A stretch of DNA of 64,000 bases from Arthrobacter psychrochitiniphilus. GTDB taxonomy: Bacteria; Actinomycetota; Actinomycetes; Actinomycetales; Micrococcaceae. The notes below the pieces were generated by a model that saw only the letters and a program-made list of their open reading frames with translations, was not told the origin of the DNA and did no database searches. The position numbers were made by a program, and so were the translations under genes. Within the stretch, counting starts at the first letter, position 1. Every line of letters begins with the position of its first letter. The stretch covers positions 172,489-236,488 of the forward strand of contig NZ_QHLZ01000003.1 of NCBI RefSeq assembly GCF_003185915.1, in the 5' to 3' direction. Below, piece after piece: positions 1-64,000 of the stretch.

Positions 1-719
1 ATATTGAGGATGCCGTTGACCCGAAGCTCAAGGACGGCGCCCGTAACGATGTGGTGAACTGGCTGCGTAACGGCGGCCGGGCATGGGTACGCATCAATGA
101 TGTCCACTCCAAATTCTGGGCTGATGACGTCGCAGGCCTGCGCAACGTCCCCGGACTGCTGGGTGTCATGCTGGCTAAGACCGAGCATGCCGAGCAGGTC
201 AAGGAAACCTACCACCGCCTCGACGGCAAGACCCGCGTGCTGGCACTGGTGGAGTCCGCCCTGGGCATCGAAGAAGCCAATAACATTGCCCGCGCCGAAG
301 GCGCCTTCCGGCTGGCATTCGGTTCCGGCGACTTCCGCCGCGACACCGGCATGGCCGCAGACCGCGAAGCCATGGCTTACCCGCGCGCCAAGCTCGTGGT
401 TGCCAGCCGTGTTGGCAATCTGCCCGGCCCCATTGACGGCCCCACCGTCGGTACCAGCCACCCGATCCTGCGCGAGCAGTCGGCCATCACCGTCTCCATG
501 GGCATGACCGGCAAACTCTGCCTGGCCATCGATCAGACCACCATCATCAACGAAGTCATCAGCCCCACACCCACCGATGTTGCCTGGGCCACCGACTTCA
601 TGAACGATTTCGAGGCCCGCGGCGGCGTCATTCGTGACGGCTCCGACCTCCCCCGCCTGGGCCGCGCCGAGAAGATCATGAAGCTGGCCATCGCATACGG
701 CGTCCAGCCCGCAGTCTGA
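1..719 (+). CDS. HpcH/HpaI aldolase / citrate lyase beta (CitE-like) family, 5'-truncated by window
   Basis: The reading frame is open from base 3, beginning IEDAVDPKLKDGAR, so the true start lies before the window. The product resembles the CitE/malyl-CoA lyase TIM-barrel family, which cleaves or forms C-C bonds in acyl-CoA or oxo-acid substrates using a divalent metal. Family features seen: the acidic IEDAV stretch, an Arg-containing RAWVRIN strand, GVMLAKTEHAEQV, and LVESALGIEEANNIA with the expected metal-ligand Glu, then FGSGDFRRDTG. The next gene starts 8 bp after the stop, suggesting co-transcription. Substrate cannot be told. Family confident, function not. Confidence 0.8.
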   Translation, partial: IEDAVDPKLKDGARNDVVNWLRNGGRAWVRINDVHSKFWADDVAGLRNVPGLLGVMLAKTEHAEQVKETYHRLDGKTRVLALVESALGIEEANNIARAEGAFRLAFGSGDFRRDTGMAADREAMAYPRAKLVVASRVGNLPGPIDGPTVGTSHPILREQSAITVSMGMTGKLCLAIDQTTIINEVISPTPTDVAWATDFMNDFEARGGVIRDGSDLPRLGRAEKIMKLAIAYGVQPAV

Positions 720-727
720 CACCGCCG

Positions 728-1687
728 GTGAGCGAGCAAGCCCCGCCGCTGCTGGTCAAGCTTGTCCAGCACCAGAGCGCTGCCTTGGTGCGCGGCGTGT
801 CCTGGTCGGCGGAGGGGCCCTCACTGTCCCTCACCACGGACGACGGCGATGCGCAGCTGCCCTTGGTGCCGGGGCAGTGGCTAAAGTTTGAGGTGCTCCG
901 TGGTGATGGCGTCCCGGCCCGGCATTGCTTGGGGTTCGCCTTGGTGAATGTTTCTGGACAGCCTCATCATGTCCCGTGCCCCACAGGCCAGCCTGCAGAG
1001 CGAGGTTTTCAGTGCGGTGCCTGTTTCGGGAAAGATGAAATGCGGTACATGCATGACTTTCACCGCAGTGGCATTGCCCCGCCCGGGCTGAAGACGTATC
1101 TGGCGCAGAGGCATTGGCTCTACATTGCCACCTTCGCGGACGGCACCACCAAAGTAGGGACGGCGTCCGAACCTAGCAAGTGGCGCCGGCTGGCCGAACA
1201 AGGTGCACTTGTGGCCCGCTACGTGGCGCTGGCCCGGGACGGGTCCGTGGTGCGGCATCTAGAAGACAGCGTCTCCACGAACCTGCCACCTACCCAATTT
1301 GTGCGTGGAGCGGCCAAGTTCGCGGCGCTCTTGCACCCCCGGCCACCCCTGCACCTGGAACAGACCAATAAGGCCATGGCCAGCGTGGTGCGTGATTACG
1401 TTGGCGGGCTGGCACTGGAGGGCTTTCATACTGTTGACGAGCAGTGGGAGCGGAGCGTATTTTCGGATGCTGTGGCGGGGCCGAGCCGGCGCGCAGCCTA
1501 CCCGCAACCTCTGGATTCCGGCGCACACGGCATCAGGCTGGACTCCATGCTGGGTCTCACGGCCCTAGTTGGAGTCGATGATGTGGACGGGGAGTTCCTG
1601 CTGGATCTGGGCGCCCTGAAGGGCCGCAAGATTCGCTTCGGTGAGTATAAGAGCACGCTACCGGCGCTGCAGGAATCGCTCTTCTAA
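728..1687 (+). CDS. DUF2797 domain protein
   Basis: 319 aa with a GTG start 8 bp after the preceding stop. It resembles the actinobacterial DUF2797 family, of unknown function. The central part (about residues 130-165) reads HWLYIATFADGTTKVGTAS followed by KWRRLAEQGA, reminiscent of a GIY-YIG nuclease-like core (YIA...KVGTA). Before it lies a Cys/His-rich stretch, CPTGQPAERGFQCGACFG, that may bind metal. No signal peptide or membrane segment is visible. An isolated copy of the 53-bp repeat begins 9 bp beyond the stop. Function unknown; the nuclease-like reading is an inference. Confidence 0.7.
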   Translation: MSEQAPPLLVKLVQHQSAALVRGVSWSAEGPSLSLTTDDGDAQLPLVPGQWLKFEVLRGDGVPARHCLGFALVNVSGQPHHVPCPTGQPAERGFQCGACFGKDEMRYMHDFHRSGIAPPGLKTYLAQRHWLYIATFADGTTKVGTASEPSKWRRLAEQGALVARYVALARDGSVVRHLEDSVSTNLPPTQFVRGAAKFAALLHPRPPLHLEQTNKAMASVVRDYVGGLALEGFHTVDEQWERSVFSDAVAGPSRRAAYPQPLDSGAHGIRLDSMLGLTALVGVDDVDGEFLLDLGALKGRKIRFGEYKSTLPALQESLF

Positions 1688-1696
1688 TCGCTGGCC

Positions 1697-1746
1697 GCTC
1701 CCACCGCTCGCAAGCTCGTGGCGGGCCCCTCGCAGCCGTGGGCCCA
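1697..1746. repeat. Solitary diverged copy of the 53-bp repeat
   Basis: About 50 bp beginning GCTCCCACCGCTCGCAAGCT closely match the tandem units at 9068-9279, with roughly six substitutions. Like the array, it starts about 10 bp after the stop of a plus-strand gene. Role unknown. Confidence 0.75.
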
Positions 1747-1776
1747 CTCGGGTTCCTGAACTGTAGACTTAGCCCT

Positions 1777-2052
1777 GTGCTAAACGACTTTTGGGAAACT
1801 GCTCCGCCCGCCTACAAATACGCTGTTTTTGCTGGCATGGGGCTGACGTTCATCGGCATTGTCATCATCATTCTCGGTGCCATTACATCCACCGCATCTA
1901 TGACCTACATTGCGCTGCCCTTCATTGGCGTGGGACTGCTAGCTCACATGGCGTCGCTGGGACTGCGAGGACGCAACATCCGCAAGGAGCTCAAAGCCGG
2001 GGAAAAGCGCGAAGCCGCCAGAGAAGCTCAGAACCGTAACAAGAAGAAGTAA
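1777..2052 (+). CDS. Small two-TM membrane protein (DUF3188-like)
   Basis: 91 aa from the GTG at 1777 (MLNDFWETAPPAYKYAVFAG). The frame opens further upstream at 1738, but that part runs through the repeat at 1697-1746 and lacks a plausible start context. Two hydrophobic segments are seen (about residues 14-36 and 42-60), followed by a strongly basic C-terminal tail ending NRNKKK that should lie in the cytoplasm. It resembles small DUF3188-type membrane proteins of actinobacteria; role unknown. A strong bidirectional terminator follows. Confidence 0.6.
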   Translation: MLNDFWETAPPAYKYAVFAGMGLTFIGIVIIILGAITSTASMTYIALPFIGVGLLAHMASLGLRGRNIRKELKAGEKREAAREAQNRNKKK

Positions 2053-2072
2053 TCCGGCAGCCAAGTAGATTT

Positions 2073-2124
2073 ATCCGTGAGATAAGGTCGCTTTGAACAC
2101 CCAAAGCGACCTTATCTCACGGAT
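2073..2124. terminator. Bidirectional hairpin terminator between convergent genes
   Basis: Perfect 23-bp inverted repeat (arms 2073-2095 and 2102-2124, 6-nt loop) between the convergent stops at 2052 and 2158. It lacks a long T-run but is positioned to end transcription from both sides. Confidence 0.85.
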
Positions 2125-2157
2125 GAATTTCAACTCACGGCTGGCGGCAGTCAGAGC

Positions 2158-3714
2158 CTAGTGTTCCACAGACTCCGGGGCGCTCACAGCACTGCGCAGA
2201 GTCCACGCACACATAACAGCCGCGCAGACCATGAGCACCACGCTCACCATAGCCACCGTGCCTGAGCCGGAATCGAAGGCATGTTTGGCGGACTCCAGTA
2301 AGGCTTGTCCCTGGGAGGCTGGCAACGTGCCAGCAACATCGATGGCCCCGCCCAGGGTCTGCGAAGCAGTGTTGGAGTCGGCAACGGAAACGCCGTCCGG
2401 AATGAGAACGTTCATCCGGTAGGAAGCGGCAAGGATGCTGCCCAAAATGGCGGTCCCCAAAACAGAACCAACCTCATAAGCAGTCTCTGAGATGGCCGAG
2501 GCCGCACCAGCCTTGGCGGGAGGCGCAGCAGAGAGAATGAGATCGTTGGAGATAGTTTCCGCGGTTCCTACGCCAGCTCCGAGAACGGCGAAGGCGATCA
2601 TGATGCCAAGAACTGAGCCATCGGTGTTCAACCACACAATCAAGAACGCTACGGCGTTCAGCGCCAACCCGGTCACTACCAGCCATGAAGGGCGGACGTA
2701 ATTGGCTAGTTTCGCTGAGAGCAAGCCGAAGATGACGGTGATGGCAAGGCCAGGAACCAGCATGTAAGCGGCATGGGTGGGTGAGAGCCCCAAAACCAGC
2801 TGCAGATGCTGGGTGATGAAATACAAGAAGCCCACCAGTGCAAAGATGCTGAGCAAGTTGGCGCTCACACTGCCGCTAAATACGGGATTTTTGAACAGAC
2901 TTACATCCATCATGGGATTCGCGCGGCGCATTTGGCGCCGGACAAAGACCACGCCTAAGCCAAGCCCCACCACAATCAGTGCCACGTTGATCACGGACAG
3001 GCCTGATTGGGCAATTTCCTTGATGCCGAAGATAGTTGGAACCATGGTGCCGAAAGAGAGCAGAATACTCCACACATCAATAGTGCCTGGGTTCGGGTCC
3101 TTGGATTCGGGTACAAAGATGGGGGCCAGAATCAGTAAGGGGATTAGCACGGGAACGCTCATGAGGAACACCGCACCCCACCAGAAATGCTCCAGGATGA
3201 AGCCGCCCACAATCGGCCCCAACGCCGCACCGCCGGAGAAGCCGGCTGCCCAAATGGCTATGGCTGTGCGTCGCTGGGCCGGGTGTAAGAACACATTGCG
3301 AATCAGAGACAGGGTTGCTGGCATCAGCATGGCACCAAAAAGACCCAACAAGGCGCGGTAGCCAATCAAGGCCCCTGCGCTGGGGGCAAAGGCTGCAAAA
3401 GCCGAGACCACAGCAAAGCCGGTGCTGCCGATCAGCAAAAGCTTCCGTCTGCCAAACCGATCAGTCATGCTGCCCATAGGAACCAGCAGCGCAGCCAGGA
3501 TCAGGGGGTAAACATCAATGATCCACAACAGCTCGGACGCTGATGGGGTCAAGGCAAGGGAGATGGAAGGGATGGCAAAGCTCAGGACAGTGTTGTCCAC
3601 GGAAACCAAGAGCACCGGGAGCATGAGCACAGCTAGAGCTATCCAAGCGCGGATGCCAGCGCGTGGAATGCTCGAGGAAGGACCGGTTTTTGGTGGTGTG
3701 GAAGTCAAAGCCAT
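2158..3714 (-). CDS. MFS drug-efflux transporter, DHA2 (14-TM) family
   Basis: 518 aa polytopic membrane protein, the length expected of the QacA/SmvA/EmrB group of proton-driven multidrug exporters. Motifs seen: VDNTVLSFAIP in TM1 with the acidic residue typical of DHA2, motif A as GSMTDRFGRRKLLL in the loop after TM2, and motif C as GFSGGAALGPIVGG in TM5. The ATG is preceded by AGGAGGT. It is transcribed divergently from a TetR regulator, with a double palindromic operator between them, so it is very likely repressed by that regulator and induced by a substrate or related ligand. Substrate unknown. Confidence 0.85.
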   Translation of the reverse strand: MALTSTPPKTGPSSSIPRAGIRAWIALAVLMLPVLLVSVDNTVLSFAIPSISLALTPSASELLWIIDVYPLILAALLVPMGSMTDRFGRRKLLLIGSTGFAVVSAFAAFAPSAGALIGYRALLGLFGAMLMPATLSLIRNVFLHPAQRRTAIAIWAAGFSGGAALGPIVGGFILEHFWWGAVFLMSVPVLIPLLILAPIFVPESKDPNPGTIDVWSILLSFGTMVPTIFGIKEIAQSGLSVINVALIVVGLGLGVVFVRRQMRRANPMMDVSLFKNPVFSGSVSANLLSIFALVGFLYFITQHLQLVLGLSPTHAAYMLVPGLAITVIFGLLSAKLANYVRPSWLVVTGLALNAVAFLIVWLNTDGSVLGIMIAFAVLGAGVGTAETISNDLILSAAPPAKAGAASAISETAYEVGSVLGTAILGSILAASYRMNVLIPDGVSVADSNTASQTLGGAIDVAGTLPASQGQALLESAKHAFDSGSGTVAMVSVVLMVCAAVMCAWTLRSAVSAPESVEH

Positions 3715-3726
3715 ACCTCCTATTGT

Positions 3727-3765
3727 ATACCGTCCGGACGGTTCACTGTACCGTCTGGACGGTAT
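3727..3765. promoter_or_regulatory. Double palindromic TetR operator
   Basis: Two 14-bp palindromes, ACCGTCCGGACGGT (3729-3742, perfect) and ACCGTCTGGACGGT (3750-3763, one mismatch), have centres 21 bp apart, two helical turns. The whole 39-bp block is itself near-symmetrical. It lies between the divergent MFS and TetR starts, where it can control both. Confidence 0.85.
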
Positions 3766-3793
3766 TTTGTGTCACTTCTTGTAAGGTGGTCAC

Positions 3794-4381
3794 ATGACTA
3801 AACAAACTTCGGCGCGGGAACGGGTCCTGGCTGCCTATGTTGACCTCCTGATAAGTGACGGTCCACAGGCTGCCACACTTGACGCCGTCGCCGCTTCCGC
3901 CGGTGTCTCCAAGGGCGGGTTGCTGTACCACTTCAAAAGCAAAGAAGCGCTCGTTGAAGGTCTCCTTGCTCAGCTTCGAGAATACGCCGAGCAGGACTTT
4001 GCGGCCATGGACATAGATCCCGAAGGGTGCGCTAGCTACTATGTTCGCACCAGCGTCTTTGGTGGCACTGTTTTTGACCGGTGCATTGTTGCGGCCCAAA
4101 GACTGATCCAAAGCGACGAGGACAGCGTCCAGCAGGCCTTTGTTGACCTGCACGCCCGCTGGTTTGAGTTGATTCTCCGCGATATTGGTGACCCGGCGGT
4201 GGCCAGGGCCATCATGTTGCTCGGCGATGGCCTCTACTACAACGCAGCGTTGTTTGGCTTCCCAGCTGGTGTGAAAAATTTCCCCTCCGGTGTTCAAAAA
4301 CAGGATCATGGGCAGGAAAACGTTGATCTTGATTCCTTGTTGTCAATCGTCGCCAAGATGCGCTCCGATGCCCGGTCTTAG
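3794..4381 (+). CDS. TetR/AcrR family transcriptional repressor
   Basis: 195 aa, the usual TetR length. The N-terminal helix-turn-helix is clear: ATLDAVAASAGVSKGGLLYHFKSKEALVEGLL (about residues 26-57), with the GGLLYHFKSKE recognition helix typical of regulators of efflux pumps. The rest is a helical ligand-binding domain. ATG is preceded by AAGGTGG. It faces the MFS exporter across a double palindrome, so the simplest reading is a ligand-relieved repressor of that exporter and of itself. Ligand unknown. Confidence 0.88.
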   Translation: MTKQTSARERVLAAYVDLLISDGPQAATLDAVAASAGVSKGGLLYHFKSKEALVEGLLAQLREYAEQDFAAMDIDPEGCASYYVRTSVFGGTVFDRCIVAAQRLIQSDEDSVQQAFVDLHARWFELILRDIGDPAVARAIMLLGDGLYYNAALFGFPAGVKNFPSGVQKQDHGQENVDLDSLLSIVAKMRSDARS

Positions 4382-4419
4382 TGTGCGTCCAGCGCCCTGC
4401 GGGCTATACCCTTAAGATC

Positions 4420-4869
4420 ATGACCATCAACCCAGAGCTGCAGGGCCGCAGCTATTCACTCGGTGAACCGTACAGCGTTGGCAGGGAGTCCATTCGGGAC
4501 TTCGCCAGGGCCGTCAAAGCCACCAATTCAGCCCATTTTTTCGTGTCCGAAGCCCACACCCTGGGCTACGCGGATCTGGTTGCTCCTCCCACCTACGCCA
4601 TTATTGTGGCCCAACGTGCCGATGCGCTGTTGATCAACGATCCCGATTCAGGGATTGATTTCTCCCGCGTGGTCCACGCCGAACAGCGTTTCACGCATCA
4701 CCGCCCCATTGTGGCAGGAGATGAATTGCTGGCGGAACTGCATGTTGACGGCGTCCGTGCTATGGGTGGAGGAGCCATGATCACCACCCGTGCAGAAATT
4801 TCGACGGCGGACGGCGAATCCGTTGCCACCACCGTTTCAGCAATCCTGGTTCGCGGGGAGGAGCAGTAA
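4420..4869 (+). CDS. MaoC/FAS1-like dehydratase, N-terminal-type subunit (HadA/HadC-like)
   Basis: 149 aa from the ATG at 4420 (MTINPELQGRSY), chosen over the in-frame GTG at 4381 because family members begin with a similar INPxLQGR segment. It resembles the hot-dog-fold subunit (HadA/HadC of mycobacteria, UPF0336) that pairs with a catalytic MaoC subunit to dehydrate (3R)-hydroxyacyl thioesters. It lacks the Asp/His hydratase motif, as expected for this subunit. Its stop overlaps the next start (TAATG), implying translational coupling and a heterodimer. The fatty-acid-related role is inferred from the family. Confidence 0.75.
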   Translation: MTINPELQGRSYSLGEPYSVGRESIRDFARAVKATNSAHFFVSEAHTLGYADLVAPPTYAIIVAQRADALLINDPDSGIDFSRVVHAEQRFTHHRPIVAGDELLAELHVDGVRAMGGGAMITTRAEISTADGESVATTVSAILVRGEEQ

Positions 4870-5306
4870 TGAGCGCAACAGTAAACTTTGCAGATCTTGC
4901 CGTGGGCGCCCAGATCGGCGCACGCTCCCTTGAGATCAGCCGTGCAGACTTGGTCAAGTACGCCGGCGCCTCGGGTGACTTCAACCCTATTCACTGGAAC
5001 GAACGCTTTGCCCGTGCGGTAGAGCTGCCAGGTGTCATTGCCCACGGCATGTTCACTATGGGTGCGGCCGTGCAGTTGGTGACCGACTGGATCGGTGACC
5101 CGGGCGCCGTTCTCTCTTATGGGACGCGTTTCACCAAGCCTGTTCCCGTTGCGGACCTCGATGGTGCGCCAGGAGCTCAGGTGGAAATTGTTGGTGTGGT
5201 GGGCGCTCTGGATTCCGACGCCGGGACCGCACGCATTGATCTCACTGTCACCTTGGATGGCCAGAAAGTTCTCGTCAAAGCCCAAGCAGTGGTTCGGGTG
5301 GCGTGA
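4869..5306 (+). CDS. MaoC family (3R)-hydroxyacyl dehydratase, catalytic subunit (HadB-like)
   Basis: 145 aa single hot-dog domain. The hydratase-2 motif is complete: YAGASGDFNPIHWNERFA with catalytic Asp and His (about residues 36-53), then LPGVIAHGMFTMG. It should form the active partner of the preceding subunit. Start and stop overlap both neighbours (TAATG upstream, GTGA downstream), so the two dehydratase genes, the MFS gene and probably murB make one transcript. Physiological substrate is not deducible; a role in fatty-acid elongation or degradation is likely from the family. Confidence 0.82.
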   Translation: MSATVNFADLAVGAQIGARSLEISRADLVKYAGASGDFNPIHWNERFARAVELPGVIAHGMFTMGAAVQLVTDWIGDPGAVLSYGTRFTKPVPVADLDGAPGAQVEIVGVVGALDSDAGTARIDLTVTLDGQKVLVKAQAVVRVA

Positions 5307-6658
5307 GTCAGGTTTCCGCTTGGCGCAACGGTGTCATCACCGCCTACGCCGGTTCCGGGTTGGTCTTCGCCAGCTGGGTTTCACGCATTCCCGCCATCCG
5401 CGATGACCTCGGGCTGACCCCCGGGGAGATCGGGCTGATGCTGCTGTGCATGTCGCTGGGATCCTTTGTCTCAGTGGCGGTATCTGGCCTGGTGGTGCTG
5501 CGCCTGGGCTCAAAACTAACTTCACGTGTTGGCAGTATTATCCAAACCTTTGGTGTCATTGTCATGGGTCTCGGTGCCACGGTTTTTTCAGAAACACTCG
5601 TGGTGGGGATTGGGCTGGTGTTCGTGGGCCTGGGAACGGGCAGCTGGAACACGTCCTCCAACATTGAAGGTGCAGCTGTTGAGCGGGCCCTGGGCCGGCA
5701 CATCATGCCGCGGCTGCACGGCTCCTTCAGCATCGGCACCGTGGTGGGGGCAGGGCTGGGTGCGCTGGCCGCGTCCATGCACGTTCCCGTGGGCCTTCAC
5801 CTGTCAGTGATCTCCATTGCCGTGTGCATTGCAGTTTTGATCGGCACCAGCCACTACCAAGCGGACAGGCTGAATTCCTCCTCCGGCACGCTGGTTGAAT
5901 TGGACAGCTCAGGAGCAGTTCCCGGCACCGGCCCCCTTCCCCTCATCACCGCCGGCACCGCCGGAACCACTGGAGCCGGAACAGCTGGAACTGCCACAAC
6001 AGGCAGTAATGTCACAGCCGGCCAGACGAAAAAAGCGGCCGAGGCGAAAATGGCTGGCAAGGCGAAAATCGCCGCGGCCTGGCGTGACCCACGCACCTTG
6101 ATGCTGGGCGCCCTTGTGCTGGGCCTTGGCTTGGCCGAAGGTGCTGCGGGGGACTGGGTGGCCCTGGCCATGGTTGACGGCTACGGATCAACGGCCGCGA
6201 TTGGTGCTGTTGGTTATGGCATCTTTGTGTCAGCTATGACGGTTGGTCGCTTTGCCGGAACAGTGGTTTTGGACAAGTACGGCCGGGTGATTGTGCTCCG
6301 AGTTGGCGCGGCATTGGCTGTTATTGGGTTGGGGTTATTTGTCTTTGCGCCAACCGCCGAGATTGCGCTGGGCGCCCTGGTGCTGTGGGGTCTTGGCTCC
6401 GCGTTGGGCTTCCCGGTAGCGATGTCTGCTGCCTCAGATGATCCAGCCCACGCCGCAGCCCGGGTGTCAGTGGTTTCCACTGTGGGCTACGGCGCCTTCC
6501 TCGGCGGCCCGCCGTTGTTGGGTCTGCTGGCAGAGCACGTGGGTGTTCTGCATTCGCTGCTGGCCGTGCTGGTGATGCTGGTGGTTGCGTTCTTCCTCAC
6601 CCCCGTGGTGCGCCGGCCCAAGTACCTGGACGAGGTCAAGCTCCCCGCAGGGAGATAG
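5303..6658 (+). CDS. MFS transporter, YbjJ-like
   Basis: 451 aa, GTG start overlapping the previous stop. The N-terminus FASWVSRIPAIRDDLGLTPGEIG and the internal MPRLHGSFSIGTVVGAGLGA are characteristic of the YbjJ-type major facilitator group, 12 predicted membrane segments. The central cytoplasmic loop (about residues 195-255) carries an unusual Gly/Thr/Ala-rich low-complexity insertion followed by a Lys/Ala-rich helix (KKAAEAKMAGKAKIAAAW). Substrate unknown; location upstream of murB is probably conserved context and need not mean a peptidoglycan substrate. Confidence 0.8.
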   Translation: MSQVSAWRNGVITAYAGSGLVFASWVSRIPAIRDDLGLTPGEIGLMLLCMSLGSFVSVAVSGLVVLRLGSKLTSRVGSIIQTFGVIVMGLGATVFSETLVVGIGLVFVGLGTGSWNTSSNIEGAAVERALGRHIMPRLHGSFSIGTVVGAGLGALAASMHVPVGLHLSVISIAVCIAVLIGTSHYQADRLNSSSGTLVELDSSGAVPGTGPLPLITAGTAGTTGAGTAGTATTGSNVTAGQTKKAAEAKMAGKAKIAAAWRDPRTLMLGALVLGLGLAEGAAGDWVALAMVDGYGSTAAIGAVGYGIFVSAMTVGRFAGTVVLDKYGRVIVLRVGAALAVIGLGLFVFAPTAEIALGALVLWGLGSALGFPVAMSAASDDPAHAAARVSVVSTVGYGAFLGGPPLLGLLAEHVGVLHSLLAVLVMLVVAFFLTPVVRRPKYLDEVKLPAGR

Positions 6659-6664
6659 TGTGGA

Positions 6665-7759
6665 ATGGTGAATGCGCAAAAGACCCTCAGCTCCCTGACC
6701 ACCCTTGACGTGGGCGGCCCCGCCCGCACCTTTGTTGTGGCCACCACTGAAGCGCAAATTATTGACGCCGTCCAAGCCGCGGATCACGCTGGTGAGCCGC
6801 TGCTCATTATTGGCGGCGGTTCCAACTTGGTGGTGGCGGATGAGGGGTTCGAAGGCACGGTGGTGAAGATCGCCAGCGAAGGTTATGTGGCTGATTCAGA
6901 GGATTCCTGCGGCGGCGCCTCGGTGGTTGTTCAGGCCGGGCACAACTGGGATGATTTTGTGCATCAAACCGTTTTGCACGCATGGAGCGGTCTTGAGGCG
7001 CTCTCTGGAATTCCTGGTAGCACTGGTGCCACTCCTGTTCAGAATGTGGGAGCCTACGGATGTGAGGTGGCCCAAACCATAGCCGCCGTGCGCACCTGGG
7101 ACCGGGAGAACAACGCCGTGCGGACCTTCACCAATCATGAACTCAACTTCAGCTACCGGAACTCGCTCTTGAAGTCCGCCACCCTTAACGGTTCTCCTCG
7201 CTTTGTGGTCCTCACCGTGGAATTTCAGCTGCTTTTGGGCCGGATGAGTGCGCCCATCAAGTATGCCGAACTGGCCAAGCGCCTTGAGGTGGAGCCTGGC
7301 AAGCGCGCCAACTCCCTCGAGGTTCGCCGGACCGTGCTGACCCTGCGCGCTTCCAAGGGCATGGTCCTGGACGCGGCCGACCGTGATACCTACTCCACCG
7401 GTTCCTTCTTCACCAACCCCCAGGTCGCGCCGGAGCTGGCTGCCACCCTGCCCGCCGACGCCCCTCGCTGGCCGGCCGGGGAGCTGGTAAAGCTCAGCGC
7501 GGCCTGGCTGATCGAACAGGCTGGGTTCTCCAAGGGCTACGGCCTTGCCGGTGAGCTGAACCTCGCTGACGGGAGGTACGACGCCGGGACCCCGCCTCGT
7601 GCTTCCCTCTCCAGTAAGCACACTCTCGCCATTACGAACCGTGGCGGGGCTCGCGCCGAGGACATTTTGATGATTGCGCGGACGGTGCGGGACGGCGTCG
7701 TGCGTAAATTTGGTATCACTTTAGTTCCCGAACCGGTGCTGGTGGGCTGCTCGCTTTAG
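6665..7759 (+). CDS. murB: UDP-N-acetylmuramate dehydrogenase
   Basis: 364 aa cytoplasmic flavoenzyme that reduces UDP-GlcNAc-enolpyruvate to UDP-MurNAc with NADPH, the second committed step of peptidoglycan precursor synthesis. FAD-binding signature LLIIGGGSNLVVADEGFEG, then SGIPGSTGATPVQNVGAYG, the RNSLLK segment, the catalytic-Ser loop YSTGSFFTNP and the C-terminal PEPVLVG with the expected Glu. Length fits actinobacterial MurB. ATG 6 bp after the MFS stop. Placement after two dehydratase subunits and an MFS gene makes a likely operon. Confidence 0.95.
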   Translation: MVNAQKTLSSLTTLDVGGPARTFVVATTEAQIIDAVQAADHAGEPLLIIGGGSNLVVADEGFEGTVVKIASEGYVADSEDSCGGASVVVQAGHNWDDFVHQTVLHAWSGLEALSGIPGSTGATPVQNVGAYGCEVAQTIAAVRTWDRENNAVRTFTNHELNFSYRNSLLKSATLNGSPRFVVLTVEFQLLLGRMSAPIKYAELAKRLEVEPGKRANSLEVRRTVLTLRASKGMVLDAADRDTYSTGSFFTNPQVAPELAATLPADAPRWPAGELVKLSAAWLIEQAGFSKGYGLAGELNLADGRYDAGTPPRASLSSKHTLAITNRGGARAEDILMIARTVRDGVVRKFGITLVPEPVLVGCSL

Positions 7760-7767
7760 CGCCCTGC

Positions 7768-7817
7768 GTGGGCGAGCCAGCCCATTCGTGCGCCCACCCC
7801 ATACCCCAGTAGGGGGT
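7768..7817 (+). terminator. Probable murB terminator
   Basis: Just after the murB stop: stem GTGGGCG (7768-7774) with CGCCCAC (7791-7797), followed by a second C-rich/G-rich foldback ending about 7817. No T-run. A TTGACA hexamer at 7892-7897 may be the -35 of the following desaturase, but no convincing -10 is seen. Confidence 0.45.
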
Positions 7818-7933
7818 TAAGACGGCTCCCTGGTGTGATGTGGACTGCGGCATATTTTCCTATTGTTAATGGAAAGATTCAGCTTTTTCTATTGACACGG
7901 TGTTCCTTCGGGTAGGCCAGTGTAAGGAGCCTC

Positions 7934-9058
7934 ATGACGTCGGCAACACTTGATAGCCCGGAAGTACTGGACGGACCCTCCACAGTGAAGGTTGCCAGAA
8001 AGCGGCCTGTGCGTGACCGCCACACCACGGACTTCATCAAGCTCACTGAAGAGGTGCGTGCTACCGGCCTCATGGCCCGCGATGTCACTTGGTATGTGAC
8101 CCGCTTCATCCGTCAAGGTATTGGCTACCTGATGGTCCTGGCACTGTTCCTGACATTGGGTCAGAGCTGGTGGCAGATTCTCACAGCCGTGCTGTTGGGC
8201 TTCATGTGCACACACACTGCCTTCATCTCTCACGATGCCGCACACCGCCAGGTCTTCGCCTCGGCTAAGAGCAATGCCTGGCTGGCCCGTATTGCCGGGA
8301 ACCTCTTTGTGGGCATGAGCTACGGCTGGTGGATGAACAAGCACGGCAAGCATCACTTGAATCCCAATAAGATCGGTGTTGACGGAGACATTGACCCCGG
8401 GGTTGTTGTGTTTGATCCCGAAAACGCAGCCAAGCGCACCGGCTTCGCTAAGTGGTTTGCCGCCCGTCAAGGGTACTTCCTCTTCCCGCTGCTGACACTC
8501 GTTGCCCTGGATCTGCACGTTGCCTCCATCAAGCGCGTGCTTGACCGCAGCGAGATTGTCCCGCAGCGCAAGGCGGAGATTGGCTTGCTGGCTATCCGCT
8601 TGGTCATCCTGCCTGCTCTCACCATTGCCTTCCTCGGTTGGGGAATCGGCTTGGCCTTCGTTGCAGTGCATGTCATGACTCTGGGCTTCTACATGGGTGC
8701 CTCCTTCGCCCCCAATCACAAGGGCATGCCGCTGGTTCCCAAAGACGTGAAGATTGACTTCATGCGCCGCCAGACCCTGATGAGCCGCAACATTTCAGGC
8801 GGCTGGTGGGTTGATGCCGGAATGGGCGGTTTGAATTACCAGATCGAACACCACCTTTTCCCCACCATGTCCTCCAGGAACTTGAAGGCAGTCCAGCCCA
8901 TGGTCCGTGCCTACTGCGCCGAGCGAAACATCACGTACACCGAAACCACCTTGAGCCAGTCGTACATGATCGTGATGCGCTATCTGAACCGTGTGGGTCT
9001 GGGCCAGCGTGACCCCTTCGAATGCCCCATCACAGCGAACATGCGCACCTCCCGCTAG
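7934..9058 (+). CDS. Membrane fatty-acid (acyl-CoA/acyl-lipid) desaturase
   Basis: 374 aa integral membrane di-iron desaturase. The three histidine boxes are intact: HDAAH at residues 100-104, HGKHH at 137-141 and QIEHH near residue 300; the Q in the third box is typical of front-end/linoleoyl-type and mycobacterial DesA3-like enzymes. Hydrophobic segments lie around residues 60-100 and 185-230. No cytochrome b5 domain is fused. ATG with AAGGAG upstream. It introduces a cis double bond into acyl chains and so adjusts membrane fluidity; a cold-response role is an inference. A repeat array follows the stop directly. Confidence 0.88.
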   Translation: MTSATLDSPEVLDGPSTVKVARKRPVRDRHTTDFIKLTEEVRATGLMARDVTWYVTRFIRQGIGYLMVLALFLTLGQSWWQILTAVLLGFMCTHTAFISHDAAHRQVFASAKSNAWLARIAGNLFVGMSYGWWMNKHGKHHLNPNKIGVDGDIDPGVVVFDPENAAKRTGFAKWFAARQGYFLFPLLTLVALDLHVASIKRVLDRSEIVPQRKAEIGLLAIRLVILPALTIAFLGWGIGLAFVAVHVMTLGFYMGASFAPNHKGMPLVPKDVKIDFMRRQTLMSRNISGGWWVDAGMGGLNYQIEHHLFPTMSSRNLKAVQPMVRAYCAERNITYTETTLSQSYMIVMRYLNRVGLGQRDPFECPITANMRTSR

Positions 9059-9067
9059 TCCCCAGCC

Positions 9068-9279
9068 GCTCCCACCCCTCGCAAGCTCACGGCGGGTCCC
9101 TCGCGGCTGTGAGCCCAAGCGCTCCCACCCCTCGCAAGCTCACGGCGGGTCCCTCGCGGCTGTGGGCCCAGCCGCTCCCACCCCTCGCAAGCTCACGGCG
9201 GGTCCCTCGCGGCTGTGGGCCCAAGCGCTCCCACCCCTCGCAAGCTCACGGCGGGTCCCTCGCGGCTGTGGGCCCAAGC
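9068..9279. repeat. Tandem array of four 53-bp units
   Basis: Four head-to-tail units start at 9068, 9121, 9174 and 9227, each beginning GCTCCCACCCCTCGCAAGCT and ending with GTGGGCCCA plus a short variable junction. They are nearly identical (first unit has GTGAGCCCA). A related single copy is at 1697-1746. The array fills the gap between the desaturase stop and the winged-helix gene. No spacers, so not CRISPR. Role unknown; each unit has a short CCCAC/GTGGG foldback. Confidence 0.92.
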
Positions 9280-9293
9280 CGTAGAGTGGGTGA

Positions 9294-10436
9294 ATGGCCT
9301 CGAACGTCACACCCGCACAGATCGCTCGGCTGCGGCTCGCCGCCCAAGGAATTTTCACAACGTCCACCAGTCCCAGTCCGGGGCCGGTGGACGTTGTGCG
9401 TTCCCTGACAGCGCTCCAAGGTCAAGACTTCCAAGGAGCCCTGTGGTCCATTGGCCTGCGCTCACCCGCAAGTACCCGCGCCAGTGTGGAGGCCGCGTTC
9501 AACAGCGGCCAACTTGTTAGGTCCTGGCCTATGCGCGGCACCTTGCATGTGAGCGCCGCCGAGGACCTTGGCTGGATCCTCTCCCTGACGGCAGAACGCA
9601 TGTACAAGAGCCTTGCCACCCGCCACCGCCAGCTGGACATTACTGCCTCGGACATCGCCCACGTGCGCGAGCTTGCCCTGGCGCTGCTGGACCGCTCAGG
9701 CGGAAAGGCCCCGCGCGAACAACTCCTAGCCGCGTTTGAGCAGGCAGGGCAATATACCAAGGCCCAACGCGGCTATCACTTCCTGTTCGTGCTCTGCCTT
9801 GACGGAACCCTTGTCCAAGGGCCCATCAACCCGAGCGGCAATGGCAACGGACAGTACTTTGTCAGCGCAAAGCAATGGATTAGGAACCCGCGGGTACTAC
9901 CACGCGAGGCGGCACTCGCGGAGCTGGGCCTGCGATATTTCCGCGGCCATGGCCCGGCAACTCTGAGAGATTTTCAGTGGTGGGCGAAGCTGACACTCAA
10001 GGACATCAACGCCGCTCTGGAGCAGCTCAAGGATCAGCTGGTCACGATCGAATGCAACGGCACACGCTATTGGCTGGCGCCGGAAACTGCGGAGCTGCTG
10101 GGCAGTAAGGGGCTGAGGGGGAGCGTTCCGGGGGCGCGCTCAGTGCTTTTGCTCCCCGGCTTTGACGAGTACCTACTCGGTTACACGGACCGCAGTGCAG
10201 CACTGGCCCCGCACCATGCGCCGCTAACTGTGCCGGGCAACAACGGGATGTTCAAGGCTACGGTGGTGACCGGAGGGCAGGTCGCCGGGACCTGGCGCAA
10301 AGCGCAAAGTGCCCCCGAGAAACAAAGGCAACTGGCCGGCGTCGTGCTGCCGGAGCTTTTTGGAGAGTTGACACCAAACCAGCACAGGGCGCTGGCGACG
10401 TCAGCTGCGGCGTATGCCCGGTGGTTAAAGCCCTGA
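9294..10436 (+). CDS. Winged helix DNA-binding domain protein (HTH_42 / PF06224-like)
   Basis: 380 aa. The N-terminal half has VDVVRSLTALQGQDFQGALWSIGLR and SWPMRGTLHVSAAEDLGWIL, typical of the winged-helix HTH_42 family that includes AlkZ/YcaQ-like DNA glycosylases. This is the larger actinobacterial branch, whose members are mostly uncharacterised; it also has RYFRGHGPATLRDFQWWAKL and LPGFDEYLLGYTDR. No membrane segment. DNA binding is likely; glycosylase activity is a possibility only. ATG 15 bp after the last repeat unit; a strong hairpin overlaps the stop codon. Confidence 0.75.
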   Translation: MASNVTPAQIARLRLAAQGIFTTSTSPSPGPVDVVRSLTALQGQDFQGALWSIGLRSPASTRASVEAAFNSGQLVRSWPMRGTLHVSAAEDLGWILSLTAERMYKSLATRHRQLDITASDIAHVRELALALLDRSGGKAPREQLLAAFEQAGQYTKAQRGYHFLFVLCLDGTLVQGPINPSGNGNGQYFVSAKQWIRNPRVLPREAALAELGLRYFRGHGPATLRDFQWWAKLTLKDINAALEQLKDQLVTIECNGTRYWLAPETAELLGSKGLRGSVPGARSVLLLPGFDEYLLGYTDRSAALAPHHAPLTVPGNNGMFKATVVTGGQVAGTWRKAQSAPEKQRQLAGVVLPELFGELTPNQHRALATSAAAYARWLKP

Positions 10437-10470
10437 GCCTCCCCTGCGTGAATCACGGCGGGGAGGCTCA
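10434..10470. terminator. Convergent terminator hairpin
   Basis: Arms TGAGCCTCCCC (10434-10444) and GGGGAGGCTCA (10460-10470), 11 bp, 15-nt loop. The left arm starts with the TGA of the winged-helix gene; asd ends 12 bp further on the other strand. Confidence 0.8.
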
Positions 10471-10481
10471 TGGCGTAGGAG

Positions 10482-11633
10482 TTAGAGCGTGCCCACGGCG
10501 ATCTTCAGCATGCGGCGCAGCGGCTCGGCGGCACCCCAGAGGAGCTGGTCTCCCACGGTGAACGCGCTGATGTACTCGGGGCCCATCTCCATCTTGCGGA
10601 TGCGGCCTACCGGAATATCCAGCGTGCCGGAGGCGGCAACAGGGGTCAGATCAGCCATAGAAGCGTCCTTGGTGTTCGGAACCACCTTGGCCCACTCGTT
10701 GTCGTTGCTCAACAAGGATTCAATTTCAGCCACTGAGAGGTCCTCGCGAAGCTTCAAAGTGAGAGCCTGCGAGTGAGAGCGCATGGCGCCGATCCTTACG
10801 CACAGGCCGTCCATGATGACCTTATTCTCGGCAGTGGTGCCCAGGATCTTGTTGGTCTCAACCCCAGCCTTCCATTCTTCCTTGGACTGGCCATTGCCCA
10901 GATCGGCGTCAATCCAGGGAATCAGAGAGCCGGCCAGAGGGACACCGAACTGCGAGGAATCAACGCCCTCGCGCTGGTGAGCCAGAACCTTACGGTCAAT
11001 ATCTAAAATGGCCGAGGCCGGGTTGTCCAACTCGCTGGCAACCTCAGAGTTGAGCGTACCGAACTGATTCAGGAGCTCGCGCATGTGGCGTGCACCGCCG
11101 CCGGAGGCAGCCTGGTACGTCATGGAGGTGCCCCATTCCACCAGGTTGTTCTTGAAGAGCCCGCCGAGCCCCATGAGCATGCAGGAGACGGTGCAGTTGC
11201 CGCCCACGTAGTCCTTCACTCCAGAGGACAATCCCGCATCGATGACGTCACGGTTGATGGGATCCAGCACAATGATCGAATCGTTGTTCATACGCAGGGT
11301 GGACGCTGCATCCATCCAGAGCCCGTCCCAGCCGCGGTTGCGCAGTTCGGAGTGTACGCGGGAGGTGTAGTCCCCGCCCTGGGCGGTGACAATAATGGGA
11401 AGTTTGGCCAACGTATCAATATCAAAGGCGTCTTCGAGCTTGCCGGAATCGCCGGCACCGGTAATGGTGGGGGCCGCGCCGCCAGCATTAGAGGTGGAGA
11501 AGAAGACAGGGTTGATATCGCCGAAGTCGCCTTCGTCCTGCATGCGCTGCAACAGAACGGAACCGACCATGCCGCGCCAGCCAACCAGTCCGACGGACGG
11601 ATTGCTGGCAGAAGAAACGTTGTTATTGGTCAT
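10482..11633 (-). CDS. asd: Aspartate-semialdehyde dehydrogenase, E. coli-type
   Basis: 383 aa from the ATG at 11633 ([25 protein letters not shown]), preceded by a GGGAGG site; the in-frame extension to 11711 looks spurious. Reduces aspartyl phosphate to aspartate semialdehyde for lysine/DAP, threonine and methionine synthesis. N-terminal NADP fold [16 protein letters not shown], substrate phosphate region [10 protein letters not shown], catalytic Cys about residue 147 in GGNCTVSCM and a later His in [10 protein letters not shown]. Length and motifs are those of the Gram-negative branch rather than the shorter form usual in many actinobacteria. It is not next to an aspartokinase gene here. 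Confidence 0.92.
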
Positions 11634-11770
11634 GCCTCCCAGTTTAGGCGGGAGGGGCAAATCGGGTGAAGTTGGTGTCACCACGTGAACACGTTCAGGG
11701 CTGCGTTCCACCCTGCCAACAGCATGTGTCTTAGATACGGGTGGTGTTTGGTGCTGGGGTGTTAAACAGT

Positions 11771-11812
11771 GGGGGCGGTGGCTCAGAACAATTGCTCTGA
11801 GCCGCCCGCCCC
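11771..11812. terminator. Terminator hairpin below the surface-protein gene
   Basis: Arms 11771-11787 and 11795-11812 (GGGGGCGG...GGCTCAGA against TCTGAGCC...CCGCCCCC, one mismatch and one bulge) around a short AT-rich loop, just past the minus-strand stop at 11837 and upstream of the asd promoter region. Confidence 0.7.
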
Positions 11813-11836
11813 CTATTGACTAGGAGTAGCTTCACA

Positions 11837-13975
11837 TTAGTGGCTTGAGCTCCTGCGGCGGTTGAGCATGAACAGTGTTGCACCGGCTGCCAGCAACAGA
11901 GCTGCCAAGCCACCGATCCACACGTTCTTAGCACCAGTGCTAGCCAGATCATCGCCACCCGTGGCGGGCGCCGTAGTACTGGCCGAAGTGGTCACATCCG
12001 TTGCCGGAGTAGTCACTGTGGCCGCTGTGATAATCAACGGTGCACTAACCTGCTGCAGCTCACCATCAAAACCTTTACCGTCAATGATGATCCGGTGACT
12101 TCCCACAGGAACATTAGCCGGCAACTGCACGCTCAGCCGCACAACACCCTGAGCATCAGCAGTAGCCGTGCCCAATATCAACGGCTCCGAATGCAGCGTG
12201 AACGTTGCACTACTACCGGGCAAGAAGTTCTCACCGGTAATGACAAGCCCACCACCGGCGGCAACAGAATCGGCACTGAGATCAATCCCCGGAGTTGCCG
12301 GTTCCTGAGACGGACTCTGGCTAGCGGTGGGGCTAACCGAAGCCGTTACACTCCCAGTAGCAGTAGCAGTAGCAGTAGCAGTAGCAGTAGCGCTTGCCGA
12401 AGCACTCGGTGTAGCAGTCGCGCTTGGGCTGGCAGTCTCTGTGGGAGTTGTGTCCGGGGCGGCTTCTAACACTGTGGTGCCGAGCTTATTCCAGCCGGTG
12501 GTGCTGGGAGCGCCAGTCAACGCTAATTTGATACCGGGAGCATTGTTGCGAGTTTTGTCCACAATTGCAATGGCGAAGTCATAGCTCCCAGCGGGGACGT
12601 CGGTGGGTGCAAAAACCGTGCTGGTTGGGTAACTAGTTCCCTTGATCCAAGAGCCAGGATTAACGTCAGACTGTATCTGGTAGACAGGTTCGCCAGTGAC
12701 TTTATTCAGCAGCGCGTAGGAAACCTGGTACTTGTTATTCCACTGTGGGTTGTCGTTAGGCATCCGGCCCCAAGCCGTATTGGTCCAACTTGAGGAGACT
12801 GTGGCCTGGCGTGCGCCAAAGGGAAGAACTGAAGGCATGTTTACGGTGCCAGGTGCTAGTCGGTAGCCGCCGTTGATGGCGAAGTCCTGCACCAAGTCAG
12901 GGTTGTCAACTACCCAAGTTTTCACGTCAGGCTCGTGGCGCAGATCCAAGTAGTTGGCGTGCAGTTGCTTGGCGTCGGCTACAACTCGCTCCAGCATGGG
13001 GCGGTAGGGCTTGGCTCCGGGGACCTTGAAGCTATCATCGCAGGAAGTCTCCCTGATAGTGAAGTTCTGGTAGCAGTTTTCCCCCACCAAAATGGTGTTC
13101 GGGAAGCGTGAAGAAATAGCATTTTTTTGATCCTGAGGGAACCACAGGGTGCTGCCCAAGCTATCGCGGCGCATGATGGATCCCTTGGCGATCTGCTGAT
13201 CCAATTCTGTGTAGCTGAAGGCCGGAGCGAAGTTCAGCGCCAGTAGAACATGCGAGAAGGATTTGCGGTAGAGGTTACCCAACCATTGCAGGACCGGTTC
13301 GGCGCCAGCCGTGGGTCCAGCTTGGTAGTTGTGCATTTCTCCCCAATGCCCAATGGTGTTCGTATCGACAAAATCGACCTCTTCGGGATTATCAAAGCGT
13401 GCACCGAAGGCGGCCATGAAGTTCTCGAACTTGGCCCGGAAGATTGCATTGTTCGCATGCGGGGTTTTGAACGATGAATTTGAGGGGGCGCCGTAGCCTG
13501 TGGCTCCCGCATCGAAAACGAACTGGGGTGTTGCCTGTTGGTGGGTATCCTGGCTATCCACAAAAACTCGGAAAGCGAGGCGTTGGCCGTGGTCTTTGGC
13601 CTGCTTAATGAAGGATTTGAAGTTCTCGTCTACATCCCAAGCGTATTTCCCTTCCGCGGGTTCTAGACGTGACCACGGGATGCGCAGATATACCACGGAA
13701 GACGCAGCAGAGTTTGGTCCAACCTCGCCCCAAAATGCGTTGGCGTCTGCCAATGCGTGGTCAAACTCTTCGGCGTACGCCATCCAGCCCATACCCGGGT
13801 TGCGCAGGACGCTTGTCTCATCGCGTTCTGGAGTTAGTGCAGACATGGTGGCTGTTGCGGGGGGAGCTGTTGAGTCAGCCAGCGTCGATGGGACGGCTAC
13901 AGCAGCCTGCATGAACGAGCACGATATCAGGACGGCTGTCAGTGCTCCAGCCGCCTTCAAAAAGGGACGTTTCAT
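11837..13975 (-). CDS. Secreted, sortase-anchored glycosidase-like protein (DUF4874/DUF4832-like)
   Basis: 712 aa. Sec signal peptide at residues 1-30 (MKRPFLKAAGALTAVLISCS... AVA cleavage region). Residues about 50-400 look like a glycosidase-type TIM barrel: NPGMGWM, VVYLRIPWSRLEPAEGKYAW, then IGHWGEMHNYQ with a candidate acid/base Glu, as in DUF4874/DUF4832 proteins. A beta-rich domain follows (about 400-510), then a Ser/Thr/Ala/Pro linker encoded partly by a hexanucleotide repeat, an Ig-like domain, and a C-terminal LASTG motif, hydrophobic helix and RRR tail, matching sortase E sorting signals. It lies downstream of a sugar importer on the same strand (104-bp gap), so a role in releasing imported sugar is inferred; activity is unproven. 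Confidence 0.75.
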   Translation of the reverse strand: MKRPFLKAAGALTAVLISCSFMQAAVAVPSTLADSTAPPATATMSALTPERDETSVLRNPGMGWMAYAEEFDHALADANAFWGEVGPNSAASSVVYLRIPWSRLEPAEGKYAWDVDENFKSFIKQAKDHGQRLAFRVFVDSQDTHQQATPQFVFDAGATGYGAPSNSSFKTPHANNAIFRAKFENFMAAFGARFDNPEEVDFVDTNTIGHWGEMHNYQAGPTAGAEPVLQWLGNLYRKSFSHVLLALNFAPAFSYTELDQQIAKGSIMRRDSLGSTLWFPQDQKNAISSRFPNTILVGENCYQNFTIRETSCDDSFKVPGAKPYRPMLERVVADAKQLHANYLDLRHEPDVKTWVVDNPDLVQDFAINGGYRLAPGTVNMPSVLPFGARQATVSSSWTNTAWGRMPNDNPQWNNKYQVSYALLNKVTGEPVYQIQSDVNPGSWIKGTSYPTSTVFAPTDVPAGSYDFAIAIVDKTRNNAPGIKLALTGAPSTTGWNKLGTTVLEAAPDTTPTETASPSATATPSASASATATATATATATGSVTASVSPTASQSPSQEPATPGIDLSADSVAAGGGLVITGENFLPGSSATFTLHSEPLILGTATADAQGVVRLSVQLPANVPVGSHRIIIDGKGFDGELQQVSAPLIITAATVTTPATDVTTSASTTAPATGGDDLASTGAKNVWIGGLAALLLAAGATLFMLNRRRSSSH
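12355..12390. repeat. Hexanucleotide microsatellite (CAGTAG)6 in coding sequence
   Basis: Six perfect copies of CAGTAG on the plus strand encode alternating Ala-Thr on the minus strand, within the wall-spanning linker of the surface protein. Copy-number change would alter linker length in two-residue steps without shifting frame. Confidence 0.9.
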
Positions 13976-14079
13976 AATCTTCCTATCTGTTATATTTCAG
14001 GTGAACCACGCCGATTGAACCAAGAGTCACTGGAGCACCAGCTAAGGGAATCGCATCGCTTTCGCAACGGAGATATCTG

Positions 14080-14847
14080 TTAGGTAGTGGAGAAAAGTTG
14101 GCATGCAGTGGAGGCGGCCAGTGGCAGTTGGGTCGTGTCTACTTCCCAGCGATCCCGTGCCTCCCAACCAAGATCTTCAAGTGCGTTTTTGGTGTTCCAA
14201 CGCTCCGTGGAATCAAGAGAGACGCCGTGGTAAATACCAAAGCCCGGGGATCGGTTCAGTGCTGCGTCGATCAGTGTCAAAAGATCTCCGGTGGAGAGCC
14301 ACGTGTGAGCGTACTGCCGCTCTATCAAAGGCCAGCCGGTCAAACCAAGTCTGAGGCAGGAAACTGCGTCACCTTGTGCGTCTTGATGAAGGCGGGCCAA
14401 AGCCTCCACGGCGATTTTGCTTGCACCATAGGAGCAACAGGGACGTGGTGCATGGGCCGGATCAATGTGGTGAACTCCGTCCCGGTAGTCCAAACCGGTG
14501 GCATGAATGGAACTCGCAATCACCAGCTTCCGTACAGCAAATTCTCGTGCCGCGCTGAACAGATGGCTCATCATTGAGACGTTGCCAAACGCCTCCCCCA
14601 CCGAGGCGGCAGGGGAGGCGTTGGCAGCCAGGTGGAGGATTGCGTGGCAACCCTCCACCGCAGACCGGGCGAAGTTTTGATCGGCGAGATCACCGACCAC
14701 TACCTCGTCTTCTGTCTCAAAAATGGCCGGGTACGGATCGAGAACGGTTCTGGTGGTGATTCTGATCCGGTAGCTACGGCGCAATTGCTCTAGCAGTAGA
14801 CGTCCCACCGTGCCATTTCCTCCAGTGAGGAGAAGAAGAGGTTTCAA
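14080..14847 (-). CDS. NAD-dependent sugar/uronate dehydrogenase-like SDR (epimerase family)
   Basis: 255 aa extended short-chain dehydrogenase. N-terminal nucleotide site LLLTGGNGTVGRLLLEQL, then CHAILHLAANAS, VIASSIHATG and the catalytic SYGASKIAVEAL (Tyr-x3-Lys). From VIASSIHATG to LGWEARD it tracks uronate dehydrogenase (Udh) closely, e.g. the YAHTWLSTGDLLTLIDAAL segment. Udh oxidises the anomeric carbon of hexuronates to aldaric lactones. Here the partners are a lactonase and galactonate dehydratase, so oxidation of galactose to galactonolactone is an attractive alternative. Starts 19 bp after the upstream permease gene, so part of the importer operon. Family firm; substrate inferred. 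Confidence 0.72.
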   Translation of the reverse strand: MKPLLLLTGGNGTVGRLLLEQLRRSYRIRITTRTVLDPYPAIFETEDEVVVGDLADQNFARSAVEGCHAILHLAANASPAASVGEAFGNVSMMSHLFSAAREFAVRKLVIASSIHATGLDYRDGVHHIDPAHAPRPCCSYGASKIAVEALARLHQDAQGDAVSCLRLGLTGWPLIERQYAHTWLSTGDLLTLIDAALNRSPGFGIYHGVSLDSTERWNTKNALEDLGWEARDRWEVDTTQLPLAASTACQLFSTT

Positions 14848-14866
14848 CGCTAAGGCTTCCTTTCGA

Positions 14867-15811
14867 TTACTTGCTAATACCCACTGTCATTCCTTCAACA
14901 ATGCGCCGGCCCAACCAAATGAACAGGGCCAGAACGGGGGTGACTACCATGACAATGCCAGCGAAGAGCCCGCCCCAATCGGCGCCATTGAATTGTGCCT
15001 GATCAAGGAAGGCCAACAGGGCGATCGGCAGTGTCCGGTTTTCTGACGTGGTCAGTAGTACCAGCGAGAACAAGGTTTCGTTCCAGCCGCTGATGACAGC
15101 CAGCATAAACGCGGTGACCAAACCAGAACGAGCCAAAGGAAGCACGATCTGGATAAAGGTGCGTATTCCGGAGGAGCCGTCAATAGCAGCGGCCTCCTCT
15201 ATTTCTACTGGCAACGAACGGAAGAACCCAGCCAGCAGGAACACGGTAAAAGGAATACCGAGCCCCACCATCACTAGAATTAGCCCTTGAATACTGTTGA
15301 TCATCTTCAGATGGGAGATGTCCTGAAACTTGGCCATCATGATATAGACAGGGACCAGCAGAACCTGACCGGGAACTCCCAGACCCAGCACAAACAGCAG
15401 GGTGAATGTGGAGGAGAGTTTACGGGTTGACTTGGCCAATACATATGCCGCGGGTGCGGCAATGGCAACCACCAGGAGCGAAGAAATTAAGGTGGCAATG
15501 ACCGAGTTAATGGCGGCTGTGCCAAACCCCCCGGTATTCCATGCAGTGCTGTAGTTTTCCCAGAACGGGACCGCTGGTATACCCAGCGGGTCCCGAGCAA
15601 TATCCCGCGTGTCACGTATGGAAGTGAGTACCATCCAGACCAGAAGGAAGATATTGAAAGCTACCAGCAGCCACACCACTGCCCTGCCCACGTAGCCGCC
15701 GAGGCTAATTCGGTCCTTCCGTGAGGACCTGCGCCGTGTGGGTGTCTTTGGAGTGTGGGAGGCCTTCGCCGTTTCAGTTCGAAGCGGGGGCTGAGTTATG
15801 ACTTGGTTCAC
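14867..15811 (-). CDS. ABC sugar transporter permease, MalG-type
   Basis: 314 aa inner-membrane protein of the carbohydrate-uptake 1 family, six predicted membrane segments after a basic cytoplasmic N-terminus (PTRRRSSRKDR). The EAA loop that docks the ATPase is present as EIEEAAAIDGSSGIRTFIQIVLPL. It pairs with the MalF-type permease 17 bp upstream and the binding protein before that. No ATPase gene occurs in the cluster. Oxidoreductase gene follows 19 bp after the stop. Confidence 0.88.
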   Translation of the reverse strand: MNQVITQPPLRTETAKASHTPKTPTRRRSSRKDRISLGGYVGRAVVWLLVAFNIFLLVWMVLTSIRDTRDIARDPLGIPAVPFWENYSTAWNTGGFGTAAINSVIATLISSLLVVAIAAPAAYVLAKSTRKLSSTFTLLFVLGLGVPGQVLLVPVYIMMAKFQDISHLKMINSIQGLILVMVGLGIPFTVFLLAGFFRSLPVEIEEAAAIDGSSGIRTFIQIVLPLARSGLVTAFMLAVISGWNETLFSLVLLTTSENRTLPIALLAFLDQAQFNGADWGGLFAGIVMVVTPVLALFIWLGRRIVEGMTVGISK

Positions 15812-15828
15812 GAATTCAACCTTGCTTC

Positions 15829-16779
15829 CTAGATTTCAACGGCGTCGCGACGCAACATGCGGCGCAGCCCGATGGTGAGAACAGTGACGAGAACCAAGCT
15901 GACAATTGCTGATGCGGCAGAAATACCAAACTCACGATCGCCACCGCTGCCAAACGCCGCCTGGAAGACGTACAGGGCTGTTGACCAGGTGCTCGTGGGC
16001 GGTGGTTTTGCTGTGGAACCGCCGAAGACCAAAATCAGCTCAAAGACTTTCACTGAACTCATGGTCCACAAGACGGCACACACAGAAATAACATCCCAAG
16101 CAAGCGGAAGCGTCACGTGACGGAACTTGGTCCAAGGACCAGCGCCGTCCAGTCCGGCTGCCTCATAGTAATAGGCCGGGATTTGGTCCACAGCGGACAT
16201 GATGATGGTGGTGAAGTAGCCGGTGGCACTCCAGATCATCACGATCATGATCATGTTGAATAGATTGTCTTGAGCCAGCCACTTGGGCGGATCCTGAACG
16301 CCTACCAGCAACAAGAGTTTGTTGACAGGGCCAGAAGGGCTGAAGAGGAAACCGGCAAAAATACCGAAGACCATGGCATTGATCAACGTAGGAAAGAACA
16401 AAACGCTGCGAACAAACTTCTTGCCCATCATGTCCCGCAGGATCATGGTTAGGCCAAAAGCGAAGACAAACGTCACGATTCCAACAATGAAGAGAATCTT
16501 CAAGGTGTTAATGATGGATCCAATGAAGACCGGATCCTTAGATAGCCGGATGTAGTTATCCAGGCCTACCCACTTGAGCTCGTTAATCCCATCCCATTCA
16601 TTAAGGCTCAACCAGCCAGCAAAAATGATAGGAACGAGGTAAAACAAGATCATGAGGATCAGTGCTGGTGCCAACATTGGCCAGAACAGCCGTCGCCGGC
16701 TGCGTTCAATTGCGGACATGCCGGCACGTGGGCGTGCAGTGTTGCGCCCACGTGCCAGCGGAAGAACAGGGGTAGCCAT
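15829..16779 (-). CDS. ABC sugar transporter permease, MalF-type
   Basis: 316 aa, six predicted membrane segments. EAA loop YYYEAAGLDGAGPWTKFRHVTLPL near residues 205-228. Starts 3 bp after the stop of the solute-binding lipoprotein gene. Forms the heterodimeric channel with the following MalG-type permease. The context (sugar-acid catabolic genes on the divergent arm) points to a monosaccharide or small oligosaccharide substrate. Confidence 0.88.
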   Translation of the reverse strand: MATPVLPLARGRNTARPRAGMSAIERSRRRLFWPMLAPALILMILFYLVPIIFAGWLSLNEWDGINELKWVGLDNYIRLSKDPVFIGSIINTLKILFIVGIVTFVFAFGLTMILRDMMGKKFVRSVLFFPTLINAMVFGIFAGFLFSPSGPVNKLLLLVGVQDPPKWLAQDNLFNMIMIVMIWSATGYFTTIIMSAVDQIPAYYYEAAGLDGAGPWTKFRHVTLPLAWDVISVCAVLWTMSSVKVFELILVFGGSTAKPPPTSTWSTALYVFQAAFGSGGDREFGISAASAIVSLVLVTVLTIGLRRMLRRDAVEI

Positions 16780-16782
16780 CAG

Positions 16783-18096
16783 TTAGCCCTTGGCGTTCCA
16801 GTAGGCCACCATCGCGGACTTTGCTTCCTTGACATACTGCTCTGCTGTGAGCTTGCCCAAGAAGAGCTTCTCGAAGCTTGCGTTGAAGCCCTTGTCAGTG
16901 ATGTCACCGGAGACTCCATCGTTGGGGAGCCTGGTGGGGTTCTCAGCCAGGATGGTGGCAACGTCCTTCAAAGTGGCGGGAGCTTCGACATCGGGGCGAG
17001 CAGAGAGGTTGTTCGCTACCGAGGAGATCTGGCCCATGCGGTCCTTGTTAGCGAAGTAGGCAATGAACTGCTTTGCTGCATCGGTGTTCTTGGCCTTCTT
17101 CGGCACTGCAAAGCCGAAGGCGATGGAGTCGTTAGCTGTAGAGGACGTTGCCGTAGTGGTGGGGAAGTTGAACGCGCCGTACTCAAAGCCTTCTGCGGCG
17201 TACTTTCCGGTTTCTGCCGGAGCCCAGCTACCCATCAGGTAGTAGAGGGCCTTGTTGGAAGCCCATGCGTTCTGCTGTTCAGGGTATTTGGAAGCGTCGT
17301 AACCCTTGATGATGTAGCCACTCTTGATGAGTTCTTCGATTTGCTTTGCAGTTTTCAGCACTGCGGGATCATCAAAGGATGCACCGGTCTTGTCTTCAAC
17401 CAGCTTGGCGAAGGAACCGTCACCTGCATTGCGGTTCATCAGGTAATCAAACCAGTAGCTGTTGGCCCAGGTTGCGTCACCATCTGAAGCGATGCAGGCA
17501 ATGTCAGCGGCTAGTGCTTTCTTGCAGTTATCCAGCAATTCGTCCCAAGTCTTGGGCGCGTCGGGAGCAACCTTGTTGGCCTTGTTGTAAAAGACTGACA
17601 CGTTAGAAATGGTGTACGGCACCATGTAGGTTTTCACATCGCCACCATAGGTGGGCAGAACATCGAAGTACTTGGCCGGAATGACGTCGCCAACGGTTTT
17701 GCCGTCTTCGCCGGGGACGGACTCTTTGAGTACCGGGGCAAGATCTTCAAGCTGGTTTGTCTTTGCCAGGGTCGGGCCGAGGCCGTCGTAAGCCTGGTCA
17801 ACAAGGTCTGGGACATCGTTGGAGAGCAGGCCGGCAGTGACTTTGTCCAAAACCTTGCGCCCTTGCCACTGAACGTTGACCTTGATCCCAGTGTCCTTCT
17901 GGAAAGCATCTAGGGAGGTCTTCAGGACCTCAGCCTGAGGCTCGGTCTCTGTCCACATGGACCAGTAGGTCATTGACTTCTCGCCGTCGCCACTGCTTAC
18001 AGCGTCGGTGGTGGTGCATCCGGAAGCCGTGAAAGCGACTGAAGTTGCCAAGAGGGCGCCGGTGGCGAGTTTAAGCCAAGGCTTAATCTGAGTCAT
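16783..18096 (-). CDS. ABC sugar transporter solute-binding lipoprotein
   Basis: 437 aa. N-terminal lipoprotein signal with basic start, hydrophobic core and ASGC box near residue 27, so anchored on the outer face of the membrane. The mature part is a family 1 extracellular solute-binding protein: MTYWSMWTETEPQAEVLK, VNVQWQGRKVLDKV, MVPYTISNVSVFYNKA, ALYYLMGSWAP. It captures the sugar for the two permeases that follow. First gene of the minus-strand arm, with a promoter-like sequence 60-95 bp upstream and the catabolic arm diverging on the other side. Specificity is not readable from the sequence. Confidence 0.88.
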   Translation of the reverse strand: MTQIKPWLKLATGALLATSVAFTASGCTTTDAVSSGDGEKSMTYWSMWTETEPQAEVLKTSLDAFQKDTGIKVNVQWQGRKVLDKVTAGLLSNDVPDLVDQAYDGLGPTLAKTNQLEDLAPVLKESVPGEDGKTVGDVIPAKYFDVLPTYGGDVKTYMVPYTISNVSVFYNKANKVAPDAPKTWDELLDNCKKALAADIACIASDGDATWANSYWFDYLMNRNAGDGSFAKLVEDKTGASFDDPAVLKTAKQIEELIKSGYIIKGYDASKYPEQQNAWASNKALYYLMGSWAPAETGKYAAEGFEYGAFNFPTTTATSSTANDSIAFGFAVPKKAKNTDAAKQFIAYFANKDRMGQISSVANNLSARPDVEAPATLKDVATILAENPTRLPNDGVSGDITDKGFNASFEKLFLGKLTAEQYVKEAKSAMVAYWNAKG

Positions 18097-18158
18097 GGAG
18101 TGTCCTTCAAAGTAGTTGTGTGAGTCAGCCTCTGCAACATCGCTCGGCTTGTGCTGTG

Positions 18159-18189
18159 AGTATAGTCACAAGATACAGTAAGTTGTCAA
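18159..18189 (-). promoter_or_regulatory. Putative promoter of the ABC importer operon
   Basis: On the minus strand, TTGACA (complement of 18184-18189) is followed after 19 bp by TATACT (complement of 18159-18164), about 62 bp before the binding-protein start. Spacing is slightly long. By eye only. Confidence 0.5.
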
Positions 18190-18266
18190 ATATAATTACA
18201 CAGTTACAAAAGTGAATCCTCTTGTATGGATAACATCTCCCGAGGCGGTTACAATCACCATGTAAG

Positions 18267-18283
18267 TGTCAATTCTTTTGACA
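18267..18283. promoter_or_regulatory. Candidate operator in the divergent sugar-acid intergenic region
   Basis: Inverted repeat TGTCAATTCTTTTGACA (6-bp arms, 5-bp centre) lies between the importer and galactonate dehydratase genes; another TGTCAA occurs at 18184-18189. TTGACA within it could also be a -35 for the plus-strand arm. The ROK regulator encoded at 22020 is the obvious candidate ligand-responsive binder; this is inferred. Confidence 0.45.
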
Positions 18284-18408
18284 ATTCTTGATCTGGTGAG
18301 CCCAGAATGCCACATTCTGTGCCCGCCAGTGAGGACTGGCCGCACAAACTGGCCGTGCGAACTGTCCGCGCGGGCAGGACAGAAGCTCTTCTGACTAAGG
18401 GAATATGC

Positions 18409-19554
18409 GTGAAGATTACTAAGATAGAGACCTTTCAAGTTCCCCCACGCTGGTTGTTTCTCAGGATGGAGACTGAGAGCGGATTGGTGGGGTGGGGTGA
18501 ACCCATTGTTGAAGGGCGCGCCGAAACAGTTGCGGCGGCAGTGGCTGAGATGTCTGACTACCTCATTGGCGAGGACGCCTCCACTATCGAAGACCATTGG
18601 CAGGTCCTGACTAAGGGTGGCTTCTACAGGGGTGGGCCTGTTCTTTCCAGTGCGGTGGCGGGGATTGATCAGGCACTGTGGGATATCAAGGGCAAAGCCT
18701 TAGACGTCCCTATCTATGAATTGCTGGGTGGTCCCGTGCGAGAGAAGGTACGCATGTATACCTGGATTCAAGGTGCCAGTCCGGAGGAACTGGCCAATTC
18801 CACCCGTGAAGCCATGGCTGAGGGTTTCACAGCAGTGAAATTCTGCCCGGCTGGCAAGCTGGCCCCTCTTGATACGGCAGCGAGCATTCGCAAAATGGTG
18901 AAATCACTGGCCGCTGTGCGCGAAGCAGGTGGCGAGGAACTTGACATCGCTTTGGATTTCCACGGCAGGTTCAGCCCGGCCATGTCCCGCCGGGTGCTGC
19001 CCCTCATGGAAGAATATTTGCCCATTTTCGCCGAGGAAGTGCTGGTTCCGGAACTCTCAGGTGATTTGTCCCTTATTGCTCAAGGTACATCCATACCGTT
19101 GGCGGTTGGCGAACGCCTCTACTCCCGCTGGGACTTCAAAACCGTTTTGGGTAAAGGTGTCAGCGTGGTCCAGCCAGATTTGAGCCACGCTGGCGGTATC
19201 TCTGAAGTGCGCAGGATTGCAGCCATGGCGGAAGCATACGGTGTTCAATTGGCGCCGCACTGCCCGTTGGGCCCCATTGCGCTTGCCGCGAGCCTGCAGG
19301 TTGACATTGCCAGCCCGAATTTCCTGCTTCAAGAGCAGAGCAGGGGTTCCGGGTATCAGGAAGGCCCGGACCTTTTTGACTACCTAGAGGAGCCAGAGGT
19401 CTTCAATATGGGAACCGGTTACATTGCTCGGCCAGTAGCCCCCGGGCTGGGTATCGGAATTGATGAAGAAAAAGTCCGGCATGCCGCGTTGAACCCGCAT
19501 CGCTGGCGCAACTCCATCTGGCGCCAAAATGACAACTCTTTCCTTGAGTGGTAA
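18409..19554 (+). CDS. dgoD: D-galactonate dehydratase
   Basis: 381 aa from the GTG at 18409 (MKITKIETFQVPPRW), with AAGGGA upstream; the open frame back to 18307 is not needed and this start gives the length of E. coli DgoD. Enolase superfamily enzyme converting D-galactonate to 2-keto-3-deoxygalactonate. Metal ligands Asp183, Glu209 and Glu235 and acid/base residues His185 (LDFHGR) and His284 (LAPHCPLGP) are all present. GFYRGGP, QPDLSHAGGI and a C-terminus ending DNSFLEW also match the family. One oddity: the usual EEP after the second ligand is EEV. First gene of a plus-strand operon. Confidence is high because resemblance runs end to end. Confidence 0.93.
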   Translation: MKITKIETFQVPPRWLFLRMETESGLVGWGEPIVEGRAETVAAAVAEMSDYLIGEDASTIEDHWQVLTKGGFYRGGPVLSSAVAGIDQALWDIKGKALDVPIYELLGGPVREKVRMYTWIQGASPEELANSTREAMAEGFTAVKFCPAGKLAPLDTAASIRKMVKSLAAVREAGGEELDIALDFHGRFSPAMSRRVLPLMEEYLPIFAEEVLVPELSGDLSLIAQGTSIPLAVGERLYSRWDFKTVLGKGVSVVQPDLSHAGGISEVRRIAAMAEAYGVQLAPHCPLGPIALAASLQVDIASPNFLLQEQSRGSGYQEGPDLFDYLEEPEVFNMGTGYIARPVAPGLGIGIDEEKVRHAALNPHRWRNSIWRQNDNSFLEW

Positions 19555-19557
19555 GCC

Positions 19558-20478
19558 ATGCCTCGTGAACTAACAGCGGTCTGCTTAGGTGGTCCTCGAG
19601 CGGAACTGGGTGAAACGCCTAGGGTTGATTCACGCACGGGTAAACTCCTCTGGACGGATATTACTGGCGGATTTGTCCATGTGGGTGGGGTAGTCGGAGA
19701 CAGTTTTGAGTTAGAGCGCACCCTAGCCGTGGAAGGCATGGCCGGCCCGGTTACACCCCTGCCGGGGGAGGGTGCCGGCTGGGTGATGGCGCGTGAGAGC
19801 GAACTCGTTCACCTCGCCCAAGACGGCACAAGGTCAGTACTCGCCGAGCCGGAAGCCAACCGCCCAACAGCCTTCAATGACGGCGTAGCTGACACAGAAG
19901 GCAACCTGTGGGTCGGTTCCATGAGCAGAAACGGTGCCGCGGGACAGGGAAGGCTGTGGCGCTTTGACTCCAGCGGACATGGCACAGTGGCGCTGGGCGG
20001 GATCGGGATCTCCAACGGGCTGGACTTCACCGCGGATGGTCGCAGCGCCTACTACGTCGACACCAGTGCACGGACCCTACGCCACTTCGACATTGACCCG
20101 CGCACGGGGATCCAAGGTAGTACTACCCTTGTTTCGTTCGCTCCAGAAACAGGAGACCCAGACGGGCTGGTGGTGGATAACGATGGCTGCATTTGGGTGG
20201 CGCTGTGGGATGGGTGGGCGGTGCACAGGTATTCGCCCAAGGGTGAGCTTTTGGACGTAGTCCAGGTCCCGGCAGCCCGCCCAACAGCGGTAGCGCTTGT
20301 AGGGAATCTGTTGGTTATCACCAGTTGTAGCGGCTGGCTTGATGAAGGCTGGGAGCAAGAGAGCCCTGATGCCGGGAAGCTGTTCGGTGTCAACGTTGCT
20401 GTCTCCGGGCCCTCAGCACGGCCTTACCGTGGCCCCCTGAAAATCTCCCTCCAGAACGATCAAGAAAAGAAAAGATGA
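19558..20478 (+). CDS. SMP-30/gluconolactonase family sugar lactonase
   Basis: 306 aa six-bladed beta-propeller of the SMP-30/LRE family. Ligand positions typical of calcium/zinc lactonases: the early Glu in AELGETPRVDSRTGKLLWTD, Asn in RPTAFNDGVADTEGNLWVGSM, Asn in GISNGLDFTADG and Asp in GDPDGLVVDNDG. It opens aldonolactones to the acid; here it would supply galactonate for DgoD from the lactone made by the oxidoreductase at 14080. Starts 3 bp after dgoD; its stop overlaps the kinase start (ATGA). Specific lactone is inferred from context. Confidence 0.85.
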   Translation: MPRELTAVCLGGPRAELGETPRVDSRTGKLLWTDITGGFVHVGGVVGDSFELERTLAVEGMAGPVTPLPGEGAGWVMARESELVHLAQDGTRSVLAEPEANRPTAFNDGVADTEGNLWVGSMSRNGAAGQGRLWRFDSSGHGTVALGGIGISNGLDFTADGRSAYYVDTSARTLRHFDIDPRTGIQGSTTLVSFAPETGDPDGLVVDNDGCIWVALWDGWAVHRYSPKGELLDVVQVPAARPTAVALVGNLLVITSCSGWLDEGWEQESPDAGKLFGVNVAVSGPSARPYRGPLKISLQNDQEKKR

Positions 20479-21380
20479 TTGATGTAGTAGCTGTGGGCGA
20501 AACCATGGCTGTGGTTACCCCGACCTTGGCTGAGCCACTGGAAATGGCCTCCGGCTTTTCAGTGGAGACCGCTGGGGCAGAATCGAACCTTGCCCAGTGG
20601 CTTGCAGATTGGGGGCACAGCGCTGCCTGGGTCAGCCGGGTTGGCAATGACCCGCTGGGTCGGAGAATAGTGCGGACGCTGAAAAATCATGGCGTTAACA
20701 CCACCTATGTAAGCGTGGATCCGCAGGCACCCACCGGTGTGATGTTCAAAGACCCCGGAATAAACTCAACCACCGTGCACTATTACCGTAAGAATTCTGC
20801 TGCTGCACTCATGGGCGCTGGCACGGTGGAATCTCTGCCGTGGGGATCGTTTCGTCTCCTACACCTCACCGGCATCACCCCCGCGCTGTCAAGCTCGTGC
20901 GCGGCCTTGGTCCAGATGCTCTTTGACCGGGCCAAGCGAGAGCGCGTACCGGTGTCCTTCGATGTCAATTACCGGCCGGGGCTTTGGGGTGTCCAGGACG
21001 CACAGGCGGTTCTACTGAACTATGCACGGCAAGCTGATTACACCTTCGTTGGATTGGATGAAGCACAGGTACTGTGGCCAGGACTCGGATCCGCGGACGA
21101 TGTGCGCGAACTGATTCCAAATGCGGGGACGCTGATTATCAAAGATGGAGCCCTAGGAGCTACTGAGTTTAACAGCCAAGGCTCCACCTTCGTCCCGGCG
21201 CCGCTTGTTCAGGTGGTCGAGGCAGTGGGTGCTGGTGATGCGTTTGCGGCGGGTTACCTTTCTGCCGTACTCGAAAATGGACAGGCCCTCGAGCGGTTGC
21301 AAAGAGGACATCAATTCGCGGCGCGGGCGCTCGCCAGTACCCTTGACTTTCAACCCTCGAGTAAAGAAGGCAGTAAGTAG
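20475..21380 (+). CDS. PfkB-type 2-keto-3-deoxy sugar-acid kinase (KdgK-like)
   Basis: 301 aa ribokinase-fold enzyme. N-terminal VVAVGETMAVVTP, AGAESNLAQWLADWGHSAAWVSRVGNDPLG, and the C-terminal PfkB signature VVEAVGAGDAFAAGYLSA with catalytic Asp in GAGD. It resembles 2-dehydro-3-deoxygluconate kinases and in this operon should phosphorylate 2-keto-3-deoxygalactonate at C6. This replaces the unrelated DgoK kinase of the enterobacterial pathway. Start overlaps the lactonase stop by 4 bp, and its stop overlaps the aldolase GTG. Confidence 0.85.
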   Translation: MIDVVAVGETMAVVTPTLAEPLEMASGFSVETAGAESNLAQWLADWGHSAAWVSRVGNDPLGRRIVRTLKNHGVNTTYVSVDPQAPTGVMFKDPGINSTTVHYYRKNSAAALMGAGTVESLPWGSFRLLHLTGITPALSSSCAALVQMLFDRAKRERVPVSFDVNYRPGLWGVQDAQAVLLNYARQADYTFVGLDEAQVLWPGLGSADDVRELIPNAGTLIIKDGALGATEFNSQGSTFVPAPLVQVVEAVGAGDAFAAGYLSAVLENGQALERLQRGHQFAARALASTLDFQPSSKEGSK

Positions 21381-22030
21381 TGAGTAATCAGTTCTTTGAC
21401 CAGATGTTCGCCAGCACCCCCGTCATGGCAATTTTGCGAGGCTTAGGAACACAGCGAACCCTGGAAGTAGCCACTATGGCGTGGAATCTTGGCGTGACCT
21501 CGGTGGAGATACCCATCCAAACTACTGAAGACCTCAAAGCGCTGAAAGCGCTGGCCTTGGCCGCTGAAGATCGCGGACTGGTGGTGGGCGCAGGAACGGT
21601 ACTCAACCGCACCCACGTAGAACAAGCTAAGGACGCTGGTGCGGCATTCACCGTCAGTCCTGGCGTGAACGTGGATGTGATCCAGGCATGCGCCGATGCT
21701 GGTTTGGCTCACTTGCCCGGAGTGGCTACCCCCAGCGAGATCCAAGCGGCCATGAGTCAGGGCCTGGAATGGGTCAAAGCCTTTCCCGCTAGTGTGTTGG
21801 GAGTGGACTGGCTAAAAGCCATGGGAGGGCCCTTCCCCGGCATTAAGATTGTTTCCACCGGCGGTATGGACGCCCACAATGCCCGTAGCTTCCTGCTCGC
21901 AGGAGCCCGGGTTATTGCAGTAGGATCCGCATTGGAAGATCCACAACAACTTGGACAGCTTGCGGAGCTGATGCGCGAAAGGGCTGACATGCCTGAAACT
22001 CTTTCAACGGATAGCAATAATGGTCACTGA
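21380..22030 (+). CDS. 2-dehydro-3-deoxy-6-phosphogalactonate/gluconate aldolase
   Basis: 216 aa class I aldolase of the Eda/DgoA family, length as expected. Schiff-base Lys in WVKAFPASVLG, catalytic Glu in GVTSVEIPIQT, plus GAGTVL, FTVSPG and HLPGVATPSEI. It cleaves the phosphorylated keto-deoxy acid to pyruvate and glyceraldehyde 3-phosphate. GTG start overlaps the kinase stop; the last 11 bp overlap the ROK gene. The DgoA-like role is assigned from DgoD in the same operon. Confidence 0.88.
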   Translation: MSNQFFDQMFASTPVMAILRGLGTQRTLEVATMAWNLGVTSVEIPIQTTEDLKALKALALAAEDRGLVVGAGTVLNRTHVEQAKDAGAAFTVSPGVNVDVIQACADAGLAHLPGVATPSEIQAAMSQGLEWVKAFPASVLGVDWLKAMGGPFPGIKIVSTGGMDAHNARSFLLAGARVIAVGSALEDPQQLGQLAELMRERADMPETLSTDSNNGH

Positions 22031-23216
22031 AGGGGGCTCTCTGAAAGGGCTTCGAGCCACTAACACCCGTCAAATGGTGGAGTTGTTATTGATTGACGGC
22101 CCGCTCCACCGGGCCGAGTTGGCTCGGCGTATACGCACATCGCGAACAACCATCACCAACATCACCAATGAGTTGTTGGAGAGAAACGTGGTGCTGAACC
22201 TCAAACCTGAGCAAAAAGCGACTCGCGGGGGGCACGAACTAGTAGCTATCAACCCGTTGGCAGGGTTTAGTCTTGGCATTGATTTCACTCTTGAGCAGGT
22301 CGCCATTAGCGCCTCTGACCTCTCCGGAAATACGGTGTCAGAAACTATCTTCGCGGTGGATGCGCAGAGCACTGCCGAATCACGGGTTGTGGCTGCTGCT
22401 TCTGCGCTGGAAACGTTATTGGATGAGGCAGGTATTGACGGCACCAAGATCGTGGGGGTCGGTGTAGGTGTTCCGGGACAAATTGACAGACGCACCGATA
22501 TGGTTGGCGTTTCCCTCCCGGGACAGCCATGGTCAAAGCTAGATGTACGCAGTATTTTGGCCCACCATCTGCCCTACCAGATTTTTGTGGAAAACAATTC
22601 ACGCTTGGAAGGCTTCGCTGAAAAACGGTGGGGTGCCGGCCAGCACAGTGCGAATGTCTTGTACTTGAGTTTTTCCAGCGGAGTGGGCATGGCGTTGTTC
22701 GCGGAAGATCAGCTCTTTCGAGGAAGTATTGGCGCGGCCGGGGAAATTGGACACATGTCCACAGACATCAACGGCGCAACCTGCCCCTGCGGCAACCGTG
22801 GGTGCTTGGTGCTGCGCACAGGAACGGCCCATGTGCTGTCATTGTTGAGTCCTGTCTTGGGAGAGAATGCGGACTGGGCGCACGTGCTGGAGGAGACCAC
22901 AAGGTCTAATCCCAGCTGTCTGGCAGTCCTGGACGAAGTTGGCGCCGTGGCGGGCCGGTTCTTGGCGGGGATTGCCAATTTGCTCGATCCAGAGCTAATG
23001 ATCATTGGCGGCGAGCTTGCGCAGGCGGGGGAACCGTTCATGGCTCCGCTCATAGCAGCCCTGAAAACTCATACACTCCCGCTGACAAGTTCTCACGTCG
23101 CCGTGGTACAGGCTGCTTTGCCTCCCGGTGCAGCAACAGGTGCCCGGGGTGGCGCTGCGCTGGCCATCATGGAAATGGCAAAAACGTCAACGATTGACAC
23201 ATTGGGATATCTCTAA
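22020..23216 (+). CDS. ROK family transcriptional regulator
   Basis: 398 aa. N-terminal winged helix (about residues 10-65: LLLIDGPLHRAELARRIRTSRTTITNITNELLE), then a ROK sugar-kinase-like domain with GVGVGVPGQID, SFSSGVGMALF and the zinc motif GHMSTDINGATCPCGNRGCLVL. The residue after the last Cys pair, often Glu in ROK repressors, is Leu here. The 11-bp overlap with the aldolase gene makes it the distal gene of the dgo operon, so probably a sugar- or sugar-acid-responsive autoregulator of both arms. Confidence 0.88.
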   Translation: MVTEGGSLKGLRATNTRQMVELLLIDGPLHRAELARRIRTSRTTITNITNELLERNVVLNLKPEQKATRGGHELVAINPLAGFSLGIDFTLEQVAISASDLSGNTVSETIFAVDAQSTAESRVVAAASALETLLDEAGIDGTKIVGVGVGVPGQIDRRTDMVGVSLPGQPWSKLDVRSILAHHLPYQIFVENNSRLEGFAEKRWGAGQHSANVLYLSFSSGVGMALFAEDQLFRGSIGAAGEIGHMSTDINGATCPCGNRGCLVLRTGTAHVLSLLSPVLGENADWAHVLEETTRSNPSCLAVLDEVGAVAGRFLAGIANLLDPELMIIGGELAQAGEPFMAPLIAALKTHTLPLTSSHVAVVQAALPPGAATGARGGAALAIMEMAKTSTIDTLGYL

Positions 23217-23268
23217 GGCCCACTGAAAAATCTCACCAGTACCGGAACCGCGCATTACTCAGTGGGCC
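23217..23268 (+). terminator. Possible terminator of the dgo operon
   Basis: GGCCCACTGA (23217-23226), directly after the ROK stop, pairs with TCAGTGGGCC (23259-23268); 10 bp perfect but with a 32-nt loop, partly inside the end of the opposing small gene. Confidence 0.4.
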
Positions 23269-23455
23269 GGGGGAGACCGCGCTGATTGCGAAGGCGCGCT
23301 GCTTTTGCTTCCTTGATCAGCTCCCGCAGGCCAAGAACAAAGAAGAGGCCTAGGCCCCCCAGCAGTAGCAACAACAACACCACGCCAATCCAGTCAGATC
23401 CGCTAGAAGGCTTCACCCCGGCATGCGCTGAGCCTGCAATCATAGCCCAGCTCAA
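23255..23455 (-). CDS. Putative small membrane protein
   Basis: 66 aa from a TTG at 23455, or 62 aa from the ATG at 23443. It has one strong membrane segment (DWIGVVLLLLLLGGLGLFFVLGL) and a basic C-terminal tail. The residues just before and after the start (ALAFTALSWAMIAGSAHAG) look like a Sec signal peptide with an AHA cleavage site, but an in-frame stop lies a few codons upstream, so the signal seems short or decayed. No clear ribosome binding site. Could be a real small protein or a remnant. Confidence 0.4.
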   Translation of the reverse strand: MSWAMIAGSAHAGVKPSSGSDWIGVVLLLLLLGGLGLFFVLGLRELIKEAKAARLRNQRGLPRPTE

Positions 23456-23542
23456 GGCAGTAAATGCTAGGGCTCACATTCCTGTCCAGAGTACGTGGCC
23501 AAGCACTGAAGTCAGAGGAATGCGGCCGGCCCTGCTAGCGCC

Positions 23543-23710
23543 TTATTCTTCCGGCAGATAGCTATAGAGCTCGCCATTAGCGCCTTGCGCTAAAATCCTT
23601 TTTTCGCCGGCGGCGAGAGCTTTCGCATACTGATCCATGGCAGCGATGTCTCGCAACTGCTGATCGAGGGTTTCTTTGCGAAACCAGAACTTGATCGTGC
23701 GCAATACCAC
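23543..23710 (-). CDS. Small hypothetical protein downstream of folA
   Basis: 55 aa from the GTG at 23710, which has AGGAGG 8 nt upstream; the longer frame to 23758 would overlap folA. Sequence starts VVLRTIKFWFRKETLDQQLRDIAAMDQ and ends GANGELYSYLPEE. Probably cytoplasmic and helical. The good ribosome site 20 bp after folA argues that it is translated as the third gene of thyA-folA. Function unknown. Confidence 0.6.
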   Translation of the reverse strand: MVLRTIKFWFRKETLDQQLRDIAAMDQYAKALAAGEKRILAQGANGELYSYLPEE

Positions 23711-23729
23711 TGTGGCGGCCTCCTGAAGG

Positions 23730-24308
23730 CTATTCCGGGGCTTCGAACTCAGTTTCACCCTTAGCCCACAGGGTGATCCGGTATTCAGTGCCGTTCTTCG
23801 AGGTGTGCCAGCCTTCCGCCGGGGTTGCGCCGCGGAACGCCCACTCGCTGCCCAATACGGGCGCCTGCGTGTCTCCGGTGACGTCGGTGTTGATGACGGT
23901 CACCACAGCCACATTGCAATGTTCGGAGGTCTGTTCAAAGATCTGGCCGCCACCAATGACCCACACCTCATTGCCGCCGGGGGAAAACTGAGCCTCAACC
24001 AGGGCCTCCTCTACCGAGTCAAGCACGACGGCGCCGCTCGCCTCAGGTGTTCCCGCCCACCCCTGCCGGCGGGTCACCACAATGTTAGTGCGATCCGGCA
24101 AAGGGCGGAACTTATCCGGGAATGACTCCCACGTTTTGCGGCCCATGACCACGGGGTGGCCCAACGTGACCCGCTTGAAGTGAGCCAGATCCTCGGGCAA
24201 GTGCCACGGCATGCCGCCGTCGGCACCAATCACACCGGTGTTGGTTTGGGCCCAGATCATACCAACAATGGGCTGGGTGAAAGGGTAGGTGGCGGGTAGT
24301 TCTCTCAT
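23730..24308 (-). CDS. folA: Dihydrofolate reductase
   Basis: 192 aa. Reduces dihydrofolate to tetrahydrofolate with NADPH, regenerating the cofactor consumed by the thymidylate synthase encoded just upstream. Motifs: [28 protein letters not shown] (substrate loop, with the catalytic acidic residue in LPED), [12 protein letters not shown], and [12 protein letters not shown] for the cofactor. Somewhat longer at the N-terminus than the minimal enzyme. ATG overlaps the thyA stop (ATGA). Confidence 0.95.
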
Positions 24309-25129
24309 ACGGCTATCGGTGCCTTAATCGCGGGGTGGTGCTGGTAGTCAACCAGTTCAAAGTCTGCAAAGTCGTAGTCAAAGATGGAATCAGGTTTCCG
24401 GGTGAGGCGCAGTTTTGGGTACGGGAACGGCTCACGGGAAAGCTGCTGGGCCACCTGCTCCACATGGTCGTCGTACACGTGCACGTCGCCGCCAGTCCAG
24501 ATGAATTCGCCCGGGTCCATGTCCAGCTGTTGGGCCACCATTAAGGTCAAAAGTGCATACGAGGCAATGTTGAAGGGAACGCCCAAGAATGTGTCTGCCG
24601 AGCGCTGGTAGAGCTGGCAGGAGAGTTTGCCGCGGCCATCCTCCGTGGGGGCAACATAGAACTGGAAGAAGGCGTGGCACGGCGGCAGCGCCATGTTTTT
24701 GAGCTCGCCCACGTTCCAGGCCGAGACAATGTGCCGGCGTGAGTCTGGGTTCTGACGCAGCGACTCCATGACAGTGGCAATTTGGTCAATGTGTTCACCG
24801 TCTGGTGTGGGCCATGAGCGCCACTGGACGCCATAGACGGGACCCAGCTCACCGGAATCGTCCGCCCATTCATTCCAAATCTTCACACCGTTTTCCTGCA
24901 GCCAGCGCACGTTGGAATCGCCGCGCAGGAACCATAACAGCTCCATGGCGACCGACTTGAAATGCACCCGCTTGGTAGTGATCAGCGGAAAACTCTCACT
25001 CAGGTCGAACCGCAGCTGGCGGCCAAAAACACTACGGGTGCCGGTGCCTGTGCGGTCCGACTTCACGGTGCCATTGGCCATCACGTCGCGGAGCATGTCT
25101 TCGTAGGGCGTCTCAATAGTCACGCCCAC
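24305..25129 (-). CDS. thyA: Thymidylate synthase (ThyA type)
   Basis: 274 aa with GTG start. Methylates dUMP to dTMP using methylene-tetrahydrofolate. [19 protein letters not shown] phosphate-binding arginine loop, catalytic Cys in [13 protein letters not shown], the [22 protein letters not shown] block and [11 protein letters not shown]. Translationally coupled to folA downstream. Presence of canonical ThyA means no need for flavin-dependent ThyX. No obvious oddity. Confidence 0.96.
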
Positions 25130-25133
25130 CAGT

Positions 25134-25559
25134 CTACTTGGATCGCTGGCTGAGGCGACCCTGGAGCAGTGTGATGAGCATCTTCCCCTCCAGCCCGGCC
25201 CGTGTGCCCTCGTTGATGAGATGGTCCACGGCGGCCATTACTTCGAGCGCCCCTGGCGGTGGTTGCTCCTGTGGCGGGCTTCGGTCTTGGCCGCTCGCGT
25301 CCGGTTCCTCGTGCCGAGGCTCCGCCACCACTGTTCCCTGGCGCCGGTTCGTGGCGACGAGTCCCGTGCCCTCGAGTTCCTTATACGCCCGGGCCACGGT
25401 TCCCGCAGCCACGCCGAGGTCTGCGGCGAGGCTGCGGACAGTGGGCAGCCGGGTCCCGGGCACCAAGTGGCCTACAGCAATGAGCGAGGAAATCTGCCGC
25501 TGGATTTGTTCATACGGCGGAGTTGCCGTCTCCAGATCAATGACTATGCGGGCGTCCAT
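25134..25559 (-). CDS. GntR family regulator, YtrA subfamily
   Basis: 141 aa from the ATG at 25559 ([23 protein letters not shown]). N-terminal GntR winged helix: [31 protein letters not shown] (about residues 37-67) with the usual GTVV wing. The C-terminal part is short, as in the YtrA subfamily, with a Pro/Gln-rich linker in between. It starts 4 bp after the stop of a large membrane-protein gene, so is co-transcribed with it. YtrA-type regulators usually repress their own operon through long palindromes; such a palindrome is at 27239-27276. Confidence 0.85.
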
Positions 25560-25563
25560 GAGG

Positions 25564-27222
25564 CTACCGCTGGCTCGGACTGGCGCCATGGGGGGCAAGT
25601 TCGGCAGCGTCCAGGCCGAAGTCCGCAGGGGTGAGCTTGCGGATGGGGTAGATGGCAAGCAGCACGCCAACCACCAGGCACAGGGTGCCCCAAGTGCGCA
25701 TCTCGAAACTTGCTGCCGAAGGGAGAGGTGCCAGTGGCATCATGATCAGCACCATGCCGAGGGTGGCGTACCAGCCGCCGGTGATGGTTCTGGCAATCCT
25801 GAACAGGGACCGGCGGCGCAGGGCCTCATCCAGGACCCGCGGTGCGTCTGTCAGGGGTGGGCGGGCGAGCGCAAACCTCAGTGCGGCGGCGCCGGACAGC
25901 AAAATGGCCAGGGCCAGGGCGCACGGGATGAGGTACATGGCTGCCGGGGTGTCGAGACCATCCCAAGTGTTCCGCCCGCCGGTGATGCTGACGTGGCGTG
26001 CGTGCAGAACCGCCAGCAGCAAGCCGACGGCGCTAATGGCAAAAGCGGCATACAGGGGCCAGGGGATCGCGTGGCGCAGTGGTGTTCGTGGTGTTGCGGC
26101 CGTGGTGTAGTTGCGCCGCATCACCACCTCCAGCCAGAGATACGCCAACGGCATCAGCACAAAAGGTGTCAGGAACGGGCCCATACTGCCGAGCCAAAAA
26201 CGTAAGGCGTATCCCAAGAGCGCACCGATAACAGCCGTGGGGGCCAACAGCACGTACGTGGTTCCGCTGAACCTTGATGCGGCCAATACATTGCCCAGAC
26301 CTGATTCAGCAGTGCGGCTGAGCCCGAAGATGCCCCGGTAATCGGGATCATTTGGCGCTGGTTCCAGTGCGGGTGGTTTCCAAAAGAACATGGTGACCAG
26401 AACTGCCATGTTGACAAGGCCCAGCCAGTTTACAAACGAGTCGATGTCAGAGCCGGGGACCGGCTGGATCAGGTAGTTGCCGGCCACTGCGGCCAGCCCT
26501 GAGGCAACCGTTGCCGAGACCCGCAGCAACCTGTTCATACCGATGATCCGCAACGTCTTGTTTTGCTCGGCCGATAAGTTGGCTAGGGAGCGCCGTGAGG
26601 CAACAAGGCGCATAACAAGAATTGTCCCGGTGCCCAGCAGGGCAAGGGCAAGGGATAGTGCTAAGGCGAGGGGTCCGCCGTCGATCCTTCCCGTGGTCCA
26701 CGCCCCGACTGCACCGGGGACCGGCGCGTTGACTGCCTCGAATCCGCCGGCCATGGCCACGAAGGGGATCACGGCGGCTGTGGCGAGGAAGATGGCTAGC
26801 GTGGTCCAGCCGAGCGCCGTCGGCACGTAGTCGCGGACGCGGCGGAATTCCAAAGCGGCCACCCGCTTGGCGGACTTTGGCGCCGGCCACGTAGCCTGCC
26901 CGATGGCGTGGACGGCAATGATGGCCAGTACGGGTCCCAGAAGTGACGGCCAGGGAGTTACGGACCAAGGGCTGTTGTGGGCGTTCGGTTGGGCGAAGTT
27001 GTACAGGCCGGCGCGGCCGGCGCTGCCCAGGCTGCTCAAGGCCCACGCAATGACGCCAGTCCAATAGGCGTGGTTGCGCACATGGTCCAAGGATGGGCCG
27101 TTGCGGGGTGACCAAACGGCGAAGCGCAAGACGGAGTAAATAACAACGCAGAGCACTGCAAGGGGCAGGCCGAATGACACCAGCCCCTCCATAAACGTAG
27201 GTGCGAGTGGATTCGGATTCAT
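25564..27222 (-). CDS. Large polytopic membrane protein of unknown function
   Basis: 552 aa from the ATG at 27222, which has GGGGGA just before it; a TTG-started frame to 27243 would run into the operator. About 11-13 hydrophobic segments are spread along the whole length, with cytoplasmic-looking basic loops (VASRRSLANLSAEQNKTLR; ALRRRSLFRIA). I do not recognise the family; there is no ABC ATPase signature, no MFS motif and no enzyme motif. It is the first gene of a two-gene unit with a YtrA-type GntR regulator and sits behind a 15-bp-arm palindrome, so its level is probably tightly repressed until a signal appears. Confidence 0.7.
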   Translation of the reverse strand: MNPNPLAPTFMEGLVSFGLPLAVLCVVIYSVLRFAVWSPRNGPSLDHVRNHAYWTGVIAWALSSLGSAGRAGLYNFAQPNAHNSPWSVTPWPSLLGPVLAIIAVHAIGQATWPAPKSAKRVAALEFRRVRDYVPTALGWTTLAIFLATAAVIPFVAMAGGFEAVNAPVPGAVGAWTTGRIDGGPLALALSLALALLGTGTILVMRLVASRRSLANLSAEQNKTLRIIGMNRLLRVSATVASGLAAVAGNYLIQPVPGSDIDSFVNWLGLVNMAVLVTMFFWKPPALEPAPNDPDYRGIFGLSRTAESGLGNVLAASRFSGTTYVLLAPTAVIGALLGYALRFWLGSMGPFLTPFVLMPLAYLWLEVVMRRNYTTAATPRTPLRHAIPWPLYAAFAISAVGLLLAVLHARHVSITGGRNTWDGLDTPAAMYLIPCALALAILLSGAAALRFALARPPLTDAPRVLDEALRRRSLFRIARTITGGWYATLGMVLIMMPLAPLPSAASFEMRTWGTLCLVVGVLLAIYPIRKLTPADFGLDAAELAPHGASPSQR

Positions 27223-27238
27223 GATTCCCCCATGACTC

Positions 27239-27276
27239 GACAATCTTTGTACCGAGTGTACGGTACAAAGATTGTC
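27239..27276. promoter_or_regulatory. GntR-type operator, perfect 15-bp inverted repeat
   Basis: GACAATCTTTGTACC (27239-27253) and its exact complement GGTACAAAGATTGTC (27262-27276) flank GAGTGTAC. It lies 17 bp before the membrane-protein start, a repressor position, and is the expected type of site for the YtrA-like regulator of the same operon. Confidence 0.85.
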
Positions 27277-27300
27277 CGGGGGAAGACTATGACGTCGGGA

Positions 27301-28266
27301 TCAGTCCTCGTAGGGTTTATGCTGCTCGAGAGCCACGATGGTGCCGGGCTCATCCAGCGAGATGTGGGCTACAAGGACTTCCCCGGGAGCAAGGTGCGGG
27401 TCAAGAAGCGGCAAGGAAGCCCCCAACTCCTGGGACATATGCGTTGCCAGCACAGCCAGAACGGTGGGCAGCACCGGGCGGTGTGTGCACACAACGGTGG
27501 CCGAAGACCGCGTCAGTGTCTTTTCCATGACTGCCGTGACCTTGGCCGGGTTGCGCAAGTGGTCCGCCTCAGTCAGCCACGGCACCACCTTCACCTTGGC
27601 CTTCGTGGCCTGGGCGTAGGGGGAGATCGTGGAAATGCAGCGCAGCCAATCGCTTGTGTAAATGCGGCCGGGGTGCCAGGCCATGAGCAGCCGTTGCAGG
27701 AACATGGCCTGCCGTTTACCAGTGGCAGCCAAGGGACGGTCACCCTCAGCCCGCGTCCAGGCCGAACGGGGCTTCGCCTTTGCATGGCGGAGAATCAGCA
27801 GCGGCCATGTGTTCAAGGTGGAGGATTCGTACGCGTCCACCAAGGCCTCCAAGGGTTGTAAATCTGAGGGATTGGAGAGCAGCCCGCGGGCCTTGTTGGG
27901 GCTGCACCAAATGACGGCGTCCACTTCCTTGCCATCGGGGGTGGGAGGCAGGTCATCAACAGCTGCCGCCCAATAATGCACTTCCTTGCGGCCGGGCTTC
28001 ACGGTGTAGCTGATCGATGGCAGGGGCCTGCCCAGGGTGATGGGCAGGCCTACTTCTTCATACACTTCCCGGACAGCGCACTCGGCCAGGGTCTCGCCCT
28101 TATCTAGTTTGCCTTTGGGCCAGGACCAGTCATCGTAGCGTTGCCTGTGGATCAAAAGAACTTCAAGCTTTTTTTTCTTGACTCGCCAGCACAGAGCGCC
28201 GGCTGCATAGATCGAGACAGCTATGTCCTCGGTAATCGGGCCATCGAGATGTTCAGCGTTGCGCAT
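27301..28266 (-). CDS. Nudix hydrolase fused to histidine phosphatase (MutT1-like)
   Basis: 321 aa from the ATG at 28266, which overlaps the ppk stop (TAATG). N-terminal Nudix domain with the full box GKLDKGETLAECAVREVYEEVGL (about residues 60-82); C-terminal phosphoglycerate-mutase-like domain beginning LLILRHAKAK with the RHA catalytic motif and a later CTHRP. The arrangement is that of mycobacterial MutT1, which hydrolyses 8-oxo-GTP/dGTP and diadenosine polyphosphates. Translational coupling to polyphosphate kinase suggests linked phosphate/nucleotide metabolism. Substrate inferred. Confidence 0.88.
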   Translation of the reverse strand: MRNAEHLDGPITEDIAVSIYAAGALCWRVKKKKLEVLLIHRQRYDDWSWPKGKLDKGETLAECAVREVYEEVGLPITLGRPLPSISYTVKPGRKEVHYWAAAVDDLPPTPDGKEVDAVIWCSPNKARGLLSNPSDLQPLEALVDAYESSTLNTWPLLILRHAKAKPRSAWTRAEGDRPLAATGKRQAMFLQRLLMAWHPGRIYTSDWLRCISTISPYAQATKAKVKVVPWLTEADHLRNPAKVTAVMEKTLTRSSATVVCTHRPVLPTVLAVLATHMSQELGASLPLLDPHLAPGEVLVAHISLDEPGTIVALEQHKPYED

Positions 28267-30515
28267 TAACGGTGCAGTGCAGATCGCGAACGTGACCGGC
28301 TGGCGAGCAGCCATGACTGAACATCGAGCAAGGGGTTTCCTTCGTCATCAAGGTGGTGGCGTTTCCATTCGCCGTCATTATCCAGATGCCAGCTGGCTGT
28401 TCCGGAATCGAGGTAGCGGCTCAAAAGGGAGGTTACATCCGCAATGTCTTCACGGTTGGACAGTCTCACCAGAGCCTCAACGCGGCGATCCAGGTTCCGG
28501 TGCATCATGTCGGCAGAACCAATGTACACAATGTTGTTCTCGCCGCCCCCATTGGCAAAAGTAAACACGCGGGAGTGTTCCAGGAAGCGGCCCAGCACTG
28601 ATCGCACGGTGATGTTCTCGCTAAGTCCGGGCACGCCAGGGCGCAATGAACAAATACCGCGAACAATCACACCTACCTCCACACCGGCTTGCGAGGCCCG
28701 GTACAAGGAATCGATGATGGCTTCATCCACCATGGAGTTGACCTTGATACGTACCTGCGCCGGCAGGCCGGCCTTCTTATTGGCAATCTCGGCATCAATG
28801 AGGTCAATGAGCCCGCTTCGCACTGAACGGGGGGCCACCAGAAGCCTGTCAAAGGAGGTCTTGGGTGCGTATCCGGAGAGTTGGTTGAAGAGCTTGGAGA
28901 GGTCTTCTCCCACCTGATTATCAGCCGTCAGCAGACCCAGGTCCTCGTAGTACCTGGCCGTACGTGGATGGTAGTTTCCCGTGCCAATGTGGCAGTAGCG
29001 GCGCAGCCCATCCTGTTCCTGGCGCACCACCAGGGAGAGCTTGCAGTGGGTCTTGAGCCCAACAATGCCGTACACAACGTGCACACCGGCCTGCTCCAGT
29101 TTCCGGGCCCAAGAAATGTTGGCTTGTTCATCAAAACGGGCCTTGATCTCCACGAGCGCCAAAACCTGTTTGCCGGCCTCTGCGGCATCCACCAGGGCAT
29201 CAACAATGGGGGAGTCGCCGGAGGTGCGGTACAGGGTCTGTTTGATGGCGCGCACCTTGGGATCAGTCGCTGCCTGTTCCAGGAAGGCCTGGACCGAGGT
29301 GGAAAACGAATCGTAGGGGTGGTGCAACAAGATGTCACGACGGCGCATGGCAGCAAATACGTTGGCCGCCTTCGAGGTCTCTGAGGCATTCAAATCACGG
29401 GACGTGTGGGCCACATGCTTGGGGTAACGCAGATCTGGCCGGTCAATGCTGCCGATCATGGAGAGTCCGCGCAGGTCAAGCGGTGCGGGCAGTGAGTACA
29501 CCTCCGTTTCATCCACATCAAGCTCGCGAACCAACAGCGCCAGGATGCTGGGGTTGATATCGGTGGCCACCTCAAGGCGCACGGGCGGGCCGAACTTGCG
29601 CCGCAACAGCTCCTTCTCGAGAGCCTGCAGAAGGTTCTCGGCGTCGTCTTCTTCTACTTCGAGGTCTTCGTTACGGGTGACCCGGAAGGTATGGTGCTCC
29701 ACAATCTCCATGCCCGGGAACAACTGATCAAGGTGCTCTGCAATGACTTCTTCCAGAGGAATGAAGCGGGCCACCCGTCCGGGGACTGTCCCCGCGCGGA
29801 CGCCATCCAAGGAAACGAGCCGTGGCAACAGGTCAGGGACCTTCACGCGTGCAAACAGTTCCTTGTCGCTGACAGGGTTACGCACCACCACTGCCAAGTT
29901 CAATGACAAACCGGAAATGTAGGGGAACGGGTGTGCCGGGTCCACGGCCAAGGGGGTCAGGATGGGGAAGATCTTCTCGGCGAACATCTTGGCCAGTTGC
30001 ACTTTGGACGGATCATCAAGTTCATCCCAATGGACCAGATGGATGTGTTCGTACGCCAACGCTGGGCGGATCTGATTGGCAAATACGTGGGCGTGGCGTG
30101 CCTGCAACTCATGGGCGGCTTCGCTGATCTGTTCAAGTACTTCCATGGGACTGAGCCCGGCAGGTGATGGTACAGCTAGCCCCGTTGCAATGCGCCGTTT
30201 GAGCCCAGCCACACGAACCATGAAGAACTCATCCAGGTTGGAGGCAAAAATGGACAAGAAATTCACGCGCTCCAGCAAATGCACGTCGGGGTCTTCAGCC
30301 AGTTCCAGGACCCTGGAATTGAAAGCCAGCCAACTCAACTCCCGGTCTAGGAAGCGGTCGGGGCTGACATCACCCTCGGGTGCCAGTATGGGCTCAAATT
30401 CAGGAATTTCAATCCGGTCCTGGGTGGCTCTGGCCGAGGGTACTTCGCCAGCTAGAAAGCGCTCCCTGCCATTTGCTGTCGCAGTGTTCAGAGAGCCCTT
30501 GAATTCGCGCTTCAT
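28266..30515 (-). CDS. ppk: Polyphosphate kinase 1
   Basis: 749 aa. Reversibly transfers the gamma-phosphate of ATP onto polyphosphate. Domains in order: N-terminal helical domain ([22 protein letters not shown]), head domain, then two catalytic domains with [30 protein letters not shown], the phospho-His region [11 protein letters not shown] and [25 protein letters not shown]. Full length for the family. Downstream Nudix/phosphatase gene overlaps. Likely an operon; no Pho-box was searched for. Confidence 0.95.
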
Positions 30516-30581
30516 CGATAAGTCCTCGGGGTCGGTACTTTTGGTCTAAACGGTACAAGCTTCGCTGCAGGCACCCGCCGG

Positions 30582-31568
30582 TTAGGGGGAGAGCGGGCCG
30601 TACATGACGTCGGAGTCCCACTTGGTGAAACCTAGTTTGCGGTACAGCGACACTGCCGCCTCATTGTCTGCATCTACGTACAGCATAATGGCCCGGAGCC
30701 CGGCATTTTGCAGGTGGTCTATACCCTGCTTGGTCAGGATCTTGCCCAGGCCGAGCCCCTGCGCATCCGGGATGACGCCCACTACATAGACCTCTCCCAT
30801 AGCGGCCTGACCTGCCCGGGCCGGATGAAGCTTGGTCCAATGAAACCCCAAAATTTCCTGCGAAGCATTCACGGCCAGAAAAAAACCAGCAGGATCAAAC
30901 CAAGGCTCGGCCATGCGCGCCTGCAAATCAGCCAGCGTCAGCGCGCCTTGCTCGGGGTGGTGGGCAAAGGCGCTCGCGTTGGCTGCAACCCAGGCGCCCT
31001 CATCCTGGTCAGGGACAAATGTCCGCAGGCTCACGCCGTCGGGCGCAGGGTACTCCAGGGTGGGCTGGGGTTCAGCGGATGAGGGCGCCTGCCGGACCAG
31101 GCGCATGCGCCAGAGTTCGCGAATGGCCCGGAAGCCGTAGCTGGCCGCTAGATCGGCAGCTGCTTCATGGTCTCCGTGGGACCATGCCTTGATGCCGTGC
31201 AGCCCGCGTACCTCCACCAATTTATCGGCGAGAATGGCGCCAACCCCATCATTTCGGTAGGCGGGGTGAACCACAATTTCCAGCACGCCCTCGTTGCCGT
31301 TGAGCACCACCACGGCAACTCCAGCCAGGTCTTCGCCAACGGTGGGGGACGCGTCCTCCGGGGCATAGGTGAGCAAGGTCAGGACACTTTGGGGGCTAGC
31401 GTGGGCGGATTTCAGCTCCACGAGTGTCTGCTCAGAGAACGGCGGGTTCCCGTCGGCATCTTCGGCAGCAGCAATCACTGTCTGGATTTCTTGCAGAAGT
31501 TCGGGTCCGGGGGCACCTGGAACTACTGTTACCGGCCAGCTGTCAGTCTTTGCGGGGCTCATGCTCAC
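30582..31568 (-). CDS. mshD: Mycothiol synthase
   Basis: 328 aa with two GNAT domains. It acetylates Cys-GlcN-Ins with acetyl-CoA in the last step of mycothiol synthesis, an actinobacterial thiol. The C-terminal active domain shows VYVVGVIPDAQGLGLGKILTKQGIDHL for acetyl-CoA and MLYVDADNEAAVSLYRKLGF; the N-terminal domain has EIVVHPAYRNDGVGAILADKLVEV. GTG start at 31568, with an ATG two codons later as alternative. glnR lies two genes upstream, a neighbourhood also known in mycobacteria. Confidence 0.92.
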   Translation of the reverse strand: MSMSPAKTDSWPVTVVPGAPGPELLQEIQTVIAAAEDADGNPPFSEQTLVELKSAHASPQSVLTLLTYAPEDASPTVGEDLAGVAVVVLNGNEGVLEIVVHPAYRNDGVGAILADKLVEVRGLHGIKAWSHGDHEAAADLAASYGFRAIRELWRMRLVRQAPSSAEPQPTLEYPAPDGVSLRTFVPDQDEGAWVAANASAFAHHPEQGALTLADLQARMAEPWFDPAGFFLAVNASQEILGFHWTKLHPARAGQAAMGEVYVVGVIPDAQGLGLGKILTKQGIDHLQNAGLRAIMLYVDADNEAAVSLYRKLGFTKWDSDVMYGPLSP

Positions 31569-31648
31569 AGCCTAGTGTGCCGGGCTGTGCTATTGCGAGA
31601 ATCGCTGCCAGGTAACGTGTCGAAATGCTGCTTGGCGTGGCCGCGAGT

Positions 31649-31840
31649 TTGCAAGGCGGTGCGAAGCTGGCATAGAGTTTGAGAGCAGTAAGGCTCACAC
31701 ACAGTGCGTCACTTGCTTGTTTTACCTGCACGTCTGGGGGGATGCACCAGTGGGGTGTCCTCGATACGTTCGATCCGTATGTCCTCCACTCAACCAGTAA
31801 GGCCCGTTTCCATTTCGTGGAAACGGGCCTTACTTTTTTG
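31649..31840 (+). ncRNA. Candidate small RNA in a gene-free interval
   Basis: The 31569-31893 interval has no credible coding frame but ends in a textbook plus-strand terminator. Upstream are TTGCAA (31649-31654) and TAGAGT (31673-31678) with an 18-bp spacer, and a branched foldback: AGTGGGG (31749-31755) with CTCCACT (31784-31790) enclosing ATACG/CGTAT (31764-31768, 31776-31780). A transcript of roughly 150 nt would result. Inferred from sequence only. Confidence 0.4.
31796..31839 (+). terminator. Strong intrinsic terminator without a coding gene upstream
   Basis: 17-bp perfect stem (31796-31812 and 31818-31834) with TTTCG loop and a six-T run on the plus strand. The nearest protein genes on both sides are on the minus strand. 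It could also stop read-through from the minus-strand dehydrogenase, though there is no T-run in that direction. Confidence 0.85.
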
Positions 31841-31893
31841 GGGGATTAGCGGCCAAAATGTGGGCCCGCTAGTTCCAGCCGGCCAGTGCCGGC

Positions 31894-32907
31894 TCAGGCG
31901 TGGTGCGCCATGTCTGCGGCGCGGATCTGGGCCACTAGAGGTTTTCCTTCGGTGTACCGGCCAAGATCGGCCAATGCCTCATCCACCATGCGGCGGGTTT
32001 CTGCGCCCAAGGAGCCGGCCACATGCGGTGTCAGGATCACATTGGGCAGGTCATACAGTTCGTTATCGGCCGGCAGTGGCTCCGGATCCGTTACATCCAA
32101 GATGGCCGTCAACCGTCCTGTGCGGCATTCGGCAAGTAACGCGTCAGTGTCAATGAGGTCTCCACGCGCCGTATTGATGATGGTGGTGTGATCGGCCAAG
32201 GCAGCGAGCTCGCGCGCCCCAATCATGTGATGGGTGCTGGGCAGTGATGGCGCATGGATGGAGAGCACATCCACTTGGCCAAGTAGATCCTCTAAAGGCA
32301 GGAGCGTGGCGCCAGCGGCAGTGACTTCAGCCGGGTCAGCATAAGGATCAGCCAGCAAAATGGTGACGTCCTCTAGCTGGCGCAGCAGGTCCACCACACG
32401 GCGGCCTATCCGGGAATAGCCCACAATTCCAATGGTGCGGCCAAGATTCCCCAATTTCCCGCGGGACGCGGCGAAAGAAAGCTCGCCGCGGTGATTGCGG
32501 CTGTCGTTAGAGAGCACCTGCGCCCGTTTTCCCGCGAGAATGATGCTTGCAAAGGTGAACTCTGCAACGGGGATGGCATTGGAATCCGCGCCATTGCACA
32601 CCGTGATCCCACGTTCCCACAGGGCGGGTGTGGCAAAGGTGCGTACAGACCCGGCGCAGTGGAAGACGGCTTTCAAGGCGGGGAGGCGTTCCAAAGCTGG
32701 TGCATCCAGCAAAGGAACTCCCCAGCTGGTGATGAGGACCTCTACTTCGGGGAGTTGGTCTTGAATCTCCGGGTGGTCCAATGAATCCGCCCAAAAAGTT
32801 CCACAGAGCGAGGCCAGCGAGCGAAGCCGGTCAAGCCGAGACATATCAAATTGTGTGGCGAAGGTATCTGCACTCATGAGGATCAAGGCAGTGGGAAGCT
32901 GTGTCAT
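31894..32907 (-). CDS. D-isomer-specific 2-hydroxyacid dehydrogenase
   Basis: 337 aa from the ATG at 32907 (MTQLPTALILMSADTF). NAD-dependent oxidoreductase with the family's catalytic triad: Arg in INTARGDLIDTDALL, Glu in ILDVTDPEPLP and His in ILTPHVAGS. The nucleotide fingerprint reads GIVGYSRIGRRV, with Ser in place of the middle Gly, a variation common in this actinobacterial branch. Substrate unknown; the family ranges from hydroxypyruvate/glyoxylate to phosphoglycerate. It lies alone between glnR and mshD. Confidence 0.85.
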   Translation of the reverse strand: MTQLPTALILMSADTFATQFDMSRLDRLRSLASLCGTFWADSLDHPEIQDQLPEVEVLITSWGVPLLDAPALERLPALKAVFHCAGSVRTFATPALWERGITVCNGADSNAIPVAEFTFASIILAGKRAQVLSNDSRNHRGELSFAASRGKLGNLGRTIGIVGYSRIGRRVVDLLRQLEDVTILLADPYADPAEVTAAGATLLPLEDLLGQVDVLSIHAPSLPSTHHMIGARELAALADHTTIINTARGDLIDTDALLAECRTGRLTAILDVTDPEPLPADNELYDLPNVILTPHVAGSLGAETRRMVDEALADLGRYTEGKPLVAQIRAADMAHHA

Positions 32908-32986
32908 GGCGGAATGGTTCCTTGTGCAAAGGGGATGGCTTCTAAAAATGGGTTCATGCACTCTGGCGATGGAATGTATCTGCGCT

Positions 32987-33685
32987 TCAGGCGTCCGTCA
33001 TGGAGCTCTCAGACTGGCGGGAAACACTGAGCCGGTAACCCACGTTGCGGACGGTGCTGATGAGGTTCTCGTTCTCACTGCCCAATTTTGCCCGCAGCCG
33101 CCGCACATGAACATCCACAGTGCGGGTACCTCCGTAATAGTCGTAGCCCCAGACTTCGTTCAGGAGCTGCGCCCTTGTGAAGACGCGCCCCGGATGCTGG
33201 GCCAGGTACTTGAGCAGCTCGAATTCCTTGTAGGTAAGATTCAGCACGCTTCCATGTACCCGGGCTGTGTAGCTGTCCTCATCGATGACGATTCCGGCGG
33301 CCTGAATTTCCTGATGGGTTTCTTCTTCGGCGATGGTTGCTCGGGTCAGAGCCAAACGAATCCGAGCCTCCACCTCCGCCGGCTTGGCCGTGTCAAGAAT
33401 GACGTCGTCAGCAGCCCACGTTGCGCTCACAACAGCCATGCCGCCTTCGGTAAGGATAAGCAGCAGAGGGACGCTGATGCCAGTGGCTCGGAGTAATTGG
33501 CACAGGGACCGGGACCCGGCCAGATCGGTGCGGGCATCAACCATGATGAGCTCGGTGGGGCGGGCATCAAGGAGCGCTGTGGGAACGGCTGGCAGAATAT
33601 GAATCTCGTGGCTGAGTAGTTCAAGCGCAGGCAAAACATCCACGGAAGTTCCGTGGATGTTGGTCAGCAATAATATCTGCGACAT
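32987..33685 (-). CDS. glnR: OmpR-type winged-helix regulator GlnR
   Basis: 232 aa with an atypical receiver domain and a C-terminal winged helix ([53 protein letters not shown], about residues 145-200). End-to-end similarity to the global nitrogen regulator GlnR is strong, including the N-terminal [20 protein letters not shown] and [17 protein letters not shown]; GlnR keeps the pocket Asp but is an orphan not activated by a kinase. Nearness to mshD fits mycobacterial gene order. Expected to control ammonium and glutamine genes elsewhere. Confidence 0.9.
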
Positions 33686-33831
33686 CTCTTCCTAAACAAA
33701 GTGCTCATTTAATGCGCATCTTTGGGCCTCGAACCAGTTGCAAAGCCTGCCTGGCATGAGCGTAAAAAACTAAAACGCTCCGCCACAGGTTTGTTCCACA
33801 GTGTACCGGCAGAATAGGGCAGGATTGATGT

Positions 33832-34758
33832 GTGAAGTCATCTATAGCCGGACTTATTGGAATCATCGCTTTGGCACTGCTGGTTGCCGGGCACTCCCTG
33901 GGCCTTGAATACGCTGTGGGGGTGAGCATGGCTCTGGCCGTGACGTTTGGTTACGGATGGCCGCATTATCTGGCCATCCCGGCCAAGAAAACGTTGGGCA
34001 CCGTGATCGCCTTGACGGGTGCTTTGGCGGCCTTGACCGCTGGACTGAGCGCGGGCAAGGACTACCTTTCGTGGACAGCCATCTACATTGCGCTCGGTTT
34101 CGGCGCCATCATGGTGGTGCAGCTGATCCGCGGAACGGGTCAAAAGCGCCGTTTGGAGTCCACCTTAGGTGCCGGTGCCGGTGTGGCCATGGCCGGGTTT
34201 GCCTGTGGCTGGGTGGCGTCCTTTAGATTCCTGGGCGAGCCGGGGATGACGGCCATTGTTGCCATCAGTGCCGCTGTTGCGCTTCTTGCCGGGATGCTCC
34301 CCTGGCCGGATAGGGTCGCGGCCCCGCTGGCCATAATCTTGGCGGTGCTGGCGGGACCTTTGGCGGCGCTGGTGTTCTCCGATGTCCGGATTGTGCCGGC
34401 CGCCGTCCTGGCTATTGTGGTGGCCTCCATCATTGCTGCATTTAGGCGGCTGCGGACTCTGGGCACACAGCTGGCCGGGGATGCCATGCGAGACGCCCGA
34501 GCCGCCGATGAGTTGATCGGTGAAGTCAGCGTCCACATAAGTGCCGCCGAAACTCCCGTCCAGACAGCAACTGAAGCGCCTGCCGAAGCAGCAGCCCAAA
34601 GTCCCTCTGAAACACCAGTGGAATCTCCAGCTCAGGCACCCCTCGAAGCACCCGCACTAACCCCAGGGCGCATTTTTGGTGAGGTAGCCGCTGCCTTGGC
34701 GCCCATCGTGTCCATCGGCTCAGTCGTGTACTTCGTGGAGAAAATCCTGCTGTCATAA
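33832..34758 (+). CDS. Polytopic membrane protein, unknown function
   Basis: 308 aa, GTG start. Seven or so hydrophobic segments fill residues 1-210 (e.g. IAGLIGIIALALLVAGHSL, AVGVSMALAVTFGYGWP). A hydrophilic, Ala/Pro/Glu-rich stretch follows with repeated SPxETP/EAPA units (about 235-275), then a last hydrophobic helix at the C-terminus. Resembles uncharacterised permease-like proteins of Arthrobacter relatives. Divergent from glnR (146-bp gap). Function unknown. Confidence 0.7.
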   Translation: MKSSIAGLIGIIALALLVAGHSLGLEYAVGVSMALAVTFGYGWPHYLAIPAKKTLGTVIALTGALAALTAGLSAGKDYLSWTAIYIALGFGAIMVVQLIRGTGQKRRLESTLGAGAGVAMAGFACGWVASFRFLGEPGMTAIVAISAAVALLAGMLPWPDRVAAPLAIILAVLAGPLAALVFSDVRIVPAAVLAIVVASIIAAFRRLRTLGTQLAGDAMRDARAADELIGEVSVHISAAETPVQTATEAPAEAAAQSPSETPVESPAQAPLEAPALTPGRIFGEVAAALAPIVSIGSVVYFVEKILLS

Positions 34759-34849
34759 GTGAGCGAACCCCTACCAGCTAAACGGCCTTCTAGACGCGGT
34801 GCCTGCGAATGAGTCAGGAACGCTGCGCAGATCATTGTAGGATGGCATT

Positions 34850-34963
34850 ATGAGCGTACTTGCCTTGGAAATTTTCTTCATCTGCCTGTTGGTTGTGGCC
34901 GGAGTGGCCATGGCCTGGTTTGCCGGACTGGTGGTGTGGCGCTTGTTCAAGGGCCAGCAGTAA
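34850..34963 (+). CDS. 37-aa single-pass membrane microprotein
   Basis: ATG at 34850 preceded by AGGA, stop at 34961-34963. Product MSVLALEIFFICLLVVAGVA followed by a hydrophobic run and RLFKGQQ: one membrane helix with a short basic cytoplasmic tail. The nitrobindin-like gene starts 6 bp later, so the two are likely co-translated. Short, but the ribosome site, frame and operon-like spacing support it. Function unknown. Confidence 0.65.
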   Translation: MSVLALEIFFICLLVVAGVAMAWFAGLVVWRLFKGQQ

Positions 34964-34969
34964 TTCGCC

Positions 34970-35578
34970 ATGGCCATTGAAATCCCCACGGACCTCACTC
35001 CGGAACTGGTGCCACTTTCGTGGCTGCTGGGCACTTGGGAAGGTGCCGGGCGGCTCGGTGCCGGCGAAGAGGATTCGGAACACTTCACCCAGACGGTGAC
35101 CTTCAGTTCCAATGGGCTGCCCTACTTGCAGTACACGGCCCAGTCTTGGCTAACGGATGAGAACGGCGCCACTTTGCGTCCCCTCTCCGTGGAAACTGGC
35201 TTCTGGCAACTTGACCGCGCCTTGAACGAATCCGACGGTGGCCCGGGAATGGTCCCGGCGGACATTGTCCCGGCTCTGCGTACGGCGGACGACGTCGAAG
35301 CCTTGCGCAATGCTGACGGTGGATTCGACATCATGGTGAACATTGTTCACCCCGGCGGCATCTCGGAGCTGTATTACGGCGCCATCAAGGGACCGAAAAT
35401 TCAGCTTTCCACCGATGCAGTCATGCGCGGTGCTGGCGCCAAGTCCTACACCGCCGCTACCCGCATCTTTGGCCTTGTCAACGGTGACCTTTACTGGCGC
35501 TGGGACGTGGCTGCACAAGGTAGGTCGTTGGACGCGCACGCTTCCGCGGTGCTCCATAAAGTTTCCACCCAACCCTAG
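34970..35578 (+). CDS. Nitrobindin-like (FABP/DUF1794) heme-binding protein
   Basis: 202 aa beta-barrel protein of the nitrobindin/FABP-like family. The N-terminal LSWLLGTWEGAGRL carries the family's GxWxGxG motif, and the C-terminal LDAHASAVLHKVS contains the His expected as heme ligand. Nitrobindins bind ferric heme and react with nitric oxide or peroxynitrite. A central acidic insert (about residues 85-115) is longer than in minimal members. Follows the 37-aa membrane protein by 6 bp and precedes the YgfZ-like gene by 64 bp. Confidence 0.85.
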   Translation: MAIEIPTDLTPELVPLSWLLGTWEGAGRLGAGEEDSEHFTQTVTFSSNGLPYLQYTAQSWLTDENGATLRPLSVETGFWQLDRALNESDGGPGMVPADIVPALRTADDVEALRNADGGFDIMVNIVHPGGISELYYGAIKGPKIQLSTDAVMRGAGAKSYTAATRIFGLVNGDLYWRWDVAAQGRSLDAHASAVLHKVSTQP

Positions 35579-35642
35579 GTACCTGCCCTCCGCCCAGGGT
35601 GCTCGCTGGAATAGGCTCCCAAGAGAAGGCGTTGCAACCGGT

Positions 35643-36740
35643 ATGAGCTATTTGAGTCCTTTGTTGAACCGTTCCGGCGCCGTGGCAGCAGGCGGCCTTG
35701 ATGCCGGCGTTGCCGCCCACTATGGAGATCCGAACCGTGAGCAACGGCTTCTGGCTGGATACCTGGGGAAGCCGCCCAGCGCCGTCGTGGATCTATCTCA
35801 CCGCGGAGTGGTGACTGTCAGCGGTCCAGACAGGCTCAGCTGGCTCAATACCCTCTCCTCCCAGGAACTGAAAAACCTATCTCCCCGGGTCAGCACCGAG
35901 TTGCTGATACTGACCGTCCAAGGACGCATCGAGTACGACGCGCGGGTGGTTGACGATGGCGAAACCACCTGGCTGATTGTGGAGACTGCCGAAGCCGCTC
36001 CGCTGGCCCAGTGGCTCACATCCATGAAATTCATGCTGCGCGTGGAGATTACCGATGTTTCGCCAGACTGGGCCGTGGTTGGTTCGGTAGCCGAGGTTCC
36101 TGAATGGTCAGACCGTACGGTGTGGCAGGATCCCTGGCCCCATATATCTGCCGGTGGCTACAGCTATGCGGCTGTGCCTGAGACGGAGCATCCCGGCCTG
36201 GAACGTTCTTGGTTTGAATACCTGATCCCAGCCGCGGAACTGGTGGAGGCGGTGGGTCAGCGCCCGCTGGCAGGAGCGTGGGCTGCAGATGCACTCCGTG
36301 TGGCTGCGTGGCGACCCCGGAGGGGCGCGGAAACTGACGAGAAAACCATTCCCCACGAGTTGGACTTGATCCGGACGGCAGTGCACCTGAATAAGGGCTG
36401 TTACAAGGGGCAGGAGACGGTTGCGCGCGTGCACAACCTGGGGCGGCCTCCGCGCCGATTGGTGTTCTTGCAGTTAGATGGTTCGCTGCACACCCTGCCC
36501 GCGGTGGGCAGCGAAGTCTTAGTGGACGAGCGTGTGGTTGGCACCGTGACCTCCTCGGCGCAGCACTACGAGATGGGGCCCATCGCCTTGGCTCTGATCA
36601 AGCGTTCCGTGGACCCGGAGGCCGTCCTGATTGTCAATGACGACGGCGAACAGTACCCGGCCAATCAGGAAATCATTGTTGCCACTGACGCCGGACAGGT
36701 GTTGGGCCGTCAAACCGGATTCCTGAGGGCTCCTCGCTAA
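35643..36740 (+). CDS. Folate-binding YgfZ/GcvT-like protein
   Basis: 365 aa from the ATG at 35643 (MSYLSPLLNRSGAVAAGG); the longer open frame overlaps the previous gene. The signature KGCYKGQETVARVHNLG (about residues 254-270) defines the YgfZ/IbaG57 family, whose conserved Cys and folate site support Fe-S cluster assembly or repair. Also LSHRGVVTVSGPDRLSWLNTL near the N-terminus. Just after the stop, a 17-bp segment is imperfectly duplicated (GGGCTCCTCG... twice, 36727-36760). Confidence 0.88.
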   Translation: MSYLSPLLNRSGAVAAGGLDAGVAAHYGDPNREQRLLAGYLGKPPSAVVDLSHRGVVTVSGPDRLSWLNTLSSQELKNLSPRVSTELLILTVQGRIEYDARVVDDGETTWLIVETAEAAPLAQWLTSMKFMLRVEITDVSPDWAVVGSVAEVPEWSDRTVWQDPWPHISAGGYSYAAVPETEHPGLERSWFEYLIPAAELVEAVGQRPLAGAWAADALRVAAWRPRRGAETDEKTIPHELDLIRTAVHLNKGCYKGQETVARVHNLGRPPRRLVFLQLDGSLHTLPAVGSEVLVDERVVGTVTSSAQHYEMGPIALALIKRSVDPEAVLIVNDDGEQYPANQEIIVATDAGQVLGRQTGFLRAPR

Positions 36741-36846
36741 ACCGGGCTCCTCGTTAGACCGGGAGGCGCTGGCTTTCTGTGCCAGCTGAAGTCCCGGCCG
36801 CAAAAACTTTCATCACAAGATCCCTTCGGGCGCTAGTGACACGTTG

Positions 36847-36864
36847 CTATTCCATGTGGAATAG
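36847..36864. promoter_or_regulatory. Candidate PadR operator
   Basis: Perfect palindrome CTATTCCATGTGGAATAG (8-bp arms, 2-bp centre) 51-68 bp upstream of the PadR start, plausible autoregulatory site. Confidence 0.6.
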
Positions 36865-36914
36865 TTGAGCTGGAACAATGCTGGGGAAGGCCGCGGCACT
36901 AACGGAAGAGGCGG

Positions 36915-37496
36915 GTGGGCATGGCTGAGCTAAAACACTTGACTCCTTTGGCCATGGCGGCTCTGGGGTTACTTGCAGAGCGTCCCATGCACCCCTATGA
37001 GATGTACCAGTTGTTGATTGACAGGCATGAAGAGCGTCTGCTGAAAATTCGACCAGGAACGCTGTATCACGCAGTGGGCCGGCTGGCGGATGCGCACATG
37101 GTGGAAGCTTTGGGGACCGCCCGGGACGGTAAACGCCCCGAACGCACCACATACGCGTTGTTGCCGGCAGGGCGGCGCAGGCTGAGCGAGGTGTTGTGCG
37201 AGGACCTCGCGCAACCCGCCGAGGAGTATCCGCGGTTTCCTCAGGCACTGTCAGAAGCACATAACCTGCCGGCTCATCTCGTTATTGACCTGCTGGAGCA
37301 GCGCCTGCCAGTTCTGGATGAAAAATTGGCCATGTTGGGTGCGGATAGGGAGTTGGCCAAGTCCCGCGGGGTTGACCCGGCGTATTGGATCGATATCCGC
37401 TACCAAGAACATATGGTGCGGGCCGAACTGGATTGGGTGCACGGGTTCATCGCACGGTTGAAGCAGGCCGACCTCTCGTGGCCGGGCACAGGGTAA
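36915..37496 (+). CDS. PadR family transcriptional regulator
   Basis: 193 aa (GTG start; ATG two codons on is an alternative). N-terminal PadR winged helix: LGLLAERPMHPYEMYQLLIDRHE, then KIRPGTLYHAVGRLADAHMVEA and the wing KRPERTTYALLPAGRRRLSEVL. The helical C-terminal part (about 100-190) is the dimerisation/effector region as in subfamily 2. The MFS exporter gene follows 101 bp later on the same strand, so it likely represses that exporter; a palindrome upstream supports autoregulation. Confidence 0.88.
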   Translation: MGMAELKHLTPLAMAALGLLAERPMHPYEMYQLLIDRHEERLLKIRPGTLYHAVGRLADAHMVEALGTARDGKRPERTTYALLPAGRRRLSEVLCEDLAQPAEEYPRFPQALSEAHNLPAHLVIDLLEQRLPVLDEKLAMLGADRELAKSRGVDPAYWIDIRYQEHMVRAELDWVHGFIARLKQADLSWPGTG

Positions 37497-37597
37497 AGAC
37501 CTTATTCATCAGCGCCGCGAAGCATCAATAATTAGCCAGCTGGGCCCCAACGGACGCCAGTGCTTTGAAACAAATTTCGATATTTAAGGAACAACCC

Positions 37598-39103
37598 ATG
37601 GAAACCGTGGCAAAACCGTGGCCCGCGTTATGGGCGCTCGTTCTGGGATTCTTCATGATCCTGGTGGATTCAACCATCGTCTCGGTGGCCAACCCCAGGA
37701 TCATGGAGGGCTTGAACACTGACATCAACTCAGTCATCTGGGTCACCAGCGCCTACCTTCTGGCGTACGCGGTACCGCTCCTGGTAACAGGGCGATTGGG
37801 AGATAAATATGGTCCCAAAAACCTCTACCTCGTGGGTCTGACGGTCTTTACGCTCGCCTCACTGTGGTGCGGACTTTCCGGAGACATTGGCACATTGATC
37901 CTGGCCCGTGTGGTCCAGGGCCTCGGTGCAGCGATGATGACCCCGCAGACCATGGCTGTCATCACCCGCATCTTCCCCCCTGACAAACGCGGTGCCGCCA
38001 TGGGGCTGTGGGGTGCTACAGCCGGAGTCGCTATGCTGGTGGGCCCCATCCTGGGTGGCGTTCTTGTTGATGGGTTTGGCTGGGAATGGATCTTCTTCGT
38101 TAACGTCCCTGTGGGTATCATTGCGTTCGCAATGGCCTGGCGCTTGGTGCCTAAGCTGCAAACCCATGACCACACTTTTGACATGCTGGGCGTGCTGCTG
38201 AGCTCAGTTGGTCTGCTCCTGCTGGTCTTTGGCATCCAGGAAGGAGCCACTTACAACTGGGGCACCATCAAGGGCCCGCTCAGTGTCTGGAGCCTTATCA
38301 TCGCAGGGATCGTCTTCCTGATTGCTTTTGTCTGCTGGCAGGCCATCAATAAGGGTGAGTCACTGGTTCCGCTGCACTTGTTCAAGGTACGTAATTTCTC
38401 TCTCGCTAACATTGCCATCACCTCCATGGGCTTCAGTGTGACGGCCATGAGTCTGCCGTTGTTCTTTTATTACCAGCTGGTCCGGGGCATGAGCCCAACG
38501 CAGTCCGCACTCATGATGGTGCCCATGGCTTTGCTCTCGGGTATCTTGGCCCCGTTTGTGGGCAAGCTTATAGACACCGTCAACCCACGCTATGTGGCCT
38601 TCGCCGGTTTCATTCTGATGTCTATCTCGCTGGCCTGGACGGCGTCCCTGATGACCCCGAACACGCCTATCTGGCTGTTCCTGCTGCCAAGCGGGTTGTT
38701 GGGCATTGCCAGCTCCGGCATTTGGGCTCCGTTATCCACCACGGCCACTCGCAACCTGGGGCCCCGTGAGGCTGGGGCTGGGGCTGGGGTGTACAACACC
38801 ACGCGGCAGATCGGCTCCGTGTTGGGAAGCGCGGCCATTGCAGCATTGATCTCGGCCCGTCTGGCGGTTGAAATGCCCGCCGGTGCGGGTGGGGGAATGG
38901 GAGGGGAATCAGGGCCGTTGCCGGAATCTTTGCAAGCTGGGTTCTCTGCCGCCATGAGCCAATCAATTCTGCTGCCAGCGGCCGCTGTACTGCTAGGTGC
39001 GGCTGTGGTCATCTTCTTCGCCAAACCCCGTGAAGTTTCGGCTATTTATGCCGAGTTTGACCACTCTCCAGAGAAATCCGGGTCAGTAGACCAGCCACAC
39101 TAA
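37598..39103 (+). CDS. MFS drug-efflux transporter, DHA2/EmrB-QacA family
   Basis: 501 aa from the ATG at 37598, which has AAGGA upstream (the frame to 37565 adds 11 residues). Fourteen predicted membrane segments. DHA2 features: FFMILVDSTIVSVANPRIMEGL in TM1, VTGRLGDKYGPKNLYLVGL motif A, and motif C as GATAGVAMLVGPILGGVLVDGFGW. A proton-coupled exporter, probably regulated by the adjacent PadR. Its last 62 bp overlap the convergent acetyltransferase gene. Substrate unknown. Confidence 0.88.
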   Translation: METVAKPWPALWALVLGFFMILVDSTIVSVANPRIMEGLNTDINSVIWVTSAYLLAYAVPLLVTGRLGDKYGPKNLYLVGLTVFTLASLWCGLSGDIGTLILARVVQGLGAAMMTPQTMAVITRIFPPDKRGAAMGLWGATAGVAMLVGPILGGVLVDGFGWEWIFFVNVPVGIIAFAMAWRLVPKLQTHDHTFDMLGVLLSSVGLLLLVFGIQEGATYNWGTIKGPLSVWSLIIAGIVFLIAFVCWQAINKGESLVPLHLFKVRNFSLANIAITSMGFSVTAMSLPLFFYYQLVRGMSPTQSALMMVPMALLSGILAPFVGKLIDTVNPRYVAFAGFILMSISLAWTASLMTPNTPIWLFLLPSGLLGIASSGIWAPLSTTATRNLGPREAGAGAGVYNTTRQIGSVLGSAAIAALISARLAVEMPAGAGGGMGGESGPLPESLQAGFSAAMSQSILLPAAAVLLGAAVVIFFAKPREVSAIYAEFDHSPEKSGSVDQPH

Positions 39104-39773
39104 AACCCACGGCCACGGCCAGGGAATGAGCCGCAGCGTTATTGATGTCTGCCCGCCACTGCACTATCAATCCAGCAGAGAGTGCTTCGTGGGCGGCAAT
39201 GCTAGTGGCCAGGTGTCCCAGTCCCTGGCGGCGGGAGTCCGGGGCCACCAGTGTGCCCAGCTGAGCCAGCAACCCTTGATACTCGGTGTAGGCGCTACAG
39301 GCGAGAGGGCCGGCGTCGGGCGTTCCTGACTCCATGACCGTGAACTTGTGCTCTCTGCTGGAGAGCGCCACATCGTTGACGTCATCTGGCGGGCACAGTG
39401 ATTCAAGCGCCGCAGATTCAAGCTCCCCGGTGGAAACGTGGACGGTGTGTGCAGGCTGGTGTAAGTCCAGCTCATCCGCGTAATAGAGGGCCTGCGTGCC
39501 CAGACCCCGGCCGCCGCTATGTCTGGTCAGCCGCAGCATGGTGGAGTGATCGCTGAGCTCATCGTCACTGTAGGCGGCCGCAGCGGCCAACAAATGCGCA
39601 GGACCCCTGAGGACTGACTGGTCCCAGAGCCGCAGGAATGTTAGTTCGGGCCCGTCGACGGCGCGGGTGAGCCTGCCGTCCCTGCGCTCCGACAAGAGCG
39701 AATCGACAGGCAGCCCGAGGCCCCGTTCCCAGGCAAGGAAAACTATGGGCGCTGAACTTGAATCGAAGGTCAT
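39042..39773 (-). CDS. GNAT family N-acetyltransferase
   Basis: 243 aa. The C-terminal GNAT core is clear: LVAPDSRRQGLGHLATSIAAHEAL (acetyl-CoA loop) and IVQWRADINNAAAHSLAVAVGF. The N-terminal 130 residues are less conserved and resemble the regulatory half of actinobacterial GNATs. The 3' end overlaps the convergent MFS gene by 62 bp, so there is no room for a terminator between them. Substrate unknown. Confidence 0.78.
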   Translation of the reverse strand: MTFDSSSAPIVFLAWERGLGLPVDSLLSERRDGRLTRAVDGPELTFLRLWDQSVLRGPAHLLAAAAAYSDDELSDHSTMLRLTRHSGGRGLGTQALYYADELDLHQPAHTVHVSTGELESAALESLCPPDDVNDVALSSREHKFTVMESGTPDAGPLACSAYTEYQGLLAQLGTLVAPDSRRQGLGHLATSIAAHEALSAGLIVQWRADINNAAAHSLAVAVGFSVAGLLTRISLESGQTRHK

Positions 39774-39989
39774 GGTTCAACGTTAACGCCCCGCGAGAGT
39801 GAATGTAGAGCGAATGCTGCGGGCTGGCTAACACTCGAGTGTGGCCCAACTCACAAGACGCGCGGTTTTAGGGTGGAGCCATGCGCAACTGAGCCGGAAA
39901 GTAGGGTGTTTACCACTCGCGTTTTAGGGAGCGTGATCTCCCTGCGATAGCTGTGCACAATGTGCCTACTATCAACTCTCTGGGGGAGT

Positions 39990-40047
39990 GAACTGCTCCC
40001 CGAAAGTTGTACTGAACAATTCAGTTCCTTACTTTGGGGCGCAGTTC
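39990..40047. terminator. Long structured hairpin downstream of pfkA
   Basis: 39990-40007 pairs imperfectly with 40031-40047 (GAACTGC, CCCC and AAAGT blocks), enclosing a perfect ACTGAA/TTCAGT hairpin (40011-40016, 40020-40025). It lies 37 bp past the minus-strand pfkA stop and probably ends that transcript. The rest of 39774-40083 holds nothing recognisable. Confidence 0.5.
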
Positions 40048-40083
40048 AGCTGCGGCACATTTTTGGTTCCACACTAGGATCGG

Positions 40084-41109
40084 TCAGCCGAAGAGGATGG
40101 CCGCCTCGTCATAGCGGTGCTGCGGAACCGTCTTCAGGTTCCCCAACGCGGCCTCGAAGGGCACGTGCTCAATCTCGGTGCCCTTGAGCGCCACCATGGT
40201 GCCCCAGCGGGCTTCCACAACAGAGTCCACGGCAGCCATGCCCAACCGGGTAGCCAGAACGCGGTCAAAGCTAGAAGGAACGCCGCCACGTTGAATGTGG
40301 CCCAAGATAGTGGCGCGAGTTTCAATCCCCGTGCGGGCTTCGATCTCGGGGGCGAGCTGTTCACTGATGCCGCCCAGGCGGGGACGGCCAAAGGTGTCCA
40401 AGCCCCGCTCGGAGTGGGCGGAGTCCTGATGGTCCGGAACAAAGCCTTCCGCCACCACTACCAAGGGTGCACGGCCACGTTCGTGCGCTTCCTTCACCCA
40501 TTCAACAATCTGGTCCATGCTGGTGTTCTGCTCCGGGATCAGCACAGCGTGCGCTCCCGTGGCCATGCCGGCATGAAGGGCGATCCAGCCAACGTGGCGG
40601 CCCATGACCTCTGCGATCATGCAGCGGTGGTGGGATTCGCCCGTGGTGCGCAGACGGTCAATGGCCTCCGTGGCAATCTGCACGGCAGTATCGAAACCAA
40701 AGGTGTAGTCCGTGGCGTCCAGGTCATTATCAACAGTCTTAGGTACACCGACGATCTTGAGCCCAGCATCGGTCAACCGGCGGGCGGCAGCAAGCGTACC
40801 TTCGCCACCAATGGCGATGAGTGCGTCAACACCGAGACGTTCCATGTGGGCTTTGATGACTTCGGGGCCACCGTTGCCTTCAAAAGGGTTGGTGCGGGAG
40901 GTGCCCAAAATGGTACCGCCCTGCTTGGATATGCCGCGCACCATCTGACGGGGAAGGTCCATGACGTCGCCTTCAACCACTCCGCGCCAGCCATCACGGA
41001 AACCAACAAATTCATGTCCGTAGCTCTTGATGCCCTTGAGCACGATTCCGCGGATCACAGCATTCAGGCCAGGGCAGTCTCCGCCGCTGGTGAGAATTCC
41101 AATCTTCAT
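40084..41109 (-). CDS. pfkA: 6-phosphofructokinase, actinobacterial type
   Basis: 341 aa. Phosphorylates fructose 6-phosphate in glycolysis. GILTSGGDCPGLNAVIRG phosphate loop, IAIGGEGTLAAARRL, the catalytic PKTVDNDLDATDYTFGFDTA, and MIAEVMGRHVGWIAL for substrate. In this family Gly rather than Asp after GGE favours ATP over pyrophosphate as donor, although the Lys in PKTVDND is shared with pyrophosphate enzymes; actinobacterial ATP enzymes combine both. Single gene with its own terminator-like hairpin downstream. Confidence 0.93.
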   Translation of the reverse strand: MKIGILTSGGDCPGLNAVIRGIVLKGIKSYGHEFVGFRDGWRGVVEGDVMDLPRQMVRGISKQGGTILGTSRTNPFEGNGGPEVIKAHMERLGVDALIAIGGEGTLAAARRLTDAGLKIVGVPKTVDNDLDATDYTFGFDTAVQIATEAIDRLRTTGESHHRCMIAEVMGRHVGWIALHAGMATGAHAVLIPEQNTSMDQIVEWVKEAHERGRAPLVVVAEGFVPDHQDSAHSERGLDTFGRPRLGGISEQLAPEIEARTGIETRATILGHIQRGGVPSSFDRVLATRLGMAAVDSVVEARWGTMVALKGTEIEHVPFEAALGNLKTVPQHRYDEAAILFG

Positions 41110-41220
41110 GAGTAATAAAGTCCTTTGAGGGATGGATTCAATGGGGTTTTTGAGCGCACCATTGAGCTCCTCTGTAGATCATTCTAGACGCTCATGTGAT
41201 CCCGGCAACTTCAGGCCCAA

Positions 41221-41694
41221 TCAGTGGACGCCACGCTGCTTCTTCATCCTGGTGAACAAATTGATTGCGCCGCCGGCCACCATGGCCACGCCGGCACCCA
41301 GCAGCAGCCACATGGCCGTAAGTCCCGGGTCCAAATTCAGGTGCAGTTGGGTGCTGAGAATCAGCAAAATCCCAAGGACAAGTACGACGGCGCCAAACAC
41401 GATCGTTCCCACGCGGGCCGGGTGCCGCCCGGCTTGTGGGACGGTGGGCAAGTCAGCTGTGGCAGCGGTTTTTGAGCTGTTCTTCGGTTCGGTACTGCTT
41501 GCGTGTGCACGGGCGGGGGCCTGTTCTGATAGGGGCAGTGGCGTGGAGAAGTACCCGGCAGGGGGCGGTGAGACGGTGTTGGCTGTGCCCTCGGGGCTCT
41601 GGGGCGGTTCTATGGGATGGGACATGGTATTCTCCGCGATTTCTCTCAAGGGACCCTGTGTGAGGTTCTGCTGGTTTCTGTCCGGGTGATTCAT
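41221..41694 (-). CDS. Two-TM membrane protein of the PspC cluster
   Basis: 157 aa. Long hydrophilic Pro/Ser-rich N-terminal region (1-92), then two hydrophobic segments (VGTIVFGAVVLVLGILLIL; AMWLLLGAGVAMVAGGAINL) and a short basic end. ATG overlaps the stop of the PspC gene upstream by 4 bp, so it is the distal gene of that operon. Unknown function; probably an accessory membrane component of the envelope-stress module. Confidence 0.7.
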   Translation of the reverse strand: MNHPDRNQQNLTQGPLREIAENTMSHPIEPPQSPEGTANTVSPPPAGYFSTPLPLSEQAPARAHASSTEPKNSSKTAATADLPTVPQAGRHPARVGTIVFGAVVLVLGILLILSTQLHLNLDPGLTAMWLLLGAGVAMVAGGAINLFTRMKKQRGVH

Positions 41695-43025
41695 GGTGTT
41701 GGAACCACGTGGATCTCAATGTTGGAGGCTACGCCTTCCAACGTGATTGCGAGCCCGTAGCCTGTAGCGTCCAGGTTGATGTTGCTCGTGGTGTCTTTCA
41801 CCAAGCCACTGCCAGTTGTTTTGCCGTCCACGGTCACAGCCGCTGCAGCCAGTTCACTCTTCACACTGACGGGGATATTCTCCGGCACCAGGATGGTGAC
41901 GTTGGATGCCACCAAACTCAGGGGTATCCGGACATTCTCCGTCAGGGGTGAGTCACCGCCGGGCTTGGCCGCTCCATTCCCGGCCGCTCTATTCCCGGCG
42001 GGGACAATCCCGGTCAGGTCAATGGTGCCGTTGCCCATCAGGACAGTGCGGCCAGTTTGCGCGGCACTGATGGTGGCGGGAGACCAGTCGGCATTGCTGA
42101 ATGAGGCGATGTTTGGCTGGGGCAAACTCAACGCCCCGGCCACTACCAAAGCAATGACAGCGAACGTGCCGAGTCCGCCCGCAGTGCGGCCGGCAATCCC
42201 AGCCACCACAATGCCCACGCCCGCCACAATGGCTGCTGCAGCCACGATGATGGCGCGGGGGTGCGTCCCCAAATCGATGACGTTGCTCGCGTTCAACAGC
42301 AGGAGTGCAGCCACCACCACCGCGGCAAGGCCCAGCACCAGCAAGCTGCTGGCAAAGCCGAGCCGGGGCGTCTTCTTGGCAGGGGGCTTGGTTGCCTGTT
42401 GGCCTTGGCGCTTCACGTACTCGTCGGCGCGCGGGGTGAACGTGCGGGCATAAACATCTGTGGGCTGAGGTTGGGGCGCCGCAGAGCTTGGCCACGCTTG
42501 CCCGTACCAGGGTTGGCTGGCATTGCTGCCCCGCTCGTCCCTGCCACGGTAGGAAAACCAGTAGATAGCCCACACGATGCCGCCGATCCAAATGATCGGC
42601 CAGAAGAACCAGCCGCTGTTGCTGTCTTGGAACGTCCCGCCTCCGGAGCCGCCCAGCCCCAATAGTGTGGCTGCGGCGGCTCCTGTCATTCCGGCCGACC
42701 AGTGGCCTCGGCCCACCTCCTGAACATGGATGCGACCGTCCGGTTCGGGCAACAACGCCCACGCCACACCGTAGGCGAGCAGCCCGATGCCGAAGAACAG
42801 GGTCAGCACAACGGCAAGGCCACGCACGATCACGGGGTCGATGCCCCACTTGTCGGCTAGCCCGCTGCACACGCCACCCATCCAGCGGTTGGGCCCGCGC
42901 CGGATGCCCAGGCCGCGGATCCATTGGAAGAATCTGGCCGAATCGGGGTGAGGCAGCGGGGGAGGGGCAGCGTGGCCAGATGGCTGCTCTGGGGAGTGCT
43001 CCGGACTGTCCTGGGAAGTATTCAT
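41691..43025 (-). CDS. PspC domain membrane protein with LiaF-like C-terminus
   Basis: 444 aa. A PspC domain at about residues 40-100 (RGPNRWMGGVCSGLADKWGIDPVIVRGLAVVLTLFFGIGLLAYGVAWALLP), further membrane segments (130-155 and 230-320), and a C-terminal extracytoplasmic beta-rich part (VRIPLSLVASNVTILVPENIPVSVK and SNIEIHV) like LiaF/DUF4097-type adhesion-like repeats. Divergent from a PspC-fused histidine kinase and likely its membrane partner or target. Role in sensing envelope damage is inferred from PspC/Lia systems. Confidence 0.8.
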   Translation of the reverse strand: MNTSQDSPEHSPEQPSGHAAPPPLPHPDSARFFQWIRGLGIRRGPNRWMGGVCSGLADKWGIDPVIVRGLAVVLTLFFGIGLLAYGVAWALLPEPDGRIHVQEVGRGHWSAGMTGAAAATLLGLGGSGGGTFQDSNSGWFFWPIIWIGGIVWAIYWFSYRGRDERGSNASQPWYGQAWPSSAAPQPQPTDVYARTFTPRADEYVKRQGQQATKPPAKKTPRLGFASSLLVLGLAAVVVAALLLLNASNVIDLGTHPRAIIVAAAAIVAGVGIVVAGIAGRTAGGLGTFAVIALVVAGALSLPQPNIASFSNADWSPATISAAQTGRTVLMGNGTIDLTGIVPAGNRAAGNGAAKPGGDSPLTENVRIPLSLVASNVTILVPENIPVSVKSELAAAAVTVDGKTTGSGLVKDTTSNINLDATGYGLAITLEGVASNIEIHVVPTP

Positions 43026-43139
43026 GCTTCAATCCTGCCCTCTGCGGGGTCGCGGCAACATGAGGTGTCACCCTGAAAGAACCCTGAGGTATCCCCGAGA
43101 AACACTGCGGCAGTCCCCGGGCCGTGCTTGGATTACTGC

Positions 43140-44423
43140 ATGAGCGTAAAGATGTACCGCACACAGGCCCGTGTAGTTGCCGGAGTTTGTGGCGGCCTGG
43201 CCGTGCACCTTGGCTGGAATGTACGGATGGTGCGGGGCATCATGATCGGTGCCAGTTTCTTCTTTGGCGCCGGGATTGTCTTCTATGGGTGGTTGTGGCT
43301 ACTGGTTCCTTTGGAAGGCGACGCCCCAGAGCAAGGCGGCAGGCTATTGGACGCTGACGGTAACCCACGGCTGGCGTTGTTCCGTCCCGCGCCCGAAGCG
43401 TTTGAGAAGGATAACTCTGGCAACAGCAACCCGGCCCGCAAACCGGTTCCCTTGGGGTTTAGGGAGGTGGCAATCGGGGGAGCACTGGTCATTGCGGCAT
43501 TCATCATCTTCGGGCAGCAACAAGGCTGGGATTTGCGTCTGGGCACTTTGATCCCGCTCCTGGTCATTGTTTTGGGCGCAGTGTTGGCGTGGATGCAATT
43601 GGATGACACCCGCCGTGTGGGATTGCTCAGCGCAACTAAAATGAACACGCCCATTGCCATGCTGCGTCTCGGTGGGGGGCTGGCCCTTGTTATTACCGGG
43701 CTGCTCGTCATTGTTGCCGGGTCCGGCTCATGGACGTTGCTGTGGTCCTCAGTGGTGGCCTCTTTGGCTGTCCTTGCAGGAGTGGGGCTCGTCCTGGCTC
43801 CGTGGGCCTTGAAGTTCTGGAGTGAATTCCAGAGCGAAAGGGCCGGGCACATCAAGGAGAGCGCGCGGGCCGAAATTGCGGCCCACCTGCACGACTCAGT
43901 GCTGCAAACGTTGGCCCTGATCCAGAAAAGTGCCCACTCGCCGACTGATGTGACACGGCTGGCCCGTGCCCAAGAGCGCGAACTGCGAGAGTGGATTTAT
44001 CAGGACAGCACCCATAAGTCCGGGGCCTTGGTGGAGCGCATCAAGTCGGTCTGTGCTGAGGCTGAGGATATTTACGGGCAGGCAGTGGAAGTGGTGGCCG
44101 TGGGAGACACCGAGTTGACGGAGCGTGGTAACGCACTGGTGCAGGCGGTTCGAGAAGCCGTTTTGAACGGTGTCCGGCACGGTGGGACGGCAGTGTCTGT
44201 GTATGTGGAAGCAACGGCAAAGGGCGTTGATGTGTTTGTGAAGGACAGAGGGGCGGGCTTTGATGTGCGGACGGTTGCCGCAGACAGGCTGGGAGTCCGG
44301 GAGTCCGTCGTCGGGCGCATGCAACGCAACGGTGGGACGGCTGAGATCATTAGCTCGGTGGAAGGCACCGAAGTACGGTTGCACCTGCCCTATGAAGCAA
44401 CTGCCACGGAGGAAGCCAAATGA
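43140..44423 (+). CDS. PspC-fused sensor histidine kinase (LiaS/DesK class)
   Basis: 427 aa from the ATG at 43140 (MSVKMYRTQARVVAGVCGGL). N-terminal PspC domain (about 5-65), then membrane segments around 110-230, and a cytoplasmic HisKA_3 kinase: phospho-acceptor H in IAAHLHDSVLQTLALIQKS, N-box REAVLNGVRHG and DRGAGFD in the ATPase. Stop overlaps the response-regulator start (ATGA). PspC in the sensor suggests response to membrane or wall stress, shared with the divergent PspC gene. Confidence 0.88.
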   Translation: MSVKMYRTQARVVAGVCGGLAVHLGWNVRMVRGIMIGASFFFGAGIVFYGWLWLLVPLEGDAPEQGGRLLDADGNPRLALFRPAPEAFEKDNSGNSNPARKPVPLGFREVAIGGALVIAAFIIFGQQQGWDLRLGTLIPLLVIVLGAVLAWMQLDDTRRVGLLSATKMNTPIAMLRLGGGLALVITGLLVIVAGSGSWTLLWSSVVASLAVLAGVGLVLAPWALKFWSEFQSERAGHIKESARAEIAAHLHDSVLQTLALIQKSAHSPTDVTRLARAQERELREWIYQDSTHKSGALVERIKSVCAEAEDIYGQAVEVVAVGDTELTERGNALVQAVREAVLNGVRHGGTAVSVYVEATAKGVDVFVKDRGAGFDVRTVAADRLGVRESVVGRMQRNGGTAEIISSVEGTEVRLHLPYEATATEEAK

Positions 44424-45076
44424 CTATGCCGGCAACACCCATTACGGTCGTGATTGTGGATGATCACGCCATTTTTCGCTCCGGATTGAAGGCCGATCTG
44501 GACCGGGACATCCTCATTTTGGCTGAGGCCGCCACAGTCGAGGAGGCGATTGCAGCAGTGACCCACCACCAGCCGGATGTGGTCCTGCTCGATGTGCACC
44601 TGCCGGGTGGACGGGGCCAGGGCGGGCGGGAAGTCATTGCTGGCTGCACGTCGCTGCTGGCCGGCACCAAGTTCCTGGCGCTGAGCGTCTCGGATTCGGC
44701 CGAAGACGTGGTTTCCGTCATCAGGTCCGGTGCGCGCGGTTATGTTACGAAATCAATTTCCGGCGCCGAAATTTCTGATGCGGTGCGGCGCGTGGCTGGC
44801 GGTGACGCAGTATTTTCACCCCGGCTGGCCGGCTTTGTGCTCGACGCCTTTGGCACAGCCGAGGTGGCCGTGGAGGACGAGCTGGACAAACTTTCCGCAC
44901 GCGAGTTGGAAGTCATGCGTTTGATTGCCCGCGGCTACTCATATAAGGAAGTGGCGAAGGCTTTGTTCATCTCCATCAAGACCGTGGAGTCCCACGTTTC
45001 GGCCGTACTGCGTAAGCTGCAGCTCTCCTCACGCCATGAGCTGACCCGCTGGGCCGCAGACCGCCGCCTGCTCTAA
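44420..45076 (+). CDS. LuxR/NarL-type response regulator
   Basis: 218 aa. Receiver domain with VVIVDDHAIFRSGLKADL and phospho-acceptor Asp in VVLLDVHLPGG, Lys in GYVTKSISG; C-terminal LuxR HTH LSARELEVMRLIARGYSYKEVAKALFISIKTVESHVSAVLRKLQ (about 158-202). Translationally coupled to the PspC-fused kinase, its cognate partner. Candidate targets are the divergent PspC operon and other envelope genes. Followed by a strong terminator. Confidence 0.92.
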   Translation: MTMPATPITVVIVDDHAIFRSGLKADLDRDILILAEAATVEEAIAAVTHHQPDVVLLDVHLPGGRGQGGREVIAGCTSLLAGTKFLALSVSDSAEDVVSVIRSGARGYVTKSISGAEISDAVRRVAGGDAVFSPRLAGFVLDAFGTAEVAVEDELDKLSARELEVMRLIARGYSYKEVAKALFISIKTVESHVSAVLRKLQLSSRHELTRWAADRRLL

Positions 45077-45082
45077 CAACCC

Positions 45083-45152
45083 AAAAGCGCGCCCGCCTCC
45101 CACATCCGCGCCCGGTCTACGGGGCGCATAAGTGGGAGGCGGGCGCGCTTTT
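45083..45152. terminator. Bidirectional nested terminator
   Basis: 21-bp perfect arms (45083-45103 and 45132-45152) starting AAAAGCGCGCCC and ending with TTTT, containing an inner GCGCCC/GGGCGC hairpin. Serves the response regulator (+) and the aminotransferase (-). Confidence 0.9.
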
Positions 45153-45176
45153 GCCGCCAGCCAGAGGCAGAGTGGC

Positions 45177-46418
45177 TTAGGGCTTGGCTGAGCCCAGGAA
45201 CTCCTGCAGGCGTCGAACGCCGGTTGCGAGATCGTCGTCACCCAGGGCGTAGGACAAACGCATGAAGCCGCTGGGTCCAAAGGCTTCACCGGGAACCACG
45301 GCAACTTCGGCCTTGTCCAGGATCAGTGCGGCCAGTTCAGCCGAGGTGGCGGGCCGGATGCCACCAATTTCACGGCCCAGCAGTCCGCGGACGTCTGGGT
45401 AGGCGTAGAAGGCGCCCGTGGGGGTGGGGCATTCCACACCGTCGATCGCATTCAACGCGGCCACCATAGCCTTGCGGCGGCGGTCGAAGGCAACCTTCAT
45501 TTCATCCACTGCGGTCAACGGGCCAGAGACTGCTGCCAAGGCGGCCATCTGGGAGACATTGGCCACGTTGGAGGTGGCGTGCGATTGCATGTTGGTGGCC
45601 GCCTTCGTCACGTCCAGGGGCGCGATCATCCAGCCAACGCGCCAACCCGTCATGGCATAAGTCTTGGCAACACCATTGAGAATCACCACTTTGTCGCCCA
45701 ACTCCGGGACAGCCGTGGCAATCGAGGTGAATGGAACACCGTCGTAGGTCAGGTGTTCATAGATCTCATCAGTGATGACCCAGAGGCCCTTGGACGCGGC
45801 CCAAAGACCGATCTCTCGGGTCTGTTCTGCCGAGTAAACGGCACCTGTGGGGTTGGAGGGCGAAACAAACAGCAGCACCTTGGTGCGCGGCGTCAAGGCG
45901 GCCTCAAGCTGATCCACCGTGACAAGGTAGCCCTGCTCCGGGCCAGCGAAAACCTCCACAGGAACACCGCCAGCCAGGCGAATGGCTTCAGGGTAGGTGG
46001 TCCAGAACGGGGTGGGGATAATGACCTCATCACCCGGGTCAAGCAGGGTGGCAAAGGACTCATAAACTGCCTGCTTGCCACCATTTGTTACGAGCACCTG
46101 GGCCGGATCCACCGCGTAGCCTGAATCGCGCAGCGTCTTTGCGGCAATGGCACTGCGCAGTTCCGGGAGCCCTGCAGCCGGGGAATAGCGGTGGAATTTA
46201 GGCTGGCGAGCGGCAGCAACCGCCGCCTCAACAATGTAATCCGGTGTTGGAAAGTCGGGCTCCCCAGCACCAAAGCCGATGACGGGGCGCCCGGCGGCCT
46301 TTAGGGCCTTGGCTTTGGCGTCGACAGCCAGGGTAGCGGATTCCGCAATTGCGGCGATCCTTGCGGAGATACGGCGTGCGGAGGCTTGATCAGCGCTCAA
46401 TTCGGCAGACATCAGCAT
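45177..46418 (-). CDS. PLP-dependent class I aminotransferase (aspartate aminotransferase-like)
   Basis: 413 aa fold-type I enzyme. [58 protein letters not shown] with the pyridine-ring Asp, and the Schiff-base Lys in [16 protein letters not shown]-terminal Arg in [12 protein letters not shown] binds the substrate carboxylate. Subgroup I-beta (thermophile-type AspC) transfers amino groups between aspartate and oxoglutarate; some relatives act on prephenate or other acids. ATG at 46418 or, six bases later, 46412. Location next to tRNA-Trp/secE is a known actinobacterial arrangement. Confidence 0.88.
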
Positions 46419-46565
46419 TCTTTCTTCGGTGGGAGGCCCAAAATATAAACTTCGTCAGTGACTACTTTAGGCGTAAGGCGTCACCAGTTCGACGTAGGCG
46501 CCTAAGAATGCGTAGAATAAGTAACTGGTGTTCAACTCCATGATGTTTCACGCCTTGGTGCCGGT

Positions 46566-46595
46566 TTGGAAAAGACGGGCGCAAGACTGTAAGTT
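46566..46595 (+). promoter_or_regulatory. Putative promoter of tRNA-Trp/secE/nusG
   Basis: TTGGAA (46566-46571), 18-bp spacer, TAAGTT (46590-46595), about 70 bp before the tRNA. By eye only. A TAGGCGCCTA palindrome at 46495-46504 lies further upstream. Confidence 0.4.
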
Positions 46596-46667
46596 ATTCA
46601 TGGCGTTCAACGCTGAAGGGATTTTTGCTGCAGAAGCCTGTGAGGGCTCACTGTTGTGAACAATCAA

Positions 46668-46740
46668 AGGGTAGTGGCGCAATTGGTAGCGCAGCGGTCT
46701 CCAAAACCGCAGGTTGCAGGTTCGAGTCCTGTCTGCCCTG
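46668..46740 (+). tRNA. trnW: tRNA-Trp (CCA)
   Basis: 73-nt cloverleaf: acceptor AGGGTAG/CTGCCCT, D-arm GCGC/GCGC around AATTGGTA, anticodon stem GCGGT/ACCGC with loop CTCCAAA (anticodon CCA at 46701-46703), T-arm GCAGG TTCGAGT CCTGT, discriminator G. No CCA end encoded. Position directly upstream of secE-nusG is typical. Confidence 0.97.
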
Positions 46741-46860
46741 CGCATGGAAATGACATAATTTGATTCGCGGCCTTGCTGTGAAATCTCGTGTCGTCTCCAG
46801 GCGAATACTAAGCATCTCGCGCGGTCCGAACCCACGGACTTGCGGGTTCCCAACAAAGCG

Positions 46861-47151
46861 ATGAGTGAGGCACTGGTGACCGAAACTGCGGCAAGCAGCT
46901 CTAAGGGCCCTGCCAAAAAGGCTGTCAAGCCCGGTAAGCCGGGTTTTTTCGCCCGGATTGCTATCTTCCTTCGCCAAGTCATTGGTGAACTCAAGAAGGT
47001 AGTGACACCTACTCGCAAAGAGTTGATCAACATGACTGCGGTTGTGCTGGTATTCGTTGTCATCGTAATGGCTATTGTTACCGTCCTAGATCTGGGCTTC
47101 GGCCAGGCTGTGCTGTGGGTCTTTGGCGGAAACGTAAACACCGAGCAGTAA
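46861..47151 (+). CDS. secE: Preprotein translocase subunit SecE
   Basis: 96 aa from the ATG at 46861 (MSEALVTETAASSSKGPAKK). Basic, low-complexity N-terminus, the amphipathic conserved helix FLRQVIGELKKVVTPTRKELINMT and one membrane helix (AVVLVFVVIVMAIVTVLDL). Single-pass form usual in Gram-positives; clamps SecY in the plasma membrane. Upstream of nusG as in most bacteria. No strong ribosome site seen, so the start is likely but not certain. Confidence 0.92.
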   Translation: MSEALVTETAASSSKGPAKKAVKPGKPGFFARIAIFLRQVIGELKKVVTPTRKELINMTAVVLVFVVIVMAIVTVLDLGFGQAVLWVFGGNVNTEQ

Positions 47152-47239
47152 GAGGCTCAATTTGGCCGGCCCCGCTGAAATCTATCGGCATGGGTCGGTT
47201 TGAGCTATTTAAGAAACACACAAGGAAAGCAGGAAATTC

Positions 47240-48022
47240 GTGTCTGAGCTGGAGCCCGAGGCAACATACAGTGAGCAGGACCAGGACACTGTGGTTGCTG
47301 ATGCTGCCATCAATGCCGACCTTGATGCGCCAGAAGCTGTAGAAACAGCAACTGTTGAGGCAGAAGCTGTTGATGCAGACGATGCAAGCGAGGAGCCGGC
47401 TGTAGAAGCCGAGCCCGAAGTTGACCCGGCAGAGGAATTCAAGGCCAAACTGCGCCGCCAGGAGGGTGACTGGTACGTCATTCACTCCTATGCAGGCTAC
47501 GAAAACCGTGTCAAGGTCAACCTTGAATCACGCAGCCTCTCGCTGAACATGGAAGATTACATCTTCGAAATTCAGGTCCCCATGGAAGAAGTTGTGGAGA
47601 TCAAGAACGCACAGCGCAAGGTTGTCAACCGCGTCCGCATTCCCGGCTATGTCCTTGTCCGCATGGACCTGACCGACGCTTCTTGGGGTGTTGTCCGCCA
47701 TACCCCCGGTGTTACAGGATTTGTTGGCAACGCCCACAATCCTGTCCCGCTGCGCTTAGATGAAGTCTTCTCCATGCTTGCCCCCATCTTCGAGGAGCAG
47801 CAGGCTGAAGAGACCGGCGTTCCGCTGCGTCACAACCCGGTCGACGCCGAGATTGACTTTGAGGTTGGCGAAGCCGTCATCGTCAAGGACGGTCCGTTCG
47901 AAGGCCTGTCGGCCTCAATCTCCGAGATCAAGCCTGAAGCCTCGCAGCTTGTTGTGCTGGTTTCCATCTTCGAGCGTGAAACCCCTGTCACGCTTGCCTT
48001 CAACCAGGTCACCAAGATCTAG
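47240..48022 (+). CDS. nusG: Transcription termination/antitermination protein NusG
   Basis: 260 aa, GTG start with AGGAAA upstream. An acidic, disordered N-terminal extension (about residues 1-70, Glu/Asp/Ala-rich) is typical of actinobacterial NusG. Then the NGN domain ([52 protein letters not shown]) that binds RNA polymerase, and a C-terminal KOW domain ([21 protein letters not shown]) contacting Rho or S10. Lies between secE and rplK as expected. Confidence 0.97.
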
Positions 48023-48152
48023 TTGCCCAAAGTTTCGTTCCGCGCTGGACTTGCTTAGTTCTTCACGAAACGTTCGGCCGGACGCCATTCGGCCACCCAC
48101 CTGGGACGCGCTCCGTCGTCCTTGGACAAGATATTGAGAGAAGGACCCTACA

Positions 48153-48584
48153 TTGGCTCCCAAGAAAAAGGTCACCGGCCTTATCAAGCTGCAGATCCAG
48201 GCAGGCGCCGCTAACCCGGCACCGCCCATCGGTCCGGCGCTTGGTCAGCACGGCGTCAACATCATGGAATTCTGCAAGGCGTATAACGCTGCAACGGAAT
48301 CCCAGCGCGGAAATGTCATCCCCGTTGAAATCACGGTTTACGAAGACCGTTCCTTCACGTTCATCACCAAGACCCCGCCGGCTGCAGAGCTCATCAAGAA
48401 GGCTGCAGGGGTTACCAAGGGTTCAGCTACCCCGCACACCGTCAAGGTTGCCCAGCTGACCAAGGCACAGGTCAACGAGATCGCCACCCAGAAGATGGTT
48501 GACCTTAACGCAACCAGCATCGAAGGCGCAGAAAAGATCATCGCCGGTACCGCCCGTTCCATGGGTATCACTGTCGAGGCCTAA
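48153..48584 (+). CDS. rplK: 50S ribosomal protein L11
   Basis: 143 aa. TTG start at 48153 ([18 protein letters not shown]), with AAGGA upstream, gives the exact family N-terminus. Binds 23S rRNA GTPase-centre region; N-terminal Pro-rich [25 protein letters not shown] is the thiopeptide-sensitive part and C-terminal part holds TKAQVNEIA. Precedes rplA by 158 bp. Confidence 0.98.
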
Positions 48585-48742
48585 GCTTCGAACACCTGGT
48601 TTCGATTTTTCTCGAAACCGCCTAAGCATTACCCAATTCATTAAGAGCGACGCCGGATACTTCACCTTGAGTGAGTACGGCGGTCGTAGTGGCAGGGCCC
48701 GCGCGGTCCTAACGACCACAACTGCACAAGGAGAAACGCAGC

Positions 48743-49450
48743 ATGGCAAAGCGCAGTAAAGCATATGAGGCAGCTCAGGCCAAGATCGATGCGGAGAACG
48801 TATACGCACCCTTCGACGCAATCAAGCTCGCCAAGGAGACCAACCCCTCCAAGTTCGACGCGACCGTTGAGGTTGCCTTCCGCTTGGGTGTAGACCCTCG
48901 CAAGGCTGACCAGATGATCCGTGGCACAGTCAACCTGCCGCACGGTACCGGTAAGACCGCCCGCGTTCTGGTTTTCGCAACCGGTGAGCGTGCCGAAGCA
49001 GCTATTGCTGCAGGCGCCGACTTTGTTGGTACCGACGAACTGATCGCAAAGATCCAGGGCGGCTGGACCGATTTCGACGCAGCTGTTGCAACACCTGACC
49101 TCATGGGTAAGGTTGGCCGTTTGGGTAAGGTTTTGGGTCCCCGTAACCTCATGCCTAACCCCAAGACCGGCACCGTCACCAACGACGTCGCCAAGGCTGT
49201 TAATGACATCAAGGGTGGAAAGATCGACTTCCGCGTCGACAAGCACTCCAACCTGCACTTCATCATCGGCAAGGTGTCCTTCGACGCCGTCAAGCTGGCT
49301 GAGAACTACGCAGCAGCACTGGAAGAGGTGCTTCGTTTGAAGCCGTCCGCTTCCAAGGGCCGCTACCTGCAGAAGGCCACTGTCTCCACGACGTTCGGCC
49401 CCGGCATCCCCGTTGATCCGGCAGCAACCAAGGTGATTGTTGAAGCCTAG
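48743..49450 (+). CDS. rplA: 50S ribosomal protein L1
   Basis: 235 aa, ATG with AAGGAG upstream. L1 stalk protein, binds 23S rRNA and often its own mRNA as translational repressor. [31 protein letters not shown] and the signature [24 protein letters not shown] are complete. A 16-bp palindrome, TGAAGCCTAGGCTTCA (49441-49456), spans the stop codon, followed by a strong terminator that separates L11-L1 from the genes after it. Confidence 0.98.
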
Positions 49451-49478
49451 GCTTCAGTAGCTTCCTTTGATATTCCCT

Positions 49479-49521
49479 AAGAAGGGGCTGACGCGGCATA
49501 ACGCTGCGTCAGCCCCTTCTT
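49479..49521 (+). terminator. Terminator after rplA
   Basis: Perfect 16-bp stem AAGAAGGGGCTGACGC (49479-49494) with its complement at 49506-49521, 11-nt loop. Confidence 0.88.
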
Positions 49522-49576
49522 GTTTCCAAGCTGGTACGTTAGCAATACCACCTACAACGCAGGGGAGTGCGAACGC

Positions 49577-50152
49577 ATGCAATTGAGCATCCGTCGGGCA
49601 AGAGCAAGCGACGCCGAAGCCTTGGCTGCACTGGCGGCCCTCACTTTTCCCCTAGCGTGCCCGCCCGAGACACCAGCAACGGAAATTGCGGCGTTCATAG
49701 AAGAACATCTGAGCCCCAAAAATTTCCGGGCCTACCTTGCCGATCCTTGCAGGGTGCTCTTTACGGCGCAGGACCAATCTCCTCAGGACCAATCCCCGCA
49801 TGGCCAAGAGCTGGCAACAGTGCCGCGACTGCTTGCCTACACCATGGTCGTTGATGCCCCGCCCGCCGCAGCAGATGTGGCGGCCCTCATCACGGAGCCT
49901 GGGGCCGTGGAGTTCAGTAAGTGTTACGCACACCCGGATACCCACGGGAGTGGGGTTGCCAGCGCCATCATGAGCGCAACCCTGCAATGGATTGGGGTCC
50001 AGGGCCAGCGGCCAACCTGGCTCGGGGTCAACAGCAAGAATGTGCGGGCACAGGCGTTTTATCGAAAGCACGGGTTCGCCGTTGTCGGCACCAGGAGTTT
50101 TCAGTTGAGGTCAAGGGCCGAGCATGACTTTGTCATGGTCCGGTCGAGCTGA
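49577..50152 (+). CDS. GNAT family N-acetyltransferase
   Basis: 191 aa from the ATG at 49577 (MQLSIRRARASDAEALAAL), preceded by GGGGAG; earlier in-frame start at 49520 overlaps the terminator. GNAT core: LRRA..DAEAL at the N-terminus, CYAHPDTHGSGVASAIMSATLQWI (acetyl-CoA loop) and LGVNSKNVRAQAFYRKHGFAVVG. A duplicated QDQSP pentapeptide sits at about residue 72. Substrate unknown. A second acetyltransferase gene follows. Confidence 0.82.
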   Translation: MQLSIRRARASDAEALAALAALTFPLACPPETPATEIAAFIEEHLSPKNFRAYLADPCRVLFTAQDQSPQDQSPHGQELATVPRLLAYTMVVDAPPAAADVAALITEPGAVEFSKCYAHPDTHGSGVASAIMSATLQWIGVQGQRPTWLGVNSKNVRAQAFYRKHGFAVVGTRSFQLRSRAEHDFVMVRSS

Positions 50153-50176
50153 AAGAAAGTGACAGGTAAATTTGCC

Positions 50177-51259
50177 ATGACTGAAGCTACAGTCGAACAA
50201 TTGCGTATCCCCGAGAGCCTTGAATCCGGGGCTGCCGATTTCTTAGAAGCCGTGGAAGTCTCTCGGCAGGTCCGCATTAGTACGTGGGGTAACGATCTTT
50301 TAGCCTATACGCCGCAGGAACTCTTCGCCCTGTGCCACGACCCCTACGAATGGTATGTAGTTTTGGTGGCACGTCTTGGCGGCAAGATTTTGGGCCGCGC
50401 AGGCATCGCCATGCCACTTGATGACAACACCGAGCTGGCACATGTCACCTTGGATGTGCTGCCCCAAGCCGAAAAGCTAGGAATCGGGCGCAAACTTTTA
50501 GAGGCAGCGGAACTTTTTGTGCGGGGAGAGAACCGCAAGGTGGTCCTTGTTGAGACGAACCACCCAGCGGCAGATCTGGAGGCTACTGGATACAAGGGTG
50601 GGTCCATTGCGCCAGCACAGGGCAGTGGTGACTTAGCATATAAGACTCGAGAAGCCAGATTTGCCAGCCGAGCCGGCTATGCGCTCGAGCGTGTGGAGCA
50701 GTTCAACGCCTGCGCACTGCCCCTGCCGGATCAGCTACTGGCGCAGTTGGCCAGCCGCGCCGTTGACACACACCACGGCGCTTACCGGGTCCACCAATGG
50801 CTAGACGTTTGTCCCGAAGAGTGGGCGGCGGACTTTGTGCGCTTGGAAGCGAGCCTCAGTGCAGATGAGGCCGATTCCGGCATCTGGGACGTTAAGCAGC
50901 TTCGTGAGGCCGAGGAACTTTCTGTGCAAAGTGGCCGGCGCACCGTGGTCAGTGCCGCACAATGCCTCGAGACGTCGGCGCTGGTGGGATTCACCTCCAT
51001 TTCCTTGCTGGGGAACCGTGATGATGTTGCGTTCCAGGACGATACGTTCGTGGAACGGTCTCATCAGGACAAAGGTGTGGGCCTGCACATGAAGGTAGCC
51101 AACATGGAACAGTTGCAAGAGCACTTTCCCGCGCTGCGCACCATCTACACGTGGAATGCGCCAGAGAACGAATACATGCTCTCCGTCAATAAAGAGATGG
51201 GCTACGTCAGTGCCGGCGTGACAGGGCAGTGGCGTAAGGATTTCACTCAGACCGACTAA
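50177..51259 (+). CDS. Two-domain GNAT acetyltransferase
   Basis: About 360 aa from the ATG at 50177 (in-frame GTG at 50159 possible). Two GNAT-like halves: the first has AHVTLDVLPQAEKLGIGRKLLEAAELF, the second EDTFVERSHQDKGVGLHMKVANMEQL and TWNAPENEYMLSVNKEMGYVSAG. Layout resembles mycothiol-synthase-like tandem GNAT proteins, but mshD is elsewhere in this window. Substrate unknown. No membrane segment. Confidence 0.78.
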   Translation: MTEATVEQLRIPESLESGAADFLEAVEVSRQVRISTWGNDLLAYTPQELFALCHDPYEWYVVLVARLGGKILGRAGIAMPLDDNTELAHVTLDVLPQAEKLGIGRKLLEAAELFVRGENRKVVLVETNHPAADLEATGYKGGSIAPAQGSGDLAYKTREARFASRAGYALERVEQFNACALPLPDQLLAQLASRAVDTHHGAYRVHQWLDVCPEEWAADFVRLEASLSADEADSGIWDVKQLREAEELSVQSGRRTVVSAAQCLETSALVGFTSISLLGNRDDVAFQDDTFVERSHQDKGVGLHMKVANMEQLQEHFPALRTIYTWNAPENEYMLSVNKEMGYVSAGVTGQWRKDFTQTD

Positions 51260-51446
51260 GCCTTCGGCACACCGCCCCGATTTGGAATCACAGCACCCGC
51301 TCCTGTATCTTAGAAGAACCAAAGACCGTCGGTCGATGTCAATCACCCCCAGCGAAGCAAATGCAGCATGCAACTTGATGCGTTGGAATCGGGCCGTTTG
51401 CCATCCGAAAGTCCTTATATGGACGGCCAGCGCAGGTGCACAAAGC

Positions 51447-51475
51447 TTATGAGCAGTGTAGAACTGGGATAAAAC
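51447..51475 (+). promoter_or_regulatory. Weak putative rplJL promoter
   Basis: TTATGA (51447-51452), 17-bp spacer, TAAAAC (51470-51475). Poor -35 match; would start transcripts just before the leader hairpin. Nothing else recognisable in 51260-51446. Confidence 0.3.
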
Positions 51476-51491
51476 CTATTGTTCCGCTGTG

Positions 51492-51525
51492 AAAAACGCC
51501 CCGTACATCTGTGCGGGGCGTTTTT
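51492..51525 (+). terminator. Intrinsic terminator-like hairpin in the rplJ leader
   Basis: 12-bp perfect stem AAAAACGCCCCG (51492-51503) with CGGGGCGTTTTT (51514-51525), 10-nt loop and T-rich end, 71 bp before rplJ. An outer helix CTGTGAA (51487-51493)/TTCACAG (51540-51546) overlaps its base, so alternative folds are possible. Confidence 0.75.
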
Positions 51526-51596
51526 ATTTGCTTATTTCCTTCACAGGTTTGCAGCGGGATGGGCAAAGACCGGCAATTATTCCCGGAAGGAGTGTT

Positions 51597-52184
51597 ATGG
51601 CAACGCCAACAAAGGTGGCTGCGGTTGCAGAAATCACGCAAGATTTCAATGACTCAACTGCAGCAGTCCTAACCGAATACCGTGGGCTCACCGTAGCTCA
51701 GCTCAAGGAGCTGCGCGTTTCTCTCGGCCAGGACACCAAGTTCTCGGTTGTAAAGAACACTCTGACTGCCATTGCGGCTAAGGAAGCTGGTGTTGACGCT
51801 TTCGAAGGTCAGCTCTCCGGCCCCACCGCCATTGCATTCATCAAGGGTGACGCTGTTGCAGCAGCAAAGAGCCTGACGGATTTTGCAAAAGCCAACAAGC
51901 AGCTGGTCATCAAGACCGGTCTCTTTGAAGGTAAAGCACTCGACGCTACCGGAGTTGCCGCACTGGCTGCTCTCGAGTCTCGTGAGCTGCAGCTGGCACG
52001 CATTGCTGCCGTACTCAAGGCTCCGATGGCCGCCGCTGTGCGCACCATCGACGCCTTGCGTCTCAAGCTCGCCGAAGGCGCTCCTGTTGAAGAGGCTCCG
52101 GCCGCTGAGGAAGCACCCGCTGCTGAAGAGGCTCCGGCCGCTGAAGAAGCTCCGGCTGCTGAAGCCGAGACCACCGAAGCATAG
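51597..52184 (+). CDS. rplJ: 50S ribosomal protein L10
   Basis: 195 aa from the ATG at 51597 with GGAAGGAG upstream; the longer GTG frame from 51489 crosses the leader hairpin and is rejected. Anchors L7/L12 dimers on the ribosome. AAVLTEYRGLTVAQLKELRVSL and FSVVKNTLTAIAAKEAG are conserved. The C-terminus ends in an Ala/Pro/Glu repeat (EEAPAA units) beyond the L7/L12-binding helix. Autogenous control with L12 on the leader is known for this protein. Confidence 0.97.
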   Translation: MATPTKVAAVAEITQDFNDSTAAVLTEYRGLTVAQLKELRVSLGQDTKFSVVKNTLTAIAAKEAGVDAFEGQLSGPTAIAFIKGDAVAAAKSLTDFAKANKQLVIKTGLFEGKALDATGVAALAALESRELQLARIAAVLKAPMAAAVRTIDALRLKLAEGAPVEEAPAAEEAPAAEEAPAAEEAPAAEAETTEA

Positions 52185-52312
52185 CGAGCCTGCGTCCTTG
52201 CCGGACGCGCCGCCTGCCAGCAGGTGTTCAACCCAAGTATTTCCCTAGATCCAACAGGGTTTAGGTTTATGGATTCGCCCCTCGCGGGCAAAACACAGAA
52301 GGAGCGCCACTC

Positions 52313-52687
52313 ATGGCTAAGCTCACCAACGACGAGCTCATTGCAGCTTTCAAGGAACTGACCATCATCGAGCTCTCCGAGTTCGTTACCCTCTTCGAAG
52401 AGACCTTCGAAGTAACTGCCGCTGCTGTTGCAGTTGCAGGCCCCGCCGGTGGCGCAGCTGAAGAAGCCGCAGAGCAGACTGAATTCGACGTTATCCTCGA
52501 AGCAGCCGGCGACAAGAAGATCGCAGTGATCAAGGAAGTTCGCTCCATCACTTCCTTGGGTCTGAAGGAAGCCAAGGAGGTCGTTGACTCGGCTCCCAAG
52601 GCTGTTCTGGAAGGCGTCACCAAGGAAGCTGCAGAGAAGGCCAAGGAAGCTCTCGAAGCTGCCGGCGCCACGGTTACCCTCAAGTAA
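52313..52687 (+). CDS. rplL: 50S ribosomal protein L7/L12
   Basis: 124 aa acidic stalk protein. N-terminal dimerisation helices ([29 protein letters not shown]), Ala-rich hinge, and C-terminal domain with [11 protein letters not shown]-like [27 protein letters not shown] that recruits elongation factors. Follows rplJ by 128 bp and is closed by a strong terminator. Confidence 0.98.
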
Positions 52688-52702
52688 TCACCCCGCGTTT
52701 AC

Positions 52703-52738
52703 AAAGAACCCCCGCACCGTTTGGTGCGGGGGTTCTTT
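52703..52738. terminator. Terminator after rplL
   Basis: 16-bp perfect stem AAAGAACCCCCGCACC (52703-52718) with 52723-52738, GTTT loop, ending TTCTTT. Also faces the minus-strand deacylase stop at 52751. Confidence 0.93.
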
Positions 52739-52750
52739 GTATCTGCGGCC

Positions 52751-53230
52751 TTATTCGGGTGTGGAAATATCCGCCACGGTTGCTTCGAGCGCCACAATGA
52801 GCGCGTCAGCGTCCACGAAGAGGCTGTAGCCGTGCTCTCCGGCGCCCATGGCCACTCGGCGTCCACGGATGCTTTCGTCAACGTAGACGGGCCAGGCGGT
52901 GGTGCTGCCTAAGGCAGTGATGGTGCCGCGTTCGTAGCCGGTGGCGGCGAGGGCCACCTCGGCCGGAGGCATCTGAAGCTTGTTGACACCCACCACGGAA
53001 CGCAGTTTGGGCCAAGAAATTGACCTACCGCCTGGCACCAAGGCGAAGAGGAACGTCCCGTCGCTGCGCTTCAGAACCAAGGTTTTTACAATGTCCCACG
53101 GGGTGATCCCCAGGAGTTCCGCGGCCTCGCTGAGCGAATGTGCAGCGGGCCGCTGAAAGATTTCCACCACCACCCCGCGGGCGGCCGCATCAGCGGCCAC
53201 CCGGGCATGCCCTATGAGCTCTCTGCTCAC
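52751..53230 (-). CDS. YbaK/ProX-type aminoacyl-tRNA deacylase
   Basis: 159 aa from the GTG at 53230, overlapping the thiolase stop by one base; longer frame upstream lies inside thiolase. YbaK/EbsC fold: HSLSEAAELLGITPWDIVKTLVLK with the catalytic-type Lys, FLFALVPGGRSISWPKLRSVVG and YERGTITALGS. The family hydrolyses mischarged tRNAs such as Cys- or Ala-tRNA-Pro in trans. Co-transcribed with thiolase. Exact tRNA specificity unknown. Confidence 0.85.
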   Translation of the reverse strand: MSRELIGHARVAADAAARGVVVEIFQRPAAHSLSEAAELLGITPWDIVKTLVLKRSDGTFLFALVPGGRSISWPKLRSVVGVNKLQMPPAEVALAATGYERGTITALGSTTAWPVYVDESIRGRRVAMGAGEHGYSLFVDADALIVALEATVADISTPE

Positions 53231-54426
53231 TACTGGTCCTTGAACAACAGGAGCGCTTCGCCCTGTCCGCCTCCGCCGCACAAGGAAACAGCCGCCTTGC
53301 CACTTCCTCGACGGTTCAGCTCCATGGCTGCGTGCAGGGCCAGACGGGCGCCGGAAGCGCCAATGGGGTGCCCCAAGGCGATGGCACCTCCATGGATATT
53401 GCACCGATCCAAAGGGAAGTCCAAATCACGCAGGGATTGGACAGCCACGGAACCAAAGGCTTCGTTGATCTCAATGAAGTCCAGGTCGCGGGTGCTCCAG
53501 CCTGCCGTGCTCAGCGCTTTGGCAATGGCGTGGGAGGGCTGGGAATGCAAGGAATTATCGGGACCGGCCACTTGACCGGGAGCGCCCACCACAGCGAGCC
53601 AGCTCAAGCCGTGTTCCTCTGCATAGGCCCGAGATGACAGGACCAGGGCGCTGGCGCCGTCGGAGAGGGGCGAGGAGTTTCCTGCCGTGATGGCGCCGTC
53701 GGCGGTAAAGGCTGGACGCAGGCCAGAAAGGGTGTCCACGGTAGTCTGCGGGCGGATGCCTTCATCCTCGCTCAGCAGCAATGGCTCACCCTTGCGCGTC
53801 GGGACTGCAACGGGAACAATCTCGTCCTTGAATACCCCGGCAGCCACCGCGGCGGCTGCGCGCTGATGGGAAGCCGCAGCCACCTCATCCTGAGCCGTCC
53901 GGCTGATGTTTAGGCGGATGTTGCCGCGCTCGGTGGAAAGGCCCATGGAGTCGTTGTCGAAGGCGTCTGTCAGGCCGTCATGGGCGGCTACATCCAGAGC
54001 CTCGATGGCGCCATAGGTCCAGCCCTGGCGCGATCCTGGCAAGATGTGGGGGGCCCTTGACATGGATTCCTGGCCGCCGGCCACAACCACCGTGGCATCC
54101 CCGCTGCGGATCATGCGAGCAGCATCGATCACAGCGGTGAGGCCGGAGAGGCAAACCTTGTTAATGGTTACGGCGGGTACGTTCCAGCCGATTCCTGCAC
54201 CCACTGAACTCTGGCGTGCCGGATTTTGACCGGCACCTGCTTGGAGCACCTGGCCCATGATTACTTGGTCAATGTCTGCTGCATCAATTCCGCAGCGCGC
54301 CAGCGCCGCGGCAATGGCCTTGGCCCCCAACTCCACGGCGGTAAAAGGCGCCAACTGCCCATTGAGCCGTCCCTGCGGGGTGCGTGCTCCGGCGAGAATT
54401 ACCACATCATTTGCTTGTGACACCAT
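53230..54426 (-). CDS. Acetyl-CoA C-acetyltransferase (thiolase)
   Basis: 398 aa from the ATG at 54426 (MVSQANDVVILAGARTPQGR), with AAGGAG upstream. Thiolase II fold: nucleophile Cys in INKVCLSGLTAVIDAARMI, AGGQESMSRAPHIL, active-site His in GGAIALGHPIGASGARL, second Cys in SLCGGGGQGEALL. Condenses or cleaves acetoacetyl-CoA or longer 3-ketoacyl-CoA. First gene of a two-gene unit inserted, on the opposite strand, between rplL and rpoB. Confidence 0.93.
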   Translation of the reverse strand: MVSQANDVVILAGARTPQGRLNGQLAPFTAVELGAKAIAAALARCGIDAADIDQVIMGQVLQAGAGQNPARQSSVGAGIGWNVPAVTINKVCLSGLTAVIDAARMIRSGDATVVVAGGQESMSRAPHILPGSRQGWTYGAIEALDVAAHDGLTDAFDNDSMGLSTERGNIRLNISRTAQDEVAAASHQRAAAAVAAGVFKDEIVPVAVPTRKGEPLLLSEDEGIRPQTTVDTLSGLRPAFTADGAITAGNSSPLSDGASALVLSSRAYAEEHGLSWLAVVGAPGQVAGPDNSLHSQPSHAIAKALSTAGWSTRDLDFIEINEAFGSVAVQSLRDLDFPLDRCNIHGGAIALGHPIGASGARLALHAAMELNRRGSGKAAVSLCGGGGQGEALLLFKDQ

Positions 54427-54603
54427 GGCCGCACTGCTCCTTGACCCTTGATTGCGCACGGCTCCTCGTTGAGCCGCGCAGCCCTTCCATAGAATCTAAC
54501 AGCACTCATGCCAAGTAAAATTCCTTTGGGTGTCCAGAAGGGCGTTTCAGAGTAATGTTCCTGCCTAATGTGGCTGCGCGACAATGGGAGGGAAAGACCC
54601 CAC

Positions 54604-54632
54604 TTGCGGTTTCTTGGATCTCGGGGTAGACA
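54604..54632 (+). promoter_or_regulatory. Putative rpoBC promoter
   Basis: TTGCGG (54604-54609), 17-bp spacer, TAGACA (54627-54632), 240 bp before rpoB. Best match by eye in the 446-bp thiolase-rpoB gap; a long untranslated leader follows, in which I recognise no motif. Confidence 0.4.
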
Positions 54633-54872
54633 CGCGACCCTTTAAGGGGTAGTGTAGTTCTTTGCGTATCCCTCTTAACCTTCAGCCTTCATATAGCGGT
54701 GGGCTTTGTATCGGACAAGAGTCATGGAAACACGCACCCAAAGGGCAGCATAGCTGTACTTTGATGCGTTTTCTAGGGCTACTTGGCCAGCGTTCCTCCG
54801 GGTTTGATGACCGGGAGAGAAACGGGTGAGGGTTCGTAAGAACAAGCCTGCAGGTCTGTGGAAGGATCCCTC

Positions 54873-57800
54873 TTGGTCGCCTCGAGCACCTCTAATGTAA
54901 ATAACGCTGCAACCGCTATCGATTCAAACAGCACTGATGGTGCAAAGAGTCGCCTCTCATTCGCAAAGATTCACGAGCCGCTTGACGTGCCGAATCTGCT
55001 TGCCCTCCAGACCGAGAGCTTTGACTGGCTCGTAGGTAACGAGCGCTGGCAAGATCGCATGGCGAGCGCTGTGGATGCTGGCGATGACAGCGTGGCCGTC
55101 ACCTCTGGTCTGTCCGACATCTTCGAAGAGATCTCCCCGATTGAGGACTTCCAGGGCACCATGTCCTTGTCCTTCACGGAGCCGGAGTTCTCTGACCCCA
55201 AGTTCACCGTTGACGAATGCAAGGACCGCGACGCCACGTACGCCGCACCCCTGTACGTCAAGGCCGAGTTCATGAACAACATGACCGGTGAAATCAAGCA
55301 GCAGACTGTCTTCATGGGCGATTTCCCGCTCATGACCAACAAGGGCACGTTTGTCATCAATGGCACCGAGCGTGTTGTTGTTTCCCAGCTGGTCCGTTCC
55401 CCGGGTGCTTACTTTGAGCGCACCGCGGATAAGACCAGTGACAAGGAAATCTTCACCGCCAAGATCATCCCCTCACGTGGTGCATGGTTCGAGCTGGAGA
55501 TCGACAAGCGCGATCAGGTTGGTGTTCGCCTGGACCGCAAGCGCAAGCAGTCAGTCACCGTACTGCTGAAGGCGCTGGGCTGGAGCGAAGGCCAGATCCT
55601 TGAAGAGTTTGGCGAGTTCGACTCGATCCGCGCCACCTTGGAAAAGGACGCCACCACCGGCCGCGAAGATGCCTTGCTGGACATCTACCGCAAGCTGCGC
55701 CCGGGCGAGCCGCCCACAGTAGACGCAGCCGATGCACTGCTGCACAACTTGTACTTCAACCCCAAGCGCTACGATCTGGCCAAAGTTGGCCGTTACAAGA
55801 TCAACCGCAAGCTGGGTATTGACCTGCCGTTGAGCAGCCCCGAAGCATCCGTGCTGAGCGTGGATGACATTGTCGCCATGATCAAGTACCTGGTTGCCTT
55901 GCACGCTGGCAACAAGACCACCAAGGGCAAGCGCGACGGCGCCGAGGTTGACTTGCGCGTTGACGTCGACGACATTGACCACTTCGGTAACCGTCGTATC
56001 CGCGCCGTTGGCGAGCTCATCGAGAACCAGGTCCGCACGGGTCTGTCTCGCATGGAGCGAGTTGTCCGCGAGCGTATGACCACTCAGGACGTCGAAGCGA
56101 TCACGCCGCAGACCCTGATCAACATCCGCCCCGTCGTGGCAGCTATCAAGGAGTTCTTCGGAACGTCTCAGCTCTCACAGTTCATGGATCAGAACAACCC
56201 GCTGGCCGGTCTGACGCACAAGCGTCGTCTCTCCGCGCTGGGCCCGGGTGGTCTCTCCCGTGACCGTGCCGGCATGGAAGTTCGTGACGTTCACCCGTCG
56301 CACTACGGCCGCATGTGCCCCATTGAAACCCCTGAAGGCCCCAACATTGGTCTGATCGGTTCCTTGGCTTCCTACGGTCGCATTAACCCCTTCGGCTTCA
56401 TCGAGACCCCGTACCGCCGGGTCAAGGACGGCTTCGTTTCTGACGAGGTTGACTACCTGACAGCTGATGACGAGATGGAAGTTGTTATTGCACAGGCCAA
56501 CGCGCCTTTGGATACCAACAACCACTTCCTGGAAGACTCCGTTCTGGTTCGCCAGCGCGGTGGTGGCGGCGAGCCTGTCTTGATTCCGGCCGACGAGGTC
56601 GAGTACATGGACGTTTCCCCGCGCCAGATGGTGTCAGTGGCTACCGCACTGATTCCGTTCCTCGAGCACGATGACGCCAACCGCGCCCTCATGGGTGCGA
56701 ACATGCAGCGTCAGGCTGTTCCGTTGGTCCGTTCCGAGGCTCCCTTCGTCGGCACCGGCATGGAGCGCGCAACCGCTGTTGACGCCGGTGACGTTGTCAT
56801 CGCCAAGAAGGCCGGTGTGGTTTCGGAGGTTTCCGCCGACGTCGTTGTCATGCTGAATGACGACGGCACGGAAATCAGCTACCCGATCGCCAAGTACCAG
56901 CGTTCAAACCAGGGAACCGCTTACAACCAGCGTGTTCTGGCTTCAGAAGGCCAGCGCCTGGAAGTGGGCGGCATCATTGCCGACGGTCCGGCAACGGACA
57001 TGGGTGAACTTGCCCTGGGTAAGAACCTGTTGGTTGCCTTCATGTCCTGGGAAGGTCACAACTACGAGGATGCCATCATCCTTTCGCAGCGCATTGTTGC
57101 CGAAGATGTGCTCTCCTCAATTCACATCGAAGAGCACGAGATCGATGCCCGCGACACCAAGCTCGGTGCCGAAGAGATCACTCGGGACATCCCGAACGTC
57201 TCCGAGGAAATCCTTGCCGGTCTGGACGAGCGCGGCATCATCCACATCGGTGCCGAAGTTGAAGCTGGCGACATCCTGGTTGGAAAGGTCACGCCTAAGG
57301 GCGAGACCGAGCTGACCCCGGAAGAGCGCCTGCTGCGCGCCATCTTTGGTGAGAAGAGCCGCGAAGTTCGCGACACTTCCTTGAAGGTTCCCCACGGCGA
57401 GTCCGGCACCGTCATCGGTGTGCGCGTCTTTGACCGCGATTCCGAAGATGACCTTCCTCCCGGCGTGAACCAGCTGGTTCGCGTGTACGTTGCCAACAAG
57501 CGCAAGATCACCGATGGTGACAAGCTCGCTGGCCGTCACGGTAACAAGGGTGTTATTTCCAAGATCCTTCCGATCGAAGATATGCCCTTCCTTGCCGACG
57601 GTACCCCTGTTGACATTGTCCTGAACCCCTTGGGTGTGCCAGGGCGAATGAACGTAGGACAGGTCCTGGAGATCCACCTCGGTTGGGTTGCCAAGACCGG
57701 TTGGAAGGTTGAAGGCGAGCCTGACTGGATCAAGAACCTGCCGAACCTGCCCCGCGAAAGCGGCCAGACCAAGGTTGCCACCCCGGTATTCGACGGTGCC

Positions 57801-58391
57801 CGTGATACTGAAATCACTGGTTTGCTCGATTCCACCAACGTCACTCGTGACGGGGAACGCCTGATCGATTCCTCCGGTAAGACCATGTTGTTCGATGGCC
57901 GCTCCGGCGAGCCGTTCCCGGACCCGGTTTCCGTGGGCTATATGTACATCCTGAAACTTCACCACCTGGTGGATGACAAGATCCATGCACGCTCCACAGG
58001 CCCGTACTCCATGATCACCCAGCAGCCCTTGGGCGGTAAGGCGCAGTTCGGTGGACAGCGCTTTGGTGAGATGGAAGTTTGGGCACTGGAAGCTTATGGT
58101 GCGGCGTACACGCTGCAGGAACTGCTGACCATCAAGAGCGATGACATCCATGGCCGCGTGAAGGTTTACGAAGCCATCGTCAAGGGCGAGAACATCCCGG
58201 AGCCCGGTATTCCGGAGTCCTTCAAGGTTCTTATCAAGGAAATGCAGTCGCTGTGCCTGAACGTGGAAGTCCTTTCCACCGACGGCGCCACGATTGAGAT
58301 GCGTGACTCGGATGAAGAAGTCTTCCGGGCCGCGGAAGAGCTGGGCATCGACCTGTCACGGGCCGAGCCAAACTCTGTCGAAGAAGTGTAG
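54873..58391 (+). CDS. rpoB: DNA-directed RNA polymerase subunit beta
   Basis: 1172 aa from the TTG at 54873 ([17 protein letters not shown]), which has GAAGGA at the right distance; the GTG at 54858 is upstream of that site. Forms the catalytic cleft with RpoC. The rifampicin-resistance region begins at residue 430 ([20 protein letters not shown], then [11 protein letters not shown]) and shows no classic resistance substitution. [42 protein letters not shown] and [11 protein letters not shown] are conserved. Followed by a hairpin and rpoC. Confidence 0.98.
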
Positions 58392-58400
58392 CTAGGGGCC

Positions 58401-58428
58401 GACGGCGGCACTCACCCGCCGCCGTCGT
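58401..58428 (+). other. rpoB-rpoC intergenic hairpin
   Basis: CGACGGCGGC (58401-58410) and GCCGCCGTCG (58419-58428), perfect, 8-nt loop, 9 bp after the rpoB stop. May be a processing or partial-termination site; no T-run beyond GTT. Confidence 0.6.
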
Positions 58429-58497
58429 TCCTTCCGCTTCCTCCCGTACCCGCCACAGACTTTCAGACTTTAGAGAATTAGAGAGAACAGGACCCAT

Positions 58498-61400
58498 ATG
58501 TCCAGCGAATCCTCCTTCGGCAGTATGCAGATTGGCCTGGCCACCGCGCAAGATATTCGCGACTGGAGCCACGGCGAAGTCAAGAAGCCGGAAACCATCA
58601 ACTACCGCACGCTCAAGCCGGAAAAAGACGGTCTTTTCTGTGAAAAGATCTTCGGGCCTTCCCGTGACTGGGAATGCTACTGCGGTAAGTACAAGCGCGT
58701 GCGTTTCAAGGGCATCATCTGTGAGCGTTGTGGTGTTGAAGTCACCCGCGCCAAGGTGCGCCGTGAGCGCATGGGCCACATTGAGCTGGCAGCTCCCGTT
58801 ACCCACATCTGGTACTTCAAGGGCGTTCCCTCGCGCTTGGGTTACCTGCTAGATCTAGCCCCGAAGGACCTTGAAAAGGTCATCTACTTCGCGGCTTACA
58901 TGATCACCAGCGTTGATGACGCTGCCCGCCATGAAGAACTGCCGAACCTCCAGATTGAGCACGACCTGGAAAAGAAGCGCATGGTCGATACTCGCGATAA
59001 CGATATCGCCACCATTGCCCGTGACCTCGAAGGCGAGCTTGCCCGCCTGGAAGGTGAAGGCGCCAAGGCAGCCGATAAGAAGAAGGCCCGTGACTCCGCG
59101 GACCGTCAGATGGCCAATGTGCGCAAGCGCGCTGACGCCGACATCGACCGCCTCGAGCAGGTTTGGGACCGGTTCAAGGCTCTCAAGGTTGCTGACTTGG
59201 AAGGTGACGAAGCCCTCTACCGCGAACTGCGCGAGCGCTACGGCATGTTCTTTGAAGGTTCCATGGGTGCCGAAGCCATCAAGAGCCGTCTTGAGACGTT
59301 CGACATGGCCGGCGAAGCCGAGATCCTGCGCGACATCATTGCCAACGGCAAGGGCCAGCGTAAAACCCGCGCCCTGAAGCGACTGAAGGTTGTCAACGCA
59401 TTCCTGACCACCAACAACAGCCCGCTTGGCATGGTTCTGGACGCTGTCCCGGTGATTCCGCCGGAACTGCGCCCCATGGTTCAGCTCGACGGTGGCCGTT
59501 TCGCCACCTCGGACCTGAACGATCTGTACCGTCGCGTGATCAACCGCAACAACCGTCTCAAGCGACTGCTTGATTTGGGCGCTCCGGAGATCATTGTCAA
59601 CAACGAAAAGCGCATGCTTCAAGAAGCTGTGGACTCTTTGTTTGACAATGGCCGCCGCGGCCGTCCTGTCACCGGACCGGGCAACCGTCCGCTGAAGTCA
59701 CTGAGCGACATGCTCAAGGGCAAGCAGGGTCGTTTCCGTCAGAACCTCCTCGGCAAGCGTGTTGACTACTCCGGCCGTTCGGTCATTGTGGTTGGCCCGC
59801 AGCTGAAGCTGCACCAGTGTGGTCTGCCCAAGCAGATGGCGTTGGAGCTCTTCAAGCCGTTCGTGATGAAGCGCTTGGTTGACCTCAACCATGCACAGAA
59901 CATCAAGAGCGCCAAGCGCATGGTGGAGCGTTTCCGTCCCCAGGTGTGGGATGTTCTCGAAGAGATCATCACCGAGCACCCGGTTCTGCTGAACCGTGCA
60001 CCAACCCTGCACCGTTTGGGTATCCAGGCGTTCGAGCCCCAGCTTGTTGAAGGTAAGGCAATTCAGCTTCACCCGCTGGTTTGTGGCGCCTTCAACGCTG
60101 ACTTCGACGGCGACCAGATGGCAGTTCACCTGCCGCTGAGCCCCGAGGCTCAGGCCGAAGCTCGCATCTTGATGCTGTCCTCGAACAACATTTTGAAGCC
60201 TTCAGATGGCCGTCCGGTGACTCTGCCTTCGCAGGATATGATCATTGGCCTGTACCACTTGACCACCAAGCGTGAGGGTTCAGTGGGCGAAGGCCGTGTG
60301 TTCTCCACCGCGGCTGAAGCTGTCATGGCGTTCGACGCCGGTGAGTTGCACTTGAACTCACAGGTCAAGATCCGCCTGGAAGACTTTATCCCCGGTGCCG
60401 AGCGCAAGGGCCCGGAAGGCTTCGAAGCTGGCGGTAGTGCCATCATCGATACCTCACTGGGACAGGTGCTCTTCAACGACACCCTGCCTGCTGACTACCC
60501 CTGGGTGGAAGCAGTGGCAGATAAGGGCCAGCTCTCCGAGATCGTCAACGACCTCGCCGAGCGGTACCCCAAGGTTGTTGTGGCAGCAACACTGGATAAC
60601 TTGAAGGATGCCGGTTTCTACTGGGCAACCCGATCAGGAATCACCGTTGCCATCTCCGACATTGAGGTCCCTGCTGCGAAGCCGGCTATCTTGGAGAGCT
60701 ACGAGGTCAAGGCCGCCAAGGTCCAGGCTCAGTATGACAAGGGTCTGATCGCTGACGACGAGCGCCGCCAGGAGCTCATCGACATCTGGAACCAGGCAAC
60801 CAACGAGATCGCAGACGTTATGCGTGACTCGTTCGCCGCATCCAACACGATCAACCGTATGGTTTCCTCCGGTGCCCGTGGTAACTGGATGCAGGTTCGC
60901 CAGATTGCCGGTATCCGTGGCCTGGTGGCCAACCCTAAGGGTGAAATTATTCCCCGTCCCATCAAGTCCTCCTACCGTGAGGGCCTGTCGGTTCTGGAAT
61001 ACTTCATCGCCACACACGGTGCCCGTAAGGGTCTGGCTGATACCGCTTTGCGTACCGCTAACTCCGGTTACCTGACGCGCCGTCTGGTTGACGTTTCACA
61101 GGATGTCATCGTTCGCGAAGACGATTGTGGCACTGAGCGTGGCCTGACCCTGCCCATCGCAGTGGTTGATTCCATGGGTGAGATCGTACTGCACGAGGAA
61201 GTCGAGAACAGCGTTTACGCCCGTACCTTGGCTGCCGAAGTAGTGGACGCATCCGGTGCTGTCCTGGCCGAGGCCGGGGACGATGTTGGAGATGTCCTCA
61301 TTGCCAAGCTGTTCGCAGCAGGCATTGAAGAGATCAAGGTCCGTTCAGTGCTCACCTGTGAGTCAACTGTTGGTACCTGCGCCCTTTGCTACGGCCGTTC

Positions 61401-62400
61401 CTTGGCCACGGGCAAGACCGTGGACATTGGTGAGGCTGTCGGTATTATTGCCGCTCAGTCCATTGGTGAGCCCGGTACTCAGCTGACCATGCGTACCTTC
61501 CACACCGGTGGTGCTGTTTCGGCCAGCCGTGGCGAGGACATCACCCAGGGTCTGCCCCGTATCCAGGAGCTCTTCGAAGCACGTACCCCCAAGGGTGTGG
61601 CTCCGATCGCAGAAGCTGCCGGCCGCATCAACATTGATGAGTCCGAAAAGACGATGCGTCTGATCCTCACACCGGACGACGGCACTGAAGAGATCGCCTA
61701 CCCGGTACTGCGACGCGCACGCCTGCAGGTTGCTGATGGCGAGCATGTTGAAGTTGGCCAGAAGCTGATTGTGGGTGCTGTTGACCCCAAGCAGGTTCTG
61801 CGTATCCTCGGCCCGCGTGCCGCTCAGAAGCACCTCGTTGAGGAAGTTCAGGGCGTTTACCGCAGCCAGGGTGTGGGTATCCACGACAAGCACGTCGAGG
61901 TTATTGTCCGCCAGATGCTGCGCCGCGTAACGGTCATCGAGTCCGGTGACTCGAAGCTGCTGCCCGGTGAGCTTGCCGAGCGTGGCCGCTTCGAAACGGA
62001 AAACCGTCGCGTCGTGTCCGAGGGCAAGAAGCCGGCATCAGGTCGTAACGAGCTGATGGGTATCACCAAGGCTTCTTTGGCTACCGAATCATGGCTCTCC
62101 GCCGCATCCTTCCAGGAGACCACTCGCGTTCTGACGCAGGCGGCCATGGAAGGGAAGTCGGATCCGTTGTTGGGTCTGAAGGAGAACGTGATCATCGGTA
62201 AGTTGATCCCTGCCGGCACCGGCCTTCCGCGCTACACCAACGTCACGGTGGAGCCCACGGAAGAGGCCAAGGCCAATCTGTTCACCGGTCCGAGCGCATT
62301 CAGCGACTTTGACTACGTGGGCGGCGTAGGAGATTTGGGCAACGAGTTCCGTGCCATCCCCTTGGATGACTACGATCTCGGTACCAACTTCTCCGGCTGA
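58498..62400 (+). CDS. rpoC: DNA-directed RNA polymerase subunit beta'
   Basis: 1300 aa. N-terminal zinc ribbon with Cys60, Cys62, Cys75 and Cys78 (ECYCGKYK... ICERCGVEV), the catalytic [12 protein letters not shown] with Asp535, Asp537 and Asp539 binding Mg2+, bridge-helix/trigger-loop region ([29 protein letters not shown]) and second zinc site [13 protein letters not shown]. Contains the actinobacterial coiled helical insert at residues 140-220 (Lys/Glu/Arg-rich, [26 protein letters not shown]). ATG with GAGAGAACAGGA before it; 106 bp from rpoB. Confidence 0.98.
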
Positions 62401-62473
62401 CATGCCGATAGTGCGCTAAGGGAGTTGCCGAAGGACCCGAACTGAGCTTGCGAAGTTTGGGAGGCAACGACCG

Positions 62474-62508
62474 GGCGGTGAGTCACCTTGCAAAGGTGAC
62501 TCACCGCC
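62474..62508. terminator. rpoBC terminator
   Basis: 16-bp perfect stem GGCGGTGAGTCACCTT (62474-62489) with 62493-62508, 3-nt loop, 73 bp after the rpoC stop and facing the phospholipase gene end at 62566. Confidence 0.88.
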
Positions 62509-62565
62509 GTCGTGCTTTAACATGGCTCCCTCACTTTAGGGTGTTATTTTAGGAACGCTCCTGCG

Positions 62566-63561
62566 CTAGCCCAAGCTGTAGTCGCCGGACTTCCACTTAT
62601 CCCAGTCCCAGGTGGTCAGGAATTTCTGACCGCTGCTCATCCCCCGGCCAAACATGGTGCTTTTGTCTGCGGGGGAGAGGTGGAAGTCGGTGGCCTGATA
62701 AGGGGTGGTGTTGACAAAAATGGTGCGCGAACTTGCTTGGGGATTGTTCACGTAGGCGTTGTCGTGGGCACTCATCATGGTCGCTAGCAATGACTTGGCC
62801 AGCGCCACGTTGGTGTTGTCAGGACTCCAATCTGTGGTGCGAATAGTTCTCTGGCCAGAAAGTTTGACGCCGATGGTTGGCCAGCGTGACTCCTTCCCGT
62901 CATTTCGATCAAAGATGGCCATAGGGAAATTGGACAGCAGCCCACCGTCGGCACAAACAATGTGGTCGTGACCTGTGAGAGTTGGATCGGCCTGCATCTT
63001 CCAAGGGCGGAAGAAAAAGGGGATGGACGCGGAAGCCCTAATAGCGTCCGCCACCGGTATCATGTCCGGGTCCATCCCCAGAAGCGACTGGTAGTCCCAC
63101 GGTAGGCGCAGCATGATGCCGCGTGAAACGTCTGAAACTATGACAACCAGCTTGTATCGCTGTTCAGGCGGAAGCGCGCTGCCAGGATCGTCATCCCTCA
63201 AATCCGCCCAGGTTCGTACGCCCTGAGCGGCCAGTGTTTCGGCGATCCAGTCGTGCATGAAGCCACCAACGAACAAGCCCTCGTGCAAGAACAGGCCGGT
63301 GGCCGGCCCAATACCGGGGATGTGCTCTAGGAAACCCTGCTTGTCCTCAAACTTGGCAAAATCCAACGACTCCATGACGTTCTTCACCTGTGCCGGTGTC
63401 ATTCCTGACGCCAGAAAAGCGGCCACGATGGCCCCTGCGGAGGTGCCCGCAATCCGGTGGAAAGTGTAAGGGTCACTGTGTGCTGCCAAGGCCGTCACCG
63501 CCCCGACAAGGCTGGAGCCCTTGACTCCGCCACCCTCAAGAACTAAATCCGTATCCGCCAT
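62566..63561 (-). CDS. Patatin-like phospholipase
   Basis: 331 aa from the ATG at 63561 (MADTDLVLEGGGVKGSSLVGAV). Oxyanion loop GGGVKG, nucleophile Ser in the GTSAGAIVAAFLASG elbow, and catalytic Asp in CADGGLLSNFP, together the Ser-Asp dyad of bacterial patatin-like lipid acyl hydrolases. No signal peptide, so cytoplasmic or exported another way. On the minus strand between rpoC and rpsL. Substrate (membrane phospholipid or other acyl ester) not predictable. Confidence 0.9.
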   Translation of the reverse strand: MADTDLVLEGGGVKGSSLVGAVTALAAHSDPYTFHRIAGTSAGAIVAAFLASGMTPAQVKNVMESLDFAKFEDKQGFLEHIPGIGPATGLFLHEGLFVGGFMHDWIAETLAAQGVRTWADLRDDDPGSALPPEQRYKLVVIVSDVSRGIMLRLPWDYQSLLGMDPDMIPVADAIRASASIPFFFRPWKMQADPTLTGHDHIVCADGGLLSNFPMAIFDRNDGKESRWPTIGVKLSGQRTIRTTDWSPDNTNVALAKSLLATMMSAHDNAYVNNPQASSRTIFVNTTPYQATDFHLSPADKSTMFGRGMSSGQKFLTTWDWDKWKSGDYSLG

Positions 63562-63962
63562 GACGCACCGCAATTCGACAACATCCCACTCCGCATGAGG
63601 GGCTCCGCCAGCCCACAGGCCAGCTTTTAGAGTCGCGGGGTAATTAGTACAATGCGCTTGTGCAGTGCATGTGTCAAGCATGAGTTGACCTCGATTTCAG
63701 TGCTGGGGCAATGTAGTGGTAACGTAGTGAGTAATTGTTAGTGTGGCAGTGGATAAGAGCGTCAATTTTCTTCGGAAAGTGGATGCGGGTCCGGGTTGTA
63801 CGGTTCTTGTACAGCGAATGCCACATTTTTGCATGCCTAGGCGCTGTGAAGTCGCCAAGTCTGCGACTACCAGTAAAAGGCTTTCCCCGTAGGTCGATTC
63901 ATTTTGATCAGCGGGGCCGGCAACACGAGAATCCACTCGAGAAAACAACGGAGAACACGAAA
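63562..63962. other. Divergent intergenic region: phospholipase / rpsL promoters
   Basis: 400 bp without a credible gene. On the minus strand TTGACA (complement of 63672-63677) could be the -35 of the phospholipase gene, with CATTGT 17 bp on. On the plus side it must hold the str-operon promoter and leader, but I see only a TTGTAC direct repeat (about 63797 and 63807) and no convincing -10. GGAGA precedes rpsL. Confidence 0.45.
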
Positions 63963-64000
63963 GTGCCTACGATTAACCAGCTGGTCCGAAAGGGCCGGAC
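63963..64000 (+). CDS. rpsL: 30S ribosomal protein S12, 3'-truncated by window
   Basis: GTG at 63963 with GGAGA upstream begins MPTINQLVRKGR, the invariant N-terminus of S12, the decoding-centre protein. Only 12 complete codons are inside the window. First gene of the str operon, expected to continue with rpsG, fusA and tuf. Confidence 0.93.
   Translation, partial: MPTINQLVRKGR

Follow-up and report, generated by a model that had tools for sequence, protein, structure and literature searches.

Which enzyme would start the oxidative breakdown of a galactose-like sugar is the question raised by a gene island in the window (the whole 64,000-nt stretch of DNA analysed here), which combines enzymes of the galactonate type with an SDR resembling the uronate dehydrogenases (Udh). 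The island consists of ten ORFs in two divergent operons, and each ORF of the ten-gene inventory given in the initial annotation was recovered at its place and strand, with family assignments that hold. The minus-strand operon encodes a binding protein, two sugar-type ABC permeases, the SDR and a sortase-anchored protein, and the plus-strand operon encodes DgoD, an SMP-30 protein, a PfkB kinase, a KDPG-type aldolase and a ROK regulator. Nine of the genes, all but the glycosidase-like one, were found in identical order and divergent layout in four further loci (L035, L036, L037 and L045), which together with the window form the island set (n=5). The features of the window are:

11837..13975, minus strand: secreted wall-anchored glycosidase-like protein, 712 aa (weak DUF4832 match, sortase signal)
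14080..14847, minus strand: Udh-like SDR, 255 aa, TTG start, candidate aldose 1-dehydrogenase (PF01370)
14867..15811, minus strand: ABC sugar permease (family match)
15829..16779, minus strand: second ABC sugar permease (family match)
16783..18096, minus strand: ABC sugar-binding protein (SBP_bac_8/SBP_bac_1)
18184..18200, no strand: operator-like inverted repeat TGTCAAATATAATTACA (counterparts in L036 and L037)
18267..18283, no strand: operator-like inverted repeat TGTCAATTCTTTTGACA (counterparts in L036, L037 and L035)
18409..19554, plus strand: DgoD, D-galactonate dehydratase, 381 aa, GTG start (PRK14017; start judged from orthologues)
19558..20478, plus strand: SMP-30/gluconolactonase-type lactonase (PF08450)
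20475..21380, plus strand: PfkB-family sugar kinase, candidate 2-keto-3-deoxygalactonate kinase (PF00294)
21380..22030, plus strand: KDPG/KDPGal-type class I aldolase (TIGR01182)
22020..23216, plus strand: ROK-family regulator (family match)
23217..23268, no strand: 15-nt inverted repeat directly 3′ of the ROK gene, possible operon end

Our preferred reading, to which we assign a probability of about 0.65 as a whole, is that nine catabolic genes, joined by an optional tenth, form an island that has spread horizontally. Its products would take up a galactose-like sugar and degrade it to pyruvate, with the Udh-like SDR catalysing the first step. The binding protein and two permeases, with an ATPase encoded elsewhere, would bring in a free aldose, for which D-galactose is the most likely candidate. 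The SDR, as a descendant of the Udh family that has presumably lost its C6-anion anchor and accepts a neutral sugar, would oxidise C1 with NAD(P)+ to give a lactone, and the SMP-30 protein would open the lactone ring by hydrolysis. DgoD is then predicted to convert galactonate to 2-keto-3-deoxygalactonate, the PfkB kinase may phosphorylate this at C6, and the aldolase would cleave the phosphorylated product to pyruvate and glyceraldehyde 3-phosphate. As the kinase and phospho-aldolase need a C6 hydroxyl, the chemistry of the pathway argues against L-arabinose and D-fucose as substrates. The pathway itself is already known, and the Udh-like SDR is the unusual part of the island.

Family and residue evidence is strong for the dehydration step, since DgoD scores 560.6 bits on PRK14017 (galactonate dehydratase, cut-off 311) and is 50.7% identical to E. 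coli DgoD. All E. coli positions checked are kept, in agreement with the earlier claim of a complete set of metal and acid/base residues, and these include D183, H185, E209, E235, H285 and E310, which we take to be the catalytic and metal positions. The most likely start codon is the GTG at 18409, as in the orthologues, which corrects the ATG at 18307 of the ORF list. The lactonase has candidate motifs starting at residues 18, 106, 152 and 200, presumably forming the SMP-30 metal site. The kinase has a GAGD motif starting at residue 252, and its top-scoring models describe KDG/KDGal kinases (154.3 and 140.3 bits, under the respective cut-offs of 440 and 400). DgoK (PF05035) had no matches in the genome carrying the island, using a scan that was positive in the E. 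coli and Caulobacter controls. Replacement of DgoK by a PfkB kinase had been put forward as unusual, but it is common in the 38 other DgoD loci of the order examined (16 with PfkB, 6 with DgoK, 16 with neither) and is also seen in a Haloferax locus with KdgK2, and was thus rejected as a novelty. The aldolase scores 159.9 bits on TIGR01182 (class I KDPG/KHG aldolases, cut-off 156.05) and 131.1 bits on PRK09140, the KDPGal aldolase subfamily, which is under the cut-off of 207; it keeps the Schiff-base Lys133 and Glu45. At the site of Eda Thr161 it has Thr, as do E. coli Eda and the Haloferax aldolase, versus Val in DgoA. The De Ley-Doudoroff route proposed in the initial annotation thus retains its core of DgoD, SMP-30, PfkB and KDPG-type aldolase, as a prediction from protein families.

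The SDR gene sits in the transporter operon, apart from dgoD. Its product keeps the fold and the catalytic Ser-Tyr-Lys of the uronate dehydrogenases (AtUdh, 3rft/3rfv; C. salexigens, 3ay3), with 26–29% identity to the solved enzymes. The top five Foldseek rows of its structure model (pLDDT 89.1) are all Udh structures, with VIA Z-scores of 28.5–29.8 for Udh structures and 26.6 for the next row. Unlike in AtUdh, the two positions that anchor C6 are changed in all five island SDRs, with Ile or Val for Asn112 and Gln for Arg174; the window SDR has ASSIH and Gln178 where Udh has ASSNH and Arg174. Asp34 of the Udh cofactor site is replaced by Thr-Thr-Arg in 4/5 island SDRs, a change that would be expected to shift the cofactor use towards NADP+. 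Arg174 of Udh presumably holds the C6 carboxylate. The Asn, there numbered 111, is described as holding the C6 carboxylate in the available part of PMC4476818. The earlier proposal of the Udh-like SDR as candidate first enzyme is supported as a prediction, based on the SDR fold, the catalytic residues and the changed C6 anchor. Titles and abstract openings in a partial literature collection gave no Udh-type galactose dehydrogenase and no description of this island.

Outside the genus, 18 distant SDRs also lack both Asn112 and Arg174, nine of which were compared with the island SDR and share 31–40% identity with it. A branch with 100/97 support parts these 18, the island SDRs and the SDR of L074 from AtUdh and the others, and the anchor-less clade so far comprises the island's own family, one family with 17 loci (f26) and a third with one. 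A DgoD/ManD-like dehydratase (at least 386 bits) was present in the fetched loci of 16/18 anchor-less SDRs versus 0/42 on the Udh side, where the best score was 206 bits (Fisher p 1e-12, for loci that are not independent, as 17 of the 18 come from f26). Within f26 alone the counts were 16/17 versus 0/5, and after removal of the five loci whose dehydratases had trained the model, the association still held for 11/13 loci (p 6.5e-10). Six dehydratases from five of these loci, three of them as trimmed stretches, scored 149–298 bits against the DgoD cut-off of 311, and by these scores the dehydratases accompanying the 18 relatives fall short of strict DgoD. Matches to PfkB, SMP-30 or KDPG aldolase were absent from all 18 loci. 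We read the SDRs that lack both anchor residues and mostly have a dehydratase nearby as a Udh-derived clade of putative neutral-aldose dehydrogenases, recruited for galactose in the island. A broader proposal, to which we give somewhat less than even odds, is that an undescribed actinobacterial clade of the Udh family has lost the C6-carboxylate anchor and consists of neutral-aldose 1-dehydrogenases paired with DgoD/ManD-like dehydratases, with the island being a full route around a new, possibly NADP-dependent type of galactose dehydrogenase that passes from strain to strain as a unit.

The genome contains galK and galT (galT recognised by eye) in a Leloir locus on another contig, so free galactose is already covered, which counts against D-galactose as the substrate, and the Thr at the Eda site of the aldolase leaves galacto-specificity unsupported at that step. 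The description of the island as self-contained was overstated, as a family scan of its ORFs found no ABC ATPase, with one MalK-type domain located elsewhere in the genome, and as the Leloir genes are also present. The same pathway logic may hence serve a substrate other than free D-galactose, either through an SDR with broad aldose activity (glucose and galactose) or for a modified galactose unfit for the Leloir kinase. This would remove the apparent redundancy of a second galactose route, and it is consistent with a Thr that permits KDPG too, with the uncertain specificity of the dehydratases near the related SDRs, and with the lack of an intracellular glycosidase among the ten island genes. 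We nevertheless regard it as unlikely, if far from negligible, since the DgoD score of 560.6 bits on the galactonate model compares with only 231.2 bits on the bifunctional gluconate/galactonate model (cut-off 750), implying at least the galacto epimer.

A true uronate dehydrogenase in an island for galacturonate, which we consider improbable, would fit the nearest solved structures and the fold. UdhOg, with Ile in place of the Asn, still acts on uronates, albeit poorly, according to the part of PMC4476818 available. In our own alignment, the SDRs of L039 and L040 combine Ile at the Asn site with a retained Arg174 and group with Udh in the tree. In addition, the residue one place before the Arg174 column is Arg in the SDRs of the window (Arg177), L036 and L037 (Gln in L035 and L045), and a C6-anion anchor displaced by one residue is conceivable for these three of the five. 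However, activity on uronic acids only, which had been named as the finding that would speak against the proposed route, is improbable because both anchor positions are altered in 5/5 island SDRs; the clade is moreover separate from AtUdh, and the dehydratase is DgoD, with 19.4 bits on the glucarate and 96.7 bits on the talarate/galactarate dehydratase model, far under their cut-offs.

Slightly more doubtful still is a pathway without the SDR, in which galactonate or its lactone is imported and enters at the lactonase or DgoD. dgo operons, that of E. coli for example, naturally serve sugar acids, the SDR is encoded with the transporter, and the other four islands were located through their SDR, so that its presence in 5/5 follows from the search and does not count as evidence of need. 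Conversely, the island's transporter belongs to the sugar-type ABC systems, and a sugar-acid dehydratase accompanies 16/18 of the outside SDR relatives. A substrate with a C6 phosphate or sulfonate, by analogy with Haloferax Azf (an SDR glucose-6-phosphate dehydrogenase) or the sulfofucose pathway, is hardly credible. Among NCBIfam models the SDR scores best on that of Azf (NF041293), but its 101.7 bits are far under the cut-off of 400. The modelled glucose-6-phosphate contacts N116, H117, H186 and R193 in the available text on Azf (PMC8506132) compare with Ile/Val and Gln where Udh has its Asn and Arg, the kinase would be purposeless, and the sulfofucose dehydrogenase SfcH belongs to PF13561 in the accessible part of its report (PMC12421959), which does place that pathway's dehydratase in the Pfam families of DgoD.

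Recurrence of the nine genes in four other loci, all located through their SDR, indicates that the gene set did not arise by chance. Of the ten genes earlier viewed as one set, nine are thus conserved in 5/5 islands and the glycosidase-like tenth is not. The island is inserted between two housekeeping genes; no direct repeats were found within either island-end stretch, and no integrase was seen by eye among the ORFs listed around it. A plasmid origin was also considered and rejected, as 338 of 72,556 plasmid records matched the SDR in a tblastn search, none of them reaching 60% identity.

Two inverted repeats resembling TGTCA-N7-TGACA are located in the intergenic region common to both operons, and the ROK protein has an N-terminal helix-turn-helix-like stretch (by eye); it probably represses both operons via these two putative sites. 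Searching the genome with the operator pattern yielded 20 strand matches, distributed over 15 places, versus 4 for the reversed-pattern control. Outside the island there are 13 such places, five of which were inspected; every site there was inside a script-called ORF, none being a sugar gene by its first residues, which leaves a wider ROK regulon unsupported. In L218, a GH15-type-looking ORF lies approximately 1.5 kb from the operator match, with another gene in between.

Of all the island genes, the glycosidase-like one is the least conserved: it is complete in the window only, incomplete, split or broken in three islands and absent from the fourth, and the earlier suggestion of coupling to extracellular hydrolysis is weak for this reason. 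The protein combines a barrel that matches DUF4832 weakly (28.8 bits, slightly under the Pfam threshold of 29.2), a Ser/Thr-rich linker, an Ig-like domain (by eye) and an LASTG motif at 677–681, with an LPXTG-like C-terminal sortase signal (NF058582, 29.5 bits, cut-off 27). No solved structure was matched by sequence (best E 0.8). Its model is of low confidence (pLDDT 55.8, pTM 0.51), and with this model the best Foldseek rows were GH35 beta-galactosidases (from E 3e-7, TM 0.30–0.37), while VIA placed a beta-amylase first (Z 14.4), with GH42 up to 13.3. Glu213 (conserved in 4/4 rows reaching it) and Glu299 (3/3) are candidate catalytic residues of uncertain strand assignment. Relatives were detected in 6/245 genomes of the family and 8/296 of the class, and the Pfam DUF4832 model matched 2/346 genomes of the phylum at E 1e-8. 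In the part of PMC7112168 available, DUF4832 appears as an accessory gene in Pel polysaccharide clusters, and no function is assigned to it there; the weak model supports only a guess at clan level, as a clan GH-A glycosidase.

A pathway of the De Ley-Doudoroff type has reportedly been demonstrated in Haloferax volcanii, and the Haloferax locus L056 encodes DgoD, KdgK2, a KDPG-type aldolase, Gfo6 and a beta-galactosidase. The island shares with it DgoD, the aldolase, nearby ABC transporter genes and a PfkB-family kinase, there annotated as 2-dehydro-3-deoxygalactonokinase, whereas L056 has a Gfo/Idh/MocA dehydrogenase and an IclR regulator, and the stretch shown carries no SMP-30 annotation. 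The E. coli dgo operon (dgoR, dgoK, dgoA, dgoD, dgoT) has the same DgoD and aldolase families, but uses the DgoK kinase and a galactonate symporter and contains no dehydrogenase or lactonase. Closer in composition are the actinobacterial clusters L057 and L058 (Streptomyces plasmids), L176 and L188, all with DgoD and ABC permeases as in the island; PfkB is also found in L058, L176 and L188 (L057 has an annotated sugar kinase), SMP-30 in L057, L176 and L188, the aldolase in L058, L176 and L188, ROK in L057, and alpha-galactosidases in L058 and L176. The difference is in the candidate first enzyme, which is a classical SDR (PF13561) in L057 and L058, versus the Udh-like PF01370 protein of the island; in L176 and L188 the candidates are classical SDRs that are 53–57% identical, with the rest of the core the same. 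Haloferax Azf, as presented in the available text of PMC8506132, is likewise a Udh-like SDR turned to another substrate.

If the preferred reading is correct, one more protein family would be added to those that start oxidative galactose breakdown, and the island would show how a uronate dehydrogenase can become a neutral-sugar enzyme through a change of its C6 anchor. Assays and engineering would also gain a candidate NAD(P)-linked galactose dehydrogenase with another evolutionary origin, and the combination of absent Asn112, absent Arg174 and a nearby dehydratase would serve as a rule to re-annotate actinobacterial genes now labelled 'NAD-dependent epimerase/dehydratase'.

The ten ORFs named in the initial annotation were all present in the ORF listing of the window, with a shared intergenic region separating a minus-strand from a plus-strand operon:

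18096-16783, minus strand, binding protein, first gene from the intergenic region
16779-15829, minus strand, permease, second gene
15811-14867, minus strand, permease, third gene
14847-14080, minus strand, short-chain dehydrogenase (SDR) resembling uronate dehydrogenase (Udh), fourth gene
13975-11837, minus strand, wall-anchored glycosidase-like protein, last gene
18409-23216, plus strand, DgoD, SMP-30 lactonase, PfkB kinase, KDPG-type aldolase and ROK regulator, in this order

Adjacent genes of the plus-strand operon are 3 bases apart or overlap by 1 to 11 bases, and the family of every island gene was backed by Pfam and NCBIfam. DgoD scored 560.6 against a curated cut-off of 311, a wide margin, and is 50.7% identical to the E. 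coli enzyme, of which D183, H185, E209, E235, H285 and E310 are all kept, as had been claimed. We conclude that this is a real and conserved island of the De Ley-Doudoroff type, which has spread horizontally.

Within 245 genomes of the family, close orthologues of the SDR were found in three genomes beyond the window's own, all of the same genus (Arthrobacter sp. E3, 75%; Arthrobacter sp. H35-D1, 73%; a record labelled Sporosarcina beigongshangi REN13, 61%), with the remaining matches, among those listed, at 37% identity or less. Among named genomes, four loci were found, in these three genomes and in Arthrobacter MAG S7A_St_54, and the nine genes other than the glycosidase-like gene have identical order and divergent layout in 4/4 (partly judged by eye for the MAG), although these loci were located via the SDR and are thus uninformative on islands lacking it. 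The expected conservation of the ten-gene set therefore held for nine genes but not for the glycosidase-like gene, which among the five islands is intact in the window only: the match begins at residue 44 in strain E3, is divided between two contigs in H35-D1 (perhaps an assembly break), spans three frames in the MAG, where residues 1–133 lack a significant match, and is absent from the REN13 island. The conserved unit is thus the nine genes, to which the proposed extracellular hydrolysis would at best be an optional extra. In the genome set, the REN13 record (locus L048, contig NZ_JADHDY010000009.1) clusters with the window's genus, and it matches the window at 89–92% identity in DHFR, ThyA and ASD; its species label is probably wrong.

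The predicted barrel of the glycosidase-like protein is a weak model (pLDDT 55.8) whose matches include clan GH-A enzymes as well as other barrels, with GH35 beta-galactosidases leading in Foldseek, and a beta-amylase and GH42 enzymes found by VIA. Glu213 and Glu299 are conserved wherever alignment rows reach them, and the protein may possibly be a galactosidase. A relative with 33–36% identity occurs in a different family of the order (L166, G473:C1:2223001-2243000), 2–4 kb from two sugar ABC permease matches. A distant DUF4832-like protein (L167, G039:C11:11001-29000) lies beside a GalE-like protein, and its neighbours resemble polysaccharide synthesis proteins (partly judged by eye from first residues), consistent with the link between DUF4832 and Pel clusters in a published study (PMC7112168).

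The island is flanked by genes for aspartate-semialdehyde dehydrogenase (ASD, left) and dihydrofolate reductase (DHFR, right), which are approximately 12 kb apart in the window. In 9/22 other genomes of the genus, the distance between tblastn matches for this pair is 31–1074 bp, while the other 13 are uninformative, since ASD was not inside the fetched locus. The REN13 record is one of the nine and has its own island on a different contig; in strain E3 the island is located approximately 130 kb from the DHFR gene. The GC content is 55.9% for the island, and 60.6% and 59.4% for its flanks. We read the island as an insertion between two housekeeping genes. The ORF list and a repeat check revealed no mobility genes or end repeats at the window island. 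In H35-D1, a transposase-like gene was recognised by eye approximately 4.5 kb past the island ROK gene (L036:14488-15768). Window ORF 9022-9408, between desaturase and AlkZ-like genes, consists of repeated short segments (AHGGSLAAV..., RRVPRGCG...) and, judged by eye, resembles a repeated element more than a gene.

Two inverted repeats were located in the intergenic region:

18184-18200, inverted repeat TGTCAAATATAATTACA
18267-18283, inverted repeat TGTCAATTCTTTTGACA

Their pattern has 3 strand matches in the window versus 0.18 expected, with 0/100 shuffles reaching 3, a count that is no independent test as the pattern was derived from these very sites. Comparable sites are present in other islands (two each in L036 and L037, one in L035), and the island ROK protein is the obvious candidate for binding them.

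Both the first and the kinase steps had been considered unusual, which stands for the first step, where the SDR is without the usual C6-anchor residues of Udh, but not for the kinase. In the order, 62 DgoD places were listed in 50/297 genomes, and 38 of these, all outside the window's genome, were scored for content by tblastn, taking the best match per place at E ≤ 1e-8. PfkB was found at 16/38 loci versus DgoK at 6/38, and neither at 16/38; PfkB also occurs in Haloferax, making it an ordinary kinase here, and DgoK is absent from the window's genome. An island-type SDR was found at 0/38. Loci L176 and L188 share the core set of SMP-30, PfkB, aldolase and DgoD with the island, but carry a classical SDR (53–57% identity to those of the Streptomyces loci below), with L176 additionally carrying an alpha-galactosidase and transporter. 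A Streptomyces plasmid locus contains SMP-30, a sugar kinase, a PF13561 SDR, DgoD and ROK, a second such plasmid locus two alpha-galactosidases, a transporter, a PF13561 SDR, DgoD, aldolase and PfkB, and the Haloferax locus DgoD, KdgK2 (PfkB), aldolase and a Gfo/Idh/MocA dehydrogenase. The pathway type is thus already known, and the island departs from it in its candidate first enzyme only, which is the part of interest.

The closest solved sequences to the SDR are uronate dehydrogenases, five Udh structures top the search with its predicted model (pLDDT 89.1), and the catalytic Ser-Tyr-Lys is retained. Numbering by the reference AtUdh, computed from the printed 3rft alignment, Asn112 is replaced by Ile/Val and Arg174, the carboxylate holder of AtUdh, by Gln in 5/5 island SDRs, leaving a charged C6 without an obvious holder. 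Against loss of the anchor, an Arg is found one place ahead of the Arg174 column in the window, L036 and L037, with Gln there in L035 and L045. In published work, the Udh Asn (numbered 111) stabilises the carboxyl group, the sole Udh with Ile at this site had poor kinetics and perhaps a different natural substrate, and five Udhs were approximately a thousand times less active on glucose and galactose than on uronates (PMC4476818), while in a modelled SDR glucose-6-phosphate dehydrogenase N116, H117, H186 and R193 contact the substrate (PMC8506132). At the Asp34 site of AtUdh (end of strand 2), 4/5 island SDRs have Thr-Thr-Arg and 1/5 Ala-Ala-Asp, with Asp in 13/13 readable related SDRs. In Rossmann folds this residue usually goes with the choice between NAD and NADP, and the motif hints that the four may use NADP+.

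The island SDR probably belongs to the uronate dehydrogenase family as a neutral-aldose enzyme, and it is backed by a wider clade. A class search gave SDR matches in 90/296 genomes, and 65 loci were examined (4 islands, 6 family-search loci and 55 of the 107 places that the class search listed, mostly higher-scoring). In 18 loci outside the genus, position 112 is Val/Ile and position 174 is Gly (17 loci) or Gln (one locus) rather than Arg, and 16/18 contain a DgoD/ManD-like dehydratase at ≥386 bits with a model built for this analysis, the exceptions being L075 and L076; without the five loci whose dehydratases were included in the model, this is 11/13. None of 42 Udh-side loci reached 386 bits (best 206, L118; next 155), giving a Fisher p of 1e-12, or 6.5e-10 without those five loci. 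The 18 loci are not independent: family f26 supplied 17 and f35 the other, and two are from a single genome (G333). Within f26 the dehydratase was found in 16/17 anchor-less versus 0/5 Udh-side loci (L099, L106, L111, L118, L124). In the SDR tree, a branch supported at 100/97 places the island SDRs, the 18 and L074 (family f23; Val112, Arg174 kept, no such dehydratase within its 15 kb) opposite AtUdh and all Udh-side SDRs; L039 and L040 fall on the Udh side with Ile112 and Arg174, so Ile112 alone does not mark the clade. Six partner dehydratases from five loci scored 149–298 bits on the DgoD model, under 311 (three are trimmed stretches), and 0/18 anchor-less loci had a match to PfkB, SMP-30 or KDPG-aldolase. 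Ten neighbouring ORFs from three clade loci gave regulators, an ABC ATPase, two-component-type kinases, domains of unknown function, or no match. At eight clade loci (L077, L080, L082, L090, L091, L092, L093, L095), two distinct enolase-superfamily dehydratases lie close to the SDR, scoring 535–562 and 396–421 bits, respectively, on the dehydratase model built here.

The description of the island as self-contained needs limiting: none of the ten genes encodes an ATP-binding protein, and Leloir genes lie elsewhere in the genome. A single MalK-type OB domain is encoded on a different contig, as is galK (above cut-off), with galT adjoining by eye. The island would thus either be a second galactose route or serve a form of the sugar left unused by the Leloir route.
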